Assembly (NCBI GenBank): GCA_017553785.1
Contig: JAFZKD010000104.1
Span: 1-56,592, forward strand
Source: Muribaculaceae bacterium
Lineage (GTDB): Bacteria; Bacteroidota; Bacteroidia; Bacteroidales; Muribaculaceae
Direction: 5' to 3'
Length of the DNA: 56,592 bases
Shown here: positions 1 through 56,592 of the stretch, in pieces
Layout: every line of letters begins with the position of its first letter
How positions within the stretch are numbered: the stretch's first letter is position 1
Program-made: the position numbers and the translations under genes
Notes under the pieces: model-generated
Database searches by the model: none
The model's input: the letters and a program-made list of their open reading frames with translations, nothing else
What the model was told of the DNA's origin: nothing

Positions 1-51
1 ACAATATTTATATGTCGAACATTGCCCTTTATCTGAGAACCGATTTGACCT

Positions 52-124
52 CAAAGTGTCAACGATGTCCTGATACAAAGTGTCAACGATGTCTTGATAC
101 AAAAGTGTCAACGATGTCCTGATA
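52..124. repeat. three tandem 24-25 bp repeats
   Basis: Three abutting copies of a unit reading CAAAGTGTCAACGATGTCYT plus GATA occupy 52-75, 76-99 and 100-124; copy 2 has one C-to-T change and copy 3 has one extra A. There is no spacer, so it is not a CRISPR array. The unit contains TGTCAACGATGTC, which resembles the repeated sequences found inside the ends of IS21/IS481-like elements in Bacteroidota, but no transposase is in view. The rest of 1-220 holds only short degenerate TTAGACC-type repeats (about 133-165) and no gene. Confidence 0.8.
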
Positions 125-220
125 CACGGCACTTAGACCTTAGACATTAGAGTTTAGACCTTAGCGGTATTCACTGCACTTGTTGGTCTGGATCCTGTTG
201 TCTAAAGCCTAACAACCCAA

Positions 221-2002
<1,782 letters not shown>

Positions 2003-2040
2003 TGTCTAAATGTTGTATTGATAGAATGTTTAGTTATTAT

Positions 2041-2064
2041 TGTCTTTTTAAAAAGACAAAGGTA
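2041..2064 (-). promoter_or_regulatory. aspS promoter -7 element and leader palindrome
   Basis: On the minus strand TACCTTTG (plus 2057-2064) fits the TAnnTTTG -7 box. It abuts a perfect 18-bp palindrome, TGTCTTTTTAAAAAGACA, at 2041-2058, in what would be the start of the aspS leader. No well-spaced -33 TTTG is obvious. Confidence 0.55.
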
Positions 2065-2126
2065 CTACATTCTTGACACAAATGAGTGACTGATGGATAA
2101 AAAAAATAAAAATCCAGCATTTTAAC

Positions 2127-2156
2127 TTGTCATGTCTAAAATTTAGTGTACCTTTG
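2127..2156 (+). promoter_or_regulatory. promoter of tRNA-Pro
   Basis: TTG at 2127-2129 and TACCTTTG at 2149-2156 are 19 bases apart, matching the Bacteroidota housekeeping sigma consensus (-33 TTTG/TTG, about 19-21 bases, -7 TAnnTTTG). The tRNA begins 20 bases downstream. Confidence 0.75.
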
Positions 2157-2176
2157 CACCGCTCAAAATGAGAGTT

Positions 2177-2251
2177 CGGGGTGTAGCGCAGTCCGGTTAG
2201 CGCGCCTGCTTTGGGAGCAGGAGGTCCCTGGTTCGAATCCAGGTACCCCGA
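2177..2251 (+). tRNA. tRNA-Pro (anticodon TGG)
   Basis: A full cloverleaf can be drawn. Acceptor CGGGGTG pairs with TACCCCG (last pair G-T). The anticodon stem CCTGC/GCAGG encloses the loop TTTGGGA with anticodon TGG, reading CCN proline codons. The T arm is CCTGG-TTCGAAT-CCAGG. The discriminator base is A at 2251, and the 3' CCA is not encoded. The D arm contains AGTCCGGTTAGCGC. Confidence 0.96.
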
Positions 2252-2280
2252 CATTATCCCTCCTGAGGTGTCAAGAAAAA

Positions 2281-2318
2281 TCAAGGGCAGATTCCACTGA
2301 TGTGGAACCTGTCCTTGA
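2281..2318 (-). terminator. intrinsic terminator of the 2346-4190 gene
   Basis: A long hairpin pairs TCAAGGGCAG with CTGTCCTTGA (one G-T) and continues inward as TTCCAC/GTGGAA around a TGAT loop. On the minus strand it is followed by TTTTTC, making a standard intrinsic terminator for the gene ending at 2346. It also lies 30 bases after tRNA-Pro on the plus strand. Confidence 0.75.
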
Positions 2319-2345
2319 AGTTTGTTGATAAGTCCTTTCAGATGT

Positions 2346-4190
2346 TTACCATGTGCCGTTCAGCAGGTAATCGATGAGCGCGGTCACGTCATCAATTGTG
2401 ATGACACCGTCAGAATAGCAGTCGGCATTGCCGACGGGTGCGGCATCATTGAGGATGCAGTCGATCAATGCGGTGAGGTCATCGATGTTCACCTTGCCAT
2501 CGCCGTCAACGTCGCCACGTTCAAAGGTGGGCTCGTCATACTCGCCCAGTTTGCGCTTGTTGGCATTGTCCACATAGATGTCGGTGTAATGGCTAGGTCG
2601 CAGCGGGCGGCTGATGAAAGCGACAACGCTCAGGTCTTCGGCTTTCCAGTCTTCAGGGATGTCAATGTTGAAGACATTCTTGTAGCTGTTTCCGTTGCGG
2701 TTCATGTCCACACCCTTTGCTGAGCCCAAAGCCATGCGCAACACGTTGTTGTGAACATAGTTTTCAACCCATGTGCCATTGTTTAACTGAGAAGCGACAA
2801 GGTTATCTTCGGTGATATAGACAGTGAGTTTACTGTCGGCGCCCATCATGCCGTCAAAGACAGGAGTCAAGTCGCCATTGACTGTGATGACGGCCTTGCG
2901 GGTGTCAGGATCATAGGTGCTGTTGATATATACAGTGGACCATGCTGTGCCGTCCTCGATATAATCCAAGAAATTGCTGACTTCGTTGGCTCCCGAGGTC
3001 GCGTTAGTATAACTGATGACATTGATGACCGTAGAGGACGAAGACATTCCCACCGTGCGGTCAAAGGATGCCTCAGGAAAACCATCGCAACCCTGCCAAT
3101 TGACAATGGTGTCACACTGTTCGGTTCTGAACGGGTCAGTGCCATTAAAATTCTGGTGAACAGCAACCCATGCGATGTCATCACGCATGTTGCACAGCGC
3201 TTGGAGCATGGCTGAACCCTTCGGGCAGTGGGTGCAACCAGTAGCAGTAAACTGCTCTACCAAACGCATCTGGCGTGGGAGGATCTGTTCTACAATATTA
3301 AAGGTGAACTCCGCAACAGGTGGGTTGCTGATTTCCTCTCCGTTAATCCTTTTGGCGGTAACGGTGACTTTATAGGAGCCCTCTCCGAGTCCTGCCGAGG
3401 AGACTGTACCCGACATTTGGACATAGTTGTTGGTGAGGTCCATGGGATTGGTCATGGTGGCTACCTCGGTGCCATTGACGGCAATGACATATTCGCACTC
3501 TCCGGCCCCTATAGTGGCTGTACCGAGATTGCAGGTCTCAAATGTGAAATTGACATCATCGCCCTTAGAGATCAATTTGGGTCCAGACATGTTGCGAATC
3601 CTGACCAGATAAGTGGGGAAGTTGTCGCTCTCCACGACACACTGCAGACTGAGGTTGCCTGCTGAGCTCAAAATCCTTTGCTTCCACTCGCCTTCATGAC
3701 AGTGGTAAGAAGGATAGGTTGTTCCCACTTTGACAACCGAGATGGGTTTTGAGGTTTTGGTCGCCTGCACGTAATCATAGCCGATTCTCAGGCTATAGCC
3801 TTCAGGCAGGTTGATTGAGTAAGGTGTTTCCAATTCAATCATGTTCCAACCCTTGCTAGATGCATTGCAAGGCCACTCGATCATTTCGTCCAACAACAAT
3901 TGTTTGTCGGGCGTTACGGGAATGACAAACACACGGCTGATTGGAGCGGACTGGCTCAAGCCTACCCTGAAAGCGACAATCTTACCTCCCATAAAGAAGG
4001 CGAGTTCATCGGGTGTGATGTCGGTGGCTACAGTGTCAAGTCCTACAAGAACGCCCGATCCCCAACCTGTCGTTGCCAGGTCGTCGGTGGTGTAGTGACC
4101 CATCAGCAATTGGTTGGGTCCGAGTTCCACAGCTCTCGCTGCCAGAGGGAGCAGCAAGACTGTTGTGAGAAGTAATAAAGCTTTTTTCAT
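2346..4190 (-). CDS. secreted Omp28-like thioredoxin-fold protein with dockerin-like C-terminus
   Basis: A 614-residue exported protein. Signal peptide MKKALLLLTTVLLLPLAARA (1-20), then beta-rich domains to about 300. Next comes an Omp28-type thioredoxin-like domain beginning RQMRLVEQFTATGCTHCPKG near 305, with the CxxC pair near 317 and the downstream GFPEASFDR motif. The last ~60 residues hold two calcium-binding dockerin-like repeats (GDVDGDGKVNIDDLTALID and a degenerate YSDGVITIDDVTALID). The tail suggests cell-surface attachment or assembly; the CxxC suggests thiol chemistry outside the cytoplasm. Substrate unknown. The start fits the signal peptide and the upstream promoter. Monocistronic, with its own terminator. 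Confidence 0.85.
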   Translation of the reverse strand: MKKALLLLTTVLLLPLAARAVELGPNQLLMGHYTTDDLATTGWGSGVLVGLDTVATDITPDELAFFMGGKIVAFRVGLSQSAPISRVFVIPVTPDKQLLLDEMIEWPCNASSKGWNMIELETPYSINLPEGYSLRIGYDYVQATKTSKPISVVKVGTTYPSYHCHEGEWKQRILSSAGNLSLQCVVESDNFPTYLVRIRNMSGPKLISKGDDVNFTFETCNLGTATIGAGECEYVIAVNGTEVATMTNPMDLTNNYVQMSGTVSSAGLGEGSYKVTVTAKRINGEEISNPPVAEFTFNIVEQILPRQMRLVEQFTATGCTHCPKGSAMLQALCNMRDDIAWVAVHQNFNGTDPFRTEQCDTIVNWQGCDGFPEASFDRTVGMSSSSTVINVISYTNATSGANEVSNFLDYIEDGTAWSTVYINSTYDPDTRKAVITVNGDLTPVFDGMMGADSKLTVYITEDNLVASQLNNGTWVENYVHNNVLRMALGSAKGVDMNRNGNSYKNVFNIDIPEDWKAEDLSVVAFISRPLRPSHYTDIYVDNANKRKLGEYDEPTFERGDVDGDGKVNIDDLTALIDCILNDAAPVGNADCYSDGVITIDDVTALIDYLLNGTW

Positions 4191-4270
4191 AACATGAATT
4201 GTTTGTGGTTGTTAAAAGGATTTTAAAATCGAATGTTTTGGTTATTCGTTATATTTTATTTTATAATGTG

Positions 4271-4278
4271 CAAATTTA
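4271..4278 (-). promoter_or_regulatory. promoter -7 element for the Omp28-like gene
   Basis: Minus-strand TAAATTTG matches TAnnTTTG and lies 80 bases before the start at 4190. The rest of the 4191-4453 gap holds AT-rich sequence and an imperfect inverted repeat with CTATAG cores (about 4385-4415) that may belong to the 3' end of lysA; no gene is seen. Confidence 0.55.
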
Positions 4279-4453
4279 GGCATAAAAGCTGACAGATTCT
4301 AATTATCCAATGATTTTTTTGAATGATTGTCACAAATTGAGTTCTTGTCCGACGCGGATTGTGCGGCATGAATATAGACGAGGCCCTATAGCGTACCCCT
4401 TGGAACACTATAGCTCATATAATATTATTATCATTATTAATGTGTCTTTTGCG

Positions 4454-5623
4454 TCAGCGGGAAATGAATGTGCTTTTGGGATGTGGGCGCATGTTGTAGT
4501 TTGAGGCCATCGACTCGCCGTATGCACCCGCCGAACGTATGGCGATGACATCTCCACGGCGTGTGGCTGGAAGGAGACAGTCATGGGCAAACACGTCACT
4601 TGACTCGCACACGGGGCCCACCACGTCATAGGTGGCGGTGTCCTGCCCTGAAGATGTCAGGTTTTGCACCACGTGGTTTGCCTGATAAAGTGCTGGGCGT
4701 ATCAGGTCGGTCATGCCAGCGTCAAGAATGACGAATTTCTTGTTGCGGTTTTCCTTGACGTACACCACACGGCTGATGAGTGAGCCGCATCCGCCCACGA
4801 TGGCGCGTCCTAATTCGAAATGCAAATGCTGGTCGGGCCTCAGTTTGAGGTGATTCTTGAATGTGTCGAAGTATTGCTTGAAATCCGGTATTGGATGCTC
4901 GTCGGGGTTCTCGTAATCTATACCCAAGCCACCGCCAACGTTAATCATCTCGAAATTGATGCCTTGCTGCTCGTAATGGTCCAACAGGCCGTTAATGGTC
5001 TCGCAAAGCATGACATAGGGGCGCATCAGCGTGATTTGGGAGCCGATGTGGAAATGCAACCCGCTCAAGTGGATGTTGGGCAACTCTTGGGCGCGTCGAA
5101 TGACCTGGTCCAGTATCTCGATATTGATTCCGAATTTGTTGTCGGCTGTGCCGGTCGTGATGTATTTGTGGGTGTGGGCATCGATGTCGGGGTTAACTCT
5201 GAGGGCTATCCGGGCGGTTTTTCCCGCTTCGCCAGCTAACTGGTTGATGACATCCAACTCAGGCACCGATTCGACATTGAAAAAACCGATCCCTCGTTCC
5301 AGCCCAAGGCGTATTTCCCAATCTGTCTTGCCGACTCCCGAAAAGGTCATGTCGCCAGGCTTGAAACCATGTTCCGAGGCTTGCTTGATTTCGCCTCCGC
5401 TGACCAGGTCGGCGCCAAGCCCGTATTTAGCGATCTCGTTGAGAATCTGCGGGTTGAAATTCGCTTTGAGCGCATAGTGTACGATGAAAGGGTAGTTATC
5501 TGTTTGCCGTTTAATCTCTTCCAGCGTCATGTGAAGAATATCCAAATCATAGTAATAAAACGGAGTCTCCATCTGGTTGATGACATCCATTTCAAAGCCG
5601 TGCCTATTTAGTCTGTTGCTCAT
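4454..5623 (-). CDS. lysA: diaminopimelate decarboxylase
   Basis: A PLP enzyme that decarboxylates meso-diaminopimelate to L-lysine, the last step of lysine synthesis. 389 residues, fold-type III. The PLP lysine sits in HYALKANFNPQIL near residue 50; GLHFHIGSQI lies near 195, the glycine-rich GGGLGIDY phosphate-binding stretch near 230, and the dimer active-site motif CESSDVFA near 340. The C-terminal NYNMRPHP is usual. It lies divergent from the dcw cluster, whose MurE uses meso-DAP, so the enzyme shares its substrate with peptidoglycan synthesis. The leader is about 140 bases long and I recognise no riboswitch in it. Confidence 0.95.
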   Translation of the reverse strand: MSNRLNRHGFEMDVINQMETPFYYYDLDILHMTLEEIKRQTDNYPFIVHYALKANFNPQILNEIAKYGLGADLVSGGEIKQASEHGFKPGDMTFSGVGKTDWEIRLGLERGIGFFNVESVPELDVINQLAGEAGKTARIALRVNPDIDAHTHKYITTGTADNKFGINIEILDQVIRRAQELPNIHLSGLHFHIGSQITLMRPYVMLCETINGLLDHYEQQGINFEMINVGGGLGIDYENPDEHPIPDFKQYFDTFKNHLKLRPDQHLHFELGRAIVGGCGSLISRVVYVKENRNKKFVILDAGMTDLIRPALYQANHVVQNLTSSGQDTATYDVVGPVCESSDVFAHDCLLPATRRGDVIAIRSAGAYGESMASNYNMRPHPKSTFISR

Positions 5624-5771
5624 TTTTTCAGTCTTGCATTTTGGTCTTCAAGTGTCTAAAGCGTTAGTTGTCTCGGGTATTGATGGCAGTAGCATCAGAT
5701 AAATCGGTTAACCACCTCAAAACCAGCAATATCTTTAAACATCAACCGCCGACACCATAATTATTAAAGGC

Positions 5772-5779
5772 AAAAGTAT
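5772..5779 (-). promoter_or_regulatory. lysA promoter -7 element
   Basis: Minus-strand TACTTTTG fits TAnnTTTG. It lies 149 bases upstream of the lysA start, implying a transcribed leader of about 140 bases (5624-5767) with no motif I recognise. Confidence 0.45.
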
Positions 5780-5942
5780 TAAAAATTACATCAAAATTAT
5801 ATATATAATTCATAAAATAAGTTAATCCAAGTTGTTTTATTCCACTTAATGAATTGTTTTCCTGTGAGTTTGTCGCGCAACTATCGGATTGCTGCATGTG
5901 TTGGTCTTTTTGTGAGAGGGATGTCGGAATAATCTCGATAAA

Positions 5943-6045
5943 TTGTCAAAAGAAGACAAAATTTTACACTTGTAAATTTTTGACAACTAGTTATAAAAAC
6001 CTGATTTCCAACATAAAAATAGTTATTAACAAGGCCTGTTAATAA
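5943..6045. repeat. two inverted repeats in the lysA-rsmH divergent gap
   Basis: The 545-bp gap 5624-6168 is AT-rich and contains no gene. Two dyads stand out: TTGTCAAAA at 5943-5951 with TTTTGACAA at 5978-5986 (a smaller AATTTTACA/TTGTAAATT-like dyad nested inside), and TTATTAACA/TGTTAATAA at 6023-6045 around AGGCC. They lie upstream of the dcw promoter and could be regulator sites or hairpins; function unknown. Confidence 0.6.
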
Positions 6046-6081
6046 AAAATAACTTTTAATTTGTAAATTCTTGTATTTGGA

Positions 6082-6115
6082 TTTGCAAATTATTGAAAAA
6101 TTTATAGTAATTTTG
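6082..6115 (+). promoter_or_regulatory. dcw cluster promoter
   Basis: TTTG at 6082-6085 and TAATTTTG at 6108-6115 are 22 bases apart, close to the Bacteroidota consensus. The predicted leader of about 48 bases contains a small GGGGT/ACCCC hairpin just before the rsmH start at 6169. No other clear promoter is seen inside the cluster. Confidence 0.6.
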
Positions 6116-6168
6116 GAGTCCTTAAAAAAGAGGGGTTTTCAACCACCCCAAATAGCAATGGTTTTTTA

Positions 6169-7092
6169 ATGGAACAGTCTGTGTATCATATACCTGCATT
6201 GCTCGAACAGAGCATAGAGGGGCTTGCTGTCAAGTCCGATGGCAAATATGTTGACGCCACCTTTGGTGGCGGCGGCCATAGTCGTGCCATCTTGGACCGC
6301 CTTGGTCTGGAAGGCCGTCTAATGGGTATGGATCAGGACATGGATGCTTGGGAAAACCGCCTGTTGGACGAAAGGTTTACATTTGCACACGGCAATTTTG
6401 CATACCTGAAGAATTTCTTGCGTTATTATGGCATGAATGGCGTCGATGGAATCCTCGCCGACCTTGGCGTCTCGTTCCATCATTTTGATGCCGTTGACCG
6501 AGGATTCACCTTCCGGGCCGACGCGCCGCTTGACATGAGAATGAACCGCGGCGCCTCGTTCACTGCCCGTGACCTGCTCAACAGCTATAGTGAGGAGCAA
6601 CTGGCTAATGTGCTGTACCTGTACGGCGAGTTGCGGCAGTCACGTCGCATAGCGGCTGCGCTCGTCAAGGCCAGACCCTTGTCCACAACGGGTGAACTTG
6701 TTGACCTTGTCAAGCCATTGTTGAAACCATCGCAGGAAAAGAAAGAGATGTCGATGCTGTTCCAGGCATTGCGCATCGAGGTAAATGGCGAGTTGGATGC
6801 CCTGTGCAAACTGCTTGAACAGTCATTGGAGGTTTTGAATCCCGGTGGCCGTCTCGCCATTATCACCTATCACTCTCTCGAGGACCGTCTGGTGAAGAAC
6901 TTCATGCGCAGCGGCAATATCGAGGGCAAGCAGGAGAAGGATTTCTTTGGTCGCATGAACACCCCGTGGCGTGTGGTCACCAGCAAGGTCATTGTTCCTA
7001 GCCAAGAGGAAGTGGAACGCAATCCACGCTCCCGGAGCGCTAAGCTGCGTGTCGCCGAATTGATAGCGCGTCCCTCGGGCGAAAAGAAGTAA
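6169..7092 (+). CDS. rsmH: 16S rRNA (cytosine1402-N4)-methyltransferase
   Basis: Also called MraW. S-adenosylmethionine-dependent methyltransferase that modifies C1402 of 16S rRNA in the ribosomal P site. 307 residues, normal length. The opening HIPALLEQSIEGL, the SAM-binding YVDATFGGGGHSRAIL (about 28-43), ILADLGVSFHH near 95, and the terminal ITYHSLEDRLVKNFMR and NPRSRSAKLRVAE are all family hallmarks. It is the first gene of the dcw cluster here; the usual preceding mraZ is absent. A 34-base gap separates it from the ftsL-like gene. Confidence 0.97.
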   Translation: MEQSVYHIPALLEQSIEGLAVKSDGKYVDATFGGGGHSRAILDRLGLEGRLMGMDQDMDAWENRLLDERFTFAHGNFAYLKNFLRYYGMNGVDGILADLGVSFHHFDAVDRGFTFRADAPLDMRMNRGASFTARDLLNSYSEEQLANVLYLYGELRQSRRIAAALVKARPLSTTGELVDLVKPLLKPSQEKKEMSMLFQALRIEVNGELDALCKLLEQSLEVLNPGGRLAIITYHSLEDRLVKNFMRSGNIEGKQEKDFFGRMNTPWRVVTSKVIVPSQEEVERNPRSRSAKLRVAELIARPSGEKK

Positions 7093-7126
7093 CTGTAACC
7101 GTCAAACTCGTAATTCGATAACGGAA

Positions 7127-7474
7127 ATGAGCCGAAAAAAAACATATACATCGTCAACCAGCAAGAAAGCGGGAAAAGACATTATCCAGGGCCGCTTCCT
7201 CTCGTTGGATTTCTTCAAGCGATATGCCGTGTATGTCATCGCCATGGTGGTGATGGCGCTGGCCTATATCGCTAATAAGTTTGTGTGCCAGAGCAGCATG
7301 CAGGAAGTGATGACCCTCAAGACCGAGCTGGCGAATGCCCAGACCGACCTGGTGAATTCTAGCGCCAAGTACAATTCCATGATCCGTGAGAGCGAGATGA
7401 CAAGGCTCATGCGGGAAAAGCATATTGGATTGACCGCCCCGTCGGACCCCCCGTATGAATTGAGAACCAAATAA
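7127..7474 (+). CDS. ftsL: FtsL-like cell division protein
   Basis: A 115-residue bitopic membrane protein. A short basic cytoplasmic N-terminus is followed by one membrane segment (about 30-50, YAVYVIAMVVMALAYIA) and a coiled-coil extracytoplasmic part (about 55-100) ending HIGLTAPSDPPYELRTK. Size, topology and position between rsmH and the PBP match FtsL, which links FtsQ and the FtsW-PBP synthase at the septum. Sequence similarity to proteobacterial FtsL is low, as is usual; this is the Bacteroidota FtsL-like family. Only 17 bases separate it from the next gene. Confidence 0.85.
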   Translation: MSRKKTYTSSTSKKAGKDIIQGRFLSLDFFKRYAVYVIAMVVMALAYIANKFVCQSSMQEVMTLKTELANAQTDLVNSSAKYNSMIRESEMTRLMREKHIGLTAPSDPPYELRTK

Positions 7475-7491
7475 CATCCAGACGCGGAACT

Positions 7492-9594
7492 ATGAGACAG
7501 AATAATAAACGACATATCCTGTGGCGCTATGCGATTGTAGTGGGAATCATGCTTGTGTTCTCGACATTTATCGTGTGGAACTTGTTCAAGACGACAGCGA
7601 TTCATGCGGCCGCATGGAACGAGAAAGTGAACTCGGTGATGACCATCACAACGCCTATCGAGCCCGAACGAGGCCAACTGCTTGCTGATAATGGCAGCGT
7701 GCTGGCCGCTAACCTGCAATACTATGTTGTGCGCATCGACTGGTTTACCGATGGCATCAAGACTGATACCCTGATGAAGGATATCGGCCCGTTGTGTGAC
7801 AGCCTGGCACGATTTGACACCACGATGAATGCCGCACAATGGAAGCAGAAGATCTTGGGCGACCGCAAAGAGATCTTGGACCGTTACGAAAGGATCAAAA
7901 AGAAGAACCGCGCCTACAAGCTGTTCCCCTATATGCTCACGCACAAGGAGTATGAGCGTGTGCGTCAGTTCCCGTTCCTGCGCCGAGCCAAGAACAAGAA
8001 CGGCTTCTACTATGAGAAGCACAACCGCCGCATCAAGCCTTATGGCGACATGGCGGCGCGAAGCATCGGCAACGTGGGACAAAACGAGGAAAGCTCCAGC
8101 ACCCACGGCCATTCAGGCCTTGAGATGGCGCTCGACTCGCTGTTGTACGGAAAACCCGGTGTTGCCCGCAATATCCAGCTCACCAACGGTATCGTGAGCG
8201 CCGAGAGCGTGCCCGCTGTGAAGGGCTATGACATCACGACGACCATCAACGTGCAGTTGCAGGATATTGTGGAGAACGAGCTGAATGACATGTGCCTTGA
8301 GACCGGCGCCGAGTGGGGTACTTGTATCCTCATGGAAGTGGCGACCGGCGAAATCAAAGCCATCAGCAATCTGGAGCGCAACAAGACTACAGGCGAGTAT
8401 GTCGAGGGTGTTAACCATGCGGTGCTGGGCTATGAGCCGGGCTCGGTGGTGAAGACCATCTCGATGATGGTTGCCCTTGAGGACGGCATTGTCGATGACA
8501 TCAACAAGCCTATTGCGACGGGTTCGGACTGGATGTATGCGGGCCGCAACATCAGCGACAGACCTCATGGCGCAGCGACGCGCACTCCTCGTGAGATTAT
8601 CGAGACCTCGTCCAACATCGGTATGGCCAAGCTCATCGTGAAAGACTACGGCTCAAATCCCGGTGGATTCCGCAAACGTCTAGAGGGAATGGGGTTCTTT
8701 GAGCCTTTCCATACAGGTATCGGCGGTGAGATGACTCCTAATTTTCCCGTCTTGGGCAACAAGAACTGGGATAAGCTGTCTCTCACCCGACAGGCCTATG
8801 GATACGCTACAACCATTCCTCCCCTGTACACGCTGGCCATGTACAATGCCATCGCCAATGACGGCAAGTTTGTTCGGCCGCATCTCGTCAAGAAACTGTC
8901 ACGCGAGGGAGAACAAGACTCCATCATCCCAGTGACCTATATCCGCAAGCAGGTGTGCTCGCCCGATAATGCGCGCAAATTGCGCACCATGCTGCATGAT
9001 GTGGTGTGGGGTGACCATGGCACCGCCCGCCATTGGGTACAGGATAGCGCTGTAGAGATTGCCGGAAAGACAGGTACGGCATTCATCAACGCCAGTGGCC
9101 AGTATGGGGCACAGAAACGTCTCGCCTTCTGCGGGTTCTTCCCCTATGAAAAGCCCAAGTATTCCTGCATCGTGCTCATGCTGGGTGCGGACCGTGGCGC
9201 CGGAGCGTGCAGTGGCATGGTGTTGAGGAACATCGCCCGGAAGATGTATGCCCGTGGCCTTCTCGGCGAGAAGCCAGACTATGCCACAGCCAACAAGAAA
9301 AAAGAGACCAAGAATTATCCGACTCTGTTCTCCTCGATGACCGATCACAAGACCAATAACATCAGGCGAGGTTTGGGTGTGAAGGAATCACACCGATATG
9401 CCCGTCCGTCTAAGGTTGAGAAAGGTGTGCCTAACGTGATTGGACTGGACGTCCGCGAAGCCATCAAGGCTTTGGAGGATGTGGGTCTTACAGTGGGATT
9501 CACGGGATCGGGAATGGTCACGAGCCAGAGCCTGTCGCCCGGTACCCAGTTTGCCCGAGGACAACGTATCAATCTTAGACTGAGAAATTCATAA
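7492..9594 (+). CDS. ftsI: division penicillin-binding protein (class B transpeptidase) with PASTA domain
   Basis: Septal peptidoglycan DD-transpeptidase, partner of FtsW. 700 residues. One N-terminal membrane anchor (about 10-32), PBP dimerisation domain (about 55-230), then the transpeptidase domain with the catalytic serine in PGSVVK (about 315), SSN (about 373) and KTG in GKTGTAF (about 525). A single C-terminal PASTA domain (about 642-700, starting VPNVIGLDVREAIKAL) is a common addition in Bacteroidota division PBPs. It is followed after 13 bases by murE, in the standard dcw order. Confidence 0.95.
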   Translation: MRQNNKRHILWRYAIVVGIMLVFSTFIVWNLFKTTAIHAAAWNEKVNSVMTITTPIEPERGQLLADNGSVLAANLQYYVVRIDWFTDGIKTDTLMKDIGPLCDSLARFDTTMNAAQWKQKILGDRKEILDRYERIKKKNRAYKLFPYMLTHKEYERVRQFPFLRRAKNKNGFYYEKHNRRIKPYGDMAARSIGNVGQNEESSSTHGHSGLEMALDSLLYGKPGVARNIQLTNGIVSAESVPAVKGYDITTTINVQLQDIVENELNDMCLETGAEWGTCILMEVATGEIKAISNLERNKTTGEYVEGVNHAVLGYEPGSVVKTISMMVALEDGIVDDINKPIATGSDWMYAGRNISDRPHGAATRTPREIIETSSNIGMAKLIVKDYGSNPGGFRKRLEGMGFFEPFHTGIGGEMTPNFPVLGNKNWDKLSLTRQAYGYATTIPPLYTLAMYNAIANDGKFVRPHLVKKLSREGEQDSIIPVTYIRKQVCSPDNARKLRTMLHDVVWGDHGTARHWVQDSAVEIAGKTGTAFINASGQYGAQKRLAFCGFFPYEKPKYSCIVLMLGADRGAGACSGMVLRNIARKMYARGLLGEKPDYATANKKKETKNYPTLFSSMTDHKTNNIRRGLGVKESHRYARPSKVEKGVPNVIGLDVREAIKALEDVGLTVGFTGSGMVTSQSLSPGTQFARGQRINLRLRNS

Positions 9595-9607
9595 TTAGAT
9601 TCGCATC

Positions 9608-11071
9608 ATGAAAAAGTTATCACAATTACTGTCATCAATTCAACCCATCAAAGTGGTGGGTCAGACCGATATTGACATTAAAGACCTGATCAACGACTCG
9701 CGTTTGGCAGGCGAGGGTGCCTTGTTTGTCGCTGTCAAAGGCGTCGCCGTGGATTCCCATCGTTTCATCGGTGATGTGGTGGCCGCCGGAGCAGCAGCCA
9801 TCGTGTGCGAGGATATGCCCGATTCGCCCAAGCAGGGAGTGACCTATGTGCAAGTCGAGAACAGCGTCATCGCCCTTGCCCGTCTTGCCGACGAGTGGTT
9901 CGACCATCCCTCAAGCAATTTGCGCTTGGTGGGTGTCACGGGAACCAACGGCAAGACGACTACCGCGACACTGCTTTATGAGATGGCGCGTTTCATGGGG
10001 TACAAGGCGGGCTTGTTGTCCACGGTAAAGAACATGATTGACTCCACCGAGGTGCCAGCCAAGCAGACGACACCTGACCACCTGAGCCTTAACCGCTTGT
10101 TGCACGAGATGGTGCTTGCGGGGTGTGAGTTTGCCTTTATGGAGGTGAGTTCCCATGCCTGCGTCCAGCGTCGCATCGAGGGCATCACGTTTGCTGGAGG
10201 CATTTTCACCAATCTCACGCGTGACCACTTGGACTTCCACAAGACCGTGGATAATTACATCAACGCCAAGAAGATGTTCTTCGACGCTTTGCCCAAGGGC
10301 GCCTTTGCCCTGGTCAATGCCGATGACAAGGTGGGTGCGGTAATGCTGCAGAACACGAGAGCCGATAAATACTACTATTCGTTGCGCACCATGGCCGATT
10401 TCAAGGGCCGTATTGTGGAATCGAGGCTGGATGGCACATCACTCGAGCTCAATGGCCATCAGGTGGAAGTGCTGTTCACTGGCCGCTTTAATGCCTATAA
10501 CCTGCTGTCGGTCTATGGAGCTTCGATTCTGCTAGGTTTCGACCCGCAGGAAGTACTCGTCAAGATGAGTATGCTGGAACCCGTGGCTGGCCGCTTCCAG
10601 ACCTTGCGTTCCCCTCGAGGCTACACGGCCATTGTGGACTATGCCCACACGCCAGACGCCTTGGTTAACGTGTTGGACACCATACGAGAAGTAGTGGGCA
10701 CCAACGGTCACATCATTACCGTGTGCGGGTGTGGCGGAGACCGTGATGCGGGCAAGCGTCCCATCATGGCGCGTGAGGCAGCTGTGCGCAGCGACAAAGT
10801 CATCCTCACCAGCGACAACCCGCGCACCGAGGATCCTGACGAGATCCTTCGCCAGATGGAAATAGGGCTCCCCGAGGATAAACGCTCGTGTACCCTCACG
10901 ATTACCGACCGCCGTCAGGCAATCCGCACCGCTTGCCAGTTGGCAAGTCAGGGCGATGTGGTACTCGTTGCCGGCAAGGGGCATGAGGACTATCAGGAGA
11001 TTAATGGTGTGAAGCACCATTTTGATGACCGTGAGCAAGTGCTTGAAGTGTTTGCCGGTGAGAAAAGCTAA
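9608..11071 (+). CDS. murE: UDP-MurNAc-L-Ala-D-Glu:meso-diaminopimelate ligase
   Basis: Cytoplasmic Mur ligase that adds the third stem-peptide residue. 487 residues. The ATP loop is GTNGKTTTATLL (about 112-123), the central domain contains the EVSSHACVQRR motif, and the C-terminal domain holds CGCGGDRDAGKRP. The substrate-choice motif DNPRTEDP (about 403) is the meso-DAP signature (lysine enzymes differ there), so a DAP-type wall is inferred, in line with lysA nearby. 27 bases before mraY. Confidence 0.96.
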   Translation: MKKLSQLLSSIQPIKVVGQTDIDIKDLINDSRLAGEGALFVAVKGVAVDSHRFIGDVVAAGAAAIVCEDMPDSPKQGVTYVQVENSVIALARLADEWFDHPSSNLRLVGVTGTNGKTTTATLLYEMARFMGYKAGLLSTVKNMIDSTEVPAKQTTPDHLSLNRLLHEMVLAGCEFAFMEVSSHACVQRRIEGITFAGGIFTNLTRDHLDFHKTVDNYINAKKMFFDALPKGAFALVNADDKVGAVMLQNTRADKYYYSLRTMADFKGRIVESRLDGTSLELNGHQVEVLFTGRFNAYNLLSVYGASILLGFDPQEVLVKMSMLEPVAGRFQTLRSPRGYTAIVDYAHTPDALVNVLDTIREVVGTNGHIITVCGCGGDRDAGKRPIMAREAAVRSDKVILTSDNPRTEDPDEILRQMEIGLPEDKRSCTLTITDRRQAIRTACQLASQGDVVLVAGKGHEDYQEINGVKHHFDDREQVLEVFAGEKS

Positions 11072-11098
11072 GATTATTCATCAACACAAGACAAAGAT

Positions 11099-12358
11099 AT
11101 GTTATATCATCTTTTCCATTATTTGCAGCAATATGATGTGAGTGGCGCACGTCTGTTTGAGTACATCACCTTCAGGTCGGGCTTTGCCTTCATCCTGTCG
11201 TTGTTTATAGGTATCGTGATTGGCCGACGCATTATCTTCAAGCTCAAGAGCCACCAGATGTGTGACAAGGAGCGTGAAGAGAAACTGGGCGGAAACTCAG
11301 CTAAGCAGGGAACGCCCACAATGGGTGGTATCATCATCATCATCTCGATTCTGGTGCCGTGCCTGTTGTTGGGAAAGCTGAACAACGTTTACATGCTGCT
11401 CATGATTGTGTCCACCCTGTGGTGCAGTGCGCTGGGTTTCGCCGATGACTACATCAAGGTGTTCCATCACAACAAGGAAGGTCTCAAGGGCAAATTCAAG
11501 ATCGTCGGTCAGGTGGGCCTTGGCATTATCGTGGGTTTGACTATGTATTTGAGTCCTGCCATCGTGATGAATGAGAATGTGCATGTGACGAACCGTAACG
11601 AGACCCCCGAGTTGGTGGAGGTCCACAAGTCCCAGGCGGTGAAGGCGACGAAAACCACATTGCCATTTGTGAAGAACCACAATTTTGACTATGCCTATTT
11701 CACAGGCTGGATGGGCAAGTACAAGCAGCTGGGCGGTTGGATCCTATTCATCATGGTGACGATCTTTGTCATCACGGCAGTAAGTAATGGTGCCAACTTG
11801 ACCGATGGTGTCGATGGACTTGCGACAGGCACCTCGGCGATTATAGGCGTTGCCCTAGCGATCATGTGCTATCTGGGTGGCAACGTCATCTATTCGTCCT
11901 ACCTGAATATCATGTACATCCCGGATAGCAGTGAATTGGTGGTTTATGCCGCGGCGTTCATTGGAGCGACCATTGGCTTCTTGTGGTATAACTCTTATCC
12001 GGCCCAGGTGTTCATGGGTGACACCGGAAGCCTGTGTCTGGGTGGTATTATCGCCGTATTTGCCGTGCTGATCCGCAAGGAGTGGCTGATTCCCCTGCTG
12101 TGCGGCATTTTCCTGATTGAGGAGTTGTCGGTTATCCTGCAGGTGGCTTACGTCAAGCGGCACAAGGGTCAGAATATGCGTCTGTTCAAGATGACTCCCT
12201 TCCACCATCATTTCACGGCCGATCCCGAGAAACTCACATGGGATTACAAGATCAAGACCCCAGATCACCGTATCCCTGAGGCCAAGATTGTCATGCGGTT
12301 TTTCCTGATCAGCATCCTGCTGGCGGCATTGACCTTTGTGACCCTAAAAATCAGATAA
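11099..12358 (+). CDS. mraY: phospho-MurNAc-pentapeptide transferase
   Basis: Integral membrane enzyme that transfers phospho-MurNAc-pentapeptide to undecaprenyl phosphate, forming lipid I. 419 residues with about ten membrane segments. Family motifs: GTPTMGG near 75, the catalytic aspartates in GFADDYIKV (about 120) and NLTDGVDGLA (about 238), and TPFHHHF (about 366). It is about 60 residues longer than the E. coli enzyme because of an insertion between the middle membrane segments (about 160-215), which is usual in Bacteroidota MraY. Confidence 0.96.
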   Translation: MLYHLFHYLQQYDVSGARLFEYITFRSGFAFILSLFIGIVIGRRIIFKLKSHQMCDKEREEKLGGNSAKQGTPTMGGIIIIISILVPCLLLGKLNNVYMLLMIVSTLWCSALGFADDYIKVFHHNKEGLKGKFKIVGQVGLGIIVGLTMYLSPAIVMNENVHVTNRNETPELVEVHKSQAVKATKTTLPFVKNHNFDYAYFTGWMGKYKQLGGWILFIMVTIFVITAVSNGANLTDGVDGLATGTSAIIGVALAIMCYLGGNVIYSSYLNIMYIPDSSELVVYAAAFIGATIGFLWYNSYPAQVFMGDTGSLCLGGIIAVFAVLIRKEWLIPLLCGIFLIEELSVILQVAYVKRHKGQNMRLFKMTPFHHHFTADPEKLTWDYKIKTPDHRIPEAKIVMRFFLISILLAALTFVTLKIR

Positions 12359-12379
12359 TCAAACAATTAATACCAATTG

Positions 12380-13738
12380 ATGCAGATGGCTAAACGATTA
12401 GTTGTTTTAGGCGGTGGCGAGAGCGGTGCGGGTGCCGCGGTGCTTGCCAAGGTGAAAGGTTTCGACGTGTGGCTGAGCGATGCTGGCCCGATAGGGCAGT
12501 CCTATAAGGACTTGCTCAACCAGTATGATGTCGCTTGGGAAGAGGGTGGCCACACGCCTGAAAAGATCCTTAATGCCGATGAGATAGTGAAGAGCCCCGG
12601 TATCCCCGAGACAGCCCCCATGGTGGCACGTGCCATCGAGAAAGGCATACCCATCGTGAGCGAGATAGAATTCGCCGGTCGATATACCGATGCCAAGATG
12701 GTGTGCATTACCGGTAGCAACGGCAAGACAACGACCACCAAGCTCACGTATCATATTTTCAAGAAAGCGGGTCTGAATGTCGGGCTTGCAGGCAATGTCG
12801 GCCGCAGCTTGGCCTTGCAGGTGGCCACTGAGCATCATGACGTGTATATCATCGAGCTGAGCAGTTTCCAGCTCGATAACATGTATGAGTTCAAGGCTAA
12901 TGTGGCAGTGCTGCTCAATATCACCCCCGACCATCTCGACCGTTACGATTACAAGATGGAGAACTATGCCGCAGCCAAATTCAGGATTACCCAGAACCAG
13001 ACGGGCGATGATTCGTTCATCTTCTGGAAAAACGACCCGATTATCGTTTCACAATTGCGTCAGCATCATCTTGAGTCCCGGCTGTTGAGTTTTACCGGAG
13101 AAGATGATGACCGCAACGCGGCGTGGGTTCATGACGGCGTGCTCCATTTCAATGTGGATGATGTCAAGTGGGAGATTCCTCGTGATGAACTGGCCCTCAA
13201 GGGGTTGCATAATGTCTATAATACCATGGCCGCAGGTCTGTCGGCCCAGGTGTTTGACATCAGGAAAGACGTCATCAGAGAGGCGTTGGCCGACTTTGAG
13301 GCTGTGCCTCATCGCCTGGAGTATGTCGATACGGTTGATGGCGTGCGATATATCAATGACAGTAAGGCTACCAATGTTGACGCGTGCTGGTATGCGCTTG
13401 AGAGTGTCAACGAGCCTTGTGTGCTCATTTTGGGCGGTATCGACAAGGGTAATGACTATAGCCAGATTGAGCCGTTGGCGAAACAGAAGGTGACCGCTAT
13501 CGTGTGCCTGGGAAAGGATAATGCCAAACTCCATGAGTTCTTTGACGGCAAGGTGCCTGTTGTTGCCGATGCCACAAGCATGCCCGAATGCATGGACAAG
13601 TGCCGCAAGCTGGCCCAGCAAGGCCACACGGTGCTGCTGTCACCCTGCTGCGCGAGTTTCGACTTGTTCAACGGCATGGCCGACCGTGGCAACCAGTTCA
13701 AGGAGTGTGTCAAGCAGATGAAGGAAAACGAGGTTTAA
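12380..13738 (+). CDS. murD: UDP-MurNAc-L-alanine:D-glutamate ligase
   Basis: Cytoplasmic Mur ligase adding D-glutamate to UDP-MurNAc-L-Ala. About 452 residues. N-terminal dinucleotide-like fold (RLVVLGGGESGAGAA), ATP loop GSNGKTTTTKL (about 112), NITPDHLDRY (about 190), and the C-terminal domain with HRLEYV, NDSKATN and LILGGIDKG. Three possible starts lie close together (a TTG, then two ATGs six bases apart); the first ATG was taken, and MAKRLVVLGGG is equally possible. 15 bases separate it from ftsW. Confidence 0.95.
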   Translation: MQMAKRLVVLGGGESGAGAAVLAKVKGFDVWLSDAGPIGQSYKDLLNQYDVAWEEGGHTPEKILNADEIVKSPGIPETAPMVARAIEKGIPIVSEIEFAGRYTDAKMVCITGSNGKTTTTKLTYHIFKKAGLNVGLAGNVGRSLALQVATEHHDVYIIELSSFQLDNMYEFKANVAVLLNITPDHLDRYDYKMENYAAAKFRITQNQTGDDSFIFWKNDPIIVSQLRQHHLESRLLSFTGEDDDRNAAWVHDGVLHFNVDDVKWEIPRDELALKGLHNVYNTMAAGLSAQVFDIRKDVIREALADFEAVPHRLEYVDTVDGVRYINDSKATNVDACWYALESVNEPCVLILGGIDKGNDYSQIEPLAKQKVTAIVCLGKDNAKLHEFFDGKVPVVADATSMPECMDKCRKLAQQGHTVLLSPCCASFDLFNGMADRGNQFKECVKQMKENEV

Positions 13739-13753
13739 AAAACAGAATGCTCC

Positions 13754-15118
13754 ATGTCTCCCGCAGAAAAGACAAAGAAATATACCGAGATTTCCCAAAA
13801 ACACGGTGATCCTTGGATTTGGGGCATCTACATCATGCTGCTCATCATCTCGATTGTTGAGAGCTATAGCGCGTCGAGCCGTGAAGTTGCCGCACAGGGT
13901 ATCTATATGCCCATCATCAAGCAGTGTATCTTCCTGAGTGTTGGTGTGTTGTGCGTGGTGTTTCTGCAGCGTATAGATTACAACAAGCCCAAGTTCCTGT
14001 ATGCGATGATCCCCGGCCTGGCCGTCATCACGGTCATGAGTCTGGTGTATGTGATGTTTTTCGGTGAAATCATCAATGGAGCCCGCCGTGCGATGACACT
14101 CGTTCCCGGGTTAATCACATTGCAGCCTGCCGAGTTGGCCAAATTGTCGATTGTCACCATTTTGTCCTATATCTTTGCCAAGTCGCAGAAGAACCAGGAC
14201 ATCAGCACGCGAGGCATGGCGGCAGCCGCGCTGGCAGTAGGCATATATGGCGCGTTGATGATCAGGAGCGGTTTGACCAACACGTTGCTGCTGGTTGCCA
14301 TCAGCGGGTCTATGCTGCTCATCGGTGGTGCCCAATTCAAGAAGATCGGTATCCTGATGGTGGTCTTTGGAATCATGTTCGGTTTCTTCTTCATTATCAA
14401 GCACAACAATGACAAGAAAGAAGAGACCTTCAAGGCCACGCAGCAGGAAATGCAGATTGTCGTCCCCGCCAACGGGGAGCAGTATAATGGAGCGATGGTC
14501 CAAGACGGCTCCAGTGATGTCGCCCGCACCGGCACTTGGAAGAACCGCCTGAGGGAATGGTGGTACAGCGATTCATTGGTGTATCGTGACATCACTGCCA
14601 AGAACCAGCAGGAGATGTTCTCGCGCATGGCACAGGCCCATGGCGGCCTGTTTGGCGTGGGTATCGGAAAGTCACGCGAGTGCAGCCGTTTGCCACTGGC
14701 CTTTAGTGACTATATCTATTCGATCATTGTCGAGGAAACCGGTTTTATCGGTGGTGTGTTTGTGCTGCTGCTCTATCTGTCACTATTGGGACGAGCGGCA
14801 ATGATTGTCAGGCGCAGCAAACGCGTCTTGCCGTCACTGCTGGTTATCGGTATGGCGTCGTTCATCACGTTCCAGGCCTTGTTCCACATGGCCATCAACG
14901 TGGGAGTGTTCCCCGTTTCGGGACAGCCCTTGCCCCTGATCTCCAAGGGAGGCACCTCGATCATCGTCATAAGTGTCGCCTTTGGCGTGATGCTGAGTGT
15001 AAGCCGCACGATCGCAAATTACGGAAACAAGAAGAATAAGGCAGAGGAGACCTCCGAGATCGAGGGTCTGGATGCCGAAAACCCAACTGAAATACCTGTT
15101 AGAAATGTCTGGAAATAA
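13754..15118 (+). CDS. ftsW: lipid II polymerase of the divisome (SEDS family)
   Basis: Peptidoglycan glycosyltransferase that works with the PBP encoded upstream. 454 residues, about ten membrane segments. Typical: ESYSASSRE after the first membrane helix, GARR and LQPAELAKL (about 115-135), and the C-terminal NVGVFPVSGQPLPLISKGG (about 380-400). A long soluble loop (about 215-300, rich in K, E, Q and D) lies in the large extracytoplasmic loop region and is longer than in E. coli FtsW. Its last 14 bases overlap the start of murG, suggesting coupled translation. Confidence 0.95.
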   Translation: MSPAEKTKKYTEISQKHGDPWIWGIYIMLLIISIVESYSASSREVAAQGIYMPIIKQCIFLSVGVLCVVFLQRIDYNKPKFLYAMIPGLAVITVMSLVYVMFFGEIINGARRAMTLVPGLITLQPAELAKLSIVTILSYIFAKSQKNQDISTRGMAAAALAVGIYGALMIRSGLTNTLLLVAISGSMLLIGGAQFKKIGILMVVFGIMFGFFFIIKHNNDKKEETFKATQQEMQIVVPANGEQYNGAMVQDGSSDVARTGTWKNRLREWWYSDSLVYRDITAKNQQEMFSRMAQAHGGLFGVGIGKSRECSRLPLAFSDYIYSIIVEETGFIGGVFVLLLYLSLLGRAAMIVRRSKRVLPSLLVIGMASFITFQALFHMAINVGVFPVSGQPLPLISKGGTSIIVISVAFGVMLSVSRTIANYGNKKNKAEETSEIEGLDAENPTEIPVRNVWK

Positions 15119-16232
15119 TCAACAACTCAAGGTCCTTGTGAGTGGCGGCGGAACGGGAGGTCACATCTTCCCCGCTTTATCTATCGCTAACGAAGTGCGC
15201 CGTCGCTATCCCGATGCCCGTATTCTGTTTGTCGGCGCCGAGGGAAGAATGGAAATGGAGAAAGTGCCTGCAGCGGGCTATAACATCATCGGTCTGCCTG
15301 TCAGTGGCTTTGACCGCAAGCATCTGCTGCGCAATTTCAAGGTGGTCGCCCGCTTGCTCAAATGTATGCGGCTGGCCAAGAAAATCCTGACGGATTTCAA
15401 ACCCGACATCGCCATCGGTGTGGGTGGATATGCCAGTGGCCCCATGCTAAAAGCCGCCCAGAAACTGGGTATTCCCACTCTCTTGCAGGAGCAGAATTCA
15501 TACGCTGGTGTGACAAACAAACTGCTCGCTGCCAAGGCTGAGAAAATCTGTGTGGCCTATGAGGGTATGGAGCGGTTCTTCCCACAGGAGAAGATAGTCC
15601 TTACCGGTAATCCTGTGCGCCGCAATCTGCTGGAGTGCGGAGCCACATCTCAACAGGCGCGTCAGGCCATGGGTGTCGACCCCAATAAAAAGACAATACT
15701 TATCATTGGCGGCAGCCTTGGCGCCCGTACGATCAACCAAGCCATTTCCCAAGGGCTGAAAAAGATTGGCGACGCTCAAGGTGTTCAAGTCATCTGGCAG
15801 ACAGGCAAAGCCTACGACCAGCAGTGCCGTGAGGCGTTAGAGGTGTCGGGCGTGAAAAATGTCGTTCAGATGCCATTCGTCAGCAACATGGACATGGCTT
15901 ATCGTGCTGCCGACCTGGTGGTGTCACGTGCCGGAGCCAGCTCGATATCAGAGCTGCAGCTGCTGGGCAAGGCCGCAATTCTGGTTCCCTCGCCCAACGT
16001 GGCCGAGGATCATCAGACCAAGAACGCCCTGGCCCTTGCCAATCGCGGCGCGGCCATTATGGTCACCGACGCTAATGCGGTGACCGAGTTGGTCGACATG
16101 ATGCTTACTACAGTGGCCGATGACGACAAACTCTCGTCACTGGCCGGTAATGTGGCAAAGATGGCGTTGCGCGATGCTGCCGAGCGCATCGTCGATGAGG
16201 TGGAGCACATCATTGAACAACATCAATCATAA
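15105..16232 (+). CDS. murG: lipid I N-acetylglucosaminyltransferase
   Basis: GT28 glycosyltransferase on the inner face of the membrane, converting lipid I to lipid II. 375 residues from the ATG at 15105, which overlaps the last 14 bases of ftsW; a longer frame from 15072 would add residues unlike the family. Glycine-rich motif VSGGGTGGHIFPAL (about 10-23), GVGGYASGP (about 105), IGGSLGART (about 200) and the UDP-GlcNAc site SRAGASSISEL (about 275). murC follows 11 bases later. Confidence 0.95.
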   Translation: MSGNNQQLKVLVSGGGTGGHIFPALSIANEVRRRYPDARILFVGAEGRMEMEKVPAAGYNIIGLPVSGFDRKHLLRNFKVVARLLKCMRLAKKILTDFKPDIAIGVGGYASGPMLKAAQKLGIPTLLQEQNSYAGVTNKLLAAKAEKICVAYEGMERFFPQEKIVLTGNPVRRNLLECGATSQQARQAMGVDPNKKTILIIGGSLGARTINQAISQGLKKIGDAQGVQVIWQTGKAYDQQCREALEVSGVKNVVQMPFVSNMDMAYRAADLVVSRAGASSISELQLLGKAAILVPSPNVAEDHQTKNALALANRGAAIMVTDANAVTELVDMMLTTVADDDKLSSLAGNVAKMALRDAAERIVDEVEHIIEQHQS

Positions 16233-16243
16233 ATTTGGTTAAA

Positions 16244-17626
16244 ATGAGAGAGTTCGATTCACTATATTTTGTGGGAGCAGGAGGCATCGGCATGGCTGCT
16301 CTGGAACGCTATTTCCTGGCTAAGGGGAAGCGCGTTGCGGGCTATGACCGCACCCCCAGCGACTTGACTCACGCATTGGAGCAAGAGGGCGTGCATATCG
16401 ACTTCGATGAGGACCCCGCTCTCATTCCCGACTATTGCCTGGATCCCGAGCGCACTTTGGTGGTCTATACCCCTGCGGTGCCTGATAGCCACAAGGGCTT
16501 GACATATTTCAGGCAGCATGGCTTTGAGGTGGTCAAGCGTGCCGCTTTGTTGGGCGTCGTGACGGCCCACAGCAAGGGCCTGTGTTTTGCCGGTACCCAT
16601 GGCAAGACAACAACTTCGAGCATGGCCGCCCACATCCTTCACGATTCGGGTATCGGCTGCAATGCTTTTTTGGGAGGCGTCCTGCGCAATTACAACAGCA
16701 ATTTCCTGTTGTCATCAACCAGTCCGTATTCGGTGATTGAGGCCGATGAGTTTGACCGTTCATTCCATCACCTGCATCCCTTTGTAGCCGTGGTGACTTC
16801 TACTGACCCCGACCATTTGGATATCTACGGAACAGCCGAGAATTATCTCGAGAGCTTTGCTCATTTTACCGAGTTGATCCAGCCCGGAGGCGCACTAGTC
16901 GTGCACACGGGATTGGCCCTGAAACCTCGTGTGGCTGATGGGGTGAAGACCTATACCTACAGCCGTGATGAGGGCGATTTCCATGCGGCCAATATCCGCA
17001 AGGGCGATGGTGAGATCGTTTTTGATTTGGTGACACCTTGGGAGGTCTTGTCCGATATCAGTCTGGGTGTCCCCGTCGACATCAATATCGAAAACGCTAT
17101 CGCCGCGATGGCCGCATGCAGGATTGTGGACGTCCCCCTTGAGCCGATGCGTGCTGCCATCGCCACGTTCATGGGACCCAAGCGGCGTTTTGAATTCTGG
17201 CTCAAGGAACCCGGTGATCATGGCAAGGTGATGATTGACGACTATGCCCACCATCCAGGAGAACTGTGTGCCAGCATCTCATCGGTGCGTGATTTGTATC
17301 CCTCAAGGCGGCTGACGGTCATTTTCCAACCACACTTGTACACCCGCACACGTGATTTTGCCCCAGAATTCGCTTCGGCCCTGTCTCTGGCCGATGAAGT
17401 GATCCTCTTGCCCATCTATCCGGCCCGCGAGGAACCCATTGCCGGAGTGACCAGCGAGATGATCCTCGAACAGGTTACAAGTACAAAAAAATGCATTTAC
17501 TCAAAAGAAAATTTGATTAACTCAATACATTTGAGTAATTTTGACGTTTTATTGACAGCGGGTGCTGGTGATATCGCCAATCTGCTGCCACAAATATGCG
17601 ATGAATTCAAGAAACAAACGCGTTGA
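16244..17626 (+). CDS. murC: UDP-MurNAc:L-alanine ligase
   Basis: First Mur ligase, joining L-alanine to UDP-MurNAc. 460 residues from ATG 16244 (a TTG nine bases earlier is possible). N-terminal YFVGAGGIGMAALE, ATP loop GTHGKTTTSS (about 117), EADEFDRSF (about 165), STDPDHLDIY, then MIDDYAHHP (about 330) and QPHLYTRTRD in the C-terminal domain. The last ~50 codons are noticeably more AT-rich than the rest. Its TGA stop overlaps the TTG start of ftsQ (TTGA), so the two are translationally coupled. Confidence 0.95.
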   Translation: MREFDSLYFVGAGGIGMAALERYFLAKGKRVAGYDRTPSDLTHALEQEGVHIDFDEDPALIPDYCLDPERTLVVYTPAVPDSHKGLTYFRQHGFEVVKRAALLGVVTAHSKGLCFAGTHGKTTTSSMAAHILHDSGIGCNAFLGGVLRNYNSNFLLSSTSPYSVIEADEFDRSFHHLHPFVAVVTSTDPDHLDIYGTAENYLESFAHFTELIQPGGALVVHTGLALKPRVADGVKTYTYSRDEGDFHAANIRKGDGEIVFDLVTPWEVLSDISLGVPVDINIENAIAAMAACRIVDVPLEPMRAAIATFMGPKRRFEFWLKEPGDHGKVMIDDYAHHPGELCASISSVRDLYPSRRLTVIFQPHLYTRTRDFAPEFASALSLADEVILLPIYPAREEPIAGVTSEMILEQVTSTKKCIYSKENLINSIHLSNFDVLLTAGAGDIANLLPQICDEFKKQTR

Positions 17627-18594
17627 AACGACTGATACAAAATATCATCCTGCTCGTGTTGGCAACCGCTTTGACAGCGGGTGTCCTTTGGGCGCGTTCC
17701 AAGACCGGTGACGAGGTGTGCACCAGGATCAGTGTCGAAGTCATCAATGGAGACAGCACGTCGTTTGTCACGCCTCAAGGTGTGCTCAACGACCTCAAGG
17801 GTCAGGGCATCGAGGTCGTGGGTAAGACGATGGGCGATATCAACGCTTCGGAGCTTGAAGAGGCCCTCAAGCATTCGCCTTATCTCGAGGACGCCGATAT
17901 CGTGAAGTGCCAGGACGGCCTTCTGCTCGTCCGCGTCAGTCAGTTGGTACCTGTGCTGCGGGTGTTTGACGGTGACAAATCTTACTATGTCAACCGTGCG
18001 GGAAAGCGTATGGCGGCCAATGCCTACTATCACTGTGACGTGCCTGTCATCCAAGGGCACTTCACCACCAAGTATCCTCCCACACGCCTGATTCCGCTCA
18101 TCGATTATGTGGAGAAGGATTCGCTGCTGCACTCGTTGGTGACGATGTATTGTGTGCGTGACACAAACAACATCATCATTGTTCCGGACATCAGCGGCCA
18201 TGTCATCAACATGGGGAACGCCCAGGGATTTGAGAATAAGTTTGCGAAGCTAAAGCTGTTCTACAATAGAGTAATGCCCCAACGAGGCTGGAACACGTTT
18301 GACACGATATCGGTGAAATGGAATCACCAGATTGTGGCCACCCGACGCGCCAAGGCGGTCCAGCAAGTGTTCGAGTATGATCCTGAGGATGACGAACAAG
18401 CGCCCGACATCGAGACCATGACCGTTGGAACTGCCGAGGACGCCAAGCGAGCCGAACAAAAAGAAAAATCCAAGAAGGAAGAAGCCAAAGCTGCCGATTC
18501 CCCCAAGAACAAGAAGGAGAACGCTGACAAGGCCGAATCCAAAAGCGACAATAAGTCAAATGACAAGTCAACCAAAAACAAGAAGAGTAATTAA
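17623..18594 (+). CDS. ftsQ: cell division protein FtsQ/DivIB-like
   Basis: Bitopic divisome protein that recruits FtsL and FtsB-type partners. 323 residues. Short basic N-terminus, one membrane helix (about 5-24), then a POTRA-type domain (about 36-105, TPQGVLNDLKGQGIEVVGKT) and the FtsQ beta domain. The last ~50 residues form a hydrophilic, Lys/Glu/Asn/Ser-rich tail likely to be disordered and presumably extracytoplasmic. The start is a TTG overlapping the murC stop by 4 bases; no ATG gives the membrane anchor. As in other Bacteroidota, ddl is not between murC and ftsQ. Confidence 0.88.
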   Translation: MKRLIQNIILLVLATALTAGVLWARSKTGDEVCTRISVEVINGDSTSFVTPQGVLNDLKGQGIEVVGKTMGDINASELEEALKHSPYLEDADIVKCQDGLLLVRVSQLVPVLRVFDGDKSYYVNRAGKRMAANAYYHCDVPVIQGHFTTKYPPTRLIPLIDYVEKDSLLHSLVTMYCVRDTNNIIIVPDISGHVINMGNAQGFENKFAKLKLFYNRVMPQRGWNTFDTISVKWNHQIVATRRAKAVQQVFEYDPEDDEQAPDIETMTVGTAEDAKRAEQKEKSKKEEAKAADSPKNKKENADKAESKSDNKSNDKSTKNKKSN

Positions 18595-18634
18595 CAACTA
18601 AATAAAAACGAAAATATAATATCTCTATTATTTT

Positions 18635-19960
18635 ATGGAAAAGAACCAGTACATTGTAGCACTTGAAATCGGTAGTTCCAAAATCGTTGGAGCGATTGCC
18701 GAGAAAACTTCGGCTGGATACTTGAGCGTGAAGCACCTGCAGGAAGAAAAGCACCTGAGTAGTGTGAGATATGGAATCGTGCAGAATGTCGAGAATATCA
18801 AGAGCAGCATCAATCGTATCATCAAGAATTTGGAAGGAATGGTTGACGGGCGTATCACCCAGGTCTATATGGGTGTTAGCGGCAGGTCGCTGCACAGTAT
18901 CGTTAGCGAGGTGAACCGCAGCGTGGAATCAACAGTTCCTATCACCAAGGATCTCATTGACCGCATTATCCATGATGCGACAAGTTCCCCGATCCGCAAC
19001 TACGAGACCATTGATATCGTGCCTCGTGCCTACTACGTTGATAAGGTTGAGACGCCAAATCCTGTAGGACAGTTTGGTTCGTCCATAAAAATCAAGGTCA
19101 ACCTGATTGTGGCAAAGCCCGCACTCAAGCTCAACTTGAACCGCTTGATGACGTTGAACACCCCCCAAGTCAAGGACTATATCGTCACTCCACTGGCAGT
19201 GGCTGAGCAGGTGTTGAGCGACAGCGACCGTGAACTGGGCTGCATGCTGGTGGATATGGGTGCCGAGACGACCACCGTCGCCATCTACAAGAACAAAGCA
19301 CTCATCTACTTGAACACCTTGCCACTGGGCGGTCGCAACCTGACCCGTGATGTGATGAACGGCATGAGTGTGCTTGAGGAGACTGCCGAGAACGTGAAGA
19401 AGAATATCAACAACCCGCTTGATCCCGGCAACGTGAGCAATGTGGTGATCGAGGGTGTGAGCGCCCCCGAGGCTGCCAACTACATATCGGCACGTACGGG
19501 AGAGATTATCGCCAACATCAACCAGCAGTTAGCCGATGCCGGTATCTCTTCTGACGCTATCCAGAGTATCGTGCTCATTGGTGGTAGCGCACATCTGGGC
19601 GGTTTGCTGCAGAAGATGGAAGACACCATCAAGATCAAGGTGCGCATGGGACAGAATCCTCCCACGCTCAACATCTTGAACTCTGACATCAACCGCATGG
19701 AGTACATAGAACTCTTCTCGTTGCTGGCTAAGGCTGGCGAGAATATCGAACCCGGCGAGACTTGCGTGGAGCTAAACAAATATGAGAATGGTCCCACCTT
19801 TGAGGGTATGGCTAATCCCCGCCAGGTTACCGAACCTGAGCGTCCCGCTGAGCGTGAACCCAGGCGCAATAAGCCCGAAAAACGCAACCGCTGGAAGAAA
19901 TGGACCGACAAATTATCCAGCCTCATGTCAGAGGATGATGCCAATGACGAGGAACAATAA
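18635..19960 (+). CDS. ftsA: cell division protein FtsA
   Basis: Actin-like ATPase that tethers FtsZ to the membrane. 441 residues. Opens with VALEIGSSKIVGAIAEK (phosphate 1 motif), then the SHS2 1C domain (about 80-160), LVDMGAETTTVAIYK (phosphate 2, about 205) and IVLIGGSAHLGGL (adenosine motif, about 310). Ends with a basic linker and an amphipathic helix (about 415-430, RWKKWTDKLSSLM) before an acidic tail; this is the expected membrane-targeting segment. Followed by ftsZ after 52 bases. Confidence 0.96.
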   Translation: MEKNQYIVALEIGSSKIVGAIAEKTSAGYLSVKHLQEEKHLSSVRYGIVQNVENIKSSINRIIKNLEGMVDGRITQVYMGVSGRSLHSIVSEVNRSVESTVPITKDLIDRIIHDATSSPIRNYETIDIVPRAYYVDKVETPNPVGQFGSSIKIKVNLIVAKPALKLNLNRLMTLNTPQVKDYIVTPLAVAEQVLSDSDRELGCMLVDMGAETTTVAIYKNKALIYLNTLPLGGRNLTRDVMNGMSVLEETAENVKKNINNPLDPGNVSNVVIEGVSAPEAANYISARTGEIIANINQQLADAGISSDAIQSIVLIGGSAHLGGLLQKMEDTIKIKVRMGQNPPTLNILNSDINRMEYIELFSLLAKAGENIEPGETCVELNKYENGPTFEGMANPRQVTEPERPAEREPRRNKPEKRNRWKKWTDKLSSLMSEDDANDEEQ

Positions 19961-20012
19961 AACAGCGTTAAGAACTCATATACCCAAACAAAAAAATAAA
20001 AACAATCATAAT

Positions 20013-21416
20013 ATGGAAGACGAACTTATTCAATTCGGAGGGAAAACCCGGAGCTCTCGCGCGACAGGTCATGACATCATGTCCACACTGGATCAGGATT
20101 CCGGATTTCAGGATAAAGAGAAGACTCGCACCATCATCAAGGTGATGGGTGTGGGCGGTGGTGGCAACAATGCCATCAACCACATGTATATGCAGAACAT
20201 CGAGGGTGTTTCATTTGTCGTCCTCAATACCGATAGGCAGCAGCTCAACGAGTCCCCGGTGCCCAACCGTGTGCTCCTGGGTCCCAATACCACCCACGGT
20301 TTAGGTGCGGGTAATATCCCCGAGACCGCTAAGCTGGCCGCCGAAGAGAGTGAGGCCGACATCGCGGCCCTCTTTGACGATGATACCAAGATGGTCTTCA
20401 TCACCGCTGGTATGGGTGGTGGAACGGGTACCGGTGCCGCTCCCGTTGTGGCACGTATCGCCCACGATAAGGGTGTACTTACCATCGGTATTGTGACCAT
20501 TCCTTTCCTGTTCGAGGGTCCGAAGAAGATTCTCAAGGCGCTTGCCGGTGCCGATGAGATGGGCAAGTATGTTGACGCGCTGCTCATCATCAACAACCAG
20601 CGCCTGACCGAGATTTACAGTGACCTTGACTTCACTAACGCCTTCGGCAAGGCCGACGACACCTTGACCACCGCTGCACGCAGCATCAGTGACCTGATTA
20701 CTGTCAATGGTGTCATCAACCTCGACTTCAACGATGTGAACACCACCCTGCGCAATGGTGGTGCCGCCATCATCAGTTCGGGTTATGGCACGGGCGAGCG
20801 CCGTGTGACTAAGGCTATCGAGGACGCCCTTGAGTCACCGCTGCTCAAGAACCGTGACGTTTATGGCTCGCGCAAGATTCTGATGAATGTCTATTTCAAC
20901 CCCAACAGCGGGTCTCCGCTGCTCATGAAGGAGCTGAACGAGATTCAGGAGTTCATGGCTAACTTTGATCAGGAAGTTGATGTGATCTGGGGTACTGCCC
21001 ACGACCTGAGCCTTGAAGAGCAGATTAAGGTGACTGTGCTTGCCGCCGGATTTAATGTGTCGCTCGACAAGGAAGCGCCAGTGCAAACTGTCAGGACGTC
21101 TCACGAACCCGTGAAGTCCCATTCTAATATGTCCGATGCGGATCGACTCAAGAGGGAGTATGGCGACAAGGCCATCAGTGATTTGACACTCAAGCAGCTG
21201 AGCGCGCGCTACATCGTGCTCACCCCCGAGGAGATGGACGACGACGATGTCATCGACATGATAGAGAAGACGCCTACCTACAAGCGCAAACCTGATTTCC
21301 GCAACCAGATCAAGGAACGCCAGCAGGCTGTTATTCAGGAGAAGCCTGTCGAGGTGCCCAAGTCACCAAAACGTCTCAGTAGCGACTCGCAGACAATCGA
21401 CTTTGGTGACAATTAA
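20013..21416 (+). CDS. ftsZ: cell division GTPase FtsZ
   Basis: Tubulin homologue that forms the Z ring. 467 residues from ATG 20013 (MEDELIQFGG); the frame stays open to 19782 but that part overlaps ftsA and is not family-like. GTP-binding motifs: VMGVGGGGNNAINHM (about 43), the tubulin signature GMGGGTGTGAAP (about 133), and the T7 loop region NLDFNDVNT (about 235). The C-terminal ~130 residues are a variable linker. The end (SSDSQTIDFGDN) does not show the common DIPxFLR-type peptide that binds FtsA, so that contact must use a divergent sequence. Confidence 0.96.
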   Translation: MEDELIQFGGKTRSSRATGHDIMSTLDQDSGFQDKEKTRTIIKVMGVGGGGNNAINHMYMQNIEGVSFVVLNTDRQQLNESPVPNRVLLGPNTTHGLGAGNIPETAKLAAEESEADIAALFDDDTKMVFITAGMGGGTGTGAAPVVARIAHDKGVLTIGIVTIPFLFEGPKKILKALAGADEMGKYVDALLIINNQRLTEIYSDLDFTNAFGKADDTLTTAARSISDLITVNGVINLDFNDVNTTLRNGGAAIISSGYGTGERRVTKAIEDALESPLLKNRDVYGSRKILMNVYFNPNSGSPLLMKELNEIQEFMANFDQEVDVIWGTAHDLSLEEQIKVTVLAAGFNVSLDKEAPVQTVRTSHEPVKSHSNMSDADRLKREYGDKAISDLTLKQLSARYIVLTPEEMDDDDVIDMIEKTPTYKRKPDFRNQIKERQQAVIQEKPVEVPKSPKRLSSDSQTIDFGDN

Positions 21417-21442
21417 TATAATATTAAATAATGTGATAAAGA

Positions 21443-21465
21443 ATGGCCACGTGCATACGGGCCAT
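21443..21465. promoter_or_regulatory. hairpin between ftsZ and serS
   Basis: ATGGCC (21443-21448) pairs with GGCCAT (21460-21465); inside, CGT/ACG closes a GCAT loop. It sits 27 bases after the ftsZ stop and 26 bases before the serS start. The following bases (CTTTG) are a weak U-tract, so it may be a weak terminator of the dcw transcript or part of the serS leader. Confidence 0.5.
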
Positions 21466-21491
21466 CTTTGACTGTTAGATTTAATTTAAAA

Positions 21492-22763
21492 ATGCTGACA
21501 TTACAACTTATCAACCAGGACCCCGAGGATGTGATTCGCCGACTCGCTATCAAGCAGTTTGACGCTCGAGAGCCCATCACACGCATCGTGGAACTGGATA
21601 AGCAGCGCCGTGCACTGCAAAAACAACGCGACGACAATGCCGCTGTACTCAATAAGATGGCAGCCCAGATCGGTGCCCTCATGAAACAGGGAAACCGTGA
21701 AGAGGCCGAGAACGTGAAGTCCCAGGTGGCAGATCTCAAGACTGCCAACAAGGAGATTGACGACAATCTCACTGCTGCCCAAGACGAGATTACCCAGATC
21801 CTGCTGAGCATACCTAATGTGCCCTATAGTGGTGTGCCCGAGGGACGTACCGCCGAGGACAACGTCGTTGAGAAGACGGGCGGCAAGATGCCCGAACTGC
21901 CTAAAGACGCATTGCCTCATTGGGACTTGGCCAAGAAATACAACCTCATTGACTTTGATATGGGCGTGAAAATCACAGGCGCCGGCTTCCCCGTCTATGT
22001 GGGTAAGGGTGCGCGCCTGCAACGTGCATTGATCCAGTTCTTCCTCGACGAGGCCGGCAAGGCAGGCTATGTGGAGATTGAGCCGCCCTTCGTGGTCAAC
22101 GAGGCTTCGGGTTTGGGCACAGGGCAGCTGCCCGACAAGGAAGGGCAGATGTACCACTGCCAAGTGGACAACTTCTACCTGATTCCCACTGCCGAGGTGC
22201 CCGTGACCAACATGTACCGTGACGTGATTATCCCGCAGGAGGAACTGCCTAAGAAAAACTGCGCATTCTCGGCATGTTTCCGTCGTGAGGCAGGTTCCTA
22301 TGGCAAGGACGTGCGTGGCTTGAACCGTCTGCACCAGTTTGACAAGGTGGAGATCGTGCGCATCGAGCGTCCCGAGGACTCATACGCCGCTCTTGAGGAA
22401 ATGAAGGACCACGTGCAAGGCTTGCTCGACAAGCTGGAACTGCCGTGGCACATCCTGCGCTTGTGTGGTGGCGACATGAGCTTTACCAGCGCCATCACCT
22501 TTGACTTCGAGGTGTGGTCGGCAGCCCAGGAGCGTTGGCTCGAGGTGAGCAGTGTCTCCAACTTCGAGACCTACCAGGCCAACCGCCTCAAGTGCCGTTA
22601 CCGTGGTGATGACAAGAAGACCCACCTGTGCCACACCCTCAACGGGTCGGCACTGGCCCTGCCTCGCATCGTCGCTGCCCTGCTCGAGAACAACCAGACG
22701 CCCGAAGGCATCCGCATCCCGGCCGCCTTGCAGCGTTACACAGGTTTTGACATCATCGATTGA
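21492..22763 (+). CDS. serS: seryl-tRNA synthetase
   Basis: Class II synthetase for tRNA-Ser (and the precursor of tRNA-Sec where present). 423 residues from ATG 21492; an upstream in-frame GTG-type start would add eight unlike residues. The N-terminal antiparallel coiled coil that grips the tRNA long variable arm spans about 27-105. Catalytic motifs: TAEVPVTNMYRD (about 235), motif 2 FRREAGSYGKDVRGL (about 262), and motif 3 LNGSALALPRIVAALLENNQ (about 382). It may be read from the dcw transcript or separately; no TAnnTTTG is obvious in the 75-base gap. Confidence 0.96.
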   Translation: MLTLQLINQDPEDVIRRLAIKQFDAREPITRIVELDKQRRALQKQRDDNAAVLNKMAAQIGALMKQGNREEAENVKSQVADLKTANKEIDDNLTAAQDEITQILLSIPNVPYSGVPEGRTAEDNVVEKTGGKMPELPKDALPHWDLAKKYNLIDFDMGVKITGAGFPVYVGKGARLQRALIQFFLDEAGKAGYVEIEPPFVVNEASGLGTGQLPDKEGQMYHCQVDNFYLIPTAEVPVTNMYRDVIIPQEELPKKNCAFSACFRREAGSYGKDVRGLNRLHQFDKVEIVRIERPEDSYAALEEMKDHVQGLLDKLELPWHILRLCGGDMSFTSAITFDFEVWSAAQERWLEVSSVSNFETYQANRLKCRYRGDDKKTHLCHTLNGSALALPRIVAALLENNQTPEGIRIPAALQRYTGFDIID

Positions 22764-22782
22764 CGAGTGATACAGACTACGG

Positions 22783-22848
22783 ATTACGCGAATTAAACGA
22801 ATAGTTTTCAGATATCTGGATTCGTAAAATTCGCGTAATTCGTATTTT
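22783..22848 (+). terminator. long multi-stem inverted repeat after serS
   Basis: ATTACGCGAATT (22783-22794) pairs perfectly with AATTCGCGTAAT (22828-22839). Further in, ACGAAT (22797-22802) pairs with ATTCGT (22820-22825), and the tip contains the palindrome CAGATATCTG (22809-22818). ATTTTTG follows. This is a strong intrinsic terminator for serS, just upstream of the acyltransferase start at 22866. Confidence 0.75.
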
Positions 22849-22865
22849 TGAAGATTGAAGAGTGT

Positions 22866-23891
22866 ATGAAACGACAGGCTTGGCTCGATTATATCAAGTT
22901 CATCGCGATGTTTCTTGTCGTGGTCTATCACACGCCGCCGCGTTGCGAGCATGACGGCCATGTGCACGAACTCGCGTTATTCAATTTGGGTGCGCCCGTC
23001 TTCTTTTTTGCTGCAGGATATCTATTTAACATGGCGCGTCAGCGGGGATTTTTCGCCTTTTTGAAGAAACGCGCCCGTCAGATTCTGGTGCCATACACCA
23101 CATTCTTCATCATCTTTTATGCCCTGTGGCTGGTGATCGGCCGCCGCATGGCTGGTGCTGACGAACAGGCGATAGACACCTTCACGCCATTGTGGCAGTT
23201 CATTCAGGGTACACCTAAAACCGTCCTTGGCCCCTTCTGGTTCCTTGCCTGCCTGTTCACCATGCAGCTCATCTATTACCCGATTAAAAAGTGCCTGTCG
23301 GGCTTTTGGCCTGTTGTTGTCGCCATCCTCTTGAACCTTTCGCTGTTTATCATTCCTGCTGTTCCCTGGGTGATGTATTGGAATCTGGACCGCGCATTGC
23401 TGTTCATGCCGATTTATGCGGTGGGTAACTGCGGGCGTGAATGGTTTGACAAGGTTTCGTTTGATAAGCCTGCCAACGCTCTTTTGTGGCTGATACTGGG
23501 CGCTGTCGGGGTGGGGTTTCTCGTTATTGCGCCGCTGACGCTGGACCGTGAGGTGTCCTATATCCTCGCCACCGAGGCAATCCTCTGTGTCCTGCCGCTG
23601 ATTGTCGCCATCTGCAAGTGGCTGGAGAGCCGTTTCGGGACCAGCCGTGTCGCGCAGACGGTTGCCATCACCAGCATCACTTACCTTGCTTTGCAAAACT
23701 ATCTGATCGGCATCATCAAAATGCTGGTGGCTAAGGTGCTCGGTCCTGAGCTGCTGGACGGCAGCATCCTTATGAAGGTCGCCATCGCCATTGCCGTCAT
23801 GGTCATCCTATACCCGTTGGCGCTACTCATCGACCGTTACCTCCCCTTCCTCCTGGGCAAGTCCTATAAGAAAGGCCGTACAGTTGAATGA
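22866..23891 (+). CDS. membrane acyltransferase 3 family protein
   Basis: 341-residue integral membrane protein with about ten hydrophobic segments. It begins RQAWLDYIKFIAMFLVVVYHTPP: the D-x-x-(R/K) and the histidine of the first helix are hallmarks of the acyltransferase 3 family, which O-acetylates surface polysaccharides, LPS or peptidoglycan. GAPVFFFAAGYLF follows at the second helix. The acceptor cannot be told from sequence. The start at 22866 was chosen because it leads directly into the conserved WLDYIKF; an 18-base longer TTG start exists. No partner glycan genes adjoin it. Confidence 0.85.
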   Translation: MKRQAWLDYIKFIAMFLVVVYHTPPRCEHDGHVHELALFNLGAPVFFFAAGYLFNMARQRGFFAFLKKRARQILVPYTTFFIIFYALWLVIGRRMAGADEQAIDTFTPLWQFIQGTPKTVLGPFWFLACLFTMQLIYYPIKKCLSGFWPVVVAILLNLSLFIIPAVPWVMYWNLDRALLFMPIYAVGNCGREWFDKVSFDKPANALLWLILGAVGVGFLVIAPLTLDREVSYILATEAILCVLPLIVAICKWLESRFGTSRVAQTVAITSITYLALQNYLIGIIKMLVAKVLGPELLDGSILMKVAIAIAVMVILYPLALLIDRYLPFLLGKSYKKGRTVE

Positions 23892-24155
23892 TTATTATAT
23901 CAAAAGTACAAATAACGTTTTTTTGATTTCGGTGGGAGTTGCAAAACTAACGCCTAAAACTTATGACCGCGCTTCGCGCGAGAAATTCAAAATTATAAAT
24001 CAAATTCAAATAAAAGAGTTGTTCCTGCTGCTCCACGTTGTAATTGTTGTTTGAGAATAAGGAGCATGTTGTTTGAAAAGTGCGCGCAAGCCAACGCGAT
24101 GAGCGTGGTTTAATCGTGTGAAATGTGGAGAAGTGAAATATTTTGCGTACCTTTG
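23892..24155 (+). promoter_or_regulatory. gap before lysS with its -7 element
   Basis: The 301-bp gap 23892-24192 holds no gene. A GC-rich dyad (CGCGCTTCGCGCG, about 23966-23978) is followed by AT-rich sequence. TACCTTTG at 24148-24155 is a good -7 element for lysS, 38 bases before its ATG; the -33 element is weak. Confidence 0.55.
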
Positions 24156-24192
24156 CAGTTTAATAGAACAACAAATAAAGAGATAAGATACA

Positions 24193-25935
24193 ATGAATGT
24201 ACTGGAATTAAGCGAACAAGAGATTATCCGCCGCAACAGTTTGGAGCAGCTCAAGGCGATGGGCATCAACCCTTATCCTGCCGATGAGTATGTGGTCAAC
24301 GCCTATAGTGACGACATCATCGCCAACTTCAGCGACGATGCGGAGCCGCGTCAGGTAAGCATCGCCGGACGCATGATGAACCGCCGCATCATGGGCAAGG
24401 CCTCGTTCTTTGAGCTGCAGGACTCACGGGGCCGCGTGCAGGTGTACGTGAGCCGTGATGACCTGTGCCCTGACGAGAACAAGGACCTGTACAACACCGT
24501 GTTCAAGAAGTTGCTCGACATGGGCGACTTTGTGGGCGTTCAGGGATTCGTGTTCCGCACCCAGACGGGCGAGATCAGCGTGCATGCCCAATCGCTCAAG
24601 CTACTGAGCAAGTCGCTCAAACCGCTGCCCGTGGTCAAGCAGAAGGACGGCGTGACCTATGACGCGTTCGAGGATCCCGAACTGCGTTATCGCCAGCGCT
24701 ATGTGGATCTGGTGGTCAACGCTGGTGTGAAAGAAACCTTCCTGAAACGTGCCCAGGTGGTGAAGACCATGCGTCAGGTGCTTGATGATGCTGGCTATAC
24801 CGAGGTGGAAACCCCGACATTGCAGGCTATCGCCGGTGGTGCCACGGCACGTCCGTTCATCACCCACTTCAACGCGCTCAACATTCCCATGTACATGCGC
24901 ATCGCCACCGAGCTCTACCTCAAGCGACTGATTGTGGGCGGCTTCGAGGGCGTGTATGAAATCGGAAAGAACTTCCGCAACGAGGGCATGGACCGCAACC
25001 ACAACCCCGAGTTCACCTGCATGGAGCTGTATGTGCAGTACAAGGACTACAACTGGATGATGTCGTTCACCGAGCAGCTGCTGGAAAAGATCTGCGTCGC
25101 AGTCAACGGCAAGTCCGAGACCGAAATCGACGGCCAGGTCATCAGTTTCAAGGCGCCTTACCGCCGTCTGCCGATCCTTGAGGCCATCAAGGAGAAGACG
25201 GGCCACGACCTGGAGGGCAAGAGTGAGGACGAGATCCGTGACGTGTGCCGCCAGCTGAACCTCGAGATCGACGACACGATGGGCAAGGGCAAACTGATTG
25301 ACGAGATCTTCGGGGAGTTCTGCGAGGGTACATTCATCCAACCCACATTCATCATCGACTATCCCGTCGAGATGTCACCGCTGACCAAGATGCACCGTAC
25401 CAAGCCCGGCTTGACCGAGCGCTTCGAGCTGATGGTCAACGGCAAGGAGGTGGCTAACGCCTACAGTGAGTTGAACGACCCCATCGACCAGGAGGAGCGC
25501 TTTAAGGAGCAGATGCGCCTGGCCGACAAGGGCGACGACGAGGCGATGATCATCGACCAGGACTTCCTGCGCGCCCTGCAATACGGCATGCCTCCCACGA
25601 GCGGCATCGGCATCGGCATCGACCGTCTGGTGATGCTCATGACCGGCAACAGCTACATCCAGGACGTGCTGCTGTTCCCGCAGATGCGTCCCGAGAAGAC
25701 ACCGGCCCGTGACAGGGTCGAGGCATTTACCTCACTGGGCATTCCTGAGGAATGGGTCGCTCCCATTCAAAAAGCGGGTTTTCTCACCGTCGCGGCTTTA
25801 GGTGCTCTGGAGAAGCCCGGCAAGTTGTTCCAGGACCTGCTGGACATCAACAAGAAGTACAAACTCGGACTGAAAGTGCCTGTTGTTGACGAGGTCAAGA
25901 AATGGGTCGAGGCCGCAGCAGCGGTTCAGGAATAA
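24193..25935 (+). CDS. lysS: lysyl-tRNA synthetase, class II
   Basis: Charges tRNA-Lys. 580 residues, about 75 longer than the E. coli enzyme. N-terminal OB-fold anticodon domain (about 45-160), then the class II core: [10 protein letters not shown] (about 172), motif 2 [15 protein letters not shown] (about 259), and motif 3 [15 protein letters not shown] (about 470). After the core comes an extra C-terminal domain of about 75 residues ([20 protein letters not shown] onward), helical and seen in other Bacteroidota LysRS; its job is not known to me. It has its own promoter and a strong terminator, so it is monocistronic. Confidence 0.96.
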
Positions 25936-25964
25936 TTCTCATTAGCAGAGAGATAATCATCATC

Positions 25965-26011
25965 GTGAGCAGGAATCACCATCAAGAGGTATTTCCTGCT
26001 CACTTGTTTTT
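25965..26011 (+). terminator. lysS terminator
   Basis: GTGAGCAGGAA (25965-25975) pairs perfectly with TTCCTGCTCAC (25993-26003), followed by TTGTTTTT. A standard intrinsic terminator 30 bases after the lysS stop. Confidence 0.85.
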
Positions 26012-26085
26012 GTCATTTACAATTTTTAAGAAAGTTTATAGCATCTTATTTCCGTCAAATAGCCTGTTGTTTCGTTATTATTGTA

Positions 26086-26093
26086 TATCTTTG
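26086..26093 (+). promoter_or_regulatory. promoter -7 element of PorZ-like copy 1
   Basis: TATCTTTG, followed by GGCATTTGATTCAG. Similar box-plus-leader sequences precede copies 2 and 3. The leader to the ATG is about 96 bases and ends in GATATG. Confidence 0.65.
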
Positions 26094-26189
26094 GCATTTG
26101 ATTCAGTGGGTTTATGCGCGAAAGGGTGCATATCTCGCTGTGTTTGAGCGTGTTAATATTTTTGAGAACATTATAAATACTTACTTGAT

Positions 26190-28544
26190 ATGTCTAAGAA
26201 ACATCTTTTGTCCTTGCTGACCTTGCTGATGGTAGCCATGACTGCAAATGCGGGCACTTGGAAGATTCATAATGTCTATCTGGCTTCCAAGATCCAAAAT
26301 GTCTATGACATTGGCGACAAGGTTTATTACTTGAGTGGCAATATGTTATGTCAGTATGACAAGAACACTCAGGAAATAGTCACATTAAACAGCCAGAATG
26401 TCCTCTCGGATAAAACTGTGAATCAGATTTATTATGATGTGGACCGTGGGTTGCTTTTTGTGGCTTATGCCGATGCCAATATTGATGTGATTGACAGTAG
26501 CGGCAAAGTGACCAATATCAGTGCCATCAAGGATGCTATTGGCCGTGTGTATGGCGCTAAGCTGACCGATGGCGTGCTCACAAGCTGTTTGGACAAGAAA
26601 ATCTTTAACATTAACTTTGTTGACGGTATCGCCTATGTGGCCGTGGGGTATGGCTATGTGATGATTGACGAGTCAACGCTTAGGGTCATCAAGGATACCG
26701 TTTTGGGCGAGACGATTTGTGTCAACTCGGTGACACCACTTGGCGAAAACCTGCTGATACTCTCCAACACCTATTGCTATTACGGTCCCATTGGCGAGAC
26801 CGAACCTATCCGCAGGTACAACAAGTATAAACTCACATCCTCGTCGTTCACCGAGGGATTTATGTACCCGATAAATGACCACTCGGTGTTTGTCGTTGGT
26901 GCCAGCGCCTTATATAATTTTGACTTTGCCGATGACACGCTTGTTGTCACGACACTGGTAAGTGCCAAGCCGACGACGATCCAGAAGACGTCAACAGGCT
27001 TTGTCGCCAATTTCATGGGCAAAGCGTTCTATTACACGATTGACGCTACCGGAAAGGTTGCCACTCAGGCTTCGACTGAACAGGGATTTGCCACCTCTAA
27101 TCCATCGGGCGACGGCACGGTTTGGATTGCTGACGCTAACGGTTTGCATATCCAAAACAGCACTGAATACCATAAACTGAACTCTATGACCACCAATCGT
27201 CCACACTGGCTCAAGTATAATACAGCGATGGATCTGCTCTATGTGGGTGTGTCGGGCCGCAATCGTGGCTTGAGTGTGGCATCCAATGAATTACCCGACA
27301 ATGTCATCAACATCTATGACGGCACGAATTGGACCGATGCGACGGCATATACAGCCGCTGGCGCTGGCTATGCCTTCGTTTTCAATCCGCTGGATTCGAC
27401 AACCTATTTCCGCCCAAGTTGGAACAAGGGCATCCACAAGGTGACCAATAATGAGTTGAAGTTGATTTACACGAAGTCAAATTCGATGATTGGCACCAAT
27501 AAGCCCAATGTGGCATTCGACAACTACGGCAATTTGTGGGCGGTTTGTTCCTATGGTAACATGACTTGCCCGGCAGCGGTGCTGGTTAAGGATAGTGTCG
27601 CAAATAATCATGTCGCAAAGAGCGACTGGTACCAGCCCGATGGCTTGCTTGACCTTCACACGAAATACATGCAGGCTTCCAGCTTTGTGATCTCCAAGCT
27701 GAATAATGTCAAGATTTATACCGATGGCGATTTCAAGAAGCTTGGTAACGTCGGACGTATCTTCTGTTGGGACAATTTCATGGAGGATCCCACGCAAGGT
27801 ACTTACACGATGAAAATTTTCCCGTTCTTCACCGACCAGCGCAATAAGATGGTGGACTGGGAGTACATCTGGAAGATGGAGGAAGACGCCGAAGGTCTTG
27901 TTTGGGTGGGACATAGCGCGGGCTTGTTCGTGATCAACCCCCTTGAATTGTTCGACGACCAGCCCAAGGCAATCCGTCCCGTCATCACCAATTCATCCGA
28001 GAGCAAGGGTTACTTGTGCGAGGGATATTCGGTTCACGACATTGGCGTTGACAAGGATAATAACAAGTGGCTTGGCACCAACAACGGACTGTTTTTTGTG
28101 TCGCACGACGGCTCAGTGATATATGAGCATTTCACGACCCTCAACAGCGACCTTCCCGGCGATATGGTATATAGCGTGGAATGTGATCCTAAGCATGGAC
28201 GTGTTTTCATCTATACCGATGGCGGTTTTGCCGAGTATATCCCCGCAGGTGACGCTCCGGCACTGAACTATGATAACGTGTATGCATTCCCGAATCCCGT
28301 GGAGCCCGACTTCACCAGCATGATCAAGATCGCTAACTTGATGGAGAACACTTTTGTGACAATCACCGACAAGGATGGCCAGGTCATCGAACAGATCGGC
28401 CCGGTTTCGGGTAGCGCTTTGTGGGATGGCAGCGGTGCTGACGGCGCACGTGTGCCTACCGGCCTTTACAACATCTATGTCGCTCAGGGCGGGCAACCTG
28501 TGACGTCGGGTAAGCCTCAGGCGACAGTCATGATCATCAAGTAA
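26190..28544 (+). CDS. PorZ-like secreted beta-propeller protein, copy 1
   Basis: 784-residue exported protein. Signal peptide (1-21, KKHLLSLLTLLMVAMTANA), then GTWKIHNVYLASKIQNVYDI, the start of a PorZ-type N-terminal beta-propeller; repeated blades run to about 680 with motifs such as VYYLSGNMLC, WLKYNTAMDLLYVGVS and DNNKWLGTNNGLFFVS. The last ~85 residues (from YAFPNPVEPDFTS) form a T9SS-type C-terminal sorting domain ending VMIIK. In Porphyromonas PorZ belongs to the cell-surface attachment complex and presents A-LPS to the sortase PorU. Here it is the first of five tandem relatives; its exact role is inferred only. Own promoter and terminator. Confidence 0.8.
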   Translation: MSKKHLLSLLTLLMVAMTANAGTWKIHNVYLASKIQNVYDIGDKVYYLSGNMLCQYDKNTQEIVTLNSQNVLSDKTVNQIYYDVDRGLLFVAYADANIDVIDSSGKVTNISAIKDAIGRVYGAKLTDGVLTSCLDKKIFNINFVDGIAYVAVGYGYVMIDESTLRVIKDTVLGETICVNSVTPLGENLLILSNTYCYYGPIGETEPIRRYNKYKLTSSSFTEGFMYPINDHSVFVVGASALYNFDFADDTLVVTTLVSAKPTTIQKTSTGFVANFMGKAFYYTIDATGKVATQASTEQGFATSNPSGDGTVWIADANGLHIQNSTEYHKLNSMTTNRPHWLKYNTAMDLLYVGVSGRNRGLSVASNELPDNVINIYDGTNWTDATAYTAAGAGYAFVFNPLDSTTYFRPSWNKGIHKVTNNELKLIYTKSNSMIGTNKPNVAFDNYGNLWAVCSYGNMTCPAAVLVKDSVANNHVAKSDWYQPDGLLDLHTKYMQASSFVISKLNNVKIYTDGDFKKLGNVGRIFCWDNFMEDPTQGTYTMKIFPFFTDQRNKMVDWEYIWKMEEDAEGLVWVGHSAGLFVINPLELFDDQPKAIRPVITNSSESKGYLCEGYSVHDIGVDKDNNKWLGTNNGLFFVSHDGSVIYEHFTTLNSDLPGDMVYSVECDPKHGRVFIYTDGGFAEYIPAGDAPALNYDNVYAFPNPVEPDFTSMIKIANLMENTFVTITDKDGQVIEQIGPVSGSALWDGSGADGARVPTGLYNIYVAQGGQPVTSGKPQATVMIIK

Positions 28545-28577
28545 TCTATTGATGTCGAGAATACCAGTTTACATAGC

Positions 28578-28610
28578 GAGGGTATGCTGTTCGGCATACC
28601 CTCTTGTGTT
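28578..28610 (+). terminator. terminator after PorZ-like copy 1
   Basis: GAGGGTATGC (28578-28587) pairs perfectly with GCATACCCTC (28594-28603) around TGTTCG, followed by TTGTGTT. The T-tract is modest. Confidence 0.65.
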
Positions 28611-28641
28611 GGACTGAGTCGTGTATCATCACCCTCTCCCT

Positions 28642-29100
28642 ATGGATATAACATCGGTTGAATTCTATACTCTGGCATTTGTGTTGGCGATGGCATTAAT
28701 CGCGTTGCTCATTGGACGCAACGAGAAAAGCTTGCCCAGCACCTATATTGTGCAACTGCCTACGGCACCTGACGAGGAGGGGAAGGAGGACGTCTTGTCG
28801 ATTGAAGTCGTTGAGGACGGGAAAGTCAGATTCTCTCGAACAGGCTTGACTCTAGGTCCCGAGGAGACCATCAATCTGGTGTTCACCATTCGGGACGACC
28901 ATTGCTCCATTGTGGAAAAGAAAGGCAGGAAGCACCGGGGCGCGACGGGGCTGCCTGTTACGGGCGAGGTGACGGTGAAATGTTTGCGGTCAGGTATCAA
29001 GTACTGGATGCGATATGAGAGTCAGGTGACCAGCAAGTGGGCTTCTTTTACATTCGACACCACATCGCCGCAACCCAAAAATATTGAGCTAAGGTATTGA
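28642..29100 (+). CDS. small membrane-anchored hypothetical protein
   Basis: 152 residues from ATG 28642. One membrane helix near the N-terminus (about 8-25, LAFVLAMALIALLIG) and then a soluble domain rich in beta-type sequence (SIEVVEDGKVRFSRTGLTL, VFTIRDDHCSIVEKKG, VTGEVTVKC). I do not recognise the family. It lies between PorZ-like copies 1 and 2 on the same strand, 97 bases after the copy-1 stop and behind its terminator. Association with the array is by position only. Confidence 0.65.
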   Translation: MDITSVEFYTLAFVLAMALIALLIGRNEKSLPSTYIVQLPTAPDEEGKEDVLSIEVVEDGKVRFSRTGLTLGPEETINLVFTIRDDHCSIVEKKGRKHRGATGLPVTGEVTVKCLRSGIKYWMRYESQVTSKWASFTFDTTSPQPKNIELRY

Positions 29101-29172
29101 TTCCCTAAATGGTTGTATGTGTGGGTGAATGCAAAAAAAATACTAAAAGTCCAATTATTTCGTTTTTTTTTA

Positions 29173-29180
29173 TACCTTTG
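29173..29180 (+). promoter_or_regulatory. promoter -7 element of PorZ-like copy 2
   Basis: TACCTTTG inside TTTTTATACCTTTGGCCGTT, resembling the copies upstream of the first and third PorZ-like genes. The leader is about 96 bases and ends in GATATG. Confidence 0.65.
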
Positions 29181-29276
29181 GCCGTTGATTCGGCAGATGT
29201 GACTTAACATGGCTTCTATCTGCTTGATAATTAGTATATTGTGAACAATTTGATATATTATTAAACATACCTAGAT

Positions 29277-31643
29277 ATGCTAAAAAGACATATTCTTCTC
29301 TTTGTGCTCATCGTGATGTCGGTAGCGGTATCGGACGCGACCACATGGATAAGGCACAATTATTATGTGTCGTCCAGCATCCAAAATATCTTTGATACGG
29401 GCGATAAGGTTTACTATCTGAACAGTAATATGTTGTACAGGTTTGACAAAGCGACTAGCACGACTGCCGCGTTGTTCCAACAGAACATATTGTCAGACAA
29501 CTATATCGACCAGATTTATTATGACTATGAGCGGAACCTGCTGTTCGTGGCCTATGCCGATGCCAATATTGATGTCATTGACGGAGAAGGTGCGGTAACA
29601 AATATCAGCAGCGTCAAGGATGCGATTGTGCGGGTGTATAATGTCAAGTTTGATGAAAACAGTAACTTGTCGAGTTATACCGAAAAGCGGATCAACGACA
29701 TCACCTTTTCTAATGGTATGGCCTACGTTGCCATTGGTTATGGTTATGTGGCAATTGACGAGAGCACGATGAGGGTGGTGAAGGAAAAAGTGTTGAGTGA
29801 GACGATCAATGTCAATTCAGTGACTATGTTAGGTGACCTGTTGCTGATTCTCTCCAACACCTACTGCTATTACGGCTCGCCTGATGCCGATGACCCGATC
29901 AAGCAGTTCGCCAAATTTAAAAGCCCCTCTTCATCATTCACTGGCGGAAGGCTGTTTCCCATTGATGACCACTCAACGTTTGTGGTTGGCGCCTCGGCGC
30001 TGTACAGGTGTGATTTTTCGACATCACCCGTGGGCATCACGACGCTCGCGTCGGTTAAGCTGGGCTTTGTGCAGAAGTCATTGAATGGTTACATCGCCAA
30101 TTTCTCGGACCAGCAGTTCTATTATACGATTGATGAGGCCGGACTGGTGGCAACCCAGGTAGCGAACGAGGGCGGTTTTGCCAGCTGCAATCCCTCAGGC
30201 GACGGCACGGTGTGGATATCGGATGCCAACGGATTACATATTGATAACAGCACAGAGTACTATAAGTTGACTGCCATGACCACCAACCAACCCTACTGGC
30301 TCAAGTATAATACGGCAATGGATCTGCTCTATGTGGGCGTGTCGGCGCGAAACGGTAATACGCTGTTATCAGGTGCGCTGCCTGCTAACGTCATCAACAC
30401 CTTTGATGGGACGACATGGTCTGACGCCACGGCCTATAAGGCACTCGGAGCAGGCTATGAGTTTGTGTTCAATCCACTGGATTCAACGACCTATATGCGG
30501 GCTTCATGGGATCGTGGTATCCACAAGGTGACCAACAATGTGATGAAACTGAATTATACCTATGCCAATTCCTTGATTGGTAAGTATAAAGCCCATCCGG
30601 CCTTTGACATCTACGGTAACATGTGGGTGGTCAGCTCCTATCAGCATGCCGACTATCCTACAGTGCCTACTGCGGTTCTACCCAAGGAATATGTGGCCAA
30701 GAACTCAGTCTCAAAAGCCAGATGGTTTGAGCCTAGCGGCCTGACTGCACTGAATACGAATCACATGCAGCGTTCCAGGTTTTTGGTCTCAAAGTTGAAT
30801 AATATCAAGATTTATTCCGACTGTGATTACCTGTCAACAGGTATGGCGGGCCGCATCATGTGTTGGGATAATTTTAATGAGGATCCCACGTTGGACACCT
30901 ATCAGTTCACGTCAATCGGCAGTTTCATGGATCAAGCCAACAAGATGGTGACATGGTCCAATATCTCTCACATGGAAGAGGATGTTGAGGGTCTCATTTG
31001 GGTGGGTTATGAATCCGGTGTGTTCTTCTTTGATCCCAATATCGTGTTTAGTGAGGTTCCCATGGCCACCAGACCCATCGTGACTAACCAGACCGAGGAG
31101 AAAGGAAGCTACCTGTGCGAAGGTAATATCGTGTACGACATTGGCGTTGACCGTAACAACAACAAGTGGCTTGCAACCAACGAGGGTGTTTATCACGTGT
31201 CGCCCGACGGCTCTCAGATAATTGCCCACTACACGACCTCAAACAGCGATATTCCCAGCGACATCGTCTATAGTGTGGAGTGCGATACCAAACATAACCG
31301 GGTTTATATCTATACCGAGAATGGATTCGCCGAGTATTTCGCCGAGGCTGATGCTCCCGCACTGGACTTTAATAGCGTGTATGCTTATCCCAATCCTGTT
31401 GAGCCCGACTTTACCGGTATGGTCAAGATTGCGAACCTGATGGCAGATACCTACGTGACAATTACCGACCATAATGGACAGGTGGTGGCACAATTGGGCC
31501 CGGTGATGGGTGGTGCCTTGTGGGACGGCAGCGGTGCTGATGGCTCAAGAGTGGATACAGGACTCTATAACATTTATGTTTCCCAGGGTGGGCAACCCGT
31601 CACAACGGGCGCTCCCCAAGCCACTATCATGATTATCAAGTAA
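29277..31643 (+). CDS. PorZ-like secreted beta-propeller protein, copy 2
   Basis: 788 residues, with the same plan as copy 1: signal peptide (1-20, ending VAVSDA), TTWIRHNYYVSSSIQNIFDT at the start of the propeller, blades with YADANIDVIDGEG, WLKYNTAMDLLYVGVSARNG and NNNKWLATNEGVYHVS, and a C-terminal sorting-type domain from YAYPNPVEPDFTG to TIMIIK. It is closest by eye to copies 1 and 3; the last ~130 residues are very alike between copies, while central loops (for instance around the SYQHADYPT segment) vary. Own promoter and terminator. Function inferred as T9SS surface-complex related. Confidence 0.8.
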   Translation: MLKRHILLFVLIVMSVAVSDATTWIRHNYYVSSSIQNIFDTGDKVYYLNSNMLYRFDKATSTTAALFQQNILSDNYIDQIYYDYERNLLFVAYADANIDVIDGEGAVTNISSVKDAIVRVYNVKFDENSNLSSYTEKRINDITFSNGMAYVAIGYGYVAIDESTMRVVKEKVLSETINVNSVTMLGDLLLILSNTYCYYGSPDADDPIKQFAKFKSPSSSFTGGRLFPIDDHSTFVVGASALYRCDFSTSPVGITTLASVKLGFVQKSLNGYIANFSDQQFYYTIDEAGLVATQVANEGGFASCNPSGDGTVWISDANGLHIDNSTEYYKLTAMTTNQPYWLKYNTAMDLLYVGVSARNGNTLLSGALPANVINTFDGTTWSDATAYKALGAGYEFVFNPLDSTTYMRASWDRGIHKVTNNVMKLNYTYANSLIGKYKAHPAFDIYGNMWVVSSYQHADYPTVPTAVLPKEYVAKNSVSKARWFEPSGLTALNTNHMQRSRFLVSKLNNIKIYSDCDYLSTGMAGRIMCWDNFNEDPTLDTYQFTSIGSFMDQANKMVTWSNISHMEEDVEGLIWVGYESGVFFFDPNIVFSEVPMATRPIVTNQTEEKGSYLCEGNIVYDIGVDRNNNKWLATNEGVYHVSPDGSQIIAHYTTSNSDIPSDIVYSVECDTKHNRVYIYTENGFAEYFAEADAPALDFNSVYAYPNPVEPDFTGMVKIANLMADTYVTITDHNGQVVAQLGPVMGGALWDGSGADGSRVDTGLYNIYVSQGGQPVTTGAPQATIMIIK

Positions 31644-31670
31644 CCCCGCAAGGACTATACTGATACTCGG

Positions 31671-31720
31671 TTCATCCGTTTTGAATGATGCTTTGTTCAG
31701 GACGGATGAATCGTTTTTTT
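31671..31720 (+). terminator. terminator after PorZ-like copy 2
   Basis: TTCATCCGT (31671-31679) pairs with ACGGATGAA (31702-31710), followed by TCGTTTTTTT. Strong intrinsic terminator. The rest of the 340-bp gap to copy 3 contains no gene, only the copy-3 promoter and leader. Confidence 0.8.
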
Positions 31721-31880
31721 GTGTCATAACTATGGCTCTGTCGGTGCAGTCGACACTATCTGGAAGAGTGGGGGCGGGCTTTACTTGATGGTGTCTGATT
31801 CAGGTGCCTGTCAGATGGTTGTGGTTGCGACGAGTTAGTTAAAATAAGTGTCAAAAGGCCTCTTTTTCGGTTTTATTTTA

Positions 31881-31888
31881 TAACTTTG
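31881..31888 (+). promoter_or_regulatory. promoter -7 element of PorZ-like copy 3
   Basis: TAACTTTG, preceded by TTTTATTTTA and followed by GCTTTTAATTCAGCGG, matching the pattern upstream of copies 1 and 2. The leader is about 95 bases, ending in GATATG. Copies 4 and 5 have no such box and are probably read from here. Confidence 0.65.
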
Positions 31889-31983
31889 GCTTTTAATTCA
31901 GCGGATAATGCGGTCACTGCTGCGTATATCCCTGTAATTCAGTGTGTTGATATTGATTTGAAATATAATAAATCTTTTACGAT

Positions 31984-34338
31984 ATGTTAAAGAAACATCT
32001 TATTCTCTTGACCCTCTTGGTAATTGTGGCAGCAAGCGGTAACGCGGGCACTTGGAAAATGCATAACAGCTATGTGACCAGCAATATCCAAAACATTTTT
32101 GATACAGGCAGTCAAGTATATTATTTGAACAGTAACGTGTTGTTCAGATATGATAAGTCAACCCAGGTCACGACCGCGTTGAATCAGCAGAATGTCCTCT
32201 CCGACAGTCATATCGACCAGATCTATTTTGACTATGAGCGGAACCTGCTCTTTGTCGCCTATATCAACGCCAATATCGATGTGATTGACGGTAATGGCAA
32301 GGTGACTAATGTTCCGGCGATCAAGAATGCCCTTTCCCATGTGTATAATTACACGTTGAGCAGTTCGGTGCTGGCCGATTATTCCGCGAAAAAGATCAAT
32401 GACATCACTTTCGCCAATGGTGTGGCCTACATCACGGCCGGTTTCAGGTATGTCGCTCTGAATGAGTCCGACATGAGGGTGATTTCAGATGATGTGCTGG
32501 GCGATGAGATCAAACTCAATTCGGTTGCTGTATTAGGCGACAACATGATCATCCTGTCCAATACCAACTGCTATTATGGCCCTAAAGGCTCGAGTAATCC
32601 CATCGGGGAGTTTGCTAGATATACCAATCCTGTCTCTACGATGAATGCGGCCAAGATATTCCCCATCGATGACCACTCGGCATTTGTCCTTGGCCCGTCG
32701 GCCTTGTACAATTATGATTTCTTGGGTGGCACGCTGACCAAGACAACGTTGGTTTCAAATAAGCCGACGAGTGTTCAGAAGACTTCGACCGGTTTTATCG
32801 CCAACTTTGCAGGGCAGTCATTCTACTATACCATCGATGCGACTGGCAAGGTGGCCACCAAGGCATCGACGGCTGTCGGATTCGCTTCCTCCTATCCGAC
32901 GGGTGATGGCACAGTCTGGATCAGCGACGCTTATGGTCTGCACGTCAAGAACAGTTCGGCGTATTATAAACTCAATACCTTGACTACCAACCAGCCTTAC
33001 TGGCTCAAGTACAACAGTGCGATGGATCTGCTCTATGTGTGCTCCACCGCGCGCAATGGCAAGAACGTGATTACCGAGACTCCGGCTAACGTTATCAATG
33101 CCTATAATGGAAGCACCTGGTCCAATGTCACGGCCTATTCCGCTAATGGTTCAGGCTATGAGTTTGTGTTCAACCCGCTGGATTCCACGACCTATGTCCG
33201 TGCCAGTTGGGAGAATGGTCTCCACAAGGTGACCAACAACGTTCTGAAGTACACCTATACCAGGAACAATTCCTTGATGGGAACCTTCAAGGCTCATCCC
33301 GCATTTGATAAATATGGAAACATGTGGGTGGTTAGTTCCTATGGCAATGAGAATTGCCCGGCTGCCGTATTGCCCAAGGCAAAGGTGGCACAGGCTTCGG
33401 TCTCCAAGACCGATTGGTTCCAGCCCACAGGACTTAAGGCGCTGAATACGGGCAACATGCAGCGCTCGCGCTTTGTTATCTCAAGGTTGAACAACGTCAA
33501 GATTTATTCCGACTGTGACTATTTGGGTTCGGACTTTAGGGGACGCATCCTGTGCTGGGACAACTTTAACGAGGACCCCACTGTGAACGATTACAAGTTT
33601 TTGAGCATTTCCCACTTTACCGACCAGGACAACAAGCAAGTGAAATGGACCTATCTCCTGCATATCGAGGAGGCCCCCGATGGCTATATCTGGGTGGGTC
33701 ATACCGGAGGCTTGTTCTTCTTCCATCCCGACGAAGTGTTCGCTGTTAATCCTAAGGCTGTGCGCCCCCGTGTCACTGTCGCCAAGTCGAGCGATGATTT
33801 GGGCTACCTGTGTGACGGATTTGAGGTGCATGATGTCGGCTTTGAACGCAGCGGCAGGAAGTGGATTGCCACCAACAATGGACTCTTTTATGTTTCGCCC
33901 GATGGTACCGAAGTGTATGAGCATTTCACGACCCGTAACAGCGACATTCCCAGCGACATCGTCTATAGCGTGGAGTGTGACACGAAGCATGACCGTGTAT
34001 ATATTTACACTGATAATGGCTTTGCCGAGTATGTGCCTGACAGTGAGGCGGCTTCGCTCGATTTCAACAATGTCTATGTTTTCCCCAATCCCGTTGAGCC
34101 AGACTTTACTGGAATGGTCAAGATTGCAGGCCTCATGGCCGACACCTACATCACTGTCACGAACCACGAGGGTGCTGTGGTTGCCCAATTAGGCCCAGTG
34201 ATGGGTAGTGCCTTGTGGGACTGCAGTGACGCCAGCGGAGAGAGGGTTCCGACGGGTGTGTACAACATTTATGCAGCTCAAGGTGCTTATCCTGTGGCAA
34301 CGGGAACACCGCAAAGCACGGTCATGATTATCAGGTAA
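31984..34338 (+). CDS. PorZ-like secreted beta-propeller protein, copy 3
   Basis: 784 residues. Signal peptide (1-20, LLTLLVIVAASGNA), GTWKMHNSYVTSNIQNIFDT opening the N-terminal propeller, and blade motifs YINANIDVIDGNG, WLKYNSAMDLLYVCSTARNG and GRKWIATNNGLFYVS. The sorting-type C-terminal domain runs from YVFPNPVEPDFTG to TVMIIR. Probably the first gene of a three-gene unit with copies 4 and 5 (71- and 49-base gaps with no promoter). As with the other copies, surface export by T9SS is inferred from the C-terminal domain and not shown. Confidence 0.8.
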   Translation: MLKKHLILLTLLVIVAASGNAGTWKMHNSYVTSNIQNIFDTGSQVYYLNSNVLFRYDKSTQVTTALNQQNVLSDSHIDQIYFDYERNLLFVAYINANIDVIDGNGKVTNVPAIKNALSHVYNYTLSSSVLADYSAKKINDITFANGVAYITAGFRYVALNESDMRVISDDVLGDEIKLNSVAVLGDNMIILSNTNCYYGPKGSSNPIGEFARYTNPVSTMNAAKIFPIDDHSAFVLGPSALYNYDFLGGTLTKTTLVSNKPTSVQKTSTGFIANFAGQSFYYTIDATGKVATKASTAVGFASSYPTGDGTVWISDAYGLHVKNSSAYYKLNTLTTNQPYWLKYNSAMDLLYVCSTARNGKNVITETPANVINAYNGSTWSNVTAYSANGSGYEFVFNPLDSTTYVRASWENGLHKVTNNVLKYTYTRNNSLMGTFKAHPAFDKYGNMWVVSSYGNENCPAAVLPKAKVAQASVSKTDWFQPTGLKALNTGNMQRSRFVISRLNNVKIYSDCDYLGSDFRGRILCWDNFNEDPTVNDYKFLSISHFTDQDNKQVKWTYLLHIEEAPDGYIWVGHTGGLFFFHPDEVFAVNPKAVRPRVTVAKSSDDLGYLCDGFEVHDVGFERSGRKWIATNNGLFYVSPDGTEVYEHFTTRNSDIPSDIVYSVECDTKHDRVYIYTDNGFAEYVPDSEAASLDFNNVYVFPNPVEPDFTGMVKIAGLMADTYITVTNHEGAVVAQLGPVMGSALWDCSDASGERVPTGVYNIYAAQGAYPVATGTPQSTVMIIR

Positions 34339-34409
34339 GCCATACAATTTACTGCAGTTTGTCACGTTCTAATAGAAATGAATGGTTTTTCATCTTAGAT
34401 AGGCTCAGT

Positions 34410-36791
34410 ATGTTAAAAAGATATCTTGTTCTGCTTGCAGTCATGGTGGTGGCTTCGCTTGTCACCAATGCAGGCACATGGAAAATCCACAACAGCTATG
34501 TGGGTTCCAAGGTGTACAATGTGGTGGATGCCCGAGATAAGGTCTATTACCATAACGGCAAGTCGCTGTACAGGTATGATAAGGCCACACAGTCAACGGT
34601 GATGCTGACCCCGCAGAACCTCCTTTCGGACTACACGGTGGATAATATCTTCTACGATTCCCAAAAGGATCTGCTTTTTGTCGCCTATGAGAATTGTAAT
34701 ATCGATGTCATCGATGGTAACGGCAAGGTGACCAATATCAGCAATTACGGCAATGCCAATCCCCGTATGCGCCGTTATGTCGTGGAAAATGGATCGCTAA
34801 CTGAATACACCGACTGGTCCATCTCGGATATCACTTTCTTGAATGGTACGGCATGTGTCGCAACGGGCGTCGGGTATTTCCTGATTAACGAGTCGACCAT
34901 GAAGATCACCCGCTACATGGAGCTGAAAGATGAAGTCACGGTCAACTCAACGGCGCTGTTGGGTGACCTGTTGCTCATCTTGACCAATGCCAGCTGCTAT
35001 TACGGCCCGGTATCGTCCGATGACCCTATCAATGAGTTCAAGAAGCAGAAGGCCAGTTCGTCGGCTGGTGGTAAGATGTTCCCCATCGACAGCCATTCGA
35101 CATTTGTGCTGGGAGGTTCGGCCCTCTATCATTTTGACTTTTCAGGCGCTACCCCCACGGTAACGACGTTAGTGTCTGCCAAGCCTACAAATGTGCAGCG
35201 GACAGCTACGGGCTTTATCGCTAATTTCTCAGGCAAGAATTATTACTACACCTTTGATTCGTCAGGCAAGTCTCCGACTAAAGTGAGCACCCAGGGCGGT
35301 ATGGTCTCGTCAAATCCTGACGGCGACGGCACCGTGTGGATTGCCGATGCCGACGGCCTGCATACCCTTAACGGCTCAGTCATTGGAGAACTGAATGCCA
35401 TGACGACCGATGAGCCTTACTGGCTCAAGTATAACACCGCTACCGACCTGCTCTATGTGGGCGTGTCGGCGAGAAACGGCATCATGCACTTGTATGACCT
35501 TCCTGCCAACGCCATCAATGTTTATGACGGTCAGACGTGGGCCGATGCTACCGCTTATAAGGCCAACGGCGCAGGCTATGAGTTCGTTTTCAACCCCATG
35601 GATTCCACGACCTACTTGCGCGCAAGCTGGAATCTTGGTCTCCACAAGGTGACCAATAATGTCTTAAAGACCACCTACTCCAAGAGCAATTCACTGATGG
35701 GAACCTACAAGGCCCATCCGGCATTTGACAAACAGGGTAACCTGTGGGTCGTTAACTCGTATAAGAGCAAGAAGGATTCAGTCGTTTATCATGGTGACTC
35801 TATCCCCACGCCTCCAGTGGCCATGCTGTCCAAAGAGAAGGTGGCCAAGACCAAGGTGACCTATAACGACTGGTTCATGCCCAGTGGCCTTGGCTTTGTA
35901 TATACCGGGAAGATGCAACGGTCGCGCTTTGTGATTTCTAAACTCAATAACGCCAAGATTTATACCGATGGCGATTTTATGGACAAGGGCGCATCGGGCT
36001 CGATTTTGTGCTGGGATAATTTTAGCGAGGATCCCACAGTAGATAATTACACCCTGTCATCAATTTCAAGTTTCACCGACCAGAATAACAAACTGATCAA
36101 GTGGGTCAACCTTTCACACATGGAGGAGGATGCCGATGGCCTCATTTGGACGGGGCACACTGCAGGCTTGTTTGTATTCAACCCGTCGGTGGTCTTTGAT
36201 CTGAACCCCAAGGCTATCCGCCCCAAGGTGCTCAGTGCGCCGTTGAACGAGGATTTAGGCACTTTGTGCGAGGGCTGTTGTGTCTATGACATTGCTGTTG
36301 ACCGTGACAACAATAAATGGATTGCTACCAGCAATGGACTCTATTTCGTATCCCCTGACGGCACCCGGATCTATGAGCATTACACGACACAGACAAGCGA
36401 TATCCCCAGCGATATCGTGTATAGCGTGGAGTGTGATCCGGAGCATAGCCGTGTTTACATCTATACCCAAAACGGATTTGCCGAGTATATGGATGGTGAG
36501 CCTGCGGCTATTGACTATAATAATGTCATTGTCTATCCTAATCCTGTTGAGCCCGATTTTACCGGAATGGTAAGGATTGAGGGACTCATGGCAGATTCCT
36601 ATGTGACAATCACCGACCATGACGGGCACACCGTGGCCCAGATGGGACCGGTAACCGGAACGGTGTTGTGGGACGCTTGTGACGCCGATGGCGACAGGCT
36701 CCCAACGGGTATCTACGGCATCTATGCGTCACAGGGCTCAATCCCCGTGGCTAACAATAAGCCGTGTGCCACAGTCATGATTATCAAGTAA
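34410..36791 (+). CDS. PorZ-like secreted beta-propeller protein, copy 4
   Basis: 793 residues from ATG 34410, which begins the signal peptide MLKRYLVLLAVMVVASLVTNA; the frame is open further upstream but that part is not signal-like. GTWKIHNSYVGSKVYNVVDA starts the propeller. Blades include YENCNIDVIDGNG, WLKYNTATDLLYVGVSARNG and DNNKWIATSNGLYFVS. An extra loop with SYKSKKDSVVYHGDSIPTPP (about 450) is not in copies 1 and 3. C-terminal domain from IVYPNPVEPDFTG to VMIIK. No promoter of its own; likely cotranscribed with copy 3. Confidence 0.8.
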   Translation: MLKRYLVLLAVMVVASLVTNAGTWKIHNSYVGSKVYNVVDARDKVYYHNGKSLYRYDKATQSTVMLTPQNLLSDYTVDNIFYDSQKDLLFVAYENCNIDVIDGNGKVTNISNYGNANPRMRRYVVENGSLTEYTDWSISDITFLNGTACVATGVGYFLINESTMKITRYMELKDEVTVNSTALLGDLLLILTNASCYYGPVSSDDPINEFKKQKASSSAGGKMFPIDSHSTFVLGGSALYHFDFSGATPTVTTLVSAKPTNVQRTATGFIANFSGKNYYYTFDSSGKSPTKVSTQGGMVSSNPDGDGTVWIADADGLHTLNGSVIGELNAMTTDEPYWLKYNTATDLLYVGVSARNGIMHLYDLPANAINVYDGQTWADATAYKANGAGYEFVFNPMDSTTYLRASWNLGLHKVTNNVLKTTYSKSNSLMGTYKAHPAFDKQGNLWVVNSYKSKKDSVVYHGDSIPTPPVAMLSKEKVAKTKVTYNDWFMPSGLGFVYTGKMQRSRFVISKLNNAKIYTDGDFMDKGASGSILCWDNFSEDPTVDNYTLSSISSFTDQNNKLIKWVNLSHMEEDADGLIWTGHTAGLFVFNPSVVFDLNPKAIRPKVLSAPLNEDLGTLCEGCCVYDIAVDRDNNKWIATSNGLYFVSPDGTRIYEHYTTQTSDIPSDIVYSVECDPEHSRVYIYTQNGFAEYMDGEPAAIDYNNVIVYPNPVEPDFTGMVRIEGLMADSYVTITDHDGHTVAQMGPVTGTVLWDACDADGDRLPTGIYGIYASQGSIPVANNKPCATVMIIK

Positions 36792-36840
36792 AACAATAAC
36801 ACTATCCCTGTTGATGAAAGGGGTTAATAATCAGTTTATA

Positions 36841-39177
36841 ATGGTCAAGAAGATATTATTTCTGGCAGTTGTGTTCCTGTCGGTGTGCGCTAGTGCGCAA
36901 AACGCCGTTGGTGATTGGCGCATCCATTCATCCTTTGTGGGCAACAACATTAAAATGATTGCCGAGGGCAACAAATGGGTGTATTACCTGTCGGGTGGAA
37001 ACCTTTTCCGTCTGGATAAGGAGACTCAGGAAAATGAGTCGTTGAGCAAGGTCAATGACTTGAGCGACATGATCATTTCCAACGCCTATTACAACGATGA
37101 CCAGGACTATCTGGTGGTGGTTTATACCAATTCCAACATTGACGTGATTCTCTCTAACGGATCGGTGGTGAATATGTCCGAGATCAAGGATGCTGTAATG
37201 ACCCAGAGCAAGACCATCAATGATGTCTCTTTTGCCCCAGGGCGGATTTATGTCGCATGTGATTTTGGCTATGTCGTTATTGATGAATCCAAGTTTGTGG
37301 TGAAGGAATCGCTCATTCTTGGCGAGAAGGTGACCTCGGTGGCTCAATTGGGCGAATGGCTGTTGCTCTCCACCCCGGCCAAGTCCTATTACGGCTTAGC
37401 ATCTGACTATCATGAGCATTTGGCGTCGTTCGACAGGGCAAGCTTCAAGGAGGCATCTCTCATTAGACCCATCAATGATGAAACTTTTTTCTGCTTAGCT
37501 AAAAAAGAAACCTATTTGGTCAATGCCGTTCCCTCTCAGGAAGGCAAGCTGCAGTTTGATACCATTACCATTCTGAACCAAAAGGTTCGGGGTGCCAATG
37601 TCTCCCAAGTACAGGCCACTGATGGAGGGTTCATCCTCAATTCAGCCGAGGCCGGGAGATCCTTCAAGACCGATCAGGCAGGCGTTGTCTGTGACACCAT
37701 CGGTGTTGAAGGGGAAATCTGTGCCGGGCATCCTTCTGGCGGTGGCCAGATGTGGGCTGTGGGTGCTCATGGACTTCACCAGTTGAACAGTGTTGGCTAT
37801 TACGTTCCCAACGCGCCGACGATGCCCATGCCTTTCTGGATGACCTATAACAAGGAGCGTGATCTGCTCTATGTCTCTTCTACGGGAACTAATTACTTCT
37901 TTGAAGATAATGCCTATCCCATCCAAGTCAACACCTATGACGGCATAAAGTGGACCGACGTCACGCCCGAAGACGCTCCCAATAGTTCCACGAGAGGTTC
38001 CTACTGGCTGGACTTCATGCCTGGCGACCCTGACACCTACCTGTTGAGCACTTGGCGCAATGGACTGCTCAAGGTCAAGGATAACAAGGTTGTCTATGTC
38101 TATGACTACGAGAACAGCCCCATGCTCAAGAAATATGCTGTGCACCCCATCACAAGAATAGACCGCAATGGCAACGTGTGGGCGGTGGAGCCCCTCTACA
38201 ACGAGGAGCATCCTGTCATGGTCCTGCCAGCCGCGAAGTCCAAACTGGACGAGGTGACAGTGAGCGACTGGATCACCCCCAGCATTGATGGCATATATAC
38301 TGGATCGACCAGTAAACGAGCCAGCTTCATATCGACGCGCAATAGCCAGAATGACATCAAGATATTTACCGATGGTGACTACCAGAGGCCTTTGTTCTTC
38401 TGGAACAGTGCCGGAGAGATTTCTGACCATCCGCAACAGGCCTGGTATGCCCAATTGCCTGACCAGGACGGGGAGATTGTGTCATGGACGAATATCATGT
38501 GCCTGACCGAGGACAATAACGGCAACGTGTGGATGGGAACGACCGAGGGTGTATGCGTCTTCAATCCCGCCAATGCTTTTAATGTCGGTGCCTTCAATGT
38601 GGTGAGGCCCAAGGTGCCCCGCAACGACGGCACGGGCATGGCCGACCGCCTGATGGACGGCATCCAGGTCAACGATGTGGCAGTCGATGGCGCTAACCGC
38701 AAGTGGCTTGCTACCAATTCGTCTGGTCTGTTCCTTGTGAGCTCCGACGGCACCGAGATTATCAGGAAATTCAACACGACCAACAGTCCGCTGGCCAGCA
38801 ACACCGTCTATCGGGTGTGCTGCAACCCCAGCAACAACTCGGTCTATGTCGCTACACCGGCCGGATTGTATGAGTACTTCAGCGACTCCAGCCCTGCCCA
38901 GCCGACCTACGAGAACATCTATGCCTATCCCAACCCTGTCCGTCCCGATTATGGCGGCGATGTGACGGTGACGGGCATGATGGACAATTCGCTGGTGAAG
39001 ATCGCCGATGCCAGCGGTCAAGTCATCAGGCAACTCAAGTCCACTGGTGGCATGGCGACCTGGGACTGCTGTGACCAGAATGGTGAACGCGTCAAGACGG
39101 GCGTTTATTTCGTCCTCTGTTCCCAGGCCAACGGCAGCGGTGAGGCCGTAGTGACCAAGATCGCCGTCATCAGGTGA
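36841..39177 (+). CDS. porZ: PorZ-like protein, copy 5; likely the PorZ orthologue
   Basis: 778 residues from ATG 36841 (signal peptide MVKKILFLAVVFLSVCASAQ); a 10-codon longer start exists. The mature part opens VGDWRIHSSFVGNNIKMIAEG, which is closer to canonical PorZ (WRxH..Y....I.E....Y.LS.G.L) than the other four. Propeller to about 690, then the C-terminal domain with YPNPVRPDYGGDVTVTGMMD and GERVKTGVYFVLCSQANGSGE, the usual PorZ ending. PorZ is part of the PorU/V/Q/Z attachment complex of the T9SS on the outer membrane and binds A-LPS. The symbol is given on family resemblance; none of porU, porV or porQ is in this window. Confidence 0.75.
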   Translation: MVKKILFLAVVFLSVCASAQNAVGDWRIHSSFVGNNIKMIAEGNKWVYYLSGGNLFRLDKETQENESLSKVNDLSDMIISNAYYNDDQDYLVVVYTNSNIDVILSNGSVVNMSEIKDAVMTQSKTINDVSFAPGRIYVACDFGYVVIDESKFVVKESLILGEKVTSVAQLGEWLLLSTPAKSYYGLASDYHEHLASFDRASFKEASLIRPINDETFFCLAKKETYLVNAVPSQEGKLQFDTITILNQKVRGANVSQVQATDGGFILNSAEAGRSFKTDQAGVVCDTIGVEGEICAGHPSGGGQMWAVGAHGLHQLNSVGYYVPNAPTMPMPFWMTYNKERDLLYVSSTGTNYFFEDNAYPIQVNTYDGIKWTDVTPEDAPNSSTRGSYWLDFMPGDPDTYLLSTWRNGLLKVKDNKVVYVYDYENSPMLKKYAVHPITRIDRNGNVWAVEPLYNEEHPVMVLPAAKSKLDEVTVSDWITPSIDGIYTGSTSKRASFISTRNSQNDIKIFTDGDYQRPLFFWNSAGEISDHPQQAWYAQLPDQDGEIVSWTNIMCLTEDNNGNVWMGTTEGVCVFNPANAFNVGAFNVVRPKVPRNDGTGMADRLMDGIQVNDVAVDGANRKWLATNSSGLFLVSSDGTEIIRKFNTTNSPLASNTVYRVCCNPSNNSVYVATPAGLYEYFSDSSPAQPTYENIYAYPNPVRPDYGGDVTVTGMMDNSLVKIADASGQVIRQLKSTGGMATWDCCDQNGERVKTGVYFVLCSQANGSGEAVVTKIAVIR

Positions 39178-39238
39178 CACCCGGTTCAGCAAAACGTTTT
39201 TTAACCGAAGAACTTATTTCTTCAGACTAATGTCATTC

Positions 39239-39293
39239 AAGCCCTGTGTTGACCTGCTGCGGTGCAGGCACATAGGGCTTGTTTCCTGTTTTT
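39239..39293. terminator. terminator after the PorZ-like array
   Basis: AAGCCCT (39239-39245) pairs with AGGGCTT (39274-39280), with an inner CCTGC/GCAGG hairpin, followed by GTTTCCTGTTTTT. It lies between the convergent PorZ copy 5 and the remnant at 39315. Confidence 0.65.
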
Positions 39294-39314
39294 GCGTGTT
39301 CGCGGTCGAGGCTT

Positions 39315-39644
39315 TTAGTTTGATTCTGTTGCGGTAGGGGTTTCGGAGTCAGTCGGCTTGAAGTCGTTGATGTATTCATTGAGGCTGACTTCCAGTCCCA
39401 ACAGCTTGGCGATGCGCCGTTTCTTGTTATATACCGAATGCTCATCGTTGTAGCCCATGCATGACATGATGACCGTCGTGGGCAGGTCACAGCAGTACAG
39501 GCACAGGAAGTTGATGTCGCTGTCGTTCATTGCGGGGCAGCTTTCGGCGGTACGTGTGATGATGTTGTCAAAACGACTGTTCACATAATTGCGCAGCATC
39601 AGAAGGTGACCATCTGATTGATCCTCAACCATGGGATTATTCAA
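39315..39644 (-). pseudogene. C-terminal remnant of a helix-turn-helix regulator
   Basis: About 109 codons whose second half looks like the C-terminal DNA-binding helix-turn-helix of the large Bacteroidota sensor/regulator proteins with TPR repeats: SDINFLCLYCCDLPTTVIMS, then YNDEHSVYNKKRRIAKLLGL. The only starts are a TTG at 39644 and internal ATGs. Upstream the frame stays open and helix-like (GVGLPLVLLQRQAHAHQSISRT) to a TAA about 110 bases further, with no start. The sensor and TPR part is missing, so I read it as a 5'-truncated pseudogene; a short functional protein is possible. Confidence 0.45.
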
Positions 39645-39758
39645 TATGTAAACAAGCGTACGCGATATGGACTGGTGGGCATGCGCTTGGCGCTGCAGAA
39701 GGACTAGCGGTAGCCCGACACCAAAGGCGTAAACTTACGAAGACAGGCAATTATGATT

Positions 39759-39791
39759 CAGGTTCTGAAGTATGATCTGCTTCAGAACCTG
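39759..39791. repeat. perfect 12-bp inverted repeat
   Basis: CAGGTTCTGAAG (39759-39770) and CTTCAGAACCTG (39780-39791) around a 9-base loop, in the 343-bp gap 39645-39987 that otherwise holds only the untranslatable upstream part of the regulator remnant. No T-tract follows, so a regulator site or recombination scar is as likely as a terminator. Confidence 0.6.
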
Positions 39792-39987
39792 AAGTTTAGT
39801 GTTTAGCATATAACGGGATTTCTTTTGGCACTCTGCTTGAAAACAGCTCTACACCCTGCTTTTCATGTTAAATGCTTGAATAATTTGGATTTTAGAAACT
39901 TTTTTGCTTTATTTGCAAGGAATTACAGCGGCAAGTCCGCTTGAATGTCACGATGGTAGTGTTGTTTTTAGTCTAAACAGAGTGATT

Positions 39988-40479
39988 ATGATGAAAAGAT
40001 TAGTGTTTTTGGCATTTGCGGTGTTCATGGTGGTGATGACGTCGTGCAACACGGGCAGCAATCTGACCAAGGCCGAGCGTGAGGCCTTGGTGACCCGTCA
40101 GGTTCAGGAAGGCCTGGACACGCGCCATTACAAGATAGCTGTTGACTGGATGAAACCCAGGGGCGGCATGGCACGTCACGTGACCTCCAACTATGAGCTG
40201 AAGGTGAGCGGAGACGAGTTGGATTGCTATCTCCCTTACGCCGGCGAAGCCTTCCGCCTGCCCATGGGCGGCGGCCAGGGTCTGAACTTCAAAGCCCCCA
40301 TCGAGAACTACACGATTACCTATCTCACCAGCAACCGTTCGCACATCGAATTCATGGTCAAGAATGTCGAGGAAGTGTATTTGTTCCGGATTGATGTGTT
40401 CAATAACGGGAAATCCATCATCGACATCATCCCCCAGGATAGGGATGCTATATCGTTTGACGGTGAAATGGTGTTTTGA
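39988..40479 (+). CDS. DUF4251 lipoprotein, copy 1
   Basis: 163 residues from ATG 39988. Lipoprotein signal MMKRLVFLAFAVFMVVMTSCNTG with the lipobox cysteine near 21. The mature part has the DUF4251 pattern: an N-terminal helix (KAEREALVTRQVQEGL), YELKVSGDELDCYLPYAGEA, GLNFKAPIENYTITY and an end with NGKSIIDIIPQDRDAISFDG. DUF4251 is a Bacteroidota-specific family of unknown function, anchored in a membrane facing the periplasm or surface. A second copy lies at 41097, separated by a palindromic element. The frame is open to 39904, but the extra residues are not signal-like. Confidence 0.85.
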   Translation: MMKRLVFLAFAVFMVVMTSCNTGSNLTKAEREALVTRQVQEGLDTRHYKIAVDWMKPRGGMARHVTSNYELKVSGDELDCYLPYAGEAFRLPMGGGQGLNFKAPIENYTITYLTSNRSHIEFMVKNVEEVYLFRIDVFNNGKSIIDIIPQDRDAISFDGEMVF

Positions 40480-40627
40480 TTACAAGAGACGTCTCACCCG
40501 AAGGGTGCCCATTGAGTAACCGGCTGTACCGCCCGCGAACCCGAGCGAAGCGAGAGGGAGCGGCGGCACAGCCGGTAATGCATCGTGTAACTCTGTCGCT
40601 GGAGGCGACCCCAGTGACTTGCGATAG

Positions 40628-40658
40628 TTGTATAATTGGGCGATTCTGCTTACCTTTG
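40628..40658 (+). promoter_or_regulatory. promoter inside the palindromic element
   Basis: TTG (40628-40630) and TACCTTTG (40651-40658) are 20 bases apart, an excellent Bacteroidota promoter. The ATG of the mini-gene is only 7 bases after the box, so the transcript would be nearly leaderless. Confidence 0.65.
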
Positions 40659-40665
40659 TGCCGTT

Positions 40666-40755
40666 ATGAGCTGTACTCATCTTGTATATCACATCGTATT
40701 CCGAACTCATCGCAGCATACCGGCAATCGATGAAAACTATTTCTTGAAAGATTGA
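40666..40755 (+). pseudogene. 29-codon remnant of an IS200-like (Y1) transposase
   Basis: The frame ATG to TGA reads MSCTHLVYHIVFRTHR, then SIPAIDENYFLKD. The first part matches the N-terminal strand of IS200/REP-associated tyrosine transposases (family pattern ..YHIVFxTK/R..). The last residues (IDENYFLKD) resemble the C-terminal end of the same proteins in Bacteroidota (..YDERY.W/LxD). The HxH metal motif and the catalytic tyrosine are both absent, consistent with an internal deletion of about 120 codons that kept frame, start and stop. Assigned by recall of the family, not by a search. Confidence 0.5.
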
Positions 40756-40939
40756 CGCATCAAAGGGGTCGCCTTCAGCGACAGGCATCGAGTCTCCATG
40801 CCGGCGGTGATGCTGACTCCTTCGCGATGCTCAGTTGCCAGCATTACCGCCGGTTACTAAAAGGACACCCTTCGGGTGGTCATAGCCAATTATGGTACCA
40901 TTTCCCTGATGACCTAACACATAATTTTGCTGGTGTCCC

Positions 40940-40966
40940 GATTTCTTGCGAGCGAATGTGAGCAAT
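40940..40966 (-). repeat. 27-bp interspersed repeat, copy A
   Basis: GATTTCTTGCGAGCG followed by AATGTGAGCAAT; its reverse complement occurs at 52903-52929 with two mismatches. Both copies are intergenic. The surrounding stretch 40879-41096 shows no gene. Confidence 0.7.
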
Positions 40967-41096
40967 CTTTATCCAATAACATCATGAATTGTGATTCGCA
41001 TAATAGTCACGGGTCGTCGGGGGATTTGCTAAAACCCGTTAAACGAAACGCGTTTTAAATAGTCTAAATAAAAACAAACTCTAAAATCTCTAAATT

Positions 41097-41591
41097 ATGA
41101 AACGGTTTTTATTGTATCCGATGTTATTATTGACGCTGCTGCTCACGGCATGCGGCGCTGGGAATAAAGTAGTAGATCAACAACGTGCCGAAGCTATCAA
41201 GTCATTGCTCGAATCACAACAGTTCGTTGTGATGGTGGGTACTATGCGTCCGTTGTCGGCCCCGACGGTATCAGTATCTCAGGGCCATAAGATGATTGTT
41301 CGTGACGGTATGGTGACATGTGCCCTGCCATACGCGGGAACTGGCCAGAATGTGGGTTATGGCGCAAGCGGTTACAAGGCCATGAACTTCACGAGCGCCA
41401 TCCTCGACTACAAGGTGGAGTATCCCAAGGCTGACCGCGCCCGTGTGACCTTCAGGGTAGAGAACGGCGATGACTCCTACCGCATCCACATGGAGGTGTT
41501 CATGAACGGCAAGACGACCATTGATATTGATCCGCGTGGTCGTGACGGCATATCCTATAGCGGAATGATTCACGGATTGGAAATGCTGTGA
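41097..41591 (+). CDS. DUF4251 lipoprotein, copy 2
   Basis: 164 residues. Lipoprotein signal MKRFLLYPMLLLTLLLTACGAG, lipobox cysteine near 19. The mature domain follows DUF4251: helix (QQRAEAIKSLLESQQF), VSQGHKMIVRDGMVTCALPYAG, ..AMNFTSAILDYKVEY, and NGKTTIDIDPRGRDGISYSG. Clearly a paralogue of 39988-40479, with the same layout and a conserved C-terminal motif (I-DI-P--RD-IS--G). Function unknown. It converges on sbcC with a shared terminator between. Confidence 0.87.
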   Translation: MKRFLLYPMLLLTLLLTACGAGNKVVDQQRAEAIKSLLESQQFVVMVGTMRPLSAPTVSVSQGHKMIVRDGMVTCALPYAGTGQNVGYGASGYKAMNFTSAILDYKVEYPKADRARVTFRVENGDDSYRIHMEVFMNGKTTIDIDPRGRDGISYSGMIHGLEML

Positions 41592-41610
41592 TTCGCAGGT
41601 TTGAATTTGG

Positions 41611-41656
41611 ATGATGTGGAAATGGGGGCGATGAAAGGCCCCCATTTCTGCATCAT
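41611..41656. terminator. bidirectional terminator between DUF4251 copy 2 and sbcC
   Basis: GAAATGGGGGC (41619-41629) pairs perfectly with GCCCCCATTTC (41638-41648), extended by ATGATG (41611-41616) with CATCAT (41651-41656). It overlaps the last bases of sbcC. A very stable hairpin but without a strong T-tract. Confidence 0.7.
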
Positions 41657-44600
41657 GACACTACCTGGATGCGGCTCACCGTGTTGTCCTTGGGGTCGCG
41701 ATAGACCTGAACCTGGGTCGTGACGCGTTCTTTGAGCATCTCGACATGGCTGATGATGCCCACACGCTTGCCGCCGATGTCATAGAGCCGGTTGAGGGTT
41801 TCCATCACGTTGTCAAGATAGTTGGGGCTGAGTGAGCCAAAGCCCTCGTCGATGAACAGCGTATCTACACTGAAGAGTTTGCCTGTGGCACTTGACAACG
41901 CCAGAGCAAGGGCCAGCGATACCATGAAACTCTCGCCGCCCGAAAGCGTGTTCACCGATGTGAGGTCGCCTTGCAACAGGTCCCTGACGAGAATCACCAG
42001 GGTGCCGGGGTTCGCTTCCAGTTCATAGCGGTTGTTGAACTGCCGCAGGTACCCGTTTGCGCTGTTGAGCAATTCACCCAGGATGTAGCTTTGCGCGATT
42101 CTTGAGAATTTGTTGCCTGTGGAGTCGCCCAGCATATTGTTGAATTCGGCCCATTGGTTGAATTCCAGCTCGGCCTTTTCGAGTTCGGCCATTTTCTCTC
42201 CCAAGGTTTTCTTGTTGGCTTCATCGGTGTTGAGGCGGGCTTTGAGCTCCGCAATCAGCGTGGTCAGCTCTTTGTATCTTGCTTGACTGGACTGGTATAT
42301 CTGGTCAAGTTTGTCCCGGTCCACTTCGGGGCAGTCCGGTTTGTTGCCTAGGATTTCCTGCTGGCGCTTTGCCAGTGAACTGATTTCGCCTTGCAGGTGG
42401 GTGATGCTGTCGGTGAGCCGTTTGTGGCTGTTCTTGATGATGTCGATCTCGCCCTGCTGGTATTGCCGCAATGCCGTGATCCGTTCAAGACCGATATTGG
42501 GATGCTCGTTCAGGAACTCATCGAGTGTCTTTTGGGCGTTTTGGGCTTTATTGCGCTCGTTGTCGAGTTGGTTGTTCCAGTTGATGCACTTGTTCTCGAA
42601 CTGGCGCCATCGCTCGTCAAGTTTATCCGGCACCTGATCGCAACTTGTTCCGTTGTCGGTGAATCCCACAATGTTGCGCTTGTTGTCCTGCATTGCGGGA
42701 ATCAGTACTTCGGTCTTGCTGATGCTCTCTTTGAGTTGCTGGGCTTGTGTCTCCCGGTTTTGATACTCAATGGACTTGCGCTCAAGGCCAGTGATGAACT
42801 CGACCTCATTGGCTGCCCGATCCTGCCAGTCCTCGATGGTGAATTGGGCATTCAGTTCCCGGGTCAGTGACTCGACATGCTCACTGCTTCTGGTGATGGC
42901 CTCTTGCTGGTGTCTGATGCTGTCGAGAACCTTGTTGTGGGTGATAACGGCTTGGTTGTGCTCCTCGGTCAACGTGGCGAGTTTCTTGCGTTCGTCGCTG
43001 ATGCGGCTGTTGAGCGCCTCGGCTTGCTGCAGGCTGGAGCTGAGGAGAGCAGCCTCTTGCTCGATTGTGGCGATCAACGCGTCAATTCGGGTGTTGTCGG
43101 TCAACAGGTCGGCGTGTTTGCCGCACCGTTCCAGCTGCTGCATGGCGGCTTCCATCTGACCTTCACGGGCAGCGGCTTTCTGGTTCAGGTCGGCTTTGGT
43201 CTGGAGCATCTGTTGCTCGAGCTGTTTGATGGTTTTGCCCGATGCGGCGATGTCGGTCTCGTTTTTCTTCAGGTCATCTTCGGCACGTTTGAGTTGTTCC
43301 CTCAGACCTTCGAGCACATGATCGCCAGCGTTGTCTTGCAACTGATCGATGATGTTGCCGCAGATGGGGCAGGTGTCGCCTTTGTGTAACGATTTGTGGA
43401 CTTGTTCCAGCAGATTCTTCATGTCATTCTCACGCTCCACGGCTACACGTGCCTGCTCCATGATGGTGAGCTTGTCGTCATGGGCGGCTTGGGCTTTCTC
43501 CAGCGTCTGACGTTCAATCGCCAGAGGCTCTTCCTGACTGCTGAGCGCTTTGGCGCTTTGTTCAACGGCATCGTTGCTCGATTTGAGCAGGTTGAGGGTC
43601 TGCCGGGCATCGGACAAGGCGTCTTTCTTGTCGTTGATACCCCTCACGTTCATGGCTTCGTATTGTGCCTCCAACTGCTTGATCTCGTTCTCCTGCCGTT
43701 GTTGGGCTTCAAGTGATGTATGCACGTTCTCTTCGGTGATGGGCTTGCGTTCCAACTCTTGATGAAGGGCTAGAGTGAAAGCTCCTACATTCTTCTGCTC
43801 GTCCTGCAGTCGCTTTAACAATGCCTTGATGCTTTTGATGCCCTTGTACATCTCGCGGTTGGGCGCTTCGTGTTCAAGGAAACGCTCGAGATCATGGAGT
43901 TGGTCGCGTTGCGTGTTCAGGTTGGCGACGGTGGCGCGCAATGCCGCGCACAACTGGTCGAATTTGTCTTGCAGGGATGGTTTCCCATTCTGCAGCAATT
44001 GGATCTGGTGCTGGGCTTGCTCACGATCTCTCAGCTCCCGGCGGGCGCTGACGGTGGCTTCCCAGTCATCGACCAACTGTTGCTCCTTCATGTACTCCTC
44101 TTCTTGCTTGAGGGTCTCCTTTTCGGTGAGATCTTTGCGCTTATCGGTCAGTTCCCGCTCGTTTTGGGCTTTGTCATCGAGCCATTGGGTCATTTTTTTT
44201 GCCAATTCGCTCTGCGCGAACATGGTTTCCTGTTCAAGCGTGTGCGCTGCCATCTGCTCGTTGATTTGCGATTTCTCATCATCGTCCAACAGGGTGATAC
44301 CTTGGATATGTTCGCGCAGGTTGTTGCGGATGTTTTCTTTCTCGCGGAACACCTCGTAGATTTTGGCTCCGATATCGGTGAAAATCTCGGTCCCGGTCAT
44401 TTTCTTGAGCAGGTTGGACTTCTCATTCTCACCGCTATTGAGGAATTCGGCAAACTTACCCTGGGCAAGTACTACGGTGCGGAAGAACTGGTCGATGTCA
44501 AGTCCGATGAGTTGGGTGACATGGTTGGTGATCTCTTTGGTCTTGGTCAGGTTGACAGGCGGGTTGATGCCGTCCTCGGTCATAAGTGTGCGTTCTACCG

Positions 44601-44988
44601 GCTGGATGGCACCATCAACTTTGTTGCGGGCACGATGCACGCCCCATGTGGCGATATAGGGAATGCCCTGCCTGTCGTCGAAAGTGAGTCGGATAGAAGC
44701 GCTCACAGCGCCTCGGCGCAAGAGCTGTCTTACGTTATTGGTCTGTATGATATCGTCTTTGCTGCCGTCCAGCCTTGAGTTGGTGTATTCGGCGCCTTTA
44801 GCGTCCGACAGGCGTGGTGTGTTTCCATACAGGGCGAGGCACAGGCAGTCGATGACGGTCGATTTGCCCGATCCGGTTTCGCCTGTGATGAGGAACAGGC
44901 GTTCACCTGCCAGCGGAGCAGCGTCAAAGTTGATCTCGGCATGCTCAATCGACGCGATATTGTCAATAATCAGTTGTTTGAGTTTCAT
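41653..44988 (-). CDS. sbcC: SbcC nuclease subunit (SMC-like ATPase)
   Basis: With SbcD forms the Mre11-Rad50-type nuclease that cleaves DNA hairpins and processes blocked ends. 1111 residues. N-terminal Walker A GETGSGKST (about 36), long coiled coils, a zinc-hook CPICGN near 541, then the second coil, signature LSGGESFMVSLALALALSS (about 1015) and Walker B DTLFIDEGFGSLS (about 1043). The start overlaps the end of sbcD by 4 bases, so the pair is translationally coupled. Confidence 0.96.
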   Translation of the reverse strand: MKLKQLIIDNIASIEHAEINFDAAPLAGERLFLITGETGSGKSTVIDCLCLALYGNTPRLSDAKGAEYTNSRLDGSKDDIIQTNNVRQLLRRGAVSASIRLTFDDRQGIPYIATWGVHRARNKVDGAIQPVERTLMTEDGINPPVNLTKTKEITNHVTQLIGLDIDQFFRTVVLAQGKFAEFLNSGENEKSNLLKKMTGTEIFTDIGAKIYEVFREKENIRNNLREHIQGITLLDDDEKSQINEQMAAHTLEQETMFAQSELAKKMTQWLDDKAQNERELTDKRKDLTEKETLKQEEEYMKEQQLVDDWEATVSARRELRDREQAQHQIQLLQNGKPSLQDKFDQLCAALRATVANLNTQRDQLHDLERFLEHEAPNREMYKGIKSIKALLKRLQDEQKNVGAFTLALHQELERKPITEENVHTSLEAQQRQENEIKQLEAQYEAMNVRGINDKKDALSDARQTLNLLKSSNDAVEQSAKALSSQEEPLAIERQTLEKAQAAHDDKLTIMEQARVAVERENDMKNLLEQVHKSLHKGDTCPICGNIIDQLQDNAGDHVLEGLREQLKRAEDDLKKNETDIAASGKTIKQLEQQMLQTKADLNQKAAAREGQMEAAMQQLERCGKHADLLTDNTRIDALIATIEQEAALLSSSLQQAEALNSRISDERKKLATLTEEHNQAVITHNKVLDSIRHQQEAITRSSEHVESLTRELNAQFTIEDWQDRAANEVEFITGLERKSIEYQNRETQAQQLKESISKTEVLIPAMQDNKRNIVGFTDNGTSCDQVPDKLDERWRQFENKCINWNNQLDNERNKAQNAQKTLDEFLNEHPNIGLERITALRQYQQGEIDIIKNSHKRLTDSITHLQGEISSLAKRQQEILGNKPDCPEVDRDKLDQIYQSSQARYKELTTLIAELKARLNTDEANKKTLGEKMAELEKAELEFNQWAEFNNMLGDSTGNKFSRIAQSYILGELLNSANGYLRQFNNRYELEANPGTLVILVRDLLQGDLTSVNTLSGGESFMVSLALALALSSATGKLFSVDTLFIDEGFGSLSPNYLDNVMETLNRLYDIGGKRVGIISHVEMLKERVTTQVQVYRDPKDNTVSRIQVVS

Positions 44989-46184
44989 TGTCTGTTTTTC
45001 TCTTTTACGGATTGGTAAATATCGTTGAACATTTTTTGCTGTTGGTCGCTCATGGGCTTTCCCGTCACTTCGATGAAGTATTGGTTAGCGATGTCGATGG
45101 GCTGTGACCGGTAGAACTGCTCGACGGTCAGTTGGCTGGCTTGGCGTGTGGTGGCCAAGGTTGCGGTCTTCTTGATTTCGCAAAAACGGCATTGCTTGCT
45201 TTTCACGGCTTCGGCAGCCCGCTCTAAGGCTCCAACCGGCAGAAAGCGCTCAACCTGGACATTGAGACGGATGTAAGCTTGCTTGTCGGCGTCGAATTGC
45301 TGTAGTTGTTCCAATGCCGTCTCGAAGTCAGCGGGTTCGCGTGGCGGAATGGTGTGCAGGGGCTTGAGGTTCTTGATGGTTTTGGTCTCGATGACGGGTG
45401 CCGCACCATGGGATTCGATGGTGACAATGCTCACGCTGTGCTCACACTGTTCGTCAAAGCTGACGGGCAATGGTGTGCCGCAGTAGCGGGCGCGCTCGCT
45501 AACGTCTTGCGGCCGGTGGATGTGCCCGAGGGCAGCATAATCGTAGCCCTTACCCAAGGTGCTCAACTCGACACACTCCATGGTCATGTTACGGTCATGA
45601 CCGGTGAAATCGCTGTTGTTCACGGCGAGATGCGCTATCAGCACAATGGGTAACCCGTTCGGGTTGTTGGCGTTTGCTTGGTTGAGCAGCGCTTGGAAAT
45701 AGACCTCTTGGCGCCGATCCCGCTCGGTTTCATTCCCGTCAACAATGGGAAAACTGCTGGGGTAGGCAAAGGGTACGGCAGCGACGATGCCCTGGTCGCC
45801 GACGGGGATGATATGGCTCCTCAGGTTTGCTTTTCCGTCGGTGTCGCGGACGATGCCGCCCAACACGGTCACTTTGGCGAGTTCCCACAGGCGCTTGTCG
45901 CTGTCAAGTCGGGATGCGCTGTCATGGTTGCCGGCAATGACAATGATGGACATATCTGGATATGCCTTGTGGATGTTGAGCATACCTTCAACATAGATGT
46001 TGGCAGCAGCGTTTGACGGAGCGGCGGTGTGAAAGATATCACCGCTCACAAGCAGCGCGTCGGGTTGCTGCTTGCGCACGATGTCAGCCAACTGACGCAG
46101 GAAGTCGCGTTGCTCCTCGCTGCGGTCATAGCCGTAAAAGTTCTGCCCCAAGTGCCAGTCACTGGTGTGAATGAATTTGAACAT
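44985..46184 (-). CDS. sbcD: SbcD exonuclease subunit
   Basis: Mre11-type metallophosphatase nuclease. 399 residues. All phosphoesterase motifs are visible: HTSDWHLGQNFYG (about 6), LLVSGDIFHTAAPSNAA (about 46), IIVIAGNHDSASR (about 80), IAHLAVNN (about 185) and ALGHIHRPQ (about 218). C-terminal capping domain. First gene of the sbcDC operon, with a well-formed promoter 69 bases upstream. Confidence 0.96.
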   Translation of the reverse strand: MFKFIHTSDWHLGQNFYGYDRSEEQRDFLRQLADIVRKQQPDALLVSGDIFHTAAPSNAAANIYVEGMLNIHKAYPDMSIIVIAGNHDSASRLDSDKRLWELAKVTVLGGIVRDTDGKANLRSHIIPVGDQGIVAAVPFAYPSSFPIVDGNETERDRRQEVYFQALLNQANANNPNGLPIVLIAHLAVNNSDFTGHDRNMTMECVELSTLGKGYDYAALGHIHRPQDVSERARYCGTPLPVSFDEQCEHSVSIVTIESHGAAPVIETKTIKNLKPLHTIPPREPADFETALEQLQQFDADKQAYIRLNVQVERFLPVGALERAAEAVKSKQCRFCEIKKTATLATTRQASQLTVEQFYRSQPIDIANQYFIEVTGKPMSDQQQKMFNDIYQSVKEKNRQ

Positions 46185-46252
46185 AAATGGTCATTGTTTC
46201 AGATTTAATTGATAAAAACTCATACCTTTTCTCCTTAAAGGATTTCTAACCA

Positions 46253-46283
46253 CAAATTTAGTGAATAAACTTGAGTCGCGCAA
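46253..46283 (-). promoter_or_regulatory. sbcDC promoter
   Basis: On the minus strand TTG (plus 46281-46283) and TAAATTTG (plus 46253-46260) are 20 bases apart, a very good match to the Bacteroidota consensus. Confidence 0.7.
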
Positions 46284-46327
46284 GTTCAATCTCTATTATT
46301 TCCTATCTAATCCATCCATTTTCAGTA

Positions 46328-46726
46328 CTACATCACTGCAACCAGTTCAATCTCAAAGATGAGTGTGGAGCCTCCCGGTATCCCTGGCTGTGAAAACTTG
46401 CCATATCCCATTTCGGCAGGGATATAGACTTCCCACTTGTCGCCTGGGCGCATCTGCTGCAACGCGATGACCCATCCCTCGATGAGGTCGCGCAGTCGGC
46501 TCGCCATCGGCACGTTCCCCCCGCTGCTGTCAAACTCCTTGCCGTCGATGGTCCTGCCACTGTAATGGGCGGTAATGACGTTGCCTGGGCCGGGATTCCT
46601 GCCATTGGGGTCGCCGCTGGAGAGCACTTTGTAATAGATGCCCTTGGACAACGCTTTCACTCCGTTTTCTTTGGCTTTTTCGGCCAACCATTTCCGGTTG
46701 GCTTTGAAGTATTGTTTCTTGTCCAT
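46328..46726 (-). CDS. FKBP-type peptidyl-prolyl isomerase
   Basis: 132 residues without a signal peptide, so probably cytoplasmic. A short N-terminal helical segment (KANRKWLAEKAKENGV) like the FkpA/Mip linker leads into the FKBP domain: ITAHYSGRTIDGKEFDSS (about 49-66), VIALQQMRPGDKWEVYIP (about 86-103), EMGYG and the closing GSTLIFEIELVAV. The isomerase pocket residues Y, D, W and the Y of MGYG are present. Nine bases after the 46736 gene; likely the last gene of a three-gene unit. Confidence 0.93.
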   Translation of the reverse strand: MDKKQYFKANRKWLAEKAKENGVKALSKGIYYKVLSSGDPNGRNPGPGNVITAHYSGRTIDGKEFDSSGGNVPMASRLRDLIEGWVIALQQMRPGDKWEVYIPAEMGYGKFSQPGIPGGSTLIFEIELVAVM

Positions 46727-46735
46727 GATAACAGT

Positions 46736-47104
46736 TTAGTGGAGTGCGCTTCGGGTAGCGATTTTCTTGCCGTTCTTGTCCCAGGTGTAGATCCAGTTGC
46801 CCTTGCGGCTGGTGAAAGTGTCACCTGCTGCTGACAGGATTTCACCCACGTTGCTCACCGAGAATGTGTGCAGTTTCTTGCCCTTGGCGTTGAAGGTGTA
46901 GTACCAACTGCCATGCTTAATGATATAGAATGACTCGCTGTAGGCGACCACTTCGCCTTGGCTAGTGCTGATTGTGTTCACTTTTTTGCCCTTTTCGTCA
47001 TAGACATAGTGCCATGAGGATGTGGACTCGATATGGCTTATTTTCTGGGCCTGTATGCTAGTGAAAGCCATCAGCATGGTCAGTATGATAAGGATTCCTT
47101 TCAT
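46736..47104 (-). CDS. small secreted protein with W-Y-x-KGKK repeats
   Basis: 122 residues: signal peptide (1-19, MKGILIILTMLMAFTSIQA) and three repeats of about 33 residues, each with an aromatic strand and a charged turn: WHYVYDEKGKKVNTIS, WYYTFNAKGKKLHTFS and WIYTWDKNGKKIATRS. The pattern recalls WG-type or beta-propeller-like sheet repeats. Exported, probably periplasmic; function unknown. Between an AlkZ-related gene (13-base gap) and an FKBP gene (9-base gap), hence in one operon. Confidence 0.75.
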   Translation of the reverse strand: MKGILIILTMLMAFTSIQAQKISHIESTSSWHYVYDEKGKKVNTISTSQGEVVAYSESFYIIKHGSWYYTFNAKGKKLHTFSVSNVGEILSAAGDTFTSRKGNWIYTWDKNGKKIATRSALH

Positions 47105-47117
47105 AATGGGTATCTGT

Positions 47118-47786
47118 TTATTTGATGAGTTTCATGAGTTGCTGATTGCTGGCATGAGGCAGGATGCGCTTGAGATGCGTCAGGATGCGGTCTAGGGATT
47201 CTTGGGGTGTGCGGTCGCACTGGCAAGCCTCCTTGCCCAGCAGTTGCTCGGGTGTGGTGAGCAGCGCCCATCCCCAGCCGTATTCATGGCCATGCTTGTC
47301 GCGAGGATAGACAAAGTCCTGGGTGACGATGCGGCAGGCCATCTGTAATCGGGTGACGTAGCCGTCGAAGCGACTGCGCATCTTGGACCCATTAAAGCCG
47401 CACGCGGCACGCAGTTCGCGTGTGATGAGGCTGCCGTGTTCACGCAGGGTCAGCACGATGGCCTCTTCGATGGAGCCGGGCGATGGGGCAGGGTGGGTGG
47501 CCCGCCGCCAGTTGTAGAAGTCGGGCCACCAGTCCATACTGATGTATCCCGCCTTTTTGTCAAAGAACTTGCCATAGACACAGCCGCCCTCGGTGACGAT
47601 GGGACCCTTCCACTTCCACATGGGCCAGTCCCAGCCGTCGTCATAAACCACATAGCGGCAATCGCTGTCCACAACCTCGTCGGCCGAGAATCCGCTGATA
47701 CCGCTATACAGCAACGGCAGGAATCCCACCTCCTGGATGAGGCCCATCATCTCGTTCGCGTTATGTATCATTCCCCGTCTTAGCAT
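47118..47786 (-). CDS. AlkZ-related winged-helix protein
   Basis: 222 residues. Opens IHNANEMMGLIQEVGFLPL, with YDDGWDWPMWKWKGPIV and CVYGKFFDKKAGYISMDWWPDF: the pattern of the AlkZ-related proteins found in Firmicutes and Bacteroidota, distant relatives of the HTH_42/AlkZ (YcaQ) DNA glycosylases that unhook interstrand crosslinks. A winged-helix segment (ITRELRAACGFNGSKMRSRFD, about 120-140) follows. The catalytic QxQ/QxD motif of true AlkZ is not evident, so activity is uncertain. First gene of the unit 47786-46328, with a -7 element upstream. A start at 47771 (MIHNANEM) is also possible. Confidence 0.7.
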   Translation of the reverse strand: MLRRGMIHNANEMMGLIQEVGFLPLLYSGISGFSADEVVDSDCRYVVYDDGWDWPMWKWKGPIVTEGGCVYGKFFDKKAGYISMDWWPDFYNWRRATHPAPSPGSIEEAIVLTLREHGSLITRELRAACGFNGSKMRSRFDGYVTRLQMACRIVTQDFVYPRDKHGHEYGWGWALLTTPEQLLGKEACQCDRTPQESLDRILTHLKRILPHASNQQLMKLIK

Positions 47787-47823
47787 AGTTCAGATAATTG
47801 GAAACAAAATGTGGAATCAGGCG

Positions 47824-47831
47824 CAAAGATA
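47824..47831 (-). promoter_or_regulatory. promoter -7 element of the AlkZ-related/FKBP operon
   Basis: Minus-strand TATCTTTG, 38 bases before the start at 47786 and immediately after the stop of the upstream gene. Confidence 0.55.
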
Positions 47832-47838
47832 AACATTT

Positions 47839-48255
47839 TTACGGATTGAGGATTTTGTCCAGCTGGGGATAGATGTCCTCCTCGCGTTCGTAGGGGTGGA
47901 TATGGAAATAGGGATTGCCGGTCAGCATGGCCGACAGTTGTGTCTTGGTCCGGTCGTAGAAAATGTGGCAAGGGATGCCAAAACGCTCGGCATAGGCCAA
48001 TTCGTAGCCCACACCAAGCGAGGGACAGGTGCATTCGCCAATAAGCACATCGCTCTGGCGCAGCCATGCCGTGTCCTGGTCATAGATGCTCGCATCCCGT
48101 TCGCGTCCCTGTTCCGTCAGGCTTAGGTTGCTCTTGCCGACGTGCTCGGTCAGCACTACGTCAGTACGCTGGATGTAAGTGATGATGCGGTGATACAGGT
48201 CAGCATCCACGCGCCCGCCACGTATCGACCCCGCAAAATAAATCTTTTTCGCCAT
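47839..48255 (-). CDS. DNPH1/Rcl-like nucleotide N-hydrolase
   Basis: 138 residues, single domain of the nucleoside 2-deoxyribosyltransferase superfamily. KKIYFAGSIRGGRVDADLY, VVLTEHVGK, IYDQDTAWLRQSDVLIGECTCPSLGVGYELAYAE and LSAMLTGN align well in memory with mammalian DNPH1 (Rcl), which hydrolyses the N-glycosidic bond of 5-hydroxymethyl-dUMP and so clears abnormal nucleotides. The catalytic glutamate in VGYEL is present. Substrate in this organism is inferred. Single gene between an operon and the YdcZ gene; no TAnnTTTG is seen just upstream. Confidence 0.8.
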   Translation of the reverse strand: MAKKIYFAGSIRGGRVDADLYHRIITYIQRTDVVLTEHVGKSNLSLTEQGRERDASIYDQDTAWLRQSDVLIGECTCPSLGVGYELAYAERFGIPCHIFYDRTKTQLSAMLTGNPYFHIHPYEREEDIYPQLDKILNP

Positions 48256-48280
48256 AACTTATTTCGTTCTTTATCTTTTA

Positions 48281-48383
48281 ATTCTTTTTGTGTCCGATTC
48301 GAGTTTATACGATTCGAGAAGATGATTGATATAATCCAAATAAATGTTTGTTTGAACGCGAAATACTGATTACCAAAAAGAAT
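48281..48383. repeat. inverted repeat between DNPH1-like and YdcZ-like genes
   Basis: ATTCTTTTTG (48281-48290) and CAAAAAGAAT (48374-48383), with further CTTT/AAAG pairing outside. The intervening stretch holds a direct repeat GATTCGAG. May end the YdcZ transcript; otherwise unexplained. Confidence 0.45.
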
Positions 48384-48412
48384 ACAAAGAATTCTGTTTT
48401 CTGCTTTGTGGA

Positions 48413-49339
48413 TTACAGGCGGATGAGGGCGACACCAGCGAGCATCAATAGGATGCCGATGATTTTGACCCAGGTGATGGATTTGCGCGGAGCACCGAGC
48501 CAGCCGTAGTGTTCCATTAGCATGCTGAGGGCCAATTGGCCGACAAGCAGTGCCATGACAAAGACTCCGACCCCGACCTTTGGCACGAGCCAGGCGTTGC
48601 CGAACACGATTACTGCACCGCACAGGCCGCCGGTCCACATCCACCAGGGATAGCTGCGGCTAAAGGCTTTACCAATCAGCTGGGTCTTGCCCAAACAGGT
48701 GCAGAACAGCAGCAGAATCATCGTTGCGACAAAGAATGCCACCGTTGTAGCCTGAACGGGATTGCCGACGATGTTTGACAATTGAGCGTATGCTCCCGTG
48801 ATGCTGGCCGAAAGACAGCCTGAGATGATTGCCATCAGTTGCCAGAATGCTTGCCGCGACCCGGTGCTTGTGTTTCCTGTCTTTTGTGTCTTGAGTTTGG
48901 GGAGGACAACCACGAGGGTCACACCAATGATGAGCAACAGCGCACCGATAATGCGATTGGTACCAAAGGGTATGACTTTGGCACCGAACCACCCGAAGTG
49001 ATCAATCAGCAAACTGAAAATCAGTTGGCTGAACATCGGGATAATCAGGGCCTGCAACTGTCCGATTTCCTTGAACAGATGGATGGCAATGGTAATCGTC
49101 ACCACAGCGATGATACCCACAAACCAGCTCCAGCAAGGTGCCTCGGCCAGCATCTCATGGGTGGGCAGAATGGGAATCCCAGCCAGCAGTGAGACCAGCA
49201 ACAGTGCCAGAGTAGAAACCGAAAAGGATACCAGTGTCGAGACATAGGCGGGACCCACGACTCCGCGCAATCTGGAGTTGGCTGCCGTCTGAAAGGGCAT
49301 CAACAGGCCCATCGCCAGTGTAATCAGTAGATAAAACAT
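48413..49339 (-). CDS. YdcZ/DUF606-type membrane transporter
   Basis: 308 residues with ten membrane helices arranged as two homologous five-helix halves (about 1-150 and 165-308). Each half starts with the small-residue-rich pattern of the DMT-like DUF606/YdcZ family (MPFQTAANSRLRGVVGPAYVS; LSASITGAYAQLSNIVGNPVQ). In most bacteria the halves are single small proteins; here they are fused. Substrate unknown. Weakly linked to the upstream carbonic anhydrase gene (50-base gap). Confidence 0.85.
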   Translation of the reverse strand: MFYLLITLAMGLLMPFQTAANSRLRGVVGPAYVSTLVSFSVSTLALLLVSLLAGIPILPTHEMLAEAPCWSWFVGIIAVVTITIAIHLFKEIGQLQALIIPMFSQLIFSLLIDHFGWFGAKVIPFGTNRIIGALLLIIGVTLVVVLPKLKTQKTGNTSTGSRQAFWQLMAIISGCLSASITGAYAQLSNIVGNPVQATTVAFFVATMILLLFCTCLGKTQLIGKAFSRSYPWWMWTGGLCGAVIVFGNAWLVPKVGVGVFVMALLVGQLALSMLMEHYGWLGAPRKSITWVKIIGILLMLAGVALIRL

Positions 49340-49389
49340 GCTCTATTCGTTCTTATCACATTTGAACTGTCAAGTATTCCTTACAAGTT

Positions 49390-49932
49390 CTATTGGATTT
49401 CCTCCAGTGCTCCTGTTACCGAGTCGATGATGAAGCCGCGCACGGTGATGTCGTGAGGCATCAGCGGGTGGGTCTTGATGGTCGCGACGGTCTTGCGCAC
49501 CGACTCGTGCGTGTCTTTGAAACCTTCCAGCCAATGATCAAGGTCAATGCCGCTCTTGCGGATGGTGGCAAGCGTCTCATCGGTGATGCCGCGCTTGATC
49601 ATCTCCTCGTGGAAATGGCTAAAACTCATGTGGCAGGCGCCGCAGTTGGAGTGTGCCACCACCATGATATCCTCCACGCCAAGCTCATAGACAGCGACAA
49701 CGAGGCTGCGCATGGCCGAGTCAAAGGGCGAGATGACCAGCCCGCCGGCATTCTTGATGATTTTGGCATCACCGTTTTTCAGACCCAGAGCAGCGGGCAG
49801 CAGTTCGGTCAATCGTGTGTCCATGCAGGACAATACCGCCAACTTTTTGTCTGGATACTTGTCGGTCACATATTGCTCATAGCCCTTGCGGGCAACAAAC
49901 GCTTTGTTGTATTCGATAATCTCGTTAATCAT
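49390..49932 (-). CDS. beta-class carbonic anhydrase
   Basis: Interconverts CO2 and bicarbonate. 180 residues. Zinc ligands in LSCMDTRL (Cys and Asp, about 35) and AHSNCGAC (His and Cys, about 94-97). NAGG follows in KIIKNAGGLV. A short beta-CA of the type common in Gram-positives and Bacteroidota. Its start overlaps the stop of the upstream TfoX-like gene by 4 bases, so the two are coupled. Confidence 0.94.
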   Translation of the reverse strand: MINEIIEYNKAFVARKGYEQYVTDKYPDKKLAVLSCMDTRLTELLPAALGLKNGDAKIIKNAGGLVISPFDSAMRSLVVAVYELGVEDIMVVAHSNCGACHMSFSHFHEEMIKRGITDETLATIRKSGIDLDHWLEGFKDTHESVRKTVATIKTHPLMPHDITVRGFIIDSVTGALEEIQ

Positions 49933-50255
49933 GATTTCCTCTTTTTCTTGGGTTTAGGGTCGGGTAGCGCCTTGCAGGTCTCACGCACGAGGGCGCTGAG
50001 GTAGTCGCGGTCATCTAAATCGGTAATCAGGAAATAGTCCTTGGCGCCTTCATAGGGCGGGCTCAGCTCCACTGTGCGCAGCAGCGCCCTTCCCGCCTCG
50101 GTAGGCTTGAGGTAGAAACAGTCATCACAGATGAGCCCGAAGATCTTGCCATCACAATAGATGCCGTAATCCCCGAACATTTTCTTTACAGCGATTTCGC
50201 CAGCACCGGCACACTGGTCGGCGACATATTGCACAAAGTCAGTGTTGCTTGCCAT
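49929..50255 (-). CDS. TfoX N-terminal domain protein
   Basis: 108 residues from ATG 50255. Single TfoX-N-like domain: FVQYVADQCAGAGEIAVKKMFGDYGIYCDGKIFGLICDDCFYLKPTEAG and YEGAKDYFLITDLDD, followed by a Lys/Pro-rich tail. Full TfoX proteins regulate competence in some gammaproteobacteria, but stand-alone N-domains are common elsewhere and their function is unknown. The frame is open to 50429, but that stretch overlaps the next gene and is not family-like. Confidence 0.87.
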   Translation of the reverse strand: MASNTDFVQYVADQCAGAGEIAVKKMFGDYGIYCDGKIFGLICDDCFYLKPTEAGRALLRTVELSPPYEGAKDYFLITDLDDRDYLSALVRETCKALPDPKPKKKRKS

Positions 50256-50268
50256 AAATGTAATCAGA

Positions 50269-50772
50269 TTATTCCCTAACGGCCTTCGGTGTCCAATTCT
50301 GGAAGAAACGGAGGACTTTTTTCGCGTTGTAGCCCTGTCCTTCCTCGAGTAACTCTGAATCCTGGATGTGGAGTATGTTGCCCTTCTCGTCGAGCACCAC
50401 AAAGACGGGGAAACCGAAACGTCCCGCATTGTTCAGCCGCTTCATCAGCGCCTGTCCCACTTCGCCTGCTTTGCGCGGGTGATAGTTGGTGTGGATATAG
50501 ACAAAATTCTGCTCAATGACGGCGTTGATGGTACTGTCATTAGTGATAAAGTCGGCAAAACGCAGGCACCACGGGCACCAGTTGCCGCCCACCTGGCAGA
50601 TGACAAACTTGCCCTCGGCTTGTGCTTGGGCAATCGCTTGGTCAATTTGTTCCAGCGGGTTGATGTTCTCGTCATACACCTTCTTGGGTGCCGTCTCGCC
50701 CTCGGTTTGGGCGTGGGCCGTCATGGCGAACAGCGTGACAGCCAGCATAGCAATAAAAAATATCTTTTTCAT
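50269..50772 (-). CDS. secreted thioredoxin-like protein
   Basis: 167 residues. Signal peptide (1-21, MKKIFFIAMLAVTLFAMTAHA), then a thioredoxin fold of the thioredoxin_7/DUF255-like type: the active site is GGNWCPWCLRF (about 64), with CPWC instead of CGPC, and the cis-proline segment GFPVFVVLD lies near 125. Likely periplasmic thiol-disulfide exchange. Overlaps the preceding thioesterase gene by 4 bases. Confidence 0.88.
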   Translation of the reverse strand: MKKIFFIAMLAVTLFAMTAHAQTEGETAPKKVYDENINPLEQIDQAIAQAQAEGKFVICQVGGNWCPWCLRFADFITNDSTINAVIEQNFVYIHTNYHPRKAGEVGQALMKRLNNAGRFGFPVFVVLDEKGNILHIQDSELLEEGQGYNAKKVLRFFQNWTPKAVRE

Positions 50773-51140
50773 AATCTCGACATGAATTTTTCTTTGTCAA
50801 CAATAAAACGCAGGTGGGTGCCCTCGCCCAAAAGCATTTCGCCGCAATGGGCCTCCACCCTGAACTCGATTTTCTTGCCGTCAACCTTGATGACCGTGGC
50901 AGTCGCCGTGACGGTCTCGCCTACTGGGGTTGGCTTGAGGTGTGACGCGGAGATATGGCCGCCCACCGTCGTACAGCCCTCAGGCAGATGGTCTGCCACG
51001 GCAAGCATGGCGGCATTCTCCATGAGTGCCATCATTGCCGGTGTGGCGAGCACAGGCAGGTCTCCCGATCCGATAGCGATAGCCGTGACAGCCTCATCGA
51101 CCGTCAACTTGCTGCTGTATGTCAGTCCTTCTTTCAGCAT
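50769..51140 (-). CDS. hotdog-fold thioesterase family protein (FlK-like)
   Basis: 123 residues. ATPAMMALMENAAMLAV and GHISASHLKPTPVGETVTATATV match the FlK/fluoroacetyl-CoA thioesterase-type hotdog family; the general base glutamate (MEN) and the histidine of SASHLKPT are in place. Physiological acyl-CoA unknown. First gene of a two-gene unit with the thioredoxin-like gene, preceded by a well-formed promoter. Confidence 0.87.
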   Translation of the reverse strand: MLKEGLTYSSKLTVDEAVTAIAIGSGDLPVLATPAMMALMENAAMLAVADHLPEGCTTVGGHISASHLKPTPVGETVTATATVIKVDGKKIEFRVEAHCGEMLLGEGTHLRFIVDKEKFMSRL

Positions 51141-51168
51141 ATTCTTTTCATCTAGTAACTGTAAGACC

Positions 51169-51199
51169 CAAAATTAGCGTAATTTTGAGTTATGGCAAA
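51169..51199 (-). promoter_or_regulatory. thioesterase operon promoter
   Basis: Minus-strand TTTG (plus 51196-51199) and TAATTTTG (plus 51169-51176) are 19 bases apart. The start codon is about 29 bases downstream of the box. Confidence 0.65.
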
Positions 51200-51211
51200 A
51201 TATAAACCGCA

Positions 51212-51255
51212 AAAAGTGTCCACAACCCAAATTTTCTCGAGTTATGGACACTTTT
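51212..51255. repeat. 15-bp inverted repeat near IS remnant
   Basis: AAAAGTGTCCACAAC (51212-51226) and GTTATGGACACTTTT (51241-51255), one mismatch, around 14 bases. It directly abuts the broken end of the IS4-type remnant. Confidence 0.6.
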
Positions 51256-51273
51256 CACAATTTGTTGACGAGG

Positions 51274-51545
51274 CTAATACAGCATGATAGCCAGGTGCTG
51301 CCAAATGTCAAACCCTTTCACGTACCTCTCGCCACCGTTCTCACGGCTGGTTTTGACGGTTTTTTCCTTGTCAAGCAAATTAATCAGCTGACCATATACC
51401 GGCTGTCCGATAAAATGTGTACCTTTGTTTATCGTTCCAAGTGTTTTGTAGCAAAAACAAAGGTAACGAGAAAGGCTGAACCTCGCAATGGGATTCAGCA
51501 TGATTTTTCAGCCGCGCAAAAAACTTTTAACGGACACTAATATAA
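51274..51545 (-). mobile_element. remnant of an IS4-type (DUF4372) insertion sequence
   Basis: On the minus strand about 52 codons (51274-51430) read NKGTHFIGQPVYGQLINLLD, then KEKTVKTSRENGGERYVKGF and DIWQHLAIMLY, the N-terminus of the IS4-family transposases with a DUF4372 domain common in Bacteroidales. A stop follows LAIMLY, where intact proteins continue for some 350 residues. The normal ATG start appears as ATA. Upstream are a -7 element TACCTTTG (plus 51460-51467) and an IS-end-like AGTGTCC (plus GGACACT, about 51533-51539). Only this end of the element remains. Confidence 0.7.
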
Positions 51546-51639
51546 TTTTTTAGTAAAAATTGCTGTCGGCGACCGTGCTGGCATTGACGCATGGCGACCT
51601 GTTCATGTTTTATATGGCGTCGTGTCTGCCCTCAACATG

Positions 51640-52761
51640 TCACGAAAGGAATGGCCAAAAGTTATCCTTGTTGATGATGTTGAAGTCGGAATTGGGATAG
51701 TTTTGGGCGAAATTGGCTGGCACACGGGTCTTTTGTTTCTCGTTCCACTTGAACTCAAACGCCGTTAACCGTCCATCCTTTTCCTCTATCAAGTCTATTT
51801 CTTTTTGGTCATGTGTGCGCCAGAAGTATAGCTGGGCATAACTCCTGGTGTAGGCATTGCGTTTTACTCGCTCTGAAACCATCAGGTTTTCCCACAGCAT
51901 TCCGACGTCATTTCGCAGTTCGATGGGAGCGAAATGAGATAAGACGGCATTGCGCACACCATTATCTACAAAGTAGATTTTTTTACCTTTTCTTATTTCG
52001 TTGCGGGCATTGCGGCTGAAGGAGTTGAGCCTGAAGATGATAAAGCATTTTTCCAACAGGTTGATATAATTCTCAATAGTTGCCTTATCAATTCCTACGG
52101 TTTGAGCCAGTTCATTATAAGAGACCTCGGAGCCGATTTGGAGTGCAAGAGCCTTGACCAATCTCATTAAAGCCTCTGGCTTTCTCATGCCCTGGAACGA
52201 CAAGGCATCCCGATAAAGGTAATTATTCGCTAGGTTCATCAATATGTCTTGTGCATATTCAGGTGCCGTCACAACCTCTGGGTATAAGCCATAGATCATT
52301 CTGGTTTCCAACATGCGCCGCTCGTCAACCTGTGACGTTGATGCTGCCAGCTCGGGGAGTGAGAGCGGGAAAAGGTTAAATTCAATCAATCGACCCGTTG
52401 CCGGCTCATTGATTTCGTCGGCAAGGTCAAATGATGATGATCCAGTCACGATTACGTGGGTGTCAAGGTGCAGGTCACCAATCATTTTCAGTGTAAGACC
52501 AATGTTTTTAACCCGCTGTGCCTCATCAATGAGGAAAAAATCGTGTGGCTCAACGAGGGCTTTCAGCTCGGTTGACGTTTTGTCAATCAGTAACCTGCGG
52601 TCATCCTCATTGTCGCAGTTCAAGATACGTACCCTTGTCCCTGCTGTTGCTAATTCCAGAAGCAGTGTGCTCTTACCCACTTGTCGAGGCCCCAAGATAG
52701 TGATTACCTTGCGACGGCCATATGCTTTCTCCAGTTCTTTTTGTATGATTCGATGTATCAT
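51640..52761 (-). CDS. AAA ATPase with DUF4143 domain
   Basis: 373 residues of the AAA_14-DUF4143 family. N-terminal ATPase: Walker A GPRQVGKST (about 24), Walker B FFLIDEAQRV (about 75), and sensor VIVTGSSSFDL (about 105). A winged-helix-like region (SYNELAQTVGIDKATIENYI, about 215) leads into the C-terminal DUF4143 nuclease-like part with the D..E.K pattern QKEIDLIEEKDGRLTAFEFKW (about 325). These proteins are very common in Bacteroidota and may be mobile or toxin-antitoxin-like; the function is not established. Repeated motifs lie in its promoter region. Confidence 0.88.
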   Translation of the reverse strand: MIHRIIQKELEKAYGRRKVITILGPRQVGKSTLLLELATAGTRVRILNCDNEDDRRLLIDKTSTELKALVEPHDFFLIDEAQRVKNIGLTLKMIGDLHLDTHVIVTGSSSFDLADEINEPATGRLIEFNLFPLSLPELAASTSQVDERRMLETRMIYGLYPEVVTAPEYAQDILMNLANNYLYRDALSFQGMRKPEALMRLVKALALQIGSEVSYNELAQTVGIDKATIENYINLLEKCFIIFRLNSFSRNARNEIRKGKKIYFVDNGVRNAVLSHFAPIELRNDVGMLWENLMVSERVKRNAYTRSYAQLYFWRTHDQKEIDLIEEKDGRLTAFEFKWNEKQKTRVPANFAQNYPNSDFNIINKDNFWPFLS

Positions 52762-52783
52762 AATTGTGATTTATTGACCGCTG

Positions 52784-52868
52784 CAAAGATAGATAAAAGT
52801 ATTGTAATCCCCAAATTTCATATAAATTTAGTGAGTACAATCCCCAAATTTGGCAAAATTTAGGGATT
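52784..52868 (-). promoter_or_regulatory. promoter and triple 13-bp motif of the ATPase gene
   Basis: Minus-strand TATCTTTG (plus 52784-52791) is the -7 element, 23 bases before the start. Upstream lie two direct copies of AATCCCCAAATTT (52806-52818 and 52839-52851) and one inverted copy with one change (52856-52868). The spacing places them over and just upstream of the -33 region, as expected for operator sites. Confidence 0.6.
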
Positions 52869-52902
52869 AGCGGTATTTTTGGGCCAATTCAGCGAAACAA
52901 GA

Positions 52903-52929
52903 ATTGCTCGCATACGCTCGCAAGAAATC
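52903..52929 (+). repeat. 27-bp interspersed repeat, copy B
   Basis: ATTGCTCGCATACG followed by CTCGCAAGAAATC, the reverse complement of 40940-40966 with two mismatches. AAATCAAA next to it pairs imperfectly with TTTGATTTCTCG at about 52960-52971. The gap 52762-53029 contains no gene. Confidence 0.7.
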
Positions 52930-53029
52930 AAAAAAACAGTTGCATATACCGTATATTTATTTGATTTCTCGTGCGAAGTACGATTACATATTGCCAATTA
53001 AGACCATTCGCTAGCTACGTGTTTTTGGA

Positions 53030-56000
53030 CTATGAATTTTGCTTCGCGGTGGTGACTTCGTTGACGAGGTAGGCGATGTTGAGGTAGGGGATGCCGCCGT
53101 TGGTTTCCAGGCCGACCTCGCAGGTGCGGCTGTTGCTGTAGCCCATCTCGATGCGGTTGTCCTCGAGTTGGCGGCGCAGCTTGCGCAGAGCCCAGCGGTT
53201 GACCTCGGGATGGGTCCAGCCCCGGTCACCGGCAAAGCCGCAGCAGCCCACGCCCTCGGGCAGGAAGACGTTATTGCTGCACATGCGCGCCAACTGCGTC
53301 ATCTTGTCCACCAGACCCATCTCGCGTGTCGAGCATGTAAAATGCAGGGCGATGCGGCGGTCAATGGGGGAGAACTCCAGGCGGTCGCGCAGGTATTCCC
53401 AAATGAACTCCACAGGCTCATACAGTTTCATGCGGTTAATGCATTTGCGCAGGCGGTGCAGGCATGGGCTTTGGTCGCACATGACGGGATACTTGCCCTG
53501 CTCACTGGCTTGCCATAGGGCCTCGTCGAGTTCAGCGGTCTTGCGATCGGCGATGTCAAGCATACCCTTTGATTCCCAGATGGTGCCGCAGCACATCTTT
53601 TCCAGCCCTTCGGGGAAGATGATCTCATAGCCTGCCTTGCGGCACAGCTGCACCATCTCATCAACTAGGGTGTTCTTTACGGACGAACCCTTTGGCAAGC
53701 CCATCGTTTGGTTGATGCACGAGGGGAAATAGACGACCTTGAGATCGCTGTCTCCTAGTTTGCCCGATCTTGGCTGATGGGCTTTCCCGGGCATGGCAGG
53801 AGTCCACAGGGGAGTACCAGCCTTATGCATGGCACCGGCAACACCATTCATGGCAGTTGTACCCAGCACATTGTGTCCCAATCTCGCCGTGTCGAGCACA
53901 ACACGAAGTCCGCTCTTGATGCCTTCAAAATGGCGTGCGGCAAAGTCACCCGCTTTGTAGCCCATGCTGTCCTGTGGCAGCGCTTCCTGGCGCACGAGGT
54001 GGGTCAAATCGGCGACATTGATTTTCATCGGGCACGAGGTGGCGCACAGGCCGTCGCCGGCACACGTCTGGTCACCCTGGTAGTGATATTGTTTGACGAG
54101 GGTCGCCAATCGCTTGGGGTCGCTGCCTGTCTCACGCAGGTGGGAGATTTCGCGCTGGATGACGATTCGTTGGCGAGATGAGAGCGTCAAGCCGCAGGTC
54201 AGACAGTTCACCTCGCAGAATCCGCATTCAATGCATTTGTTCGCTTTGCGAACACCCTCAACGGTCTCGCGCAAACTGTCGTGACGGTCACCATCAGGGG
54301 GTAGAGGCTTCTCCAGCCCCCGCATTTTGAGTTCGGGCAAGGGCTTGAAGTGCTTGATGAAGCACTCGGGGTCATCGTTGAAGATGACATCTGGATTGAG
54401 CAGATATTTCGGATCGAAAATTTCCTTGAGTTCGCGCATGGCGGCAAAGGCCTCCTCGCCCCATTCATATTTGACAAAGGGCGCCATGTTGCGGCCCGTG
54501 CCGTGCTCGGCCTTGAGCGAGCCGTCATATTCCTCGACCACGAGCCGCGCCACGTCACGCATCATCGCGGCATAGCGCTGCACCTCGCTCTCGTCGCTGA
54601 AGAGTTGGTTGATGATGAAGTGGTAATTGCCCTCGAAGGCGTGGCCGTAGATGCAGGCATCCTTGTAGCCGTGGTCGGCGATGAGCCGTTGCAGTTTGAC
54701 CGTCGCCTCGGGCAGATCCTCGACGGCAAAGGCGACATCCTCGATGAGGCACGAGGTGCCCACGGGGCGTGCGCCGCCCACGCTGGGGAAGATGCCAGAC
54801 CGTATTGCCCAATACTTGCCGTAGATGGCGGGGTCTGTGGTGAATACGATAGGTATGTAGGTTTTGAATTGCGACAGACATTCGGTGATGGCGGCTATGC
54901 GCATGTCAAGGTCTTCAGGCGTTGATGCCTTGGTCTCGGTGAGGATGGCTGTAAGGTTATGGTAGTCGCCGGGTTCCACACCTTCGATTTTGCCGGCATC
55001 AACATCTTGTTTGTATTGCAGATAGACAGGGTCATCGACCGAGGCTAGCGACAGGTAGTCGAGCATCTCGGCACTCTTGACCATCAGGTTCTCTTCGCTC
55101 ATGGCGATGTCCTCCTCGCTTGACTTCAGTTGTTTGAGGGCGACCACCGCCTCGCAACTCTCTTTCATTGTGAAGAAGTAGAGCATTGAGCTGGCCTTGC
55201 AGGGATAGTCATGCAACGTGCGCATCGTCACCTCGCTGATGAATGCCAGTGTGCCCTCACTACCTACCACGCAGTGGGCAATGATGTCAAACGGATCATC
55301 GTATGCGATGAATGGTCGCAGGTTCAGTCCCGTCACGTTCTTGATACTGTATTTCTTGCGTATGCGGTCGGCAAGCGGCTGATTGGCACGGATGCGGTCA
55401 CGCAGCGCCTCGATCTTGGCGATGAACTCGGGATGACTTTGGCCGAAGGCTTGTCGGCTGGCGGCATCACCTGTGTCGAGCACGGTCCCGTCGGGCAGCA
55501 CAAGGCGCGCCGAGATGAGCATGCGGTCACTGTTGGCGTGTGTGCCGCAGTTCATGCCCGAGGCGTTGTTGGCGACGATGCCGCCGACCATCGCAGAACC
55601 GATGCTGGCGGGATCGGGCGGGAACACACGTCCAAAAGGTTTCAGGATCTGGTTCACCCTTGCGCCCACGATACCCGGTTGAAGGGTAATGCTGTCGGCA
55701 TCAGCAGCGACACTGTAATCCTCCCAATTATTGCCTTCGGCTTCAGTGGGCTGCGTCTTGGCATTGCCCGAACGAGTTCGGCACTGCGCTCGACTTGCGT
55801 CACTGTTAGCCGCTACAATGAGGATGCTGTCGCTCACGCTTTGGCCCGAGAGTGACGTGCCCGCAGCGCGGAAGGTGAACGGCAAGCCATACCTGTTAGC
55901 GATTTTGACAATCCTGGACACCTCGTCCTCATGCTTGGCACGGATAACAACTTTAGGTGTCAACCGGTAAAAACTCGCGTCTGTGCCCCAGGCTAATGTC

Positions 56001-56077
56001 CTCAACTCATCGGTGTAAACCCTTTCCCTAGGCAACACCGCCTTTATCTCCTTCAAAAAACCGTTATAGTCCTTCAT
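53030..56077 (-). CDS. fused FAD-linked and Fe-S dehydrogenase (D-lactate dehydrogenase type)
   Basis: About 1015 residues. N-terminal GlcD-like FAD domain (RAAGTSLSGQSVSDSILIVA near 70-90, PPDPASIGSAMVGGIVANNASGMNCG near 155-180, VVGSEGTLAFISEVT near 275) joined to a GlpC-like half: two [4Fe-4S] sites (CIECGFCEVNC near 625; CAGDGLCATSCP near 685) and two CCG domains (CCGTIW and GVGCCGFAGD near 970). Such fusions oxidise D-lactate or another 2-hydroxyacid and pass electrons to the quinone pool. The start at 56077 (MKDYNGFLKEI) lies downstream of the -7 box at 56102-56109, whereas the longer TTG start (56104) would fall inside it. An in-frame insertion sits near residues 89-117. Confidence 0.9.
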   Translation of the reverse strand: MKDYNGFLKEIKAVLPRERVYTDELRTLAWGTDASFYRLTPKVVIRAKHEDEVSRIVKIANRYGLPFTFRAAGTSLSGQSVSDSILIVAANSDASRAQCRTRSGNAKTQPTEAEGNNWEDYSVAADADSITLQPGIVGARVNQILKPFGRVFPPDPASIGSAMVGGIVANNASGMNCGTHANSDRMLISARLVLPDGTVLDTGDAASRQAFGQSHPEFIAKIEALRDRIRANQPLADRIRKKYSIKNVTGLNLRPFIAYDDPFDIIAHCVVGSEGTLAFISEVTMRTLHDYPCKASSMLYFFTMKESCEAVVALKQLKSSEEDIAMSEENLMVKSAEMLDYLSLASVDDPVYLQYKQDVDAGKIEGVEPGDYHNLTAILTETKASTPEDLDMRIAAITECLSQFKTYIPIVFTTDPAIYGKYWAIRSGIFPSVGGARPVGTSCLIEDVAFAVEDLPEATVKLQRLIADHGYKDACIYGHAFEGNYHFIINQLFSDESEVQRYAAMMRDVARLVVEEYDGSLKAEHGTGRNMAPFVKYEWGEEAFAAMRELKEIFDPKYLLNPDVIFNDDPECFIKHFKPLPELKMRGLEKPLPPDGDRHDSLRETVEGVRKANKCIECGFCEVNCLTCGLTLSSRQRIVIQREISHLRETGSDPKRLATLVKQYHYQGDQTCAGDGLCATSCPMKINVADLTHLVRQEALPQDSMGYKAGDFAARHFEGIKSGLRVVLDTARLGHNVLGTTAMNGVAGAMHKAGTPLWTPAMPGKAHQPRSGKLGDSDLKVVYFPSCINQTMGLPKGSSVKNTLVDEMVQLCRKAGYEIIFPEGLEKMCCGTIWESKGMLDIADRKTAELDEALWQASEQGKYPVMCDQSPCLHRLRKCINRMKLYEPVEFIWEYLRDRLEFSPIDRRIALHFTCSTREMGLVDKMTQLARMCSNNVFLPEGVGCCGFAGDRGWTHPEVNRWALRKLRRQLEDNRIEMGYSNSRTCEVGLETNGGIPYLNIAYLVNEVTTAKQNS
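55728..55812 (-). repeat. in-frame palindromic insertion in the FAD domain
   Basis: Within the dehydrogenase the usual SILIV-x-WxxYS segment is split by about 28 polar residues (NSDASRAQCRTRSGNAKTQP and following). The DNA contains the palindrome GCCCGAACGAGTTCGGC (55766-55782) and flanking GCGCTCGAC-type sequence, unlike neighbouring codons. It reads as a REP-like insertion tolerated in frame; exact edges are approximate. Confidence 0.5.
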
Positions 56078-56101
56078 ATTCCTTATAGCCGATAGAATCT
56101 T

Positions 56102-56109
56102 CAAAGATA
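56102..56109 (-). promoter_or_regulatory. promoter -7 element of the FAD/Fe-S dehydrogenase gene
   Basis: Minus-strand TATCTTTG, 24 bases before the chosen ATG at 56077. A TTTG (plus CAAA, 56133-56136) lies 23 bases further, slightly longer than the ideal spacing. Confidence 0.6.
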
Positions 56110-56132
56110 GAAATTTTATCTCTTATAAAAAA

Positions 56133-56159
56133 CAAAAACATGAAATAATCATGTTTTTG
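56133..56159. terminator. hairpin terminator between sprA fragment and dehydrogenase
   Basis: CAAAAACATGA (56133-56143) pairs perfectly with TCATGTTTTTG (56149-56159) around AATAA; A- and T-runs make it work in either direction. It lies 59 bases after the TGA that ends the sprA fragment. Confidence 0.75.
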
Positions 56160-56217
56160 TCATGTGCGCTCGCTAAATAAGCGTTCAATTATACTTATGA
56201 GAGAAGGTGCTGTTGCG

Positions 56218-56592
56218 TCATTCTCCAGCGACCAACACGAACGTTGCGAAACGCAAGTGGGTAGTGCCTCGAAATCCCGTCATGAAGATGCGCATGAAAC
56301 GTATGTTGGAGAAGTCCTGGATAGAACCCACCGTCTTTTGGTAGTCAGCTAGGGGGATAGTGAACTGGAACCATGTTGCCCGCAGGGTCTGACCATTACG
56401 GGTATGGACATTGGCCACCTGCACGTCGGTGATATAGTTCCGGCCCACCTGGAGCGAATCGGGATGGATAGCGACGCGGTACTGGAAAAAATGTTCATAC
56501 TCGTCAAGCTTGTTATCCTGGTTGATGTCCTCGGTATCGGCTGTTGTACGCGCTGCCTGATACTGCGAATCATCTGCTAGAGCCGGAGGCAA
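56218..56592 (-). CDS. sprA: SprA/Sov, T9SS outer membrane translocon (partial, C-terminally truncated)
   Basis: 124 codons to the window edge; the 5' part lies outside. TADTEDINQDNKLDEYEHFF, DSLQVGRNYITDVQV, TWFQFTIPLADYQKTVGSIQDF and IRFMRIFMTGF match the middle of SprA (Sov in Porphyromonas), the giant beta-barrel of about 2,400 residues through which T9SS cargo crosses the outer membrane. In the family this segment continues ..LRFATLELVRGEWRxY.. for over a thousand residues. Here it reads LRFATFVLVAGE and then TGA where the Trp codon TGG is expected, and only ten more codons are open before another stop. The C-terminal half is therefore missing here. Confidence 0.75.
   Translation of the reverse strand: MPPALADDSQYQAARTTADTEDINQDNKLDEYEHFFQYRVAIHPDSLQVGRNYITDVQVANVHTRNGQTLRATWFQFTIPLADYQKTVGSIQDFSNIRFMRIFMTGFRGTTHLRFATFVLVAGE

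Follow-up and report, generated by a model that had tools for sequence, protein, structure and literature searches.

Why should a bacterium carry five PorZ genes side by side? Most of what is understood about attachment in the T9SS comes from Porphyromonas gingivalis, in which a single sortase works with a single glycan carrier and PorZ is present in one copy. The window, i.e., the whole stretch of 56,592 nucleotides that was analysed, is the entire contig C112 of a draft Muribaculaceae genome (G000; 2.54 Mb, 80% complete), and its positions 26190-39177 are occupied by five tandem plus-strand PorZ-type genes. A sequence-only reading of this DNA had proposed that they may supply alternative subunits of the attachment complex. 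The proposal has gained independent support from a parallel amplification of the PorU sortase, and is refined here to one canonical PorZ plus four paralogues; the arrangement suggests several alternative forms of the protein-anchoring machine in this genome.

Composition of the PorZ array

The array is flanked on the upstream side by lysS (lysine-tRNA ligase, 24193..25935, plus strand; NCBIfam match) and on the downstream side by two plus-strand DUF4251 genes (PF14059; 39904-40479 and 41097-41591), and these neighbours are found on the same sides in many of the PorZ stretches fetched from other genomes. Copies 1-5 have 784, 788, 784, 793 and 787-788 codons, respectively. Copy 1 (26190..28544) scores 58.2 bits with PF21544, the PorZ_N_b_propeller profile, and 310.4 bits with NF052228, the T9SS_PorZ equivalog; the corresponding scores are 64.6 and 277.5 bits for copy 2 (29277..31643) and 63.5 and 314.0 bits for copy 3 (31984..34338). 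Copy 4 (34410..36791 from its ATG) scores 65.0 and 293.5 bits, both on the longer ORF of 810 codons that starts with an upstream TTG at 34359. Copy 5 (36811..39177), with 104.2 and 472.9 bits, is 788 aa long from a TTG and 787 aa from the following ATG, and an internal ATG at 36841 is a better fit to the profile start. Every copy exceeds the Pfam cut-off of 27 bits (58.2-104.2 bits) and, near full length, the NCBIfam cut-off of 260 bits (277.5-472.9 bits), which bears out both the five consecutive PorZ-type frames of the earlier reading and the match of each to the N-propeller model. The three-domain arrangement of the copies was judged solely by this full-length profile match. For copies 3 and 5, the sole two searched, the closest solved structure is P. 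gingivalis PorZ (PDB 5m11; E 8.6e-31 and 1.6e-56, respectively).

At the protein level, copies 1-4 are mutually 55-61% identical and share 33-35% identity with copy 5. In the tree, copy 5 clusters with the PorZ that lies furthest downstream in related genomes, and copies 1-4 constitute a separate paralogue group. Judged by these relationships, the array is one canonical PorZ with four paralogues, probably derived by tandem duplication, and not a set of five equals. Another explanation is that the PorZ paralogues have left the attachment complex and act as solo secreted propellers that bind glycans, used in adhesion or in trapping glycans from the host or the environment, the PorU amplification being a separate event. 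Their identity of just 33-35% to canonical PorZ fits with this, as does the span of the NF052228 match, which runs from model position 1 or 2 to 742 or 743 in copies 1-4 and over 1-757 of 757 in copy 5; furthermore, the PorZ structure is described, in the available text of PMC5121618, as resembling a glycan-binding two-propeller sensor. However, the paralogues are still over the PorZ equivalog cut-off, and they mostly remain at the PorZ locus with conserved order. Such a departure from the complex is regarded here as unlikely, and the copy numbers considered below also bear on it.

The C-terminal domain, which the sequence-only reading expected to score as a sorting domain, did not do so in the profile search: none of the five copies reaches the TIGR04183 cut-off of 23 bits, copy 5 scoring 18 bits and copies 1-4 giving no match at E<=1, a result counted against the parallel modules discussed below. 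Since significant sequence similarity among CTDs is said to be lacking in the available text of PMC11285876, this failure is not decisive. A FlgD_ig match is located in the C-terminal domain of the PorZ copies, over the cut-off in copy 1 only.

Between copies 1 and 2 lies a conserved plus-strand ORF of 152 aa (28642..29100) with an N-terminal hydrophobic stretch and without a known family: its best Pfam match has E 0.23 and no NCBIfam match appeared at E<=1, with a query one codon short. With tblastn it is matched in 30 of the 40 PorZ stretches that were fetched from the genus, in or beside the arrays, and its relatives also adjoin PorZ in two genomes of another genus (g28). A promoter scan of 25901-39300 with a Bacteroidota consensus gave two matches, both within copy 1. 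Upstream of the array lies a dcw-type cell-division/peptidoglycan cluster (6169-21416), with the MraW methylase gene at one end and ftsZ at the other. Near the start of the window, a minus-strand gene (2346-4190) encodes a protein in which a type I dockerin domain comes after an Omp28 domain, a pairing that appears unusual.

Copy numbers of PorZ and PorU

PF21544 matches all of the 101 genomes of the genus, 95 with at least two hits and six with one (mean 2.7, maximum six), these being whole-genome hits that do not imply a tandem arrangement. For 40 further genomes, hand-picked from the ones for which both PorZ and PorU hits were listed, the PorZ stretch was fetched and its ORFs were classified by profiles from G000: 35 stretches harbor 2-6 PorZ-type ORFs and five harbor one, the canonical locus without a second PorZ in these five being counted against the parallel modules discussed below. 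An assembly artefact was rejected for the G000 array, because copies 1-4 are just 55-61% identical as proteins and 35 of the 40 stretches elsewhere carry several PorZ-type ORFs. At one locus (L046:15533-17853, RUG575), the most downstream PorZ is broken into two ORFs, the break being either genuine or due to assembly.

A draw of 247 genomes from the family includes 26 of the genus; among the other 221, the table read by eye gives two PorZ in 36, one in 176 and none in 9. In a draw of 395 genomes from the phylum, 250 match PF21544, and besides G000 just nine of the 249 have more than one, also by eye, in agreement with the earlier statement that PorZ is usually single copy. From these counts, therefore, the genus is characterized by multi-copy PorZ, variable in number, with the five-gene array near the upper end. 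The survey and the tree proposed in the sequence-only reading confirm multiple copies genus-wide, with the qualification that their number varies and that the five are unequal (copy 5 canonical, copies 1-4 in the paralogue clade). As that reading had also supposed, no report of a multi-copy PorZ array was found, nor of a PorU array, within the coverage of the open literature searched. A single-contig genome of another family in the phylum draw (G439) has four PorZ N-propeller hits and one PorU over the cut-off; its PorZ amplification is perhaps unrelated.

Outside the window, contig C33 of G000 carries five PorU-type ORFs in tandem (20603-39527). Their scores with the PorU profile NF033707 are, in gene order, 952, 698, 676, 704 and 665 bits at a cut-off of 420, the gene with 952 bits being the canonical one; PorU matches in this genome number six in one profile search and five in another, and five tandem genes stand on C33. 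The paralogues are 61-65% identical mutually and 30-33% identical to canonical PorU, from which they are separated by two same-strand ORFs, the first of which is presumably the redox regulator Rex. The T9SS itself is present in G000 (PorU 952 bits, PorV 462 bits, PorQ 354 bits, 15 TIGR04183 matches). Every one of the 61 genomes of the genus that were searched has two or more matches to PorU at E<=0.001, a split gene counting as two. In the same 61 genomes, two PorV or two PorQ over the cut-off occur in none, and a single one occurs in 57, for each gene taken separately.

For the genus, 120 PorU-type proteins of over 1000 residues, with fragments below that left out, were aligned, and the midpoint-rooted tree has 40 canonical-type and 80 paralogue-type members. 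With proteins assigned by clade, the catalytic His and Cys are retained in all 80 of the paralogue clade and in 39 of the 40 of the canonical clade. The sole exception is a canonical-type PorU adjoining the PorZ array of G094 (L089:800-4231), in which His is changed to Arg and Cys to Ala; it is possibly a pseudo-sortase. Canonical PorU of G000 matches P. gingivalis PorU (PDB 6za2) over residues 33-1146 (E 1.3e-162), and the paralogue U4 matches it over residues 32-1128 (E 8.2e-108). We take H657 to be the catalytic His of P. gingivalis PorU. By counting along the alignment, the conserved Cys of U4 corresponds to C690, if the chain numbering is two lower than that of the full protein. A C690A protein is the PorU mutant used in the available part of PMC5562754.

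The sizes of the two arrays are correlated. Across 41 genomes, Spearman's coefficient is 0.62 (p 2e-5), and independent contrasts, for which the tree was built from canonical PorU plus PorZ, give r 0.63 (p 1e-5, 40 contrasts), with signs agreeing in 13 and disagreeing in 6. The array counts were read by hand, and the canonical PorU of G100 (from a profile search) and of G073 (assumed), both outside the fetched stretches, were added. A subset of 34 genomes, from which G015, G018, G024, G039, G054, G060 and G073 are left out for an array at a contig end, a split gene or copies off the locus, gives a Spearman coefficient of 0.55 (p 0.0009) and 0.59 for the contrasts (p 0.0002; signs agree in 14, disagree in 8), and the correlation does not fall when the seven are restored. 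With the whole-genome PF21544 count in place of the PorZ locus count, the values are 0.56 and 0.54.

The coupling of PorU and PorZ array sizes is nevertheless loose. The arrays are unequal in 19/41 genomes, four of which have 2 PorZ and 4 PorU, and this is counted against parallel modules. A strict one-to-one coupling was ruled out, the two loci being equal in just 22/41. Over 61 genomes, the whole-genome hit counts of both genes correlate with a rho of just 0.31 (p 0.017), and p is 0.09 in the 30 genomes of at least 90% completeness. Counts of TIGR04183 tails give rho 0.35 with PorZ counts and 0.09 with PorU counts; because these tails track PorZ equally well, part of the coupling may be general T9SS scaling. 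For the explanation by solo propellers, the evidence here is divided: the PorZ and PorU copy numbers are often unequal, as it would have them, but the number of PorZ paralogues does track the size of the PorU array.

Elsewhere in the family, outside this genus, all 21 genomes with two PorZ have two or more PorU matches, and two PorZ occur in none of the 22 whose PorU count is below two (Fisher p 0.012, 112 genomes, kinship ignored), while 69/91 genomes with fewer than two PorZ still have at least two PorU matches, again counted against modules. A second long PorU match was seen by eye in 20 of the 21 two-PorZ genomes and in 23 of 25 one-PorZ genomes, and not clearly in G181, G108 and G136; the 25 were preselected for at least two PorU matches, so that the frequency of a second PorU is not to be drawn from them. 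Outside the family, 24/24 tested genomes have a single PorU over the cut-off, which in one genome is divided into two pieces of the same frame. That extra PorZ requires extra PorU was ruled out as a rule for the whole phylum, since 8/8 multi-PorZ genomes outside the family have one PorU over the cut-off, which is also counted against modules; these are eight of the nine in the phylum draw, G711 (13% contaminated) being left out.

Origin and selection of the paralogues

In rooted trees that include other genera, the PorU paralogues share a single clade with genes of six of these (g6, g21, g23, g25, g27 and g28), each of which has one paralogue-clade PorU per genome among the fetched stretches. 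The support at the base of this clade is 0.595, and that of the canonical clade is 0.987. The paralogue clade is expanded in the genus under study. The extra PorZ genes, according to the rooted tree, arose more than once: in a g6 genome and in a g30 genome they pair with each other inside their own genus, those of g21, g23 and g28 form a common group, and those of the studied genus branch inside the portion of the tree occupied by that genus, with weak deep support. Within the genus, the PorZ and PorU trees both contain older paralogue lineages common to related species together with recent local duplications. For example, three-lineage patterns match between G094 and G100.

Among 17 hand-chosen pairs (13 paralogue, 4 canonical), dN/dS is 0.05-0.21, a range that also holds for the 13 paralogue pairs, with six dS values over 1 and near saturation; for the 10 PorZ pairs, including 7 paralogue pairs, it is 0.05-0.14. 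These ratios indicate strong purifying selection on the tested pairs. Such selection, like the lineage-specific recent duplicates in the PorZ and PorU trees, would also be expected if the copies provided dosage or redundancy, i.e., more complexes of one kind, retained since amplification raises anchoring capacity. The G000 copies, however, differ by about 35-45%, some of the older paralogue lineages are common to related species, and PorV and PorQ are unamplified, and this explanation is judged improbable. A variable surface coat has also been considered, in which diversification serves to evade recognition by phage or host and brings no new biochemical specificity. It agrees with the variation of copy number between species and with the surface location expected from PorZ, but hardly with dN/dS of 0.05-0.14 in the 10 tested PorZ pairs, 7 of them paralogue, nor with a catalytic dyad fully kept in the PorU paralogues, and it appears very improbable.

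A contrast between a variable propeller and a constant C-terminal domain was tried as a sign of ligand diversification and set aside. In G094 and G100, the C-terminal domain is 83-86% identical versus 61-73% for the propeller, and the contrast is absent in G064 and G052; it was not taken as evidence because a similar profile is seen in canonical PorZ across genomes and not in all arrays.

Additional surface modules and known systems

Of the surface subunits, the two amplified here, PorU and PorZ, are those that do not form outer-membrane barrels. In the simplest mechanism, the PorZ array and the PorU array would be the two halves of a co-amplified pair, and the paralogues would form extra, interchangeable PorU-PorZ modules on the cell surface. 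These modules would all use one PorV and one PorQ as their outer-membrane docking barrels and share the translocon; when the CTD is cleaved and a glycan attached, the modules would differ in the surface glycan presented or in the subset of cargo served. From the gene content and its conservation, we predict such additional modules, docking on shared PorV and PorQ and differing by glycan or cargo, with a probability of roughly 0.45, slightly below even. A more specific form, in which several parallel attachment complexes share the translocon, PorV and PorQ while each PorU paralogue is active, paired with a PorZ paralogue and provided with its own glycan and its own cargo, is proposed tentatively. 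We infer that the PorU and PorZ paralogues cooperate, are exposed on the surface and differ in specificity.

If the more specific form holds, the Gram-negative sortase system would be modular, with interchangeable pairs of sortase and glycan carrier. A genus that repeatedly duplicates PorU and PorZ, not PorV and PorQ, provides a natural experiment on glycan and cargo specificity, and its matched paralogue sets allow PorU-PorZ pairing to be predicted and tested.

Comparable logic is known from Gram-positive bacteria, which have multiple sortase classes. In P. gingivalis, PorZ is described as binding A-LPS (anionic LPS), and its interaction with PorU as stronger with A-LPS present, the pairing being species specific (available text of PMC8545088). 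PorU-PorV and PorZ-PorQ are described as subcomplexes, with PorV in excess (available part of PMC5562754). The putative T9SS sortase PorU2 (NF052324) has weak similarity to U4, the sole paralogue scanned, yet is a different family: U4 scores 90.2 bits against a cut-off of 450 and is not a member, and the name PorU2 is therefore avoided for these genes. P. gingivalis PorU (6za2) is matched nearly along the chain by both U4 and canonical PorU of G000, with the Cys at C690 by counting, but here five genes stand in tandem instead of one, and the C-terminal end of the paralogues has diverged. The likeness to P. gingivalis PorZ (5m11) likewise extends to the full-length profile match, the N-propeller domain and the size, copies 3 and 5 matching the structure, whereas here there are five tandem genes, four of which form a divergent paralogue group.
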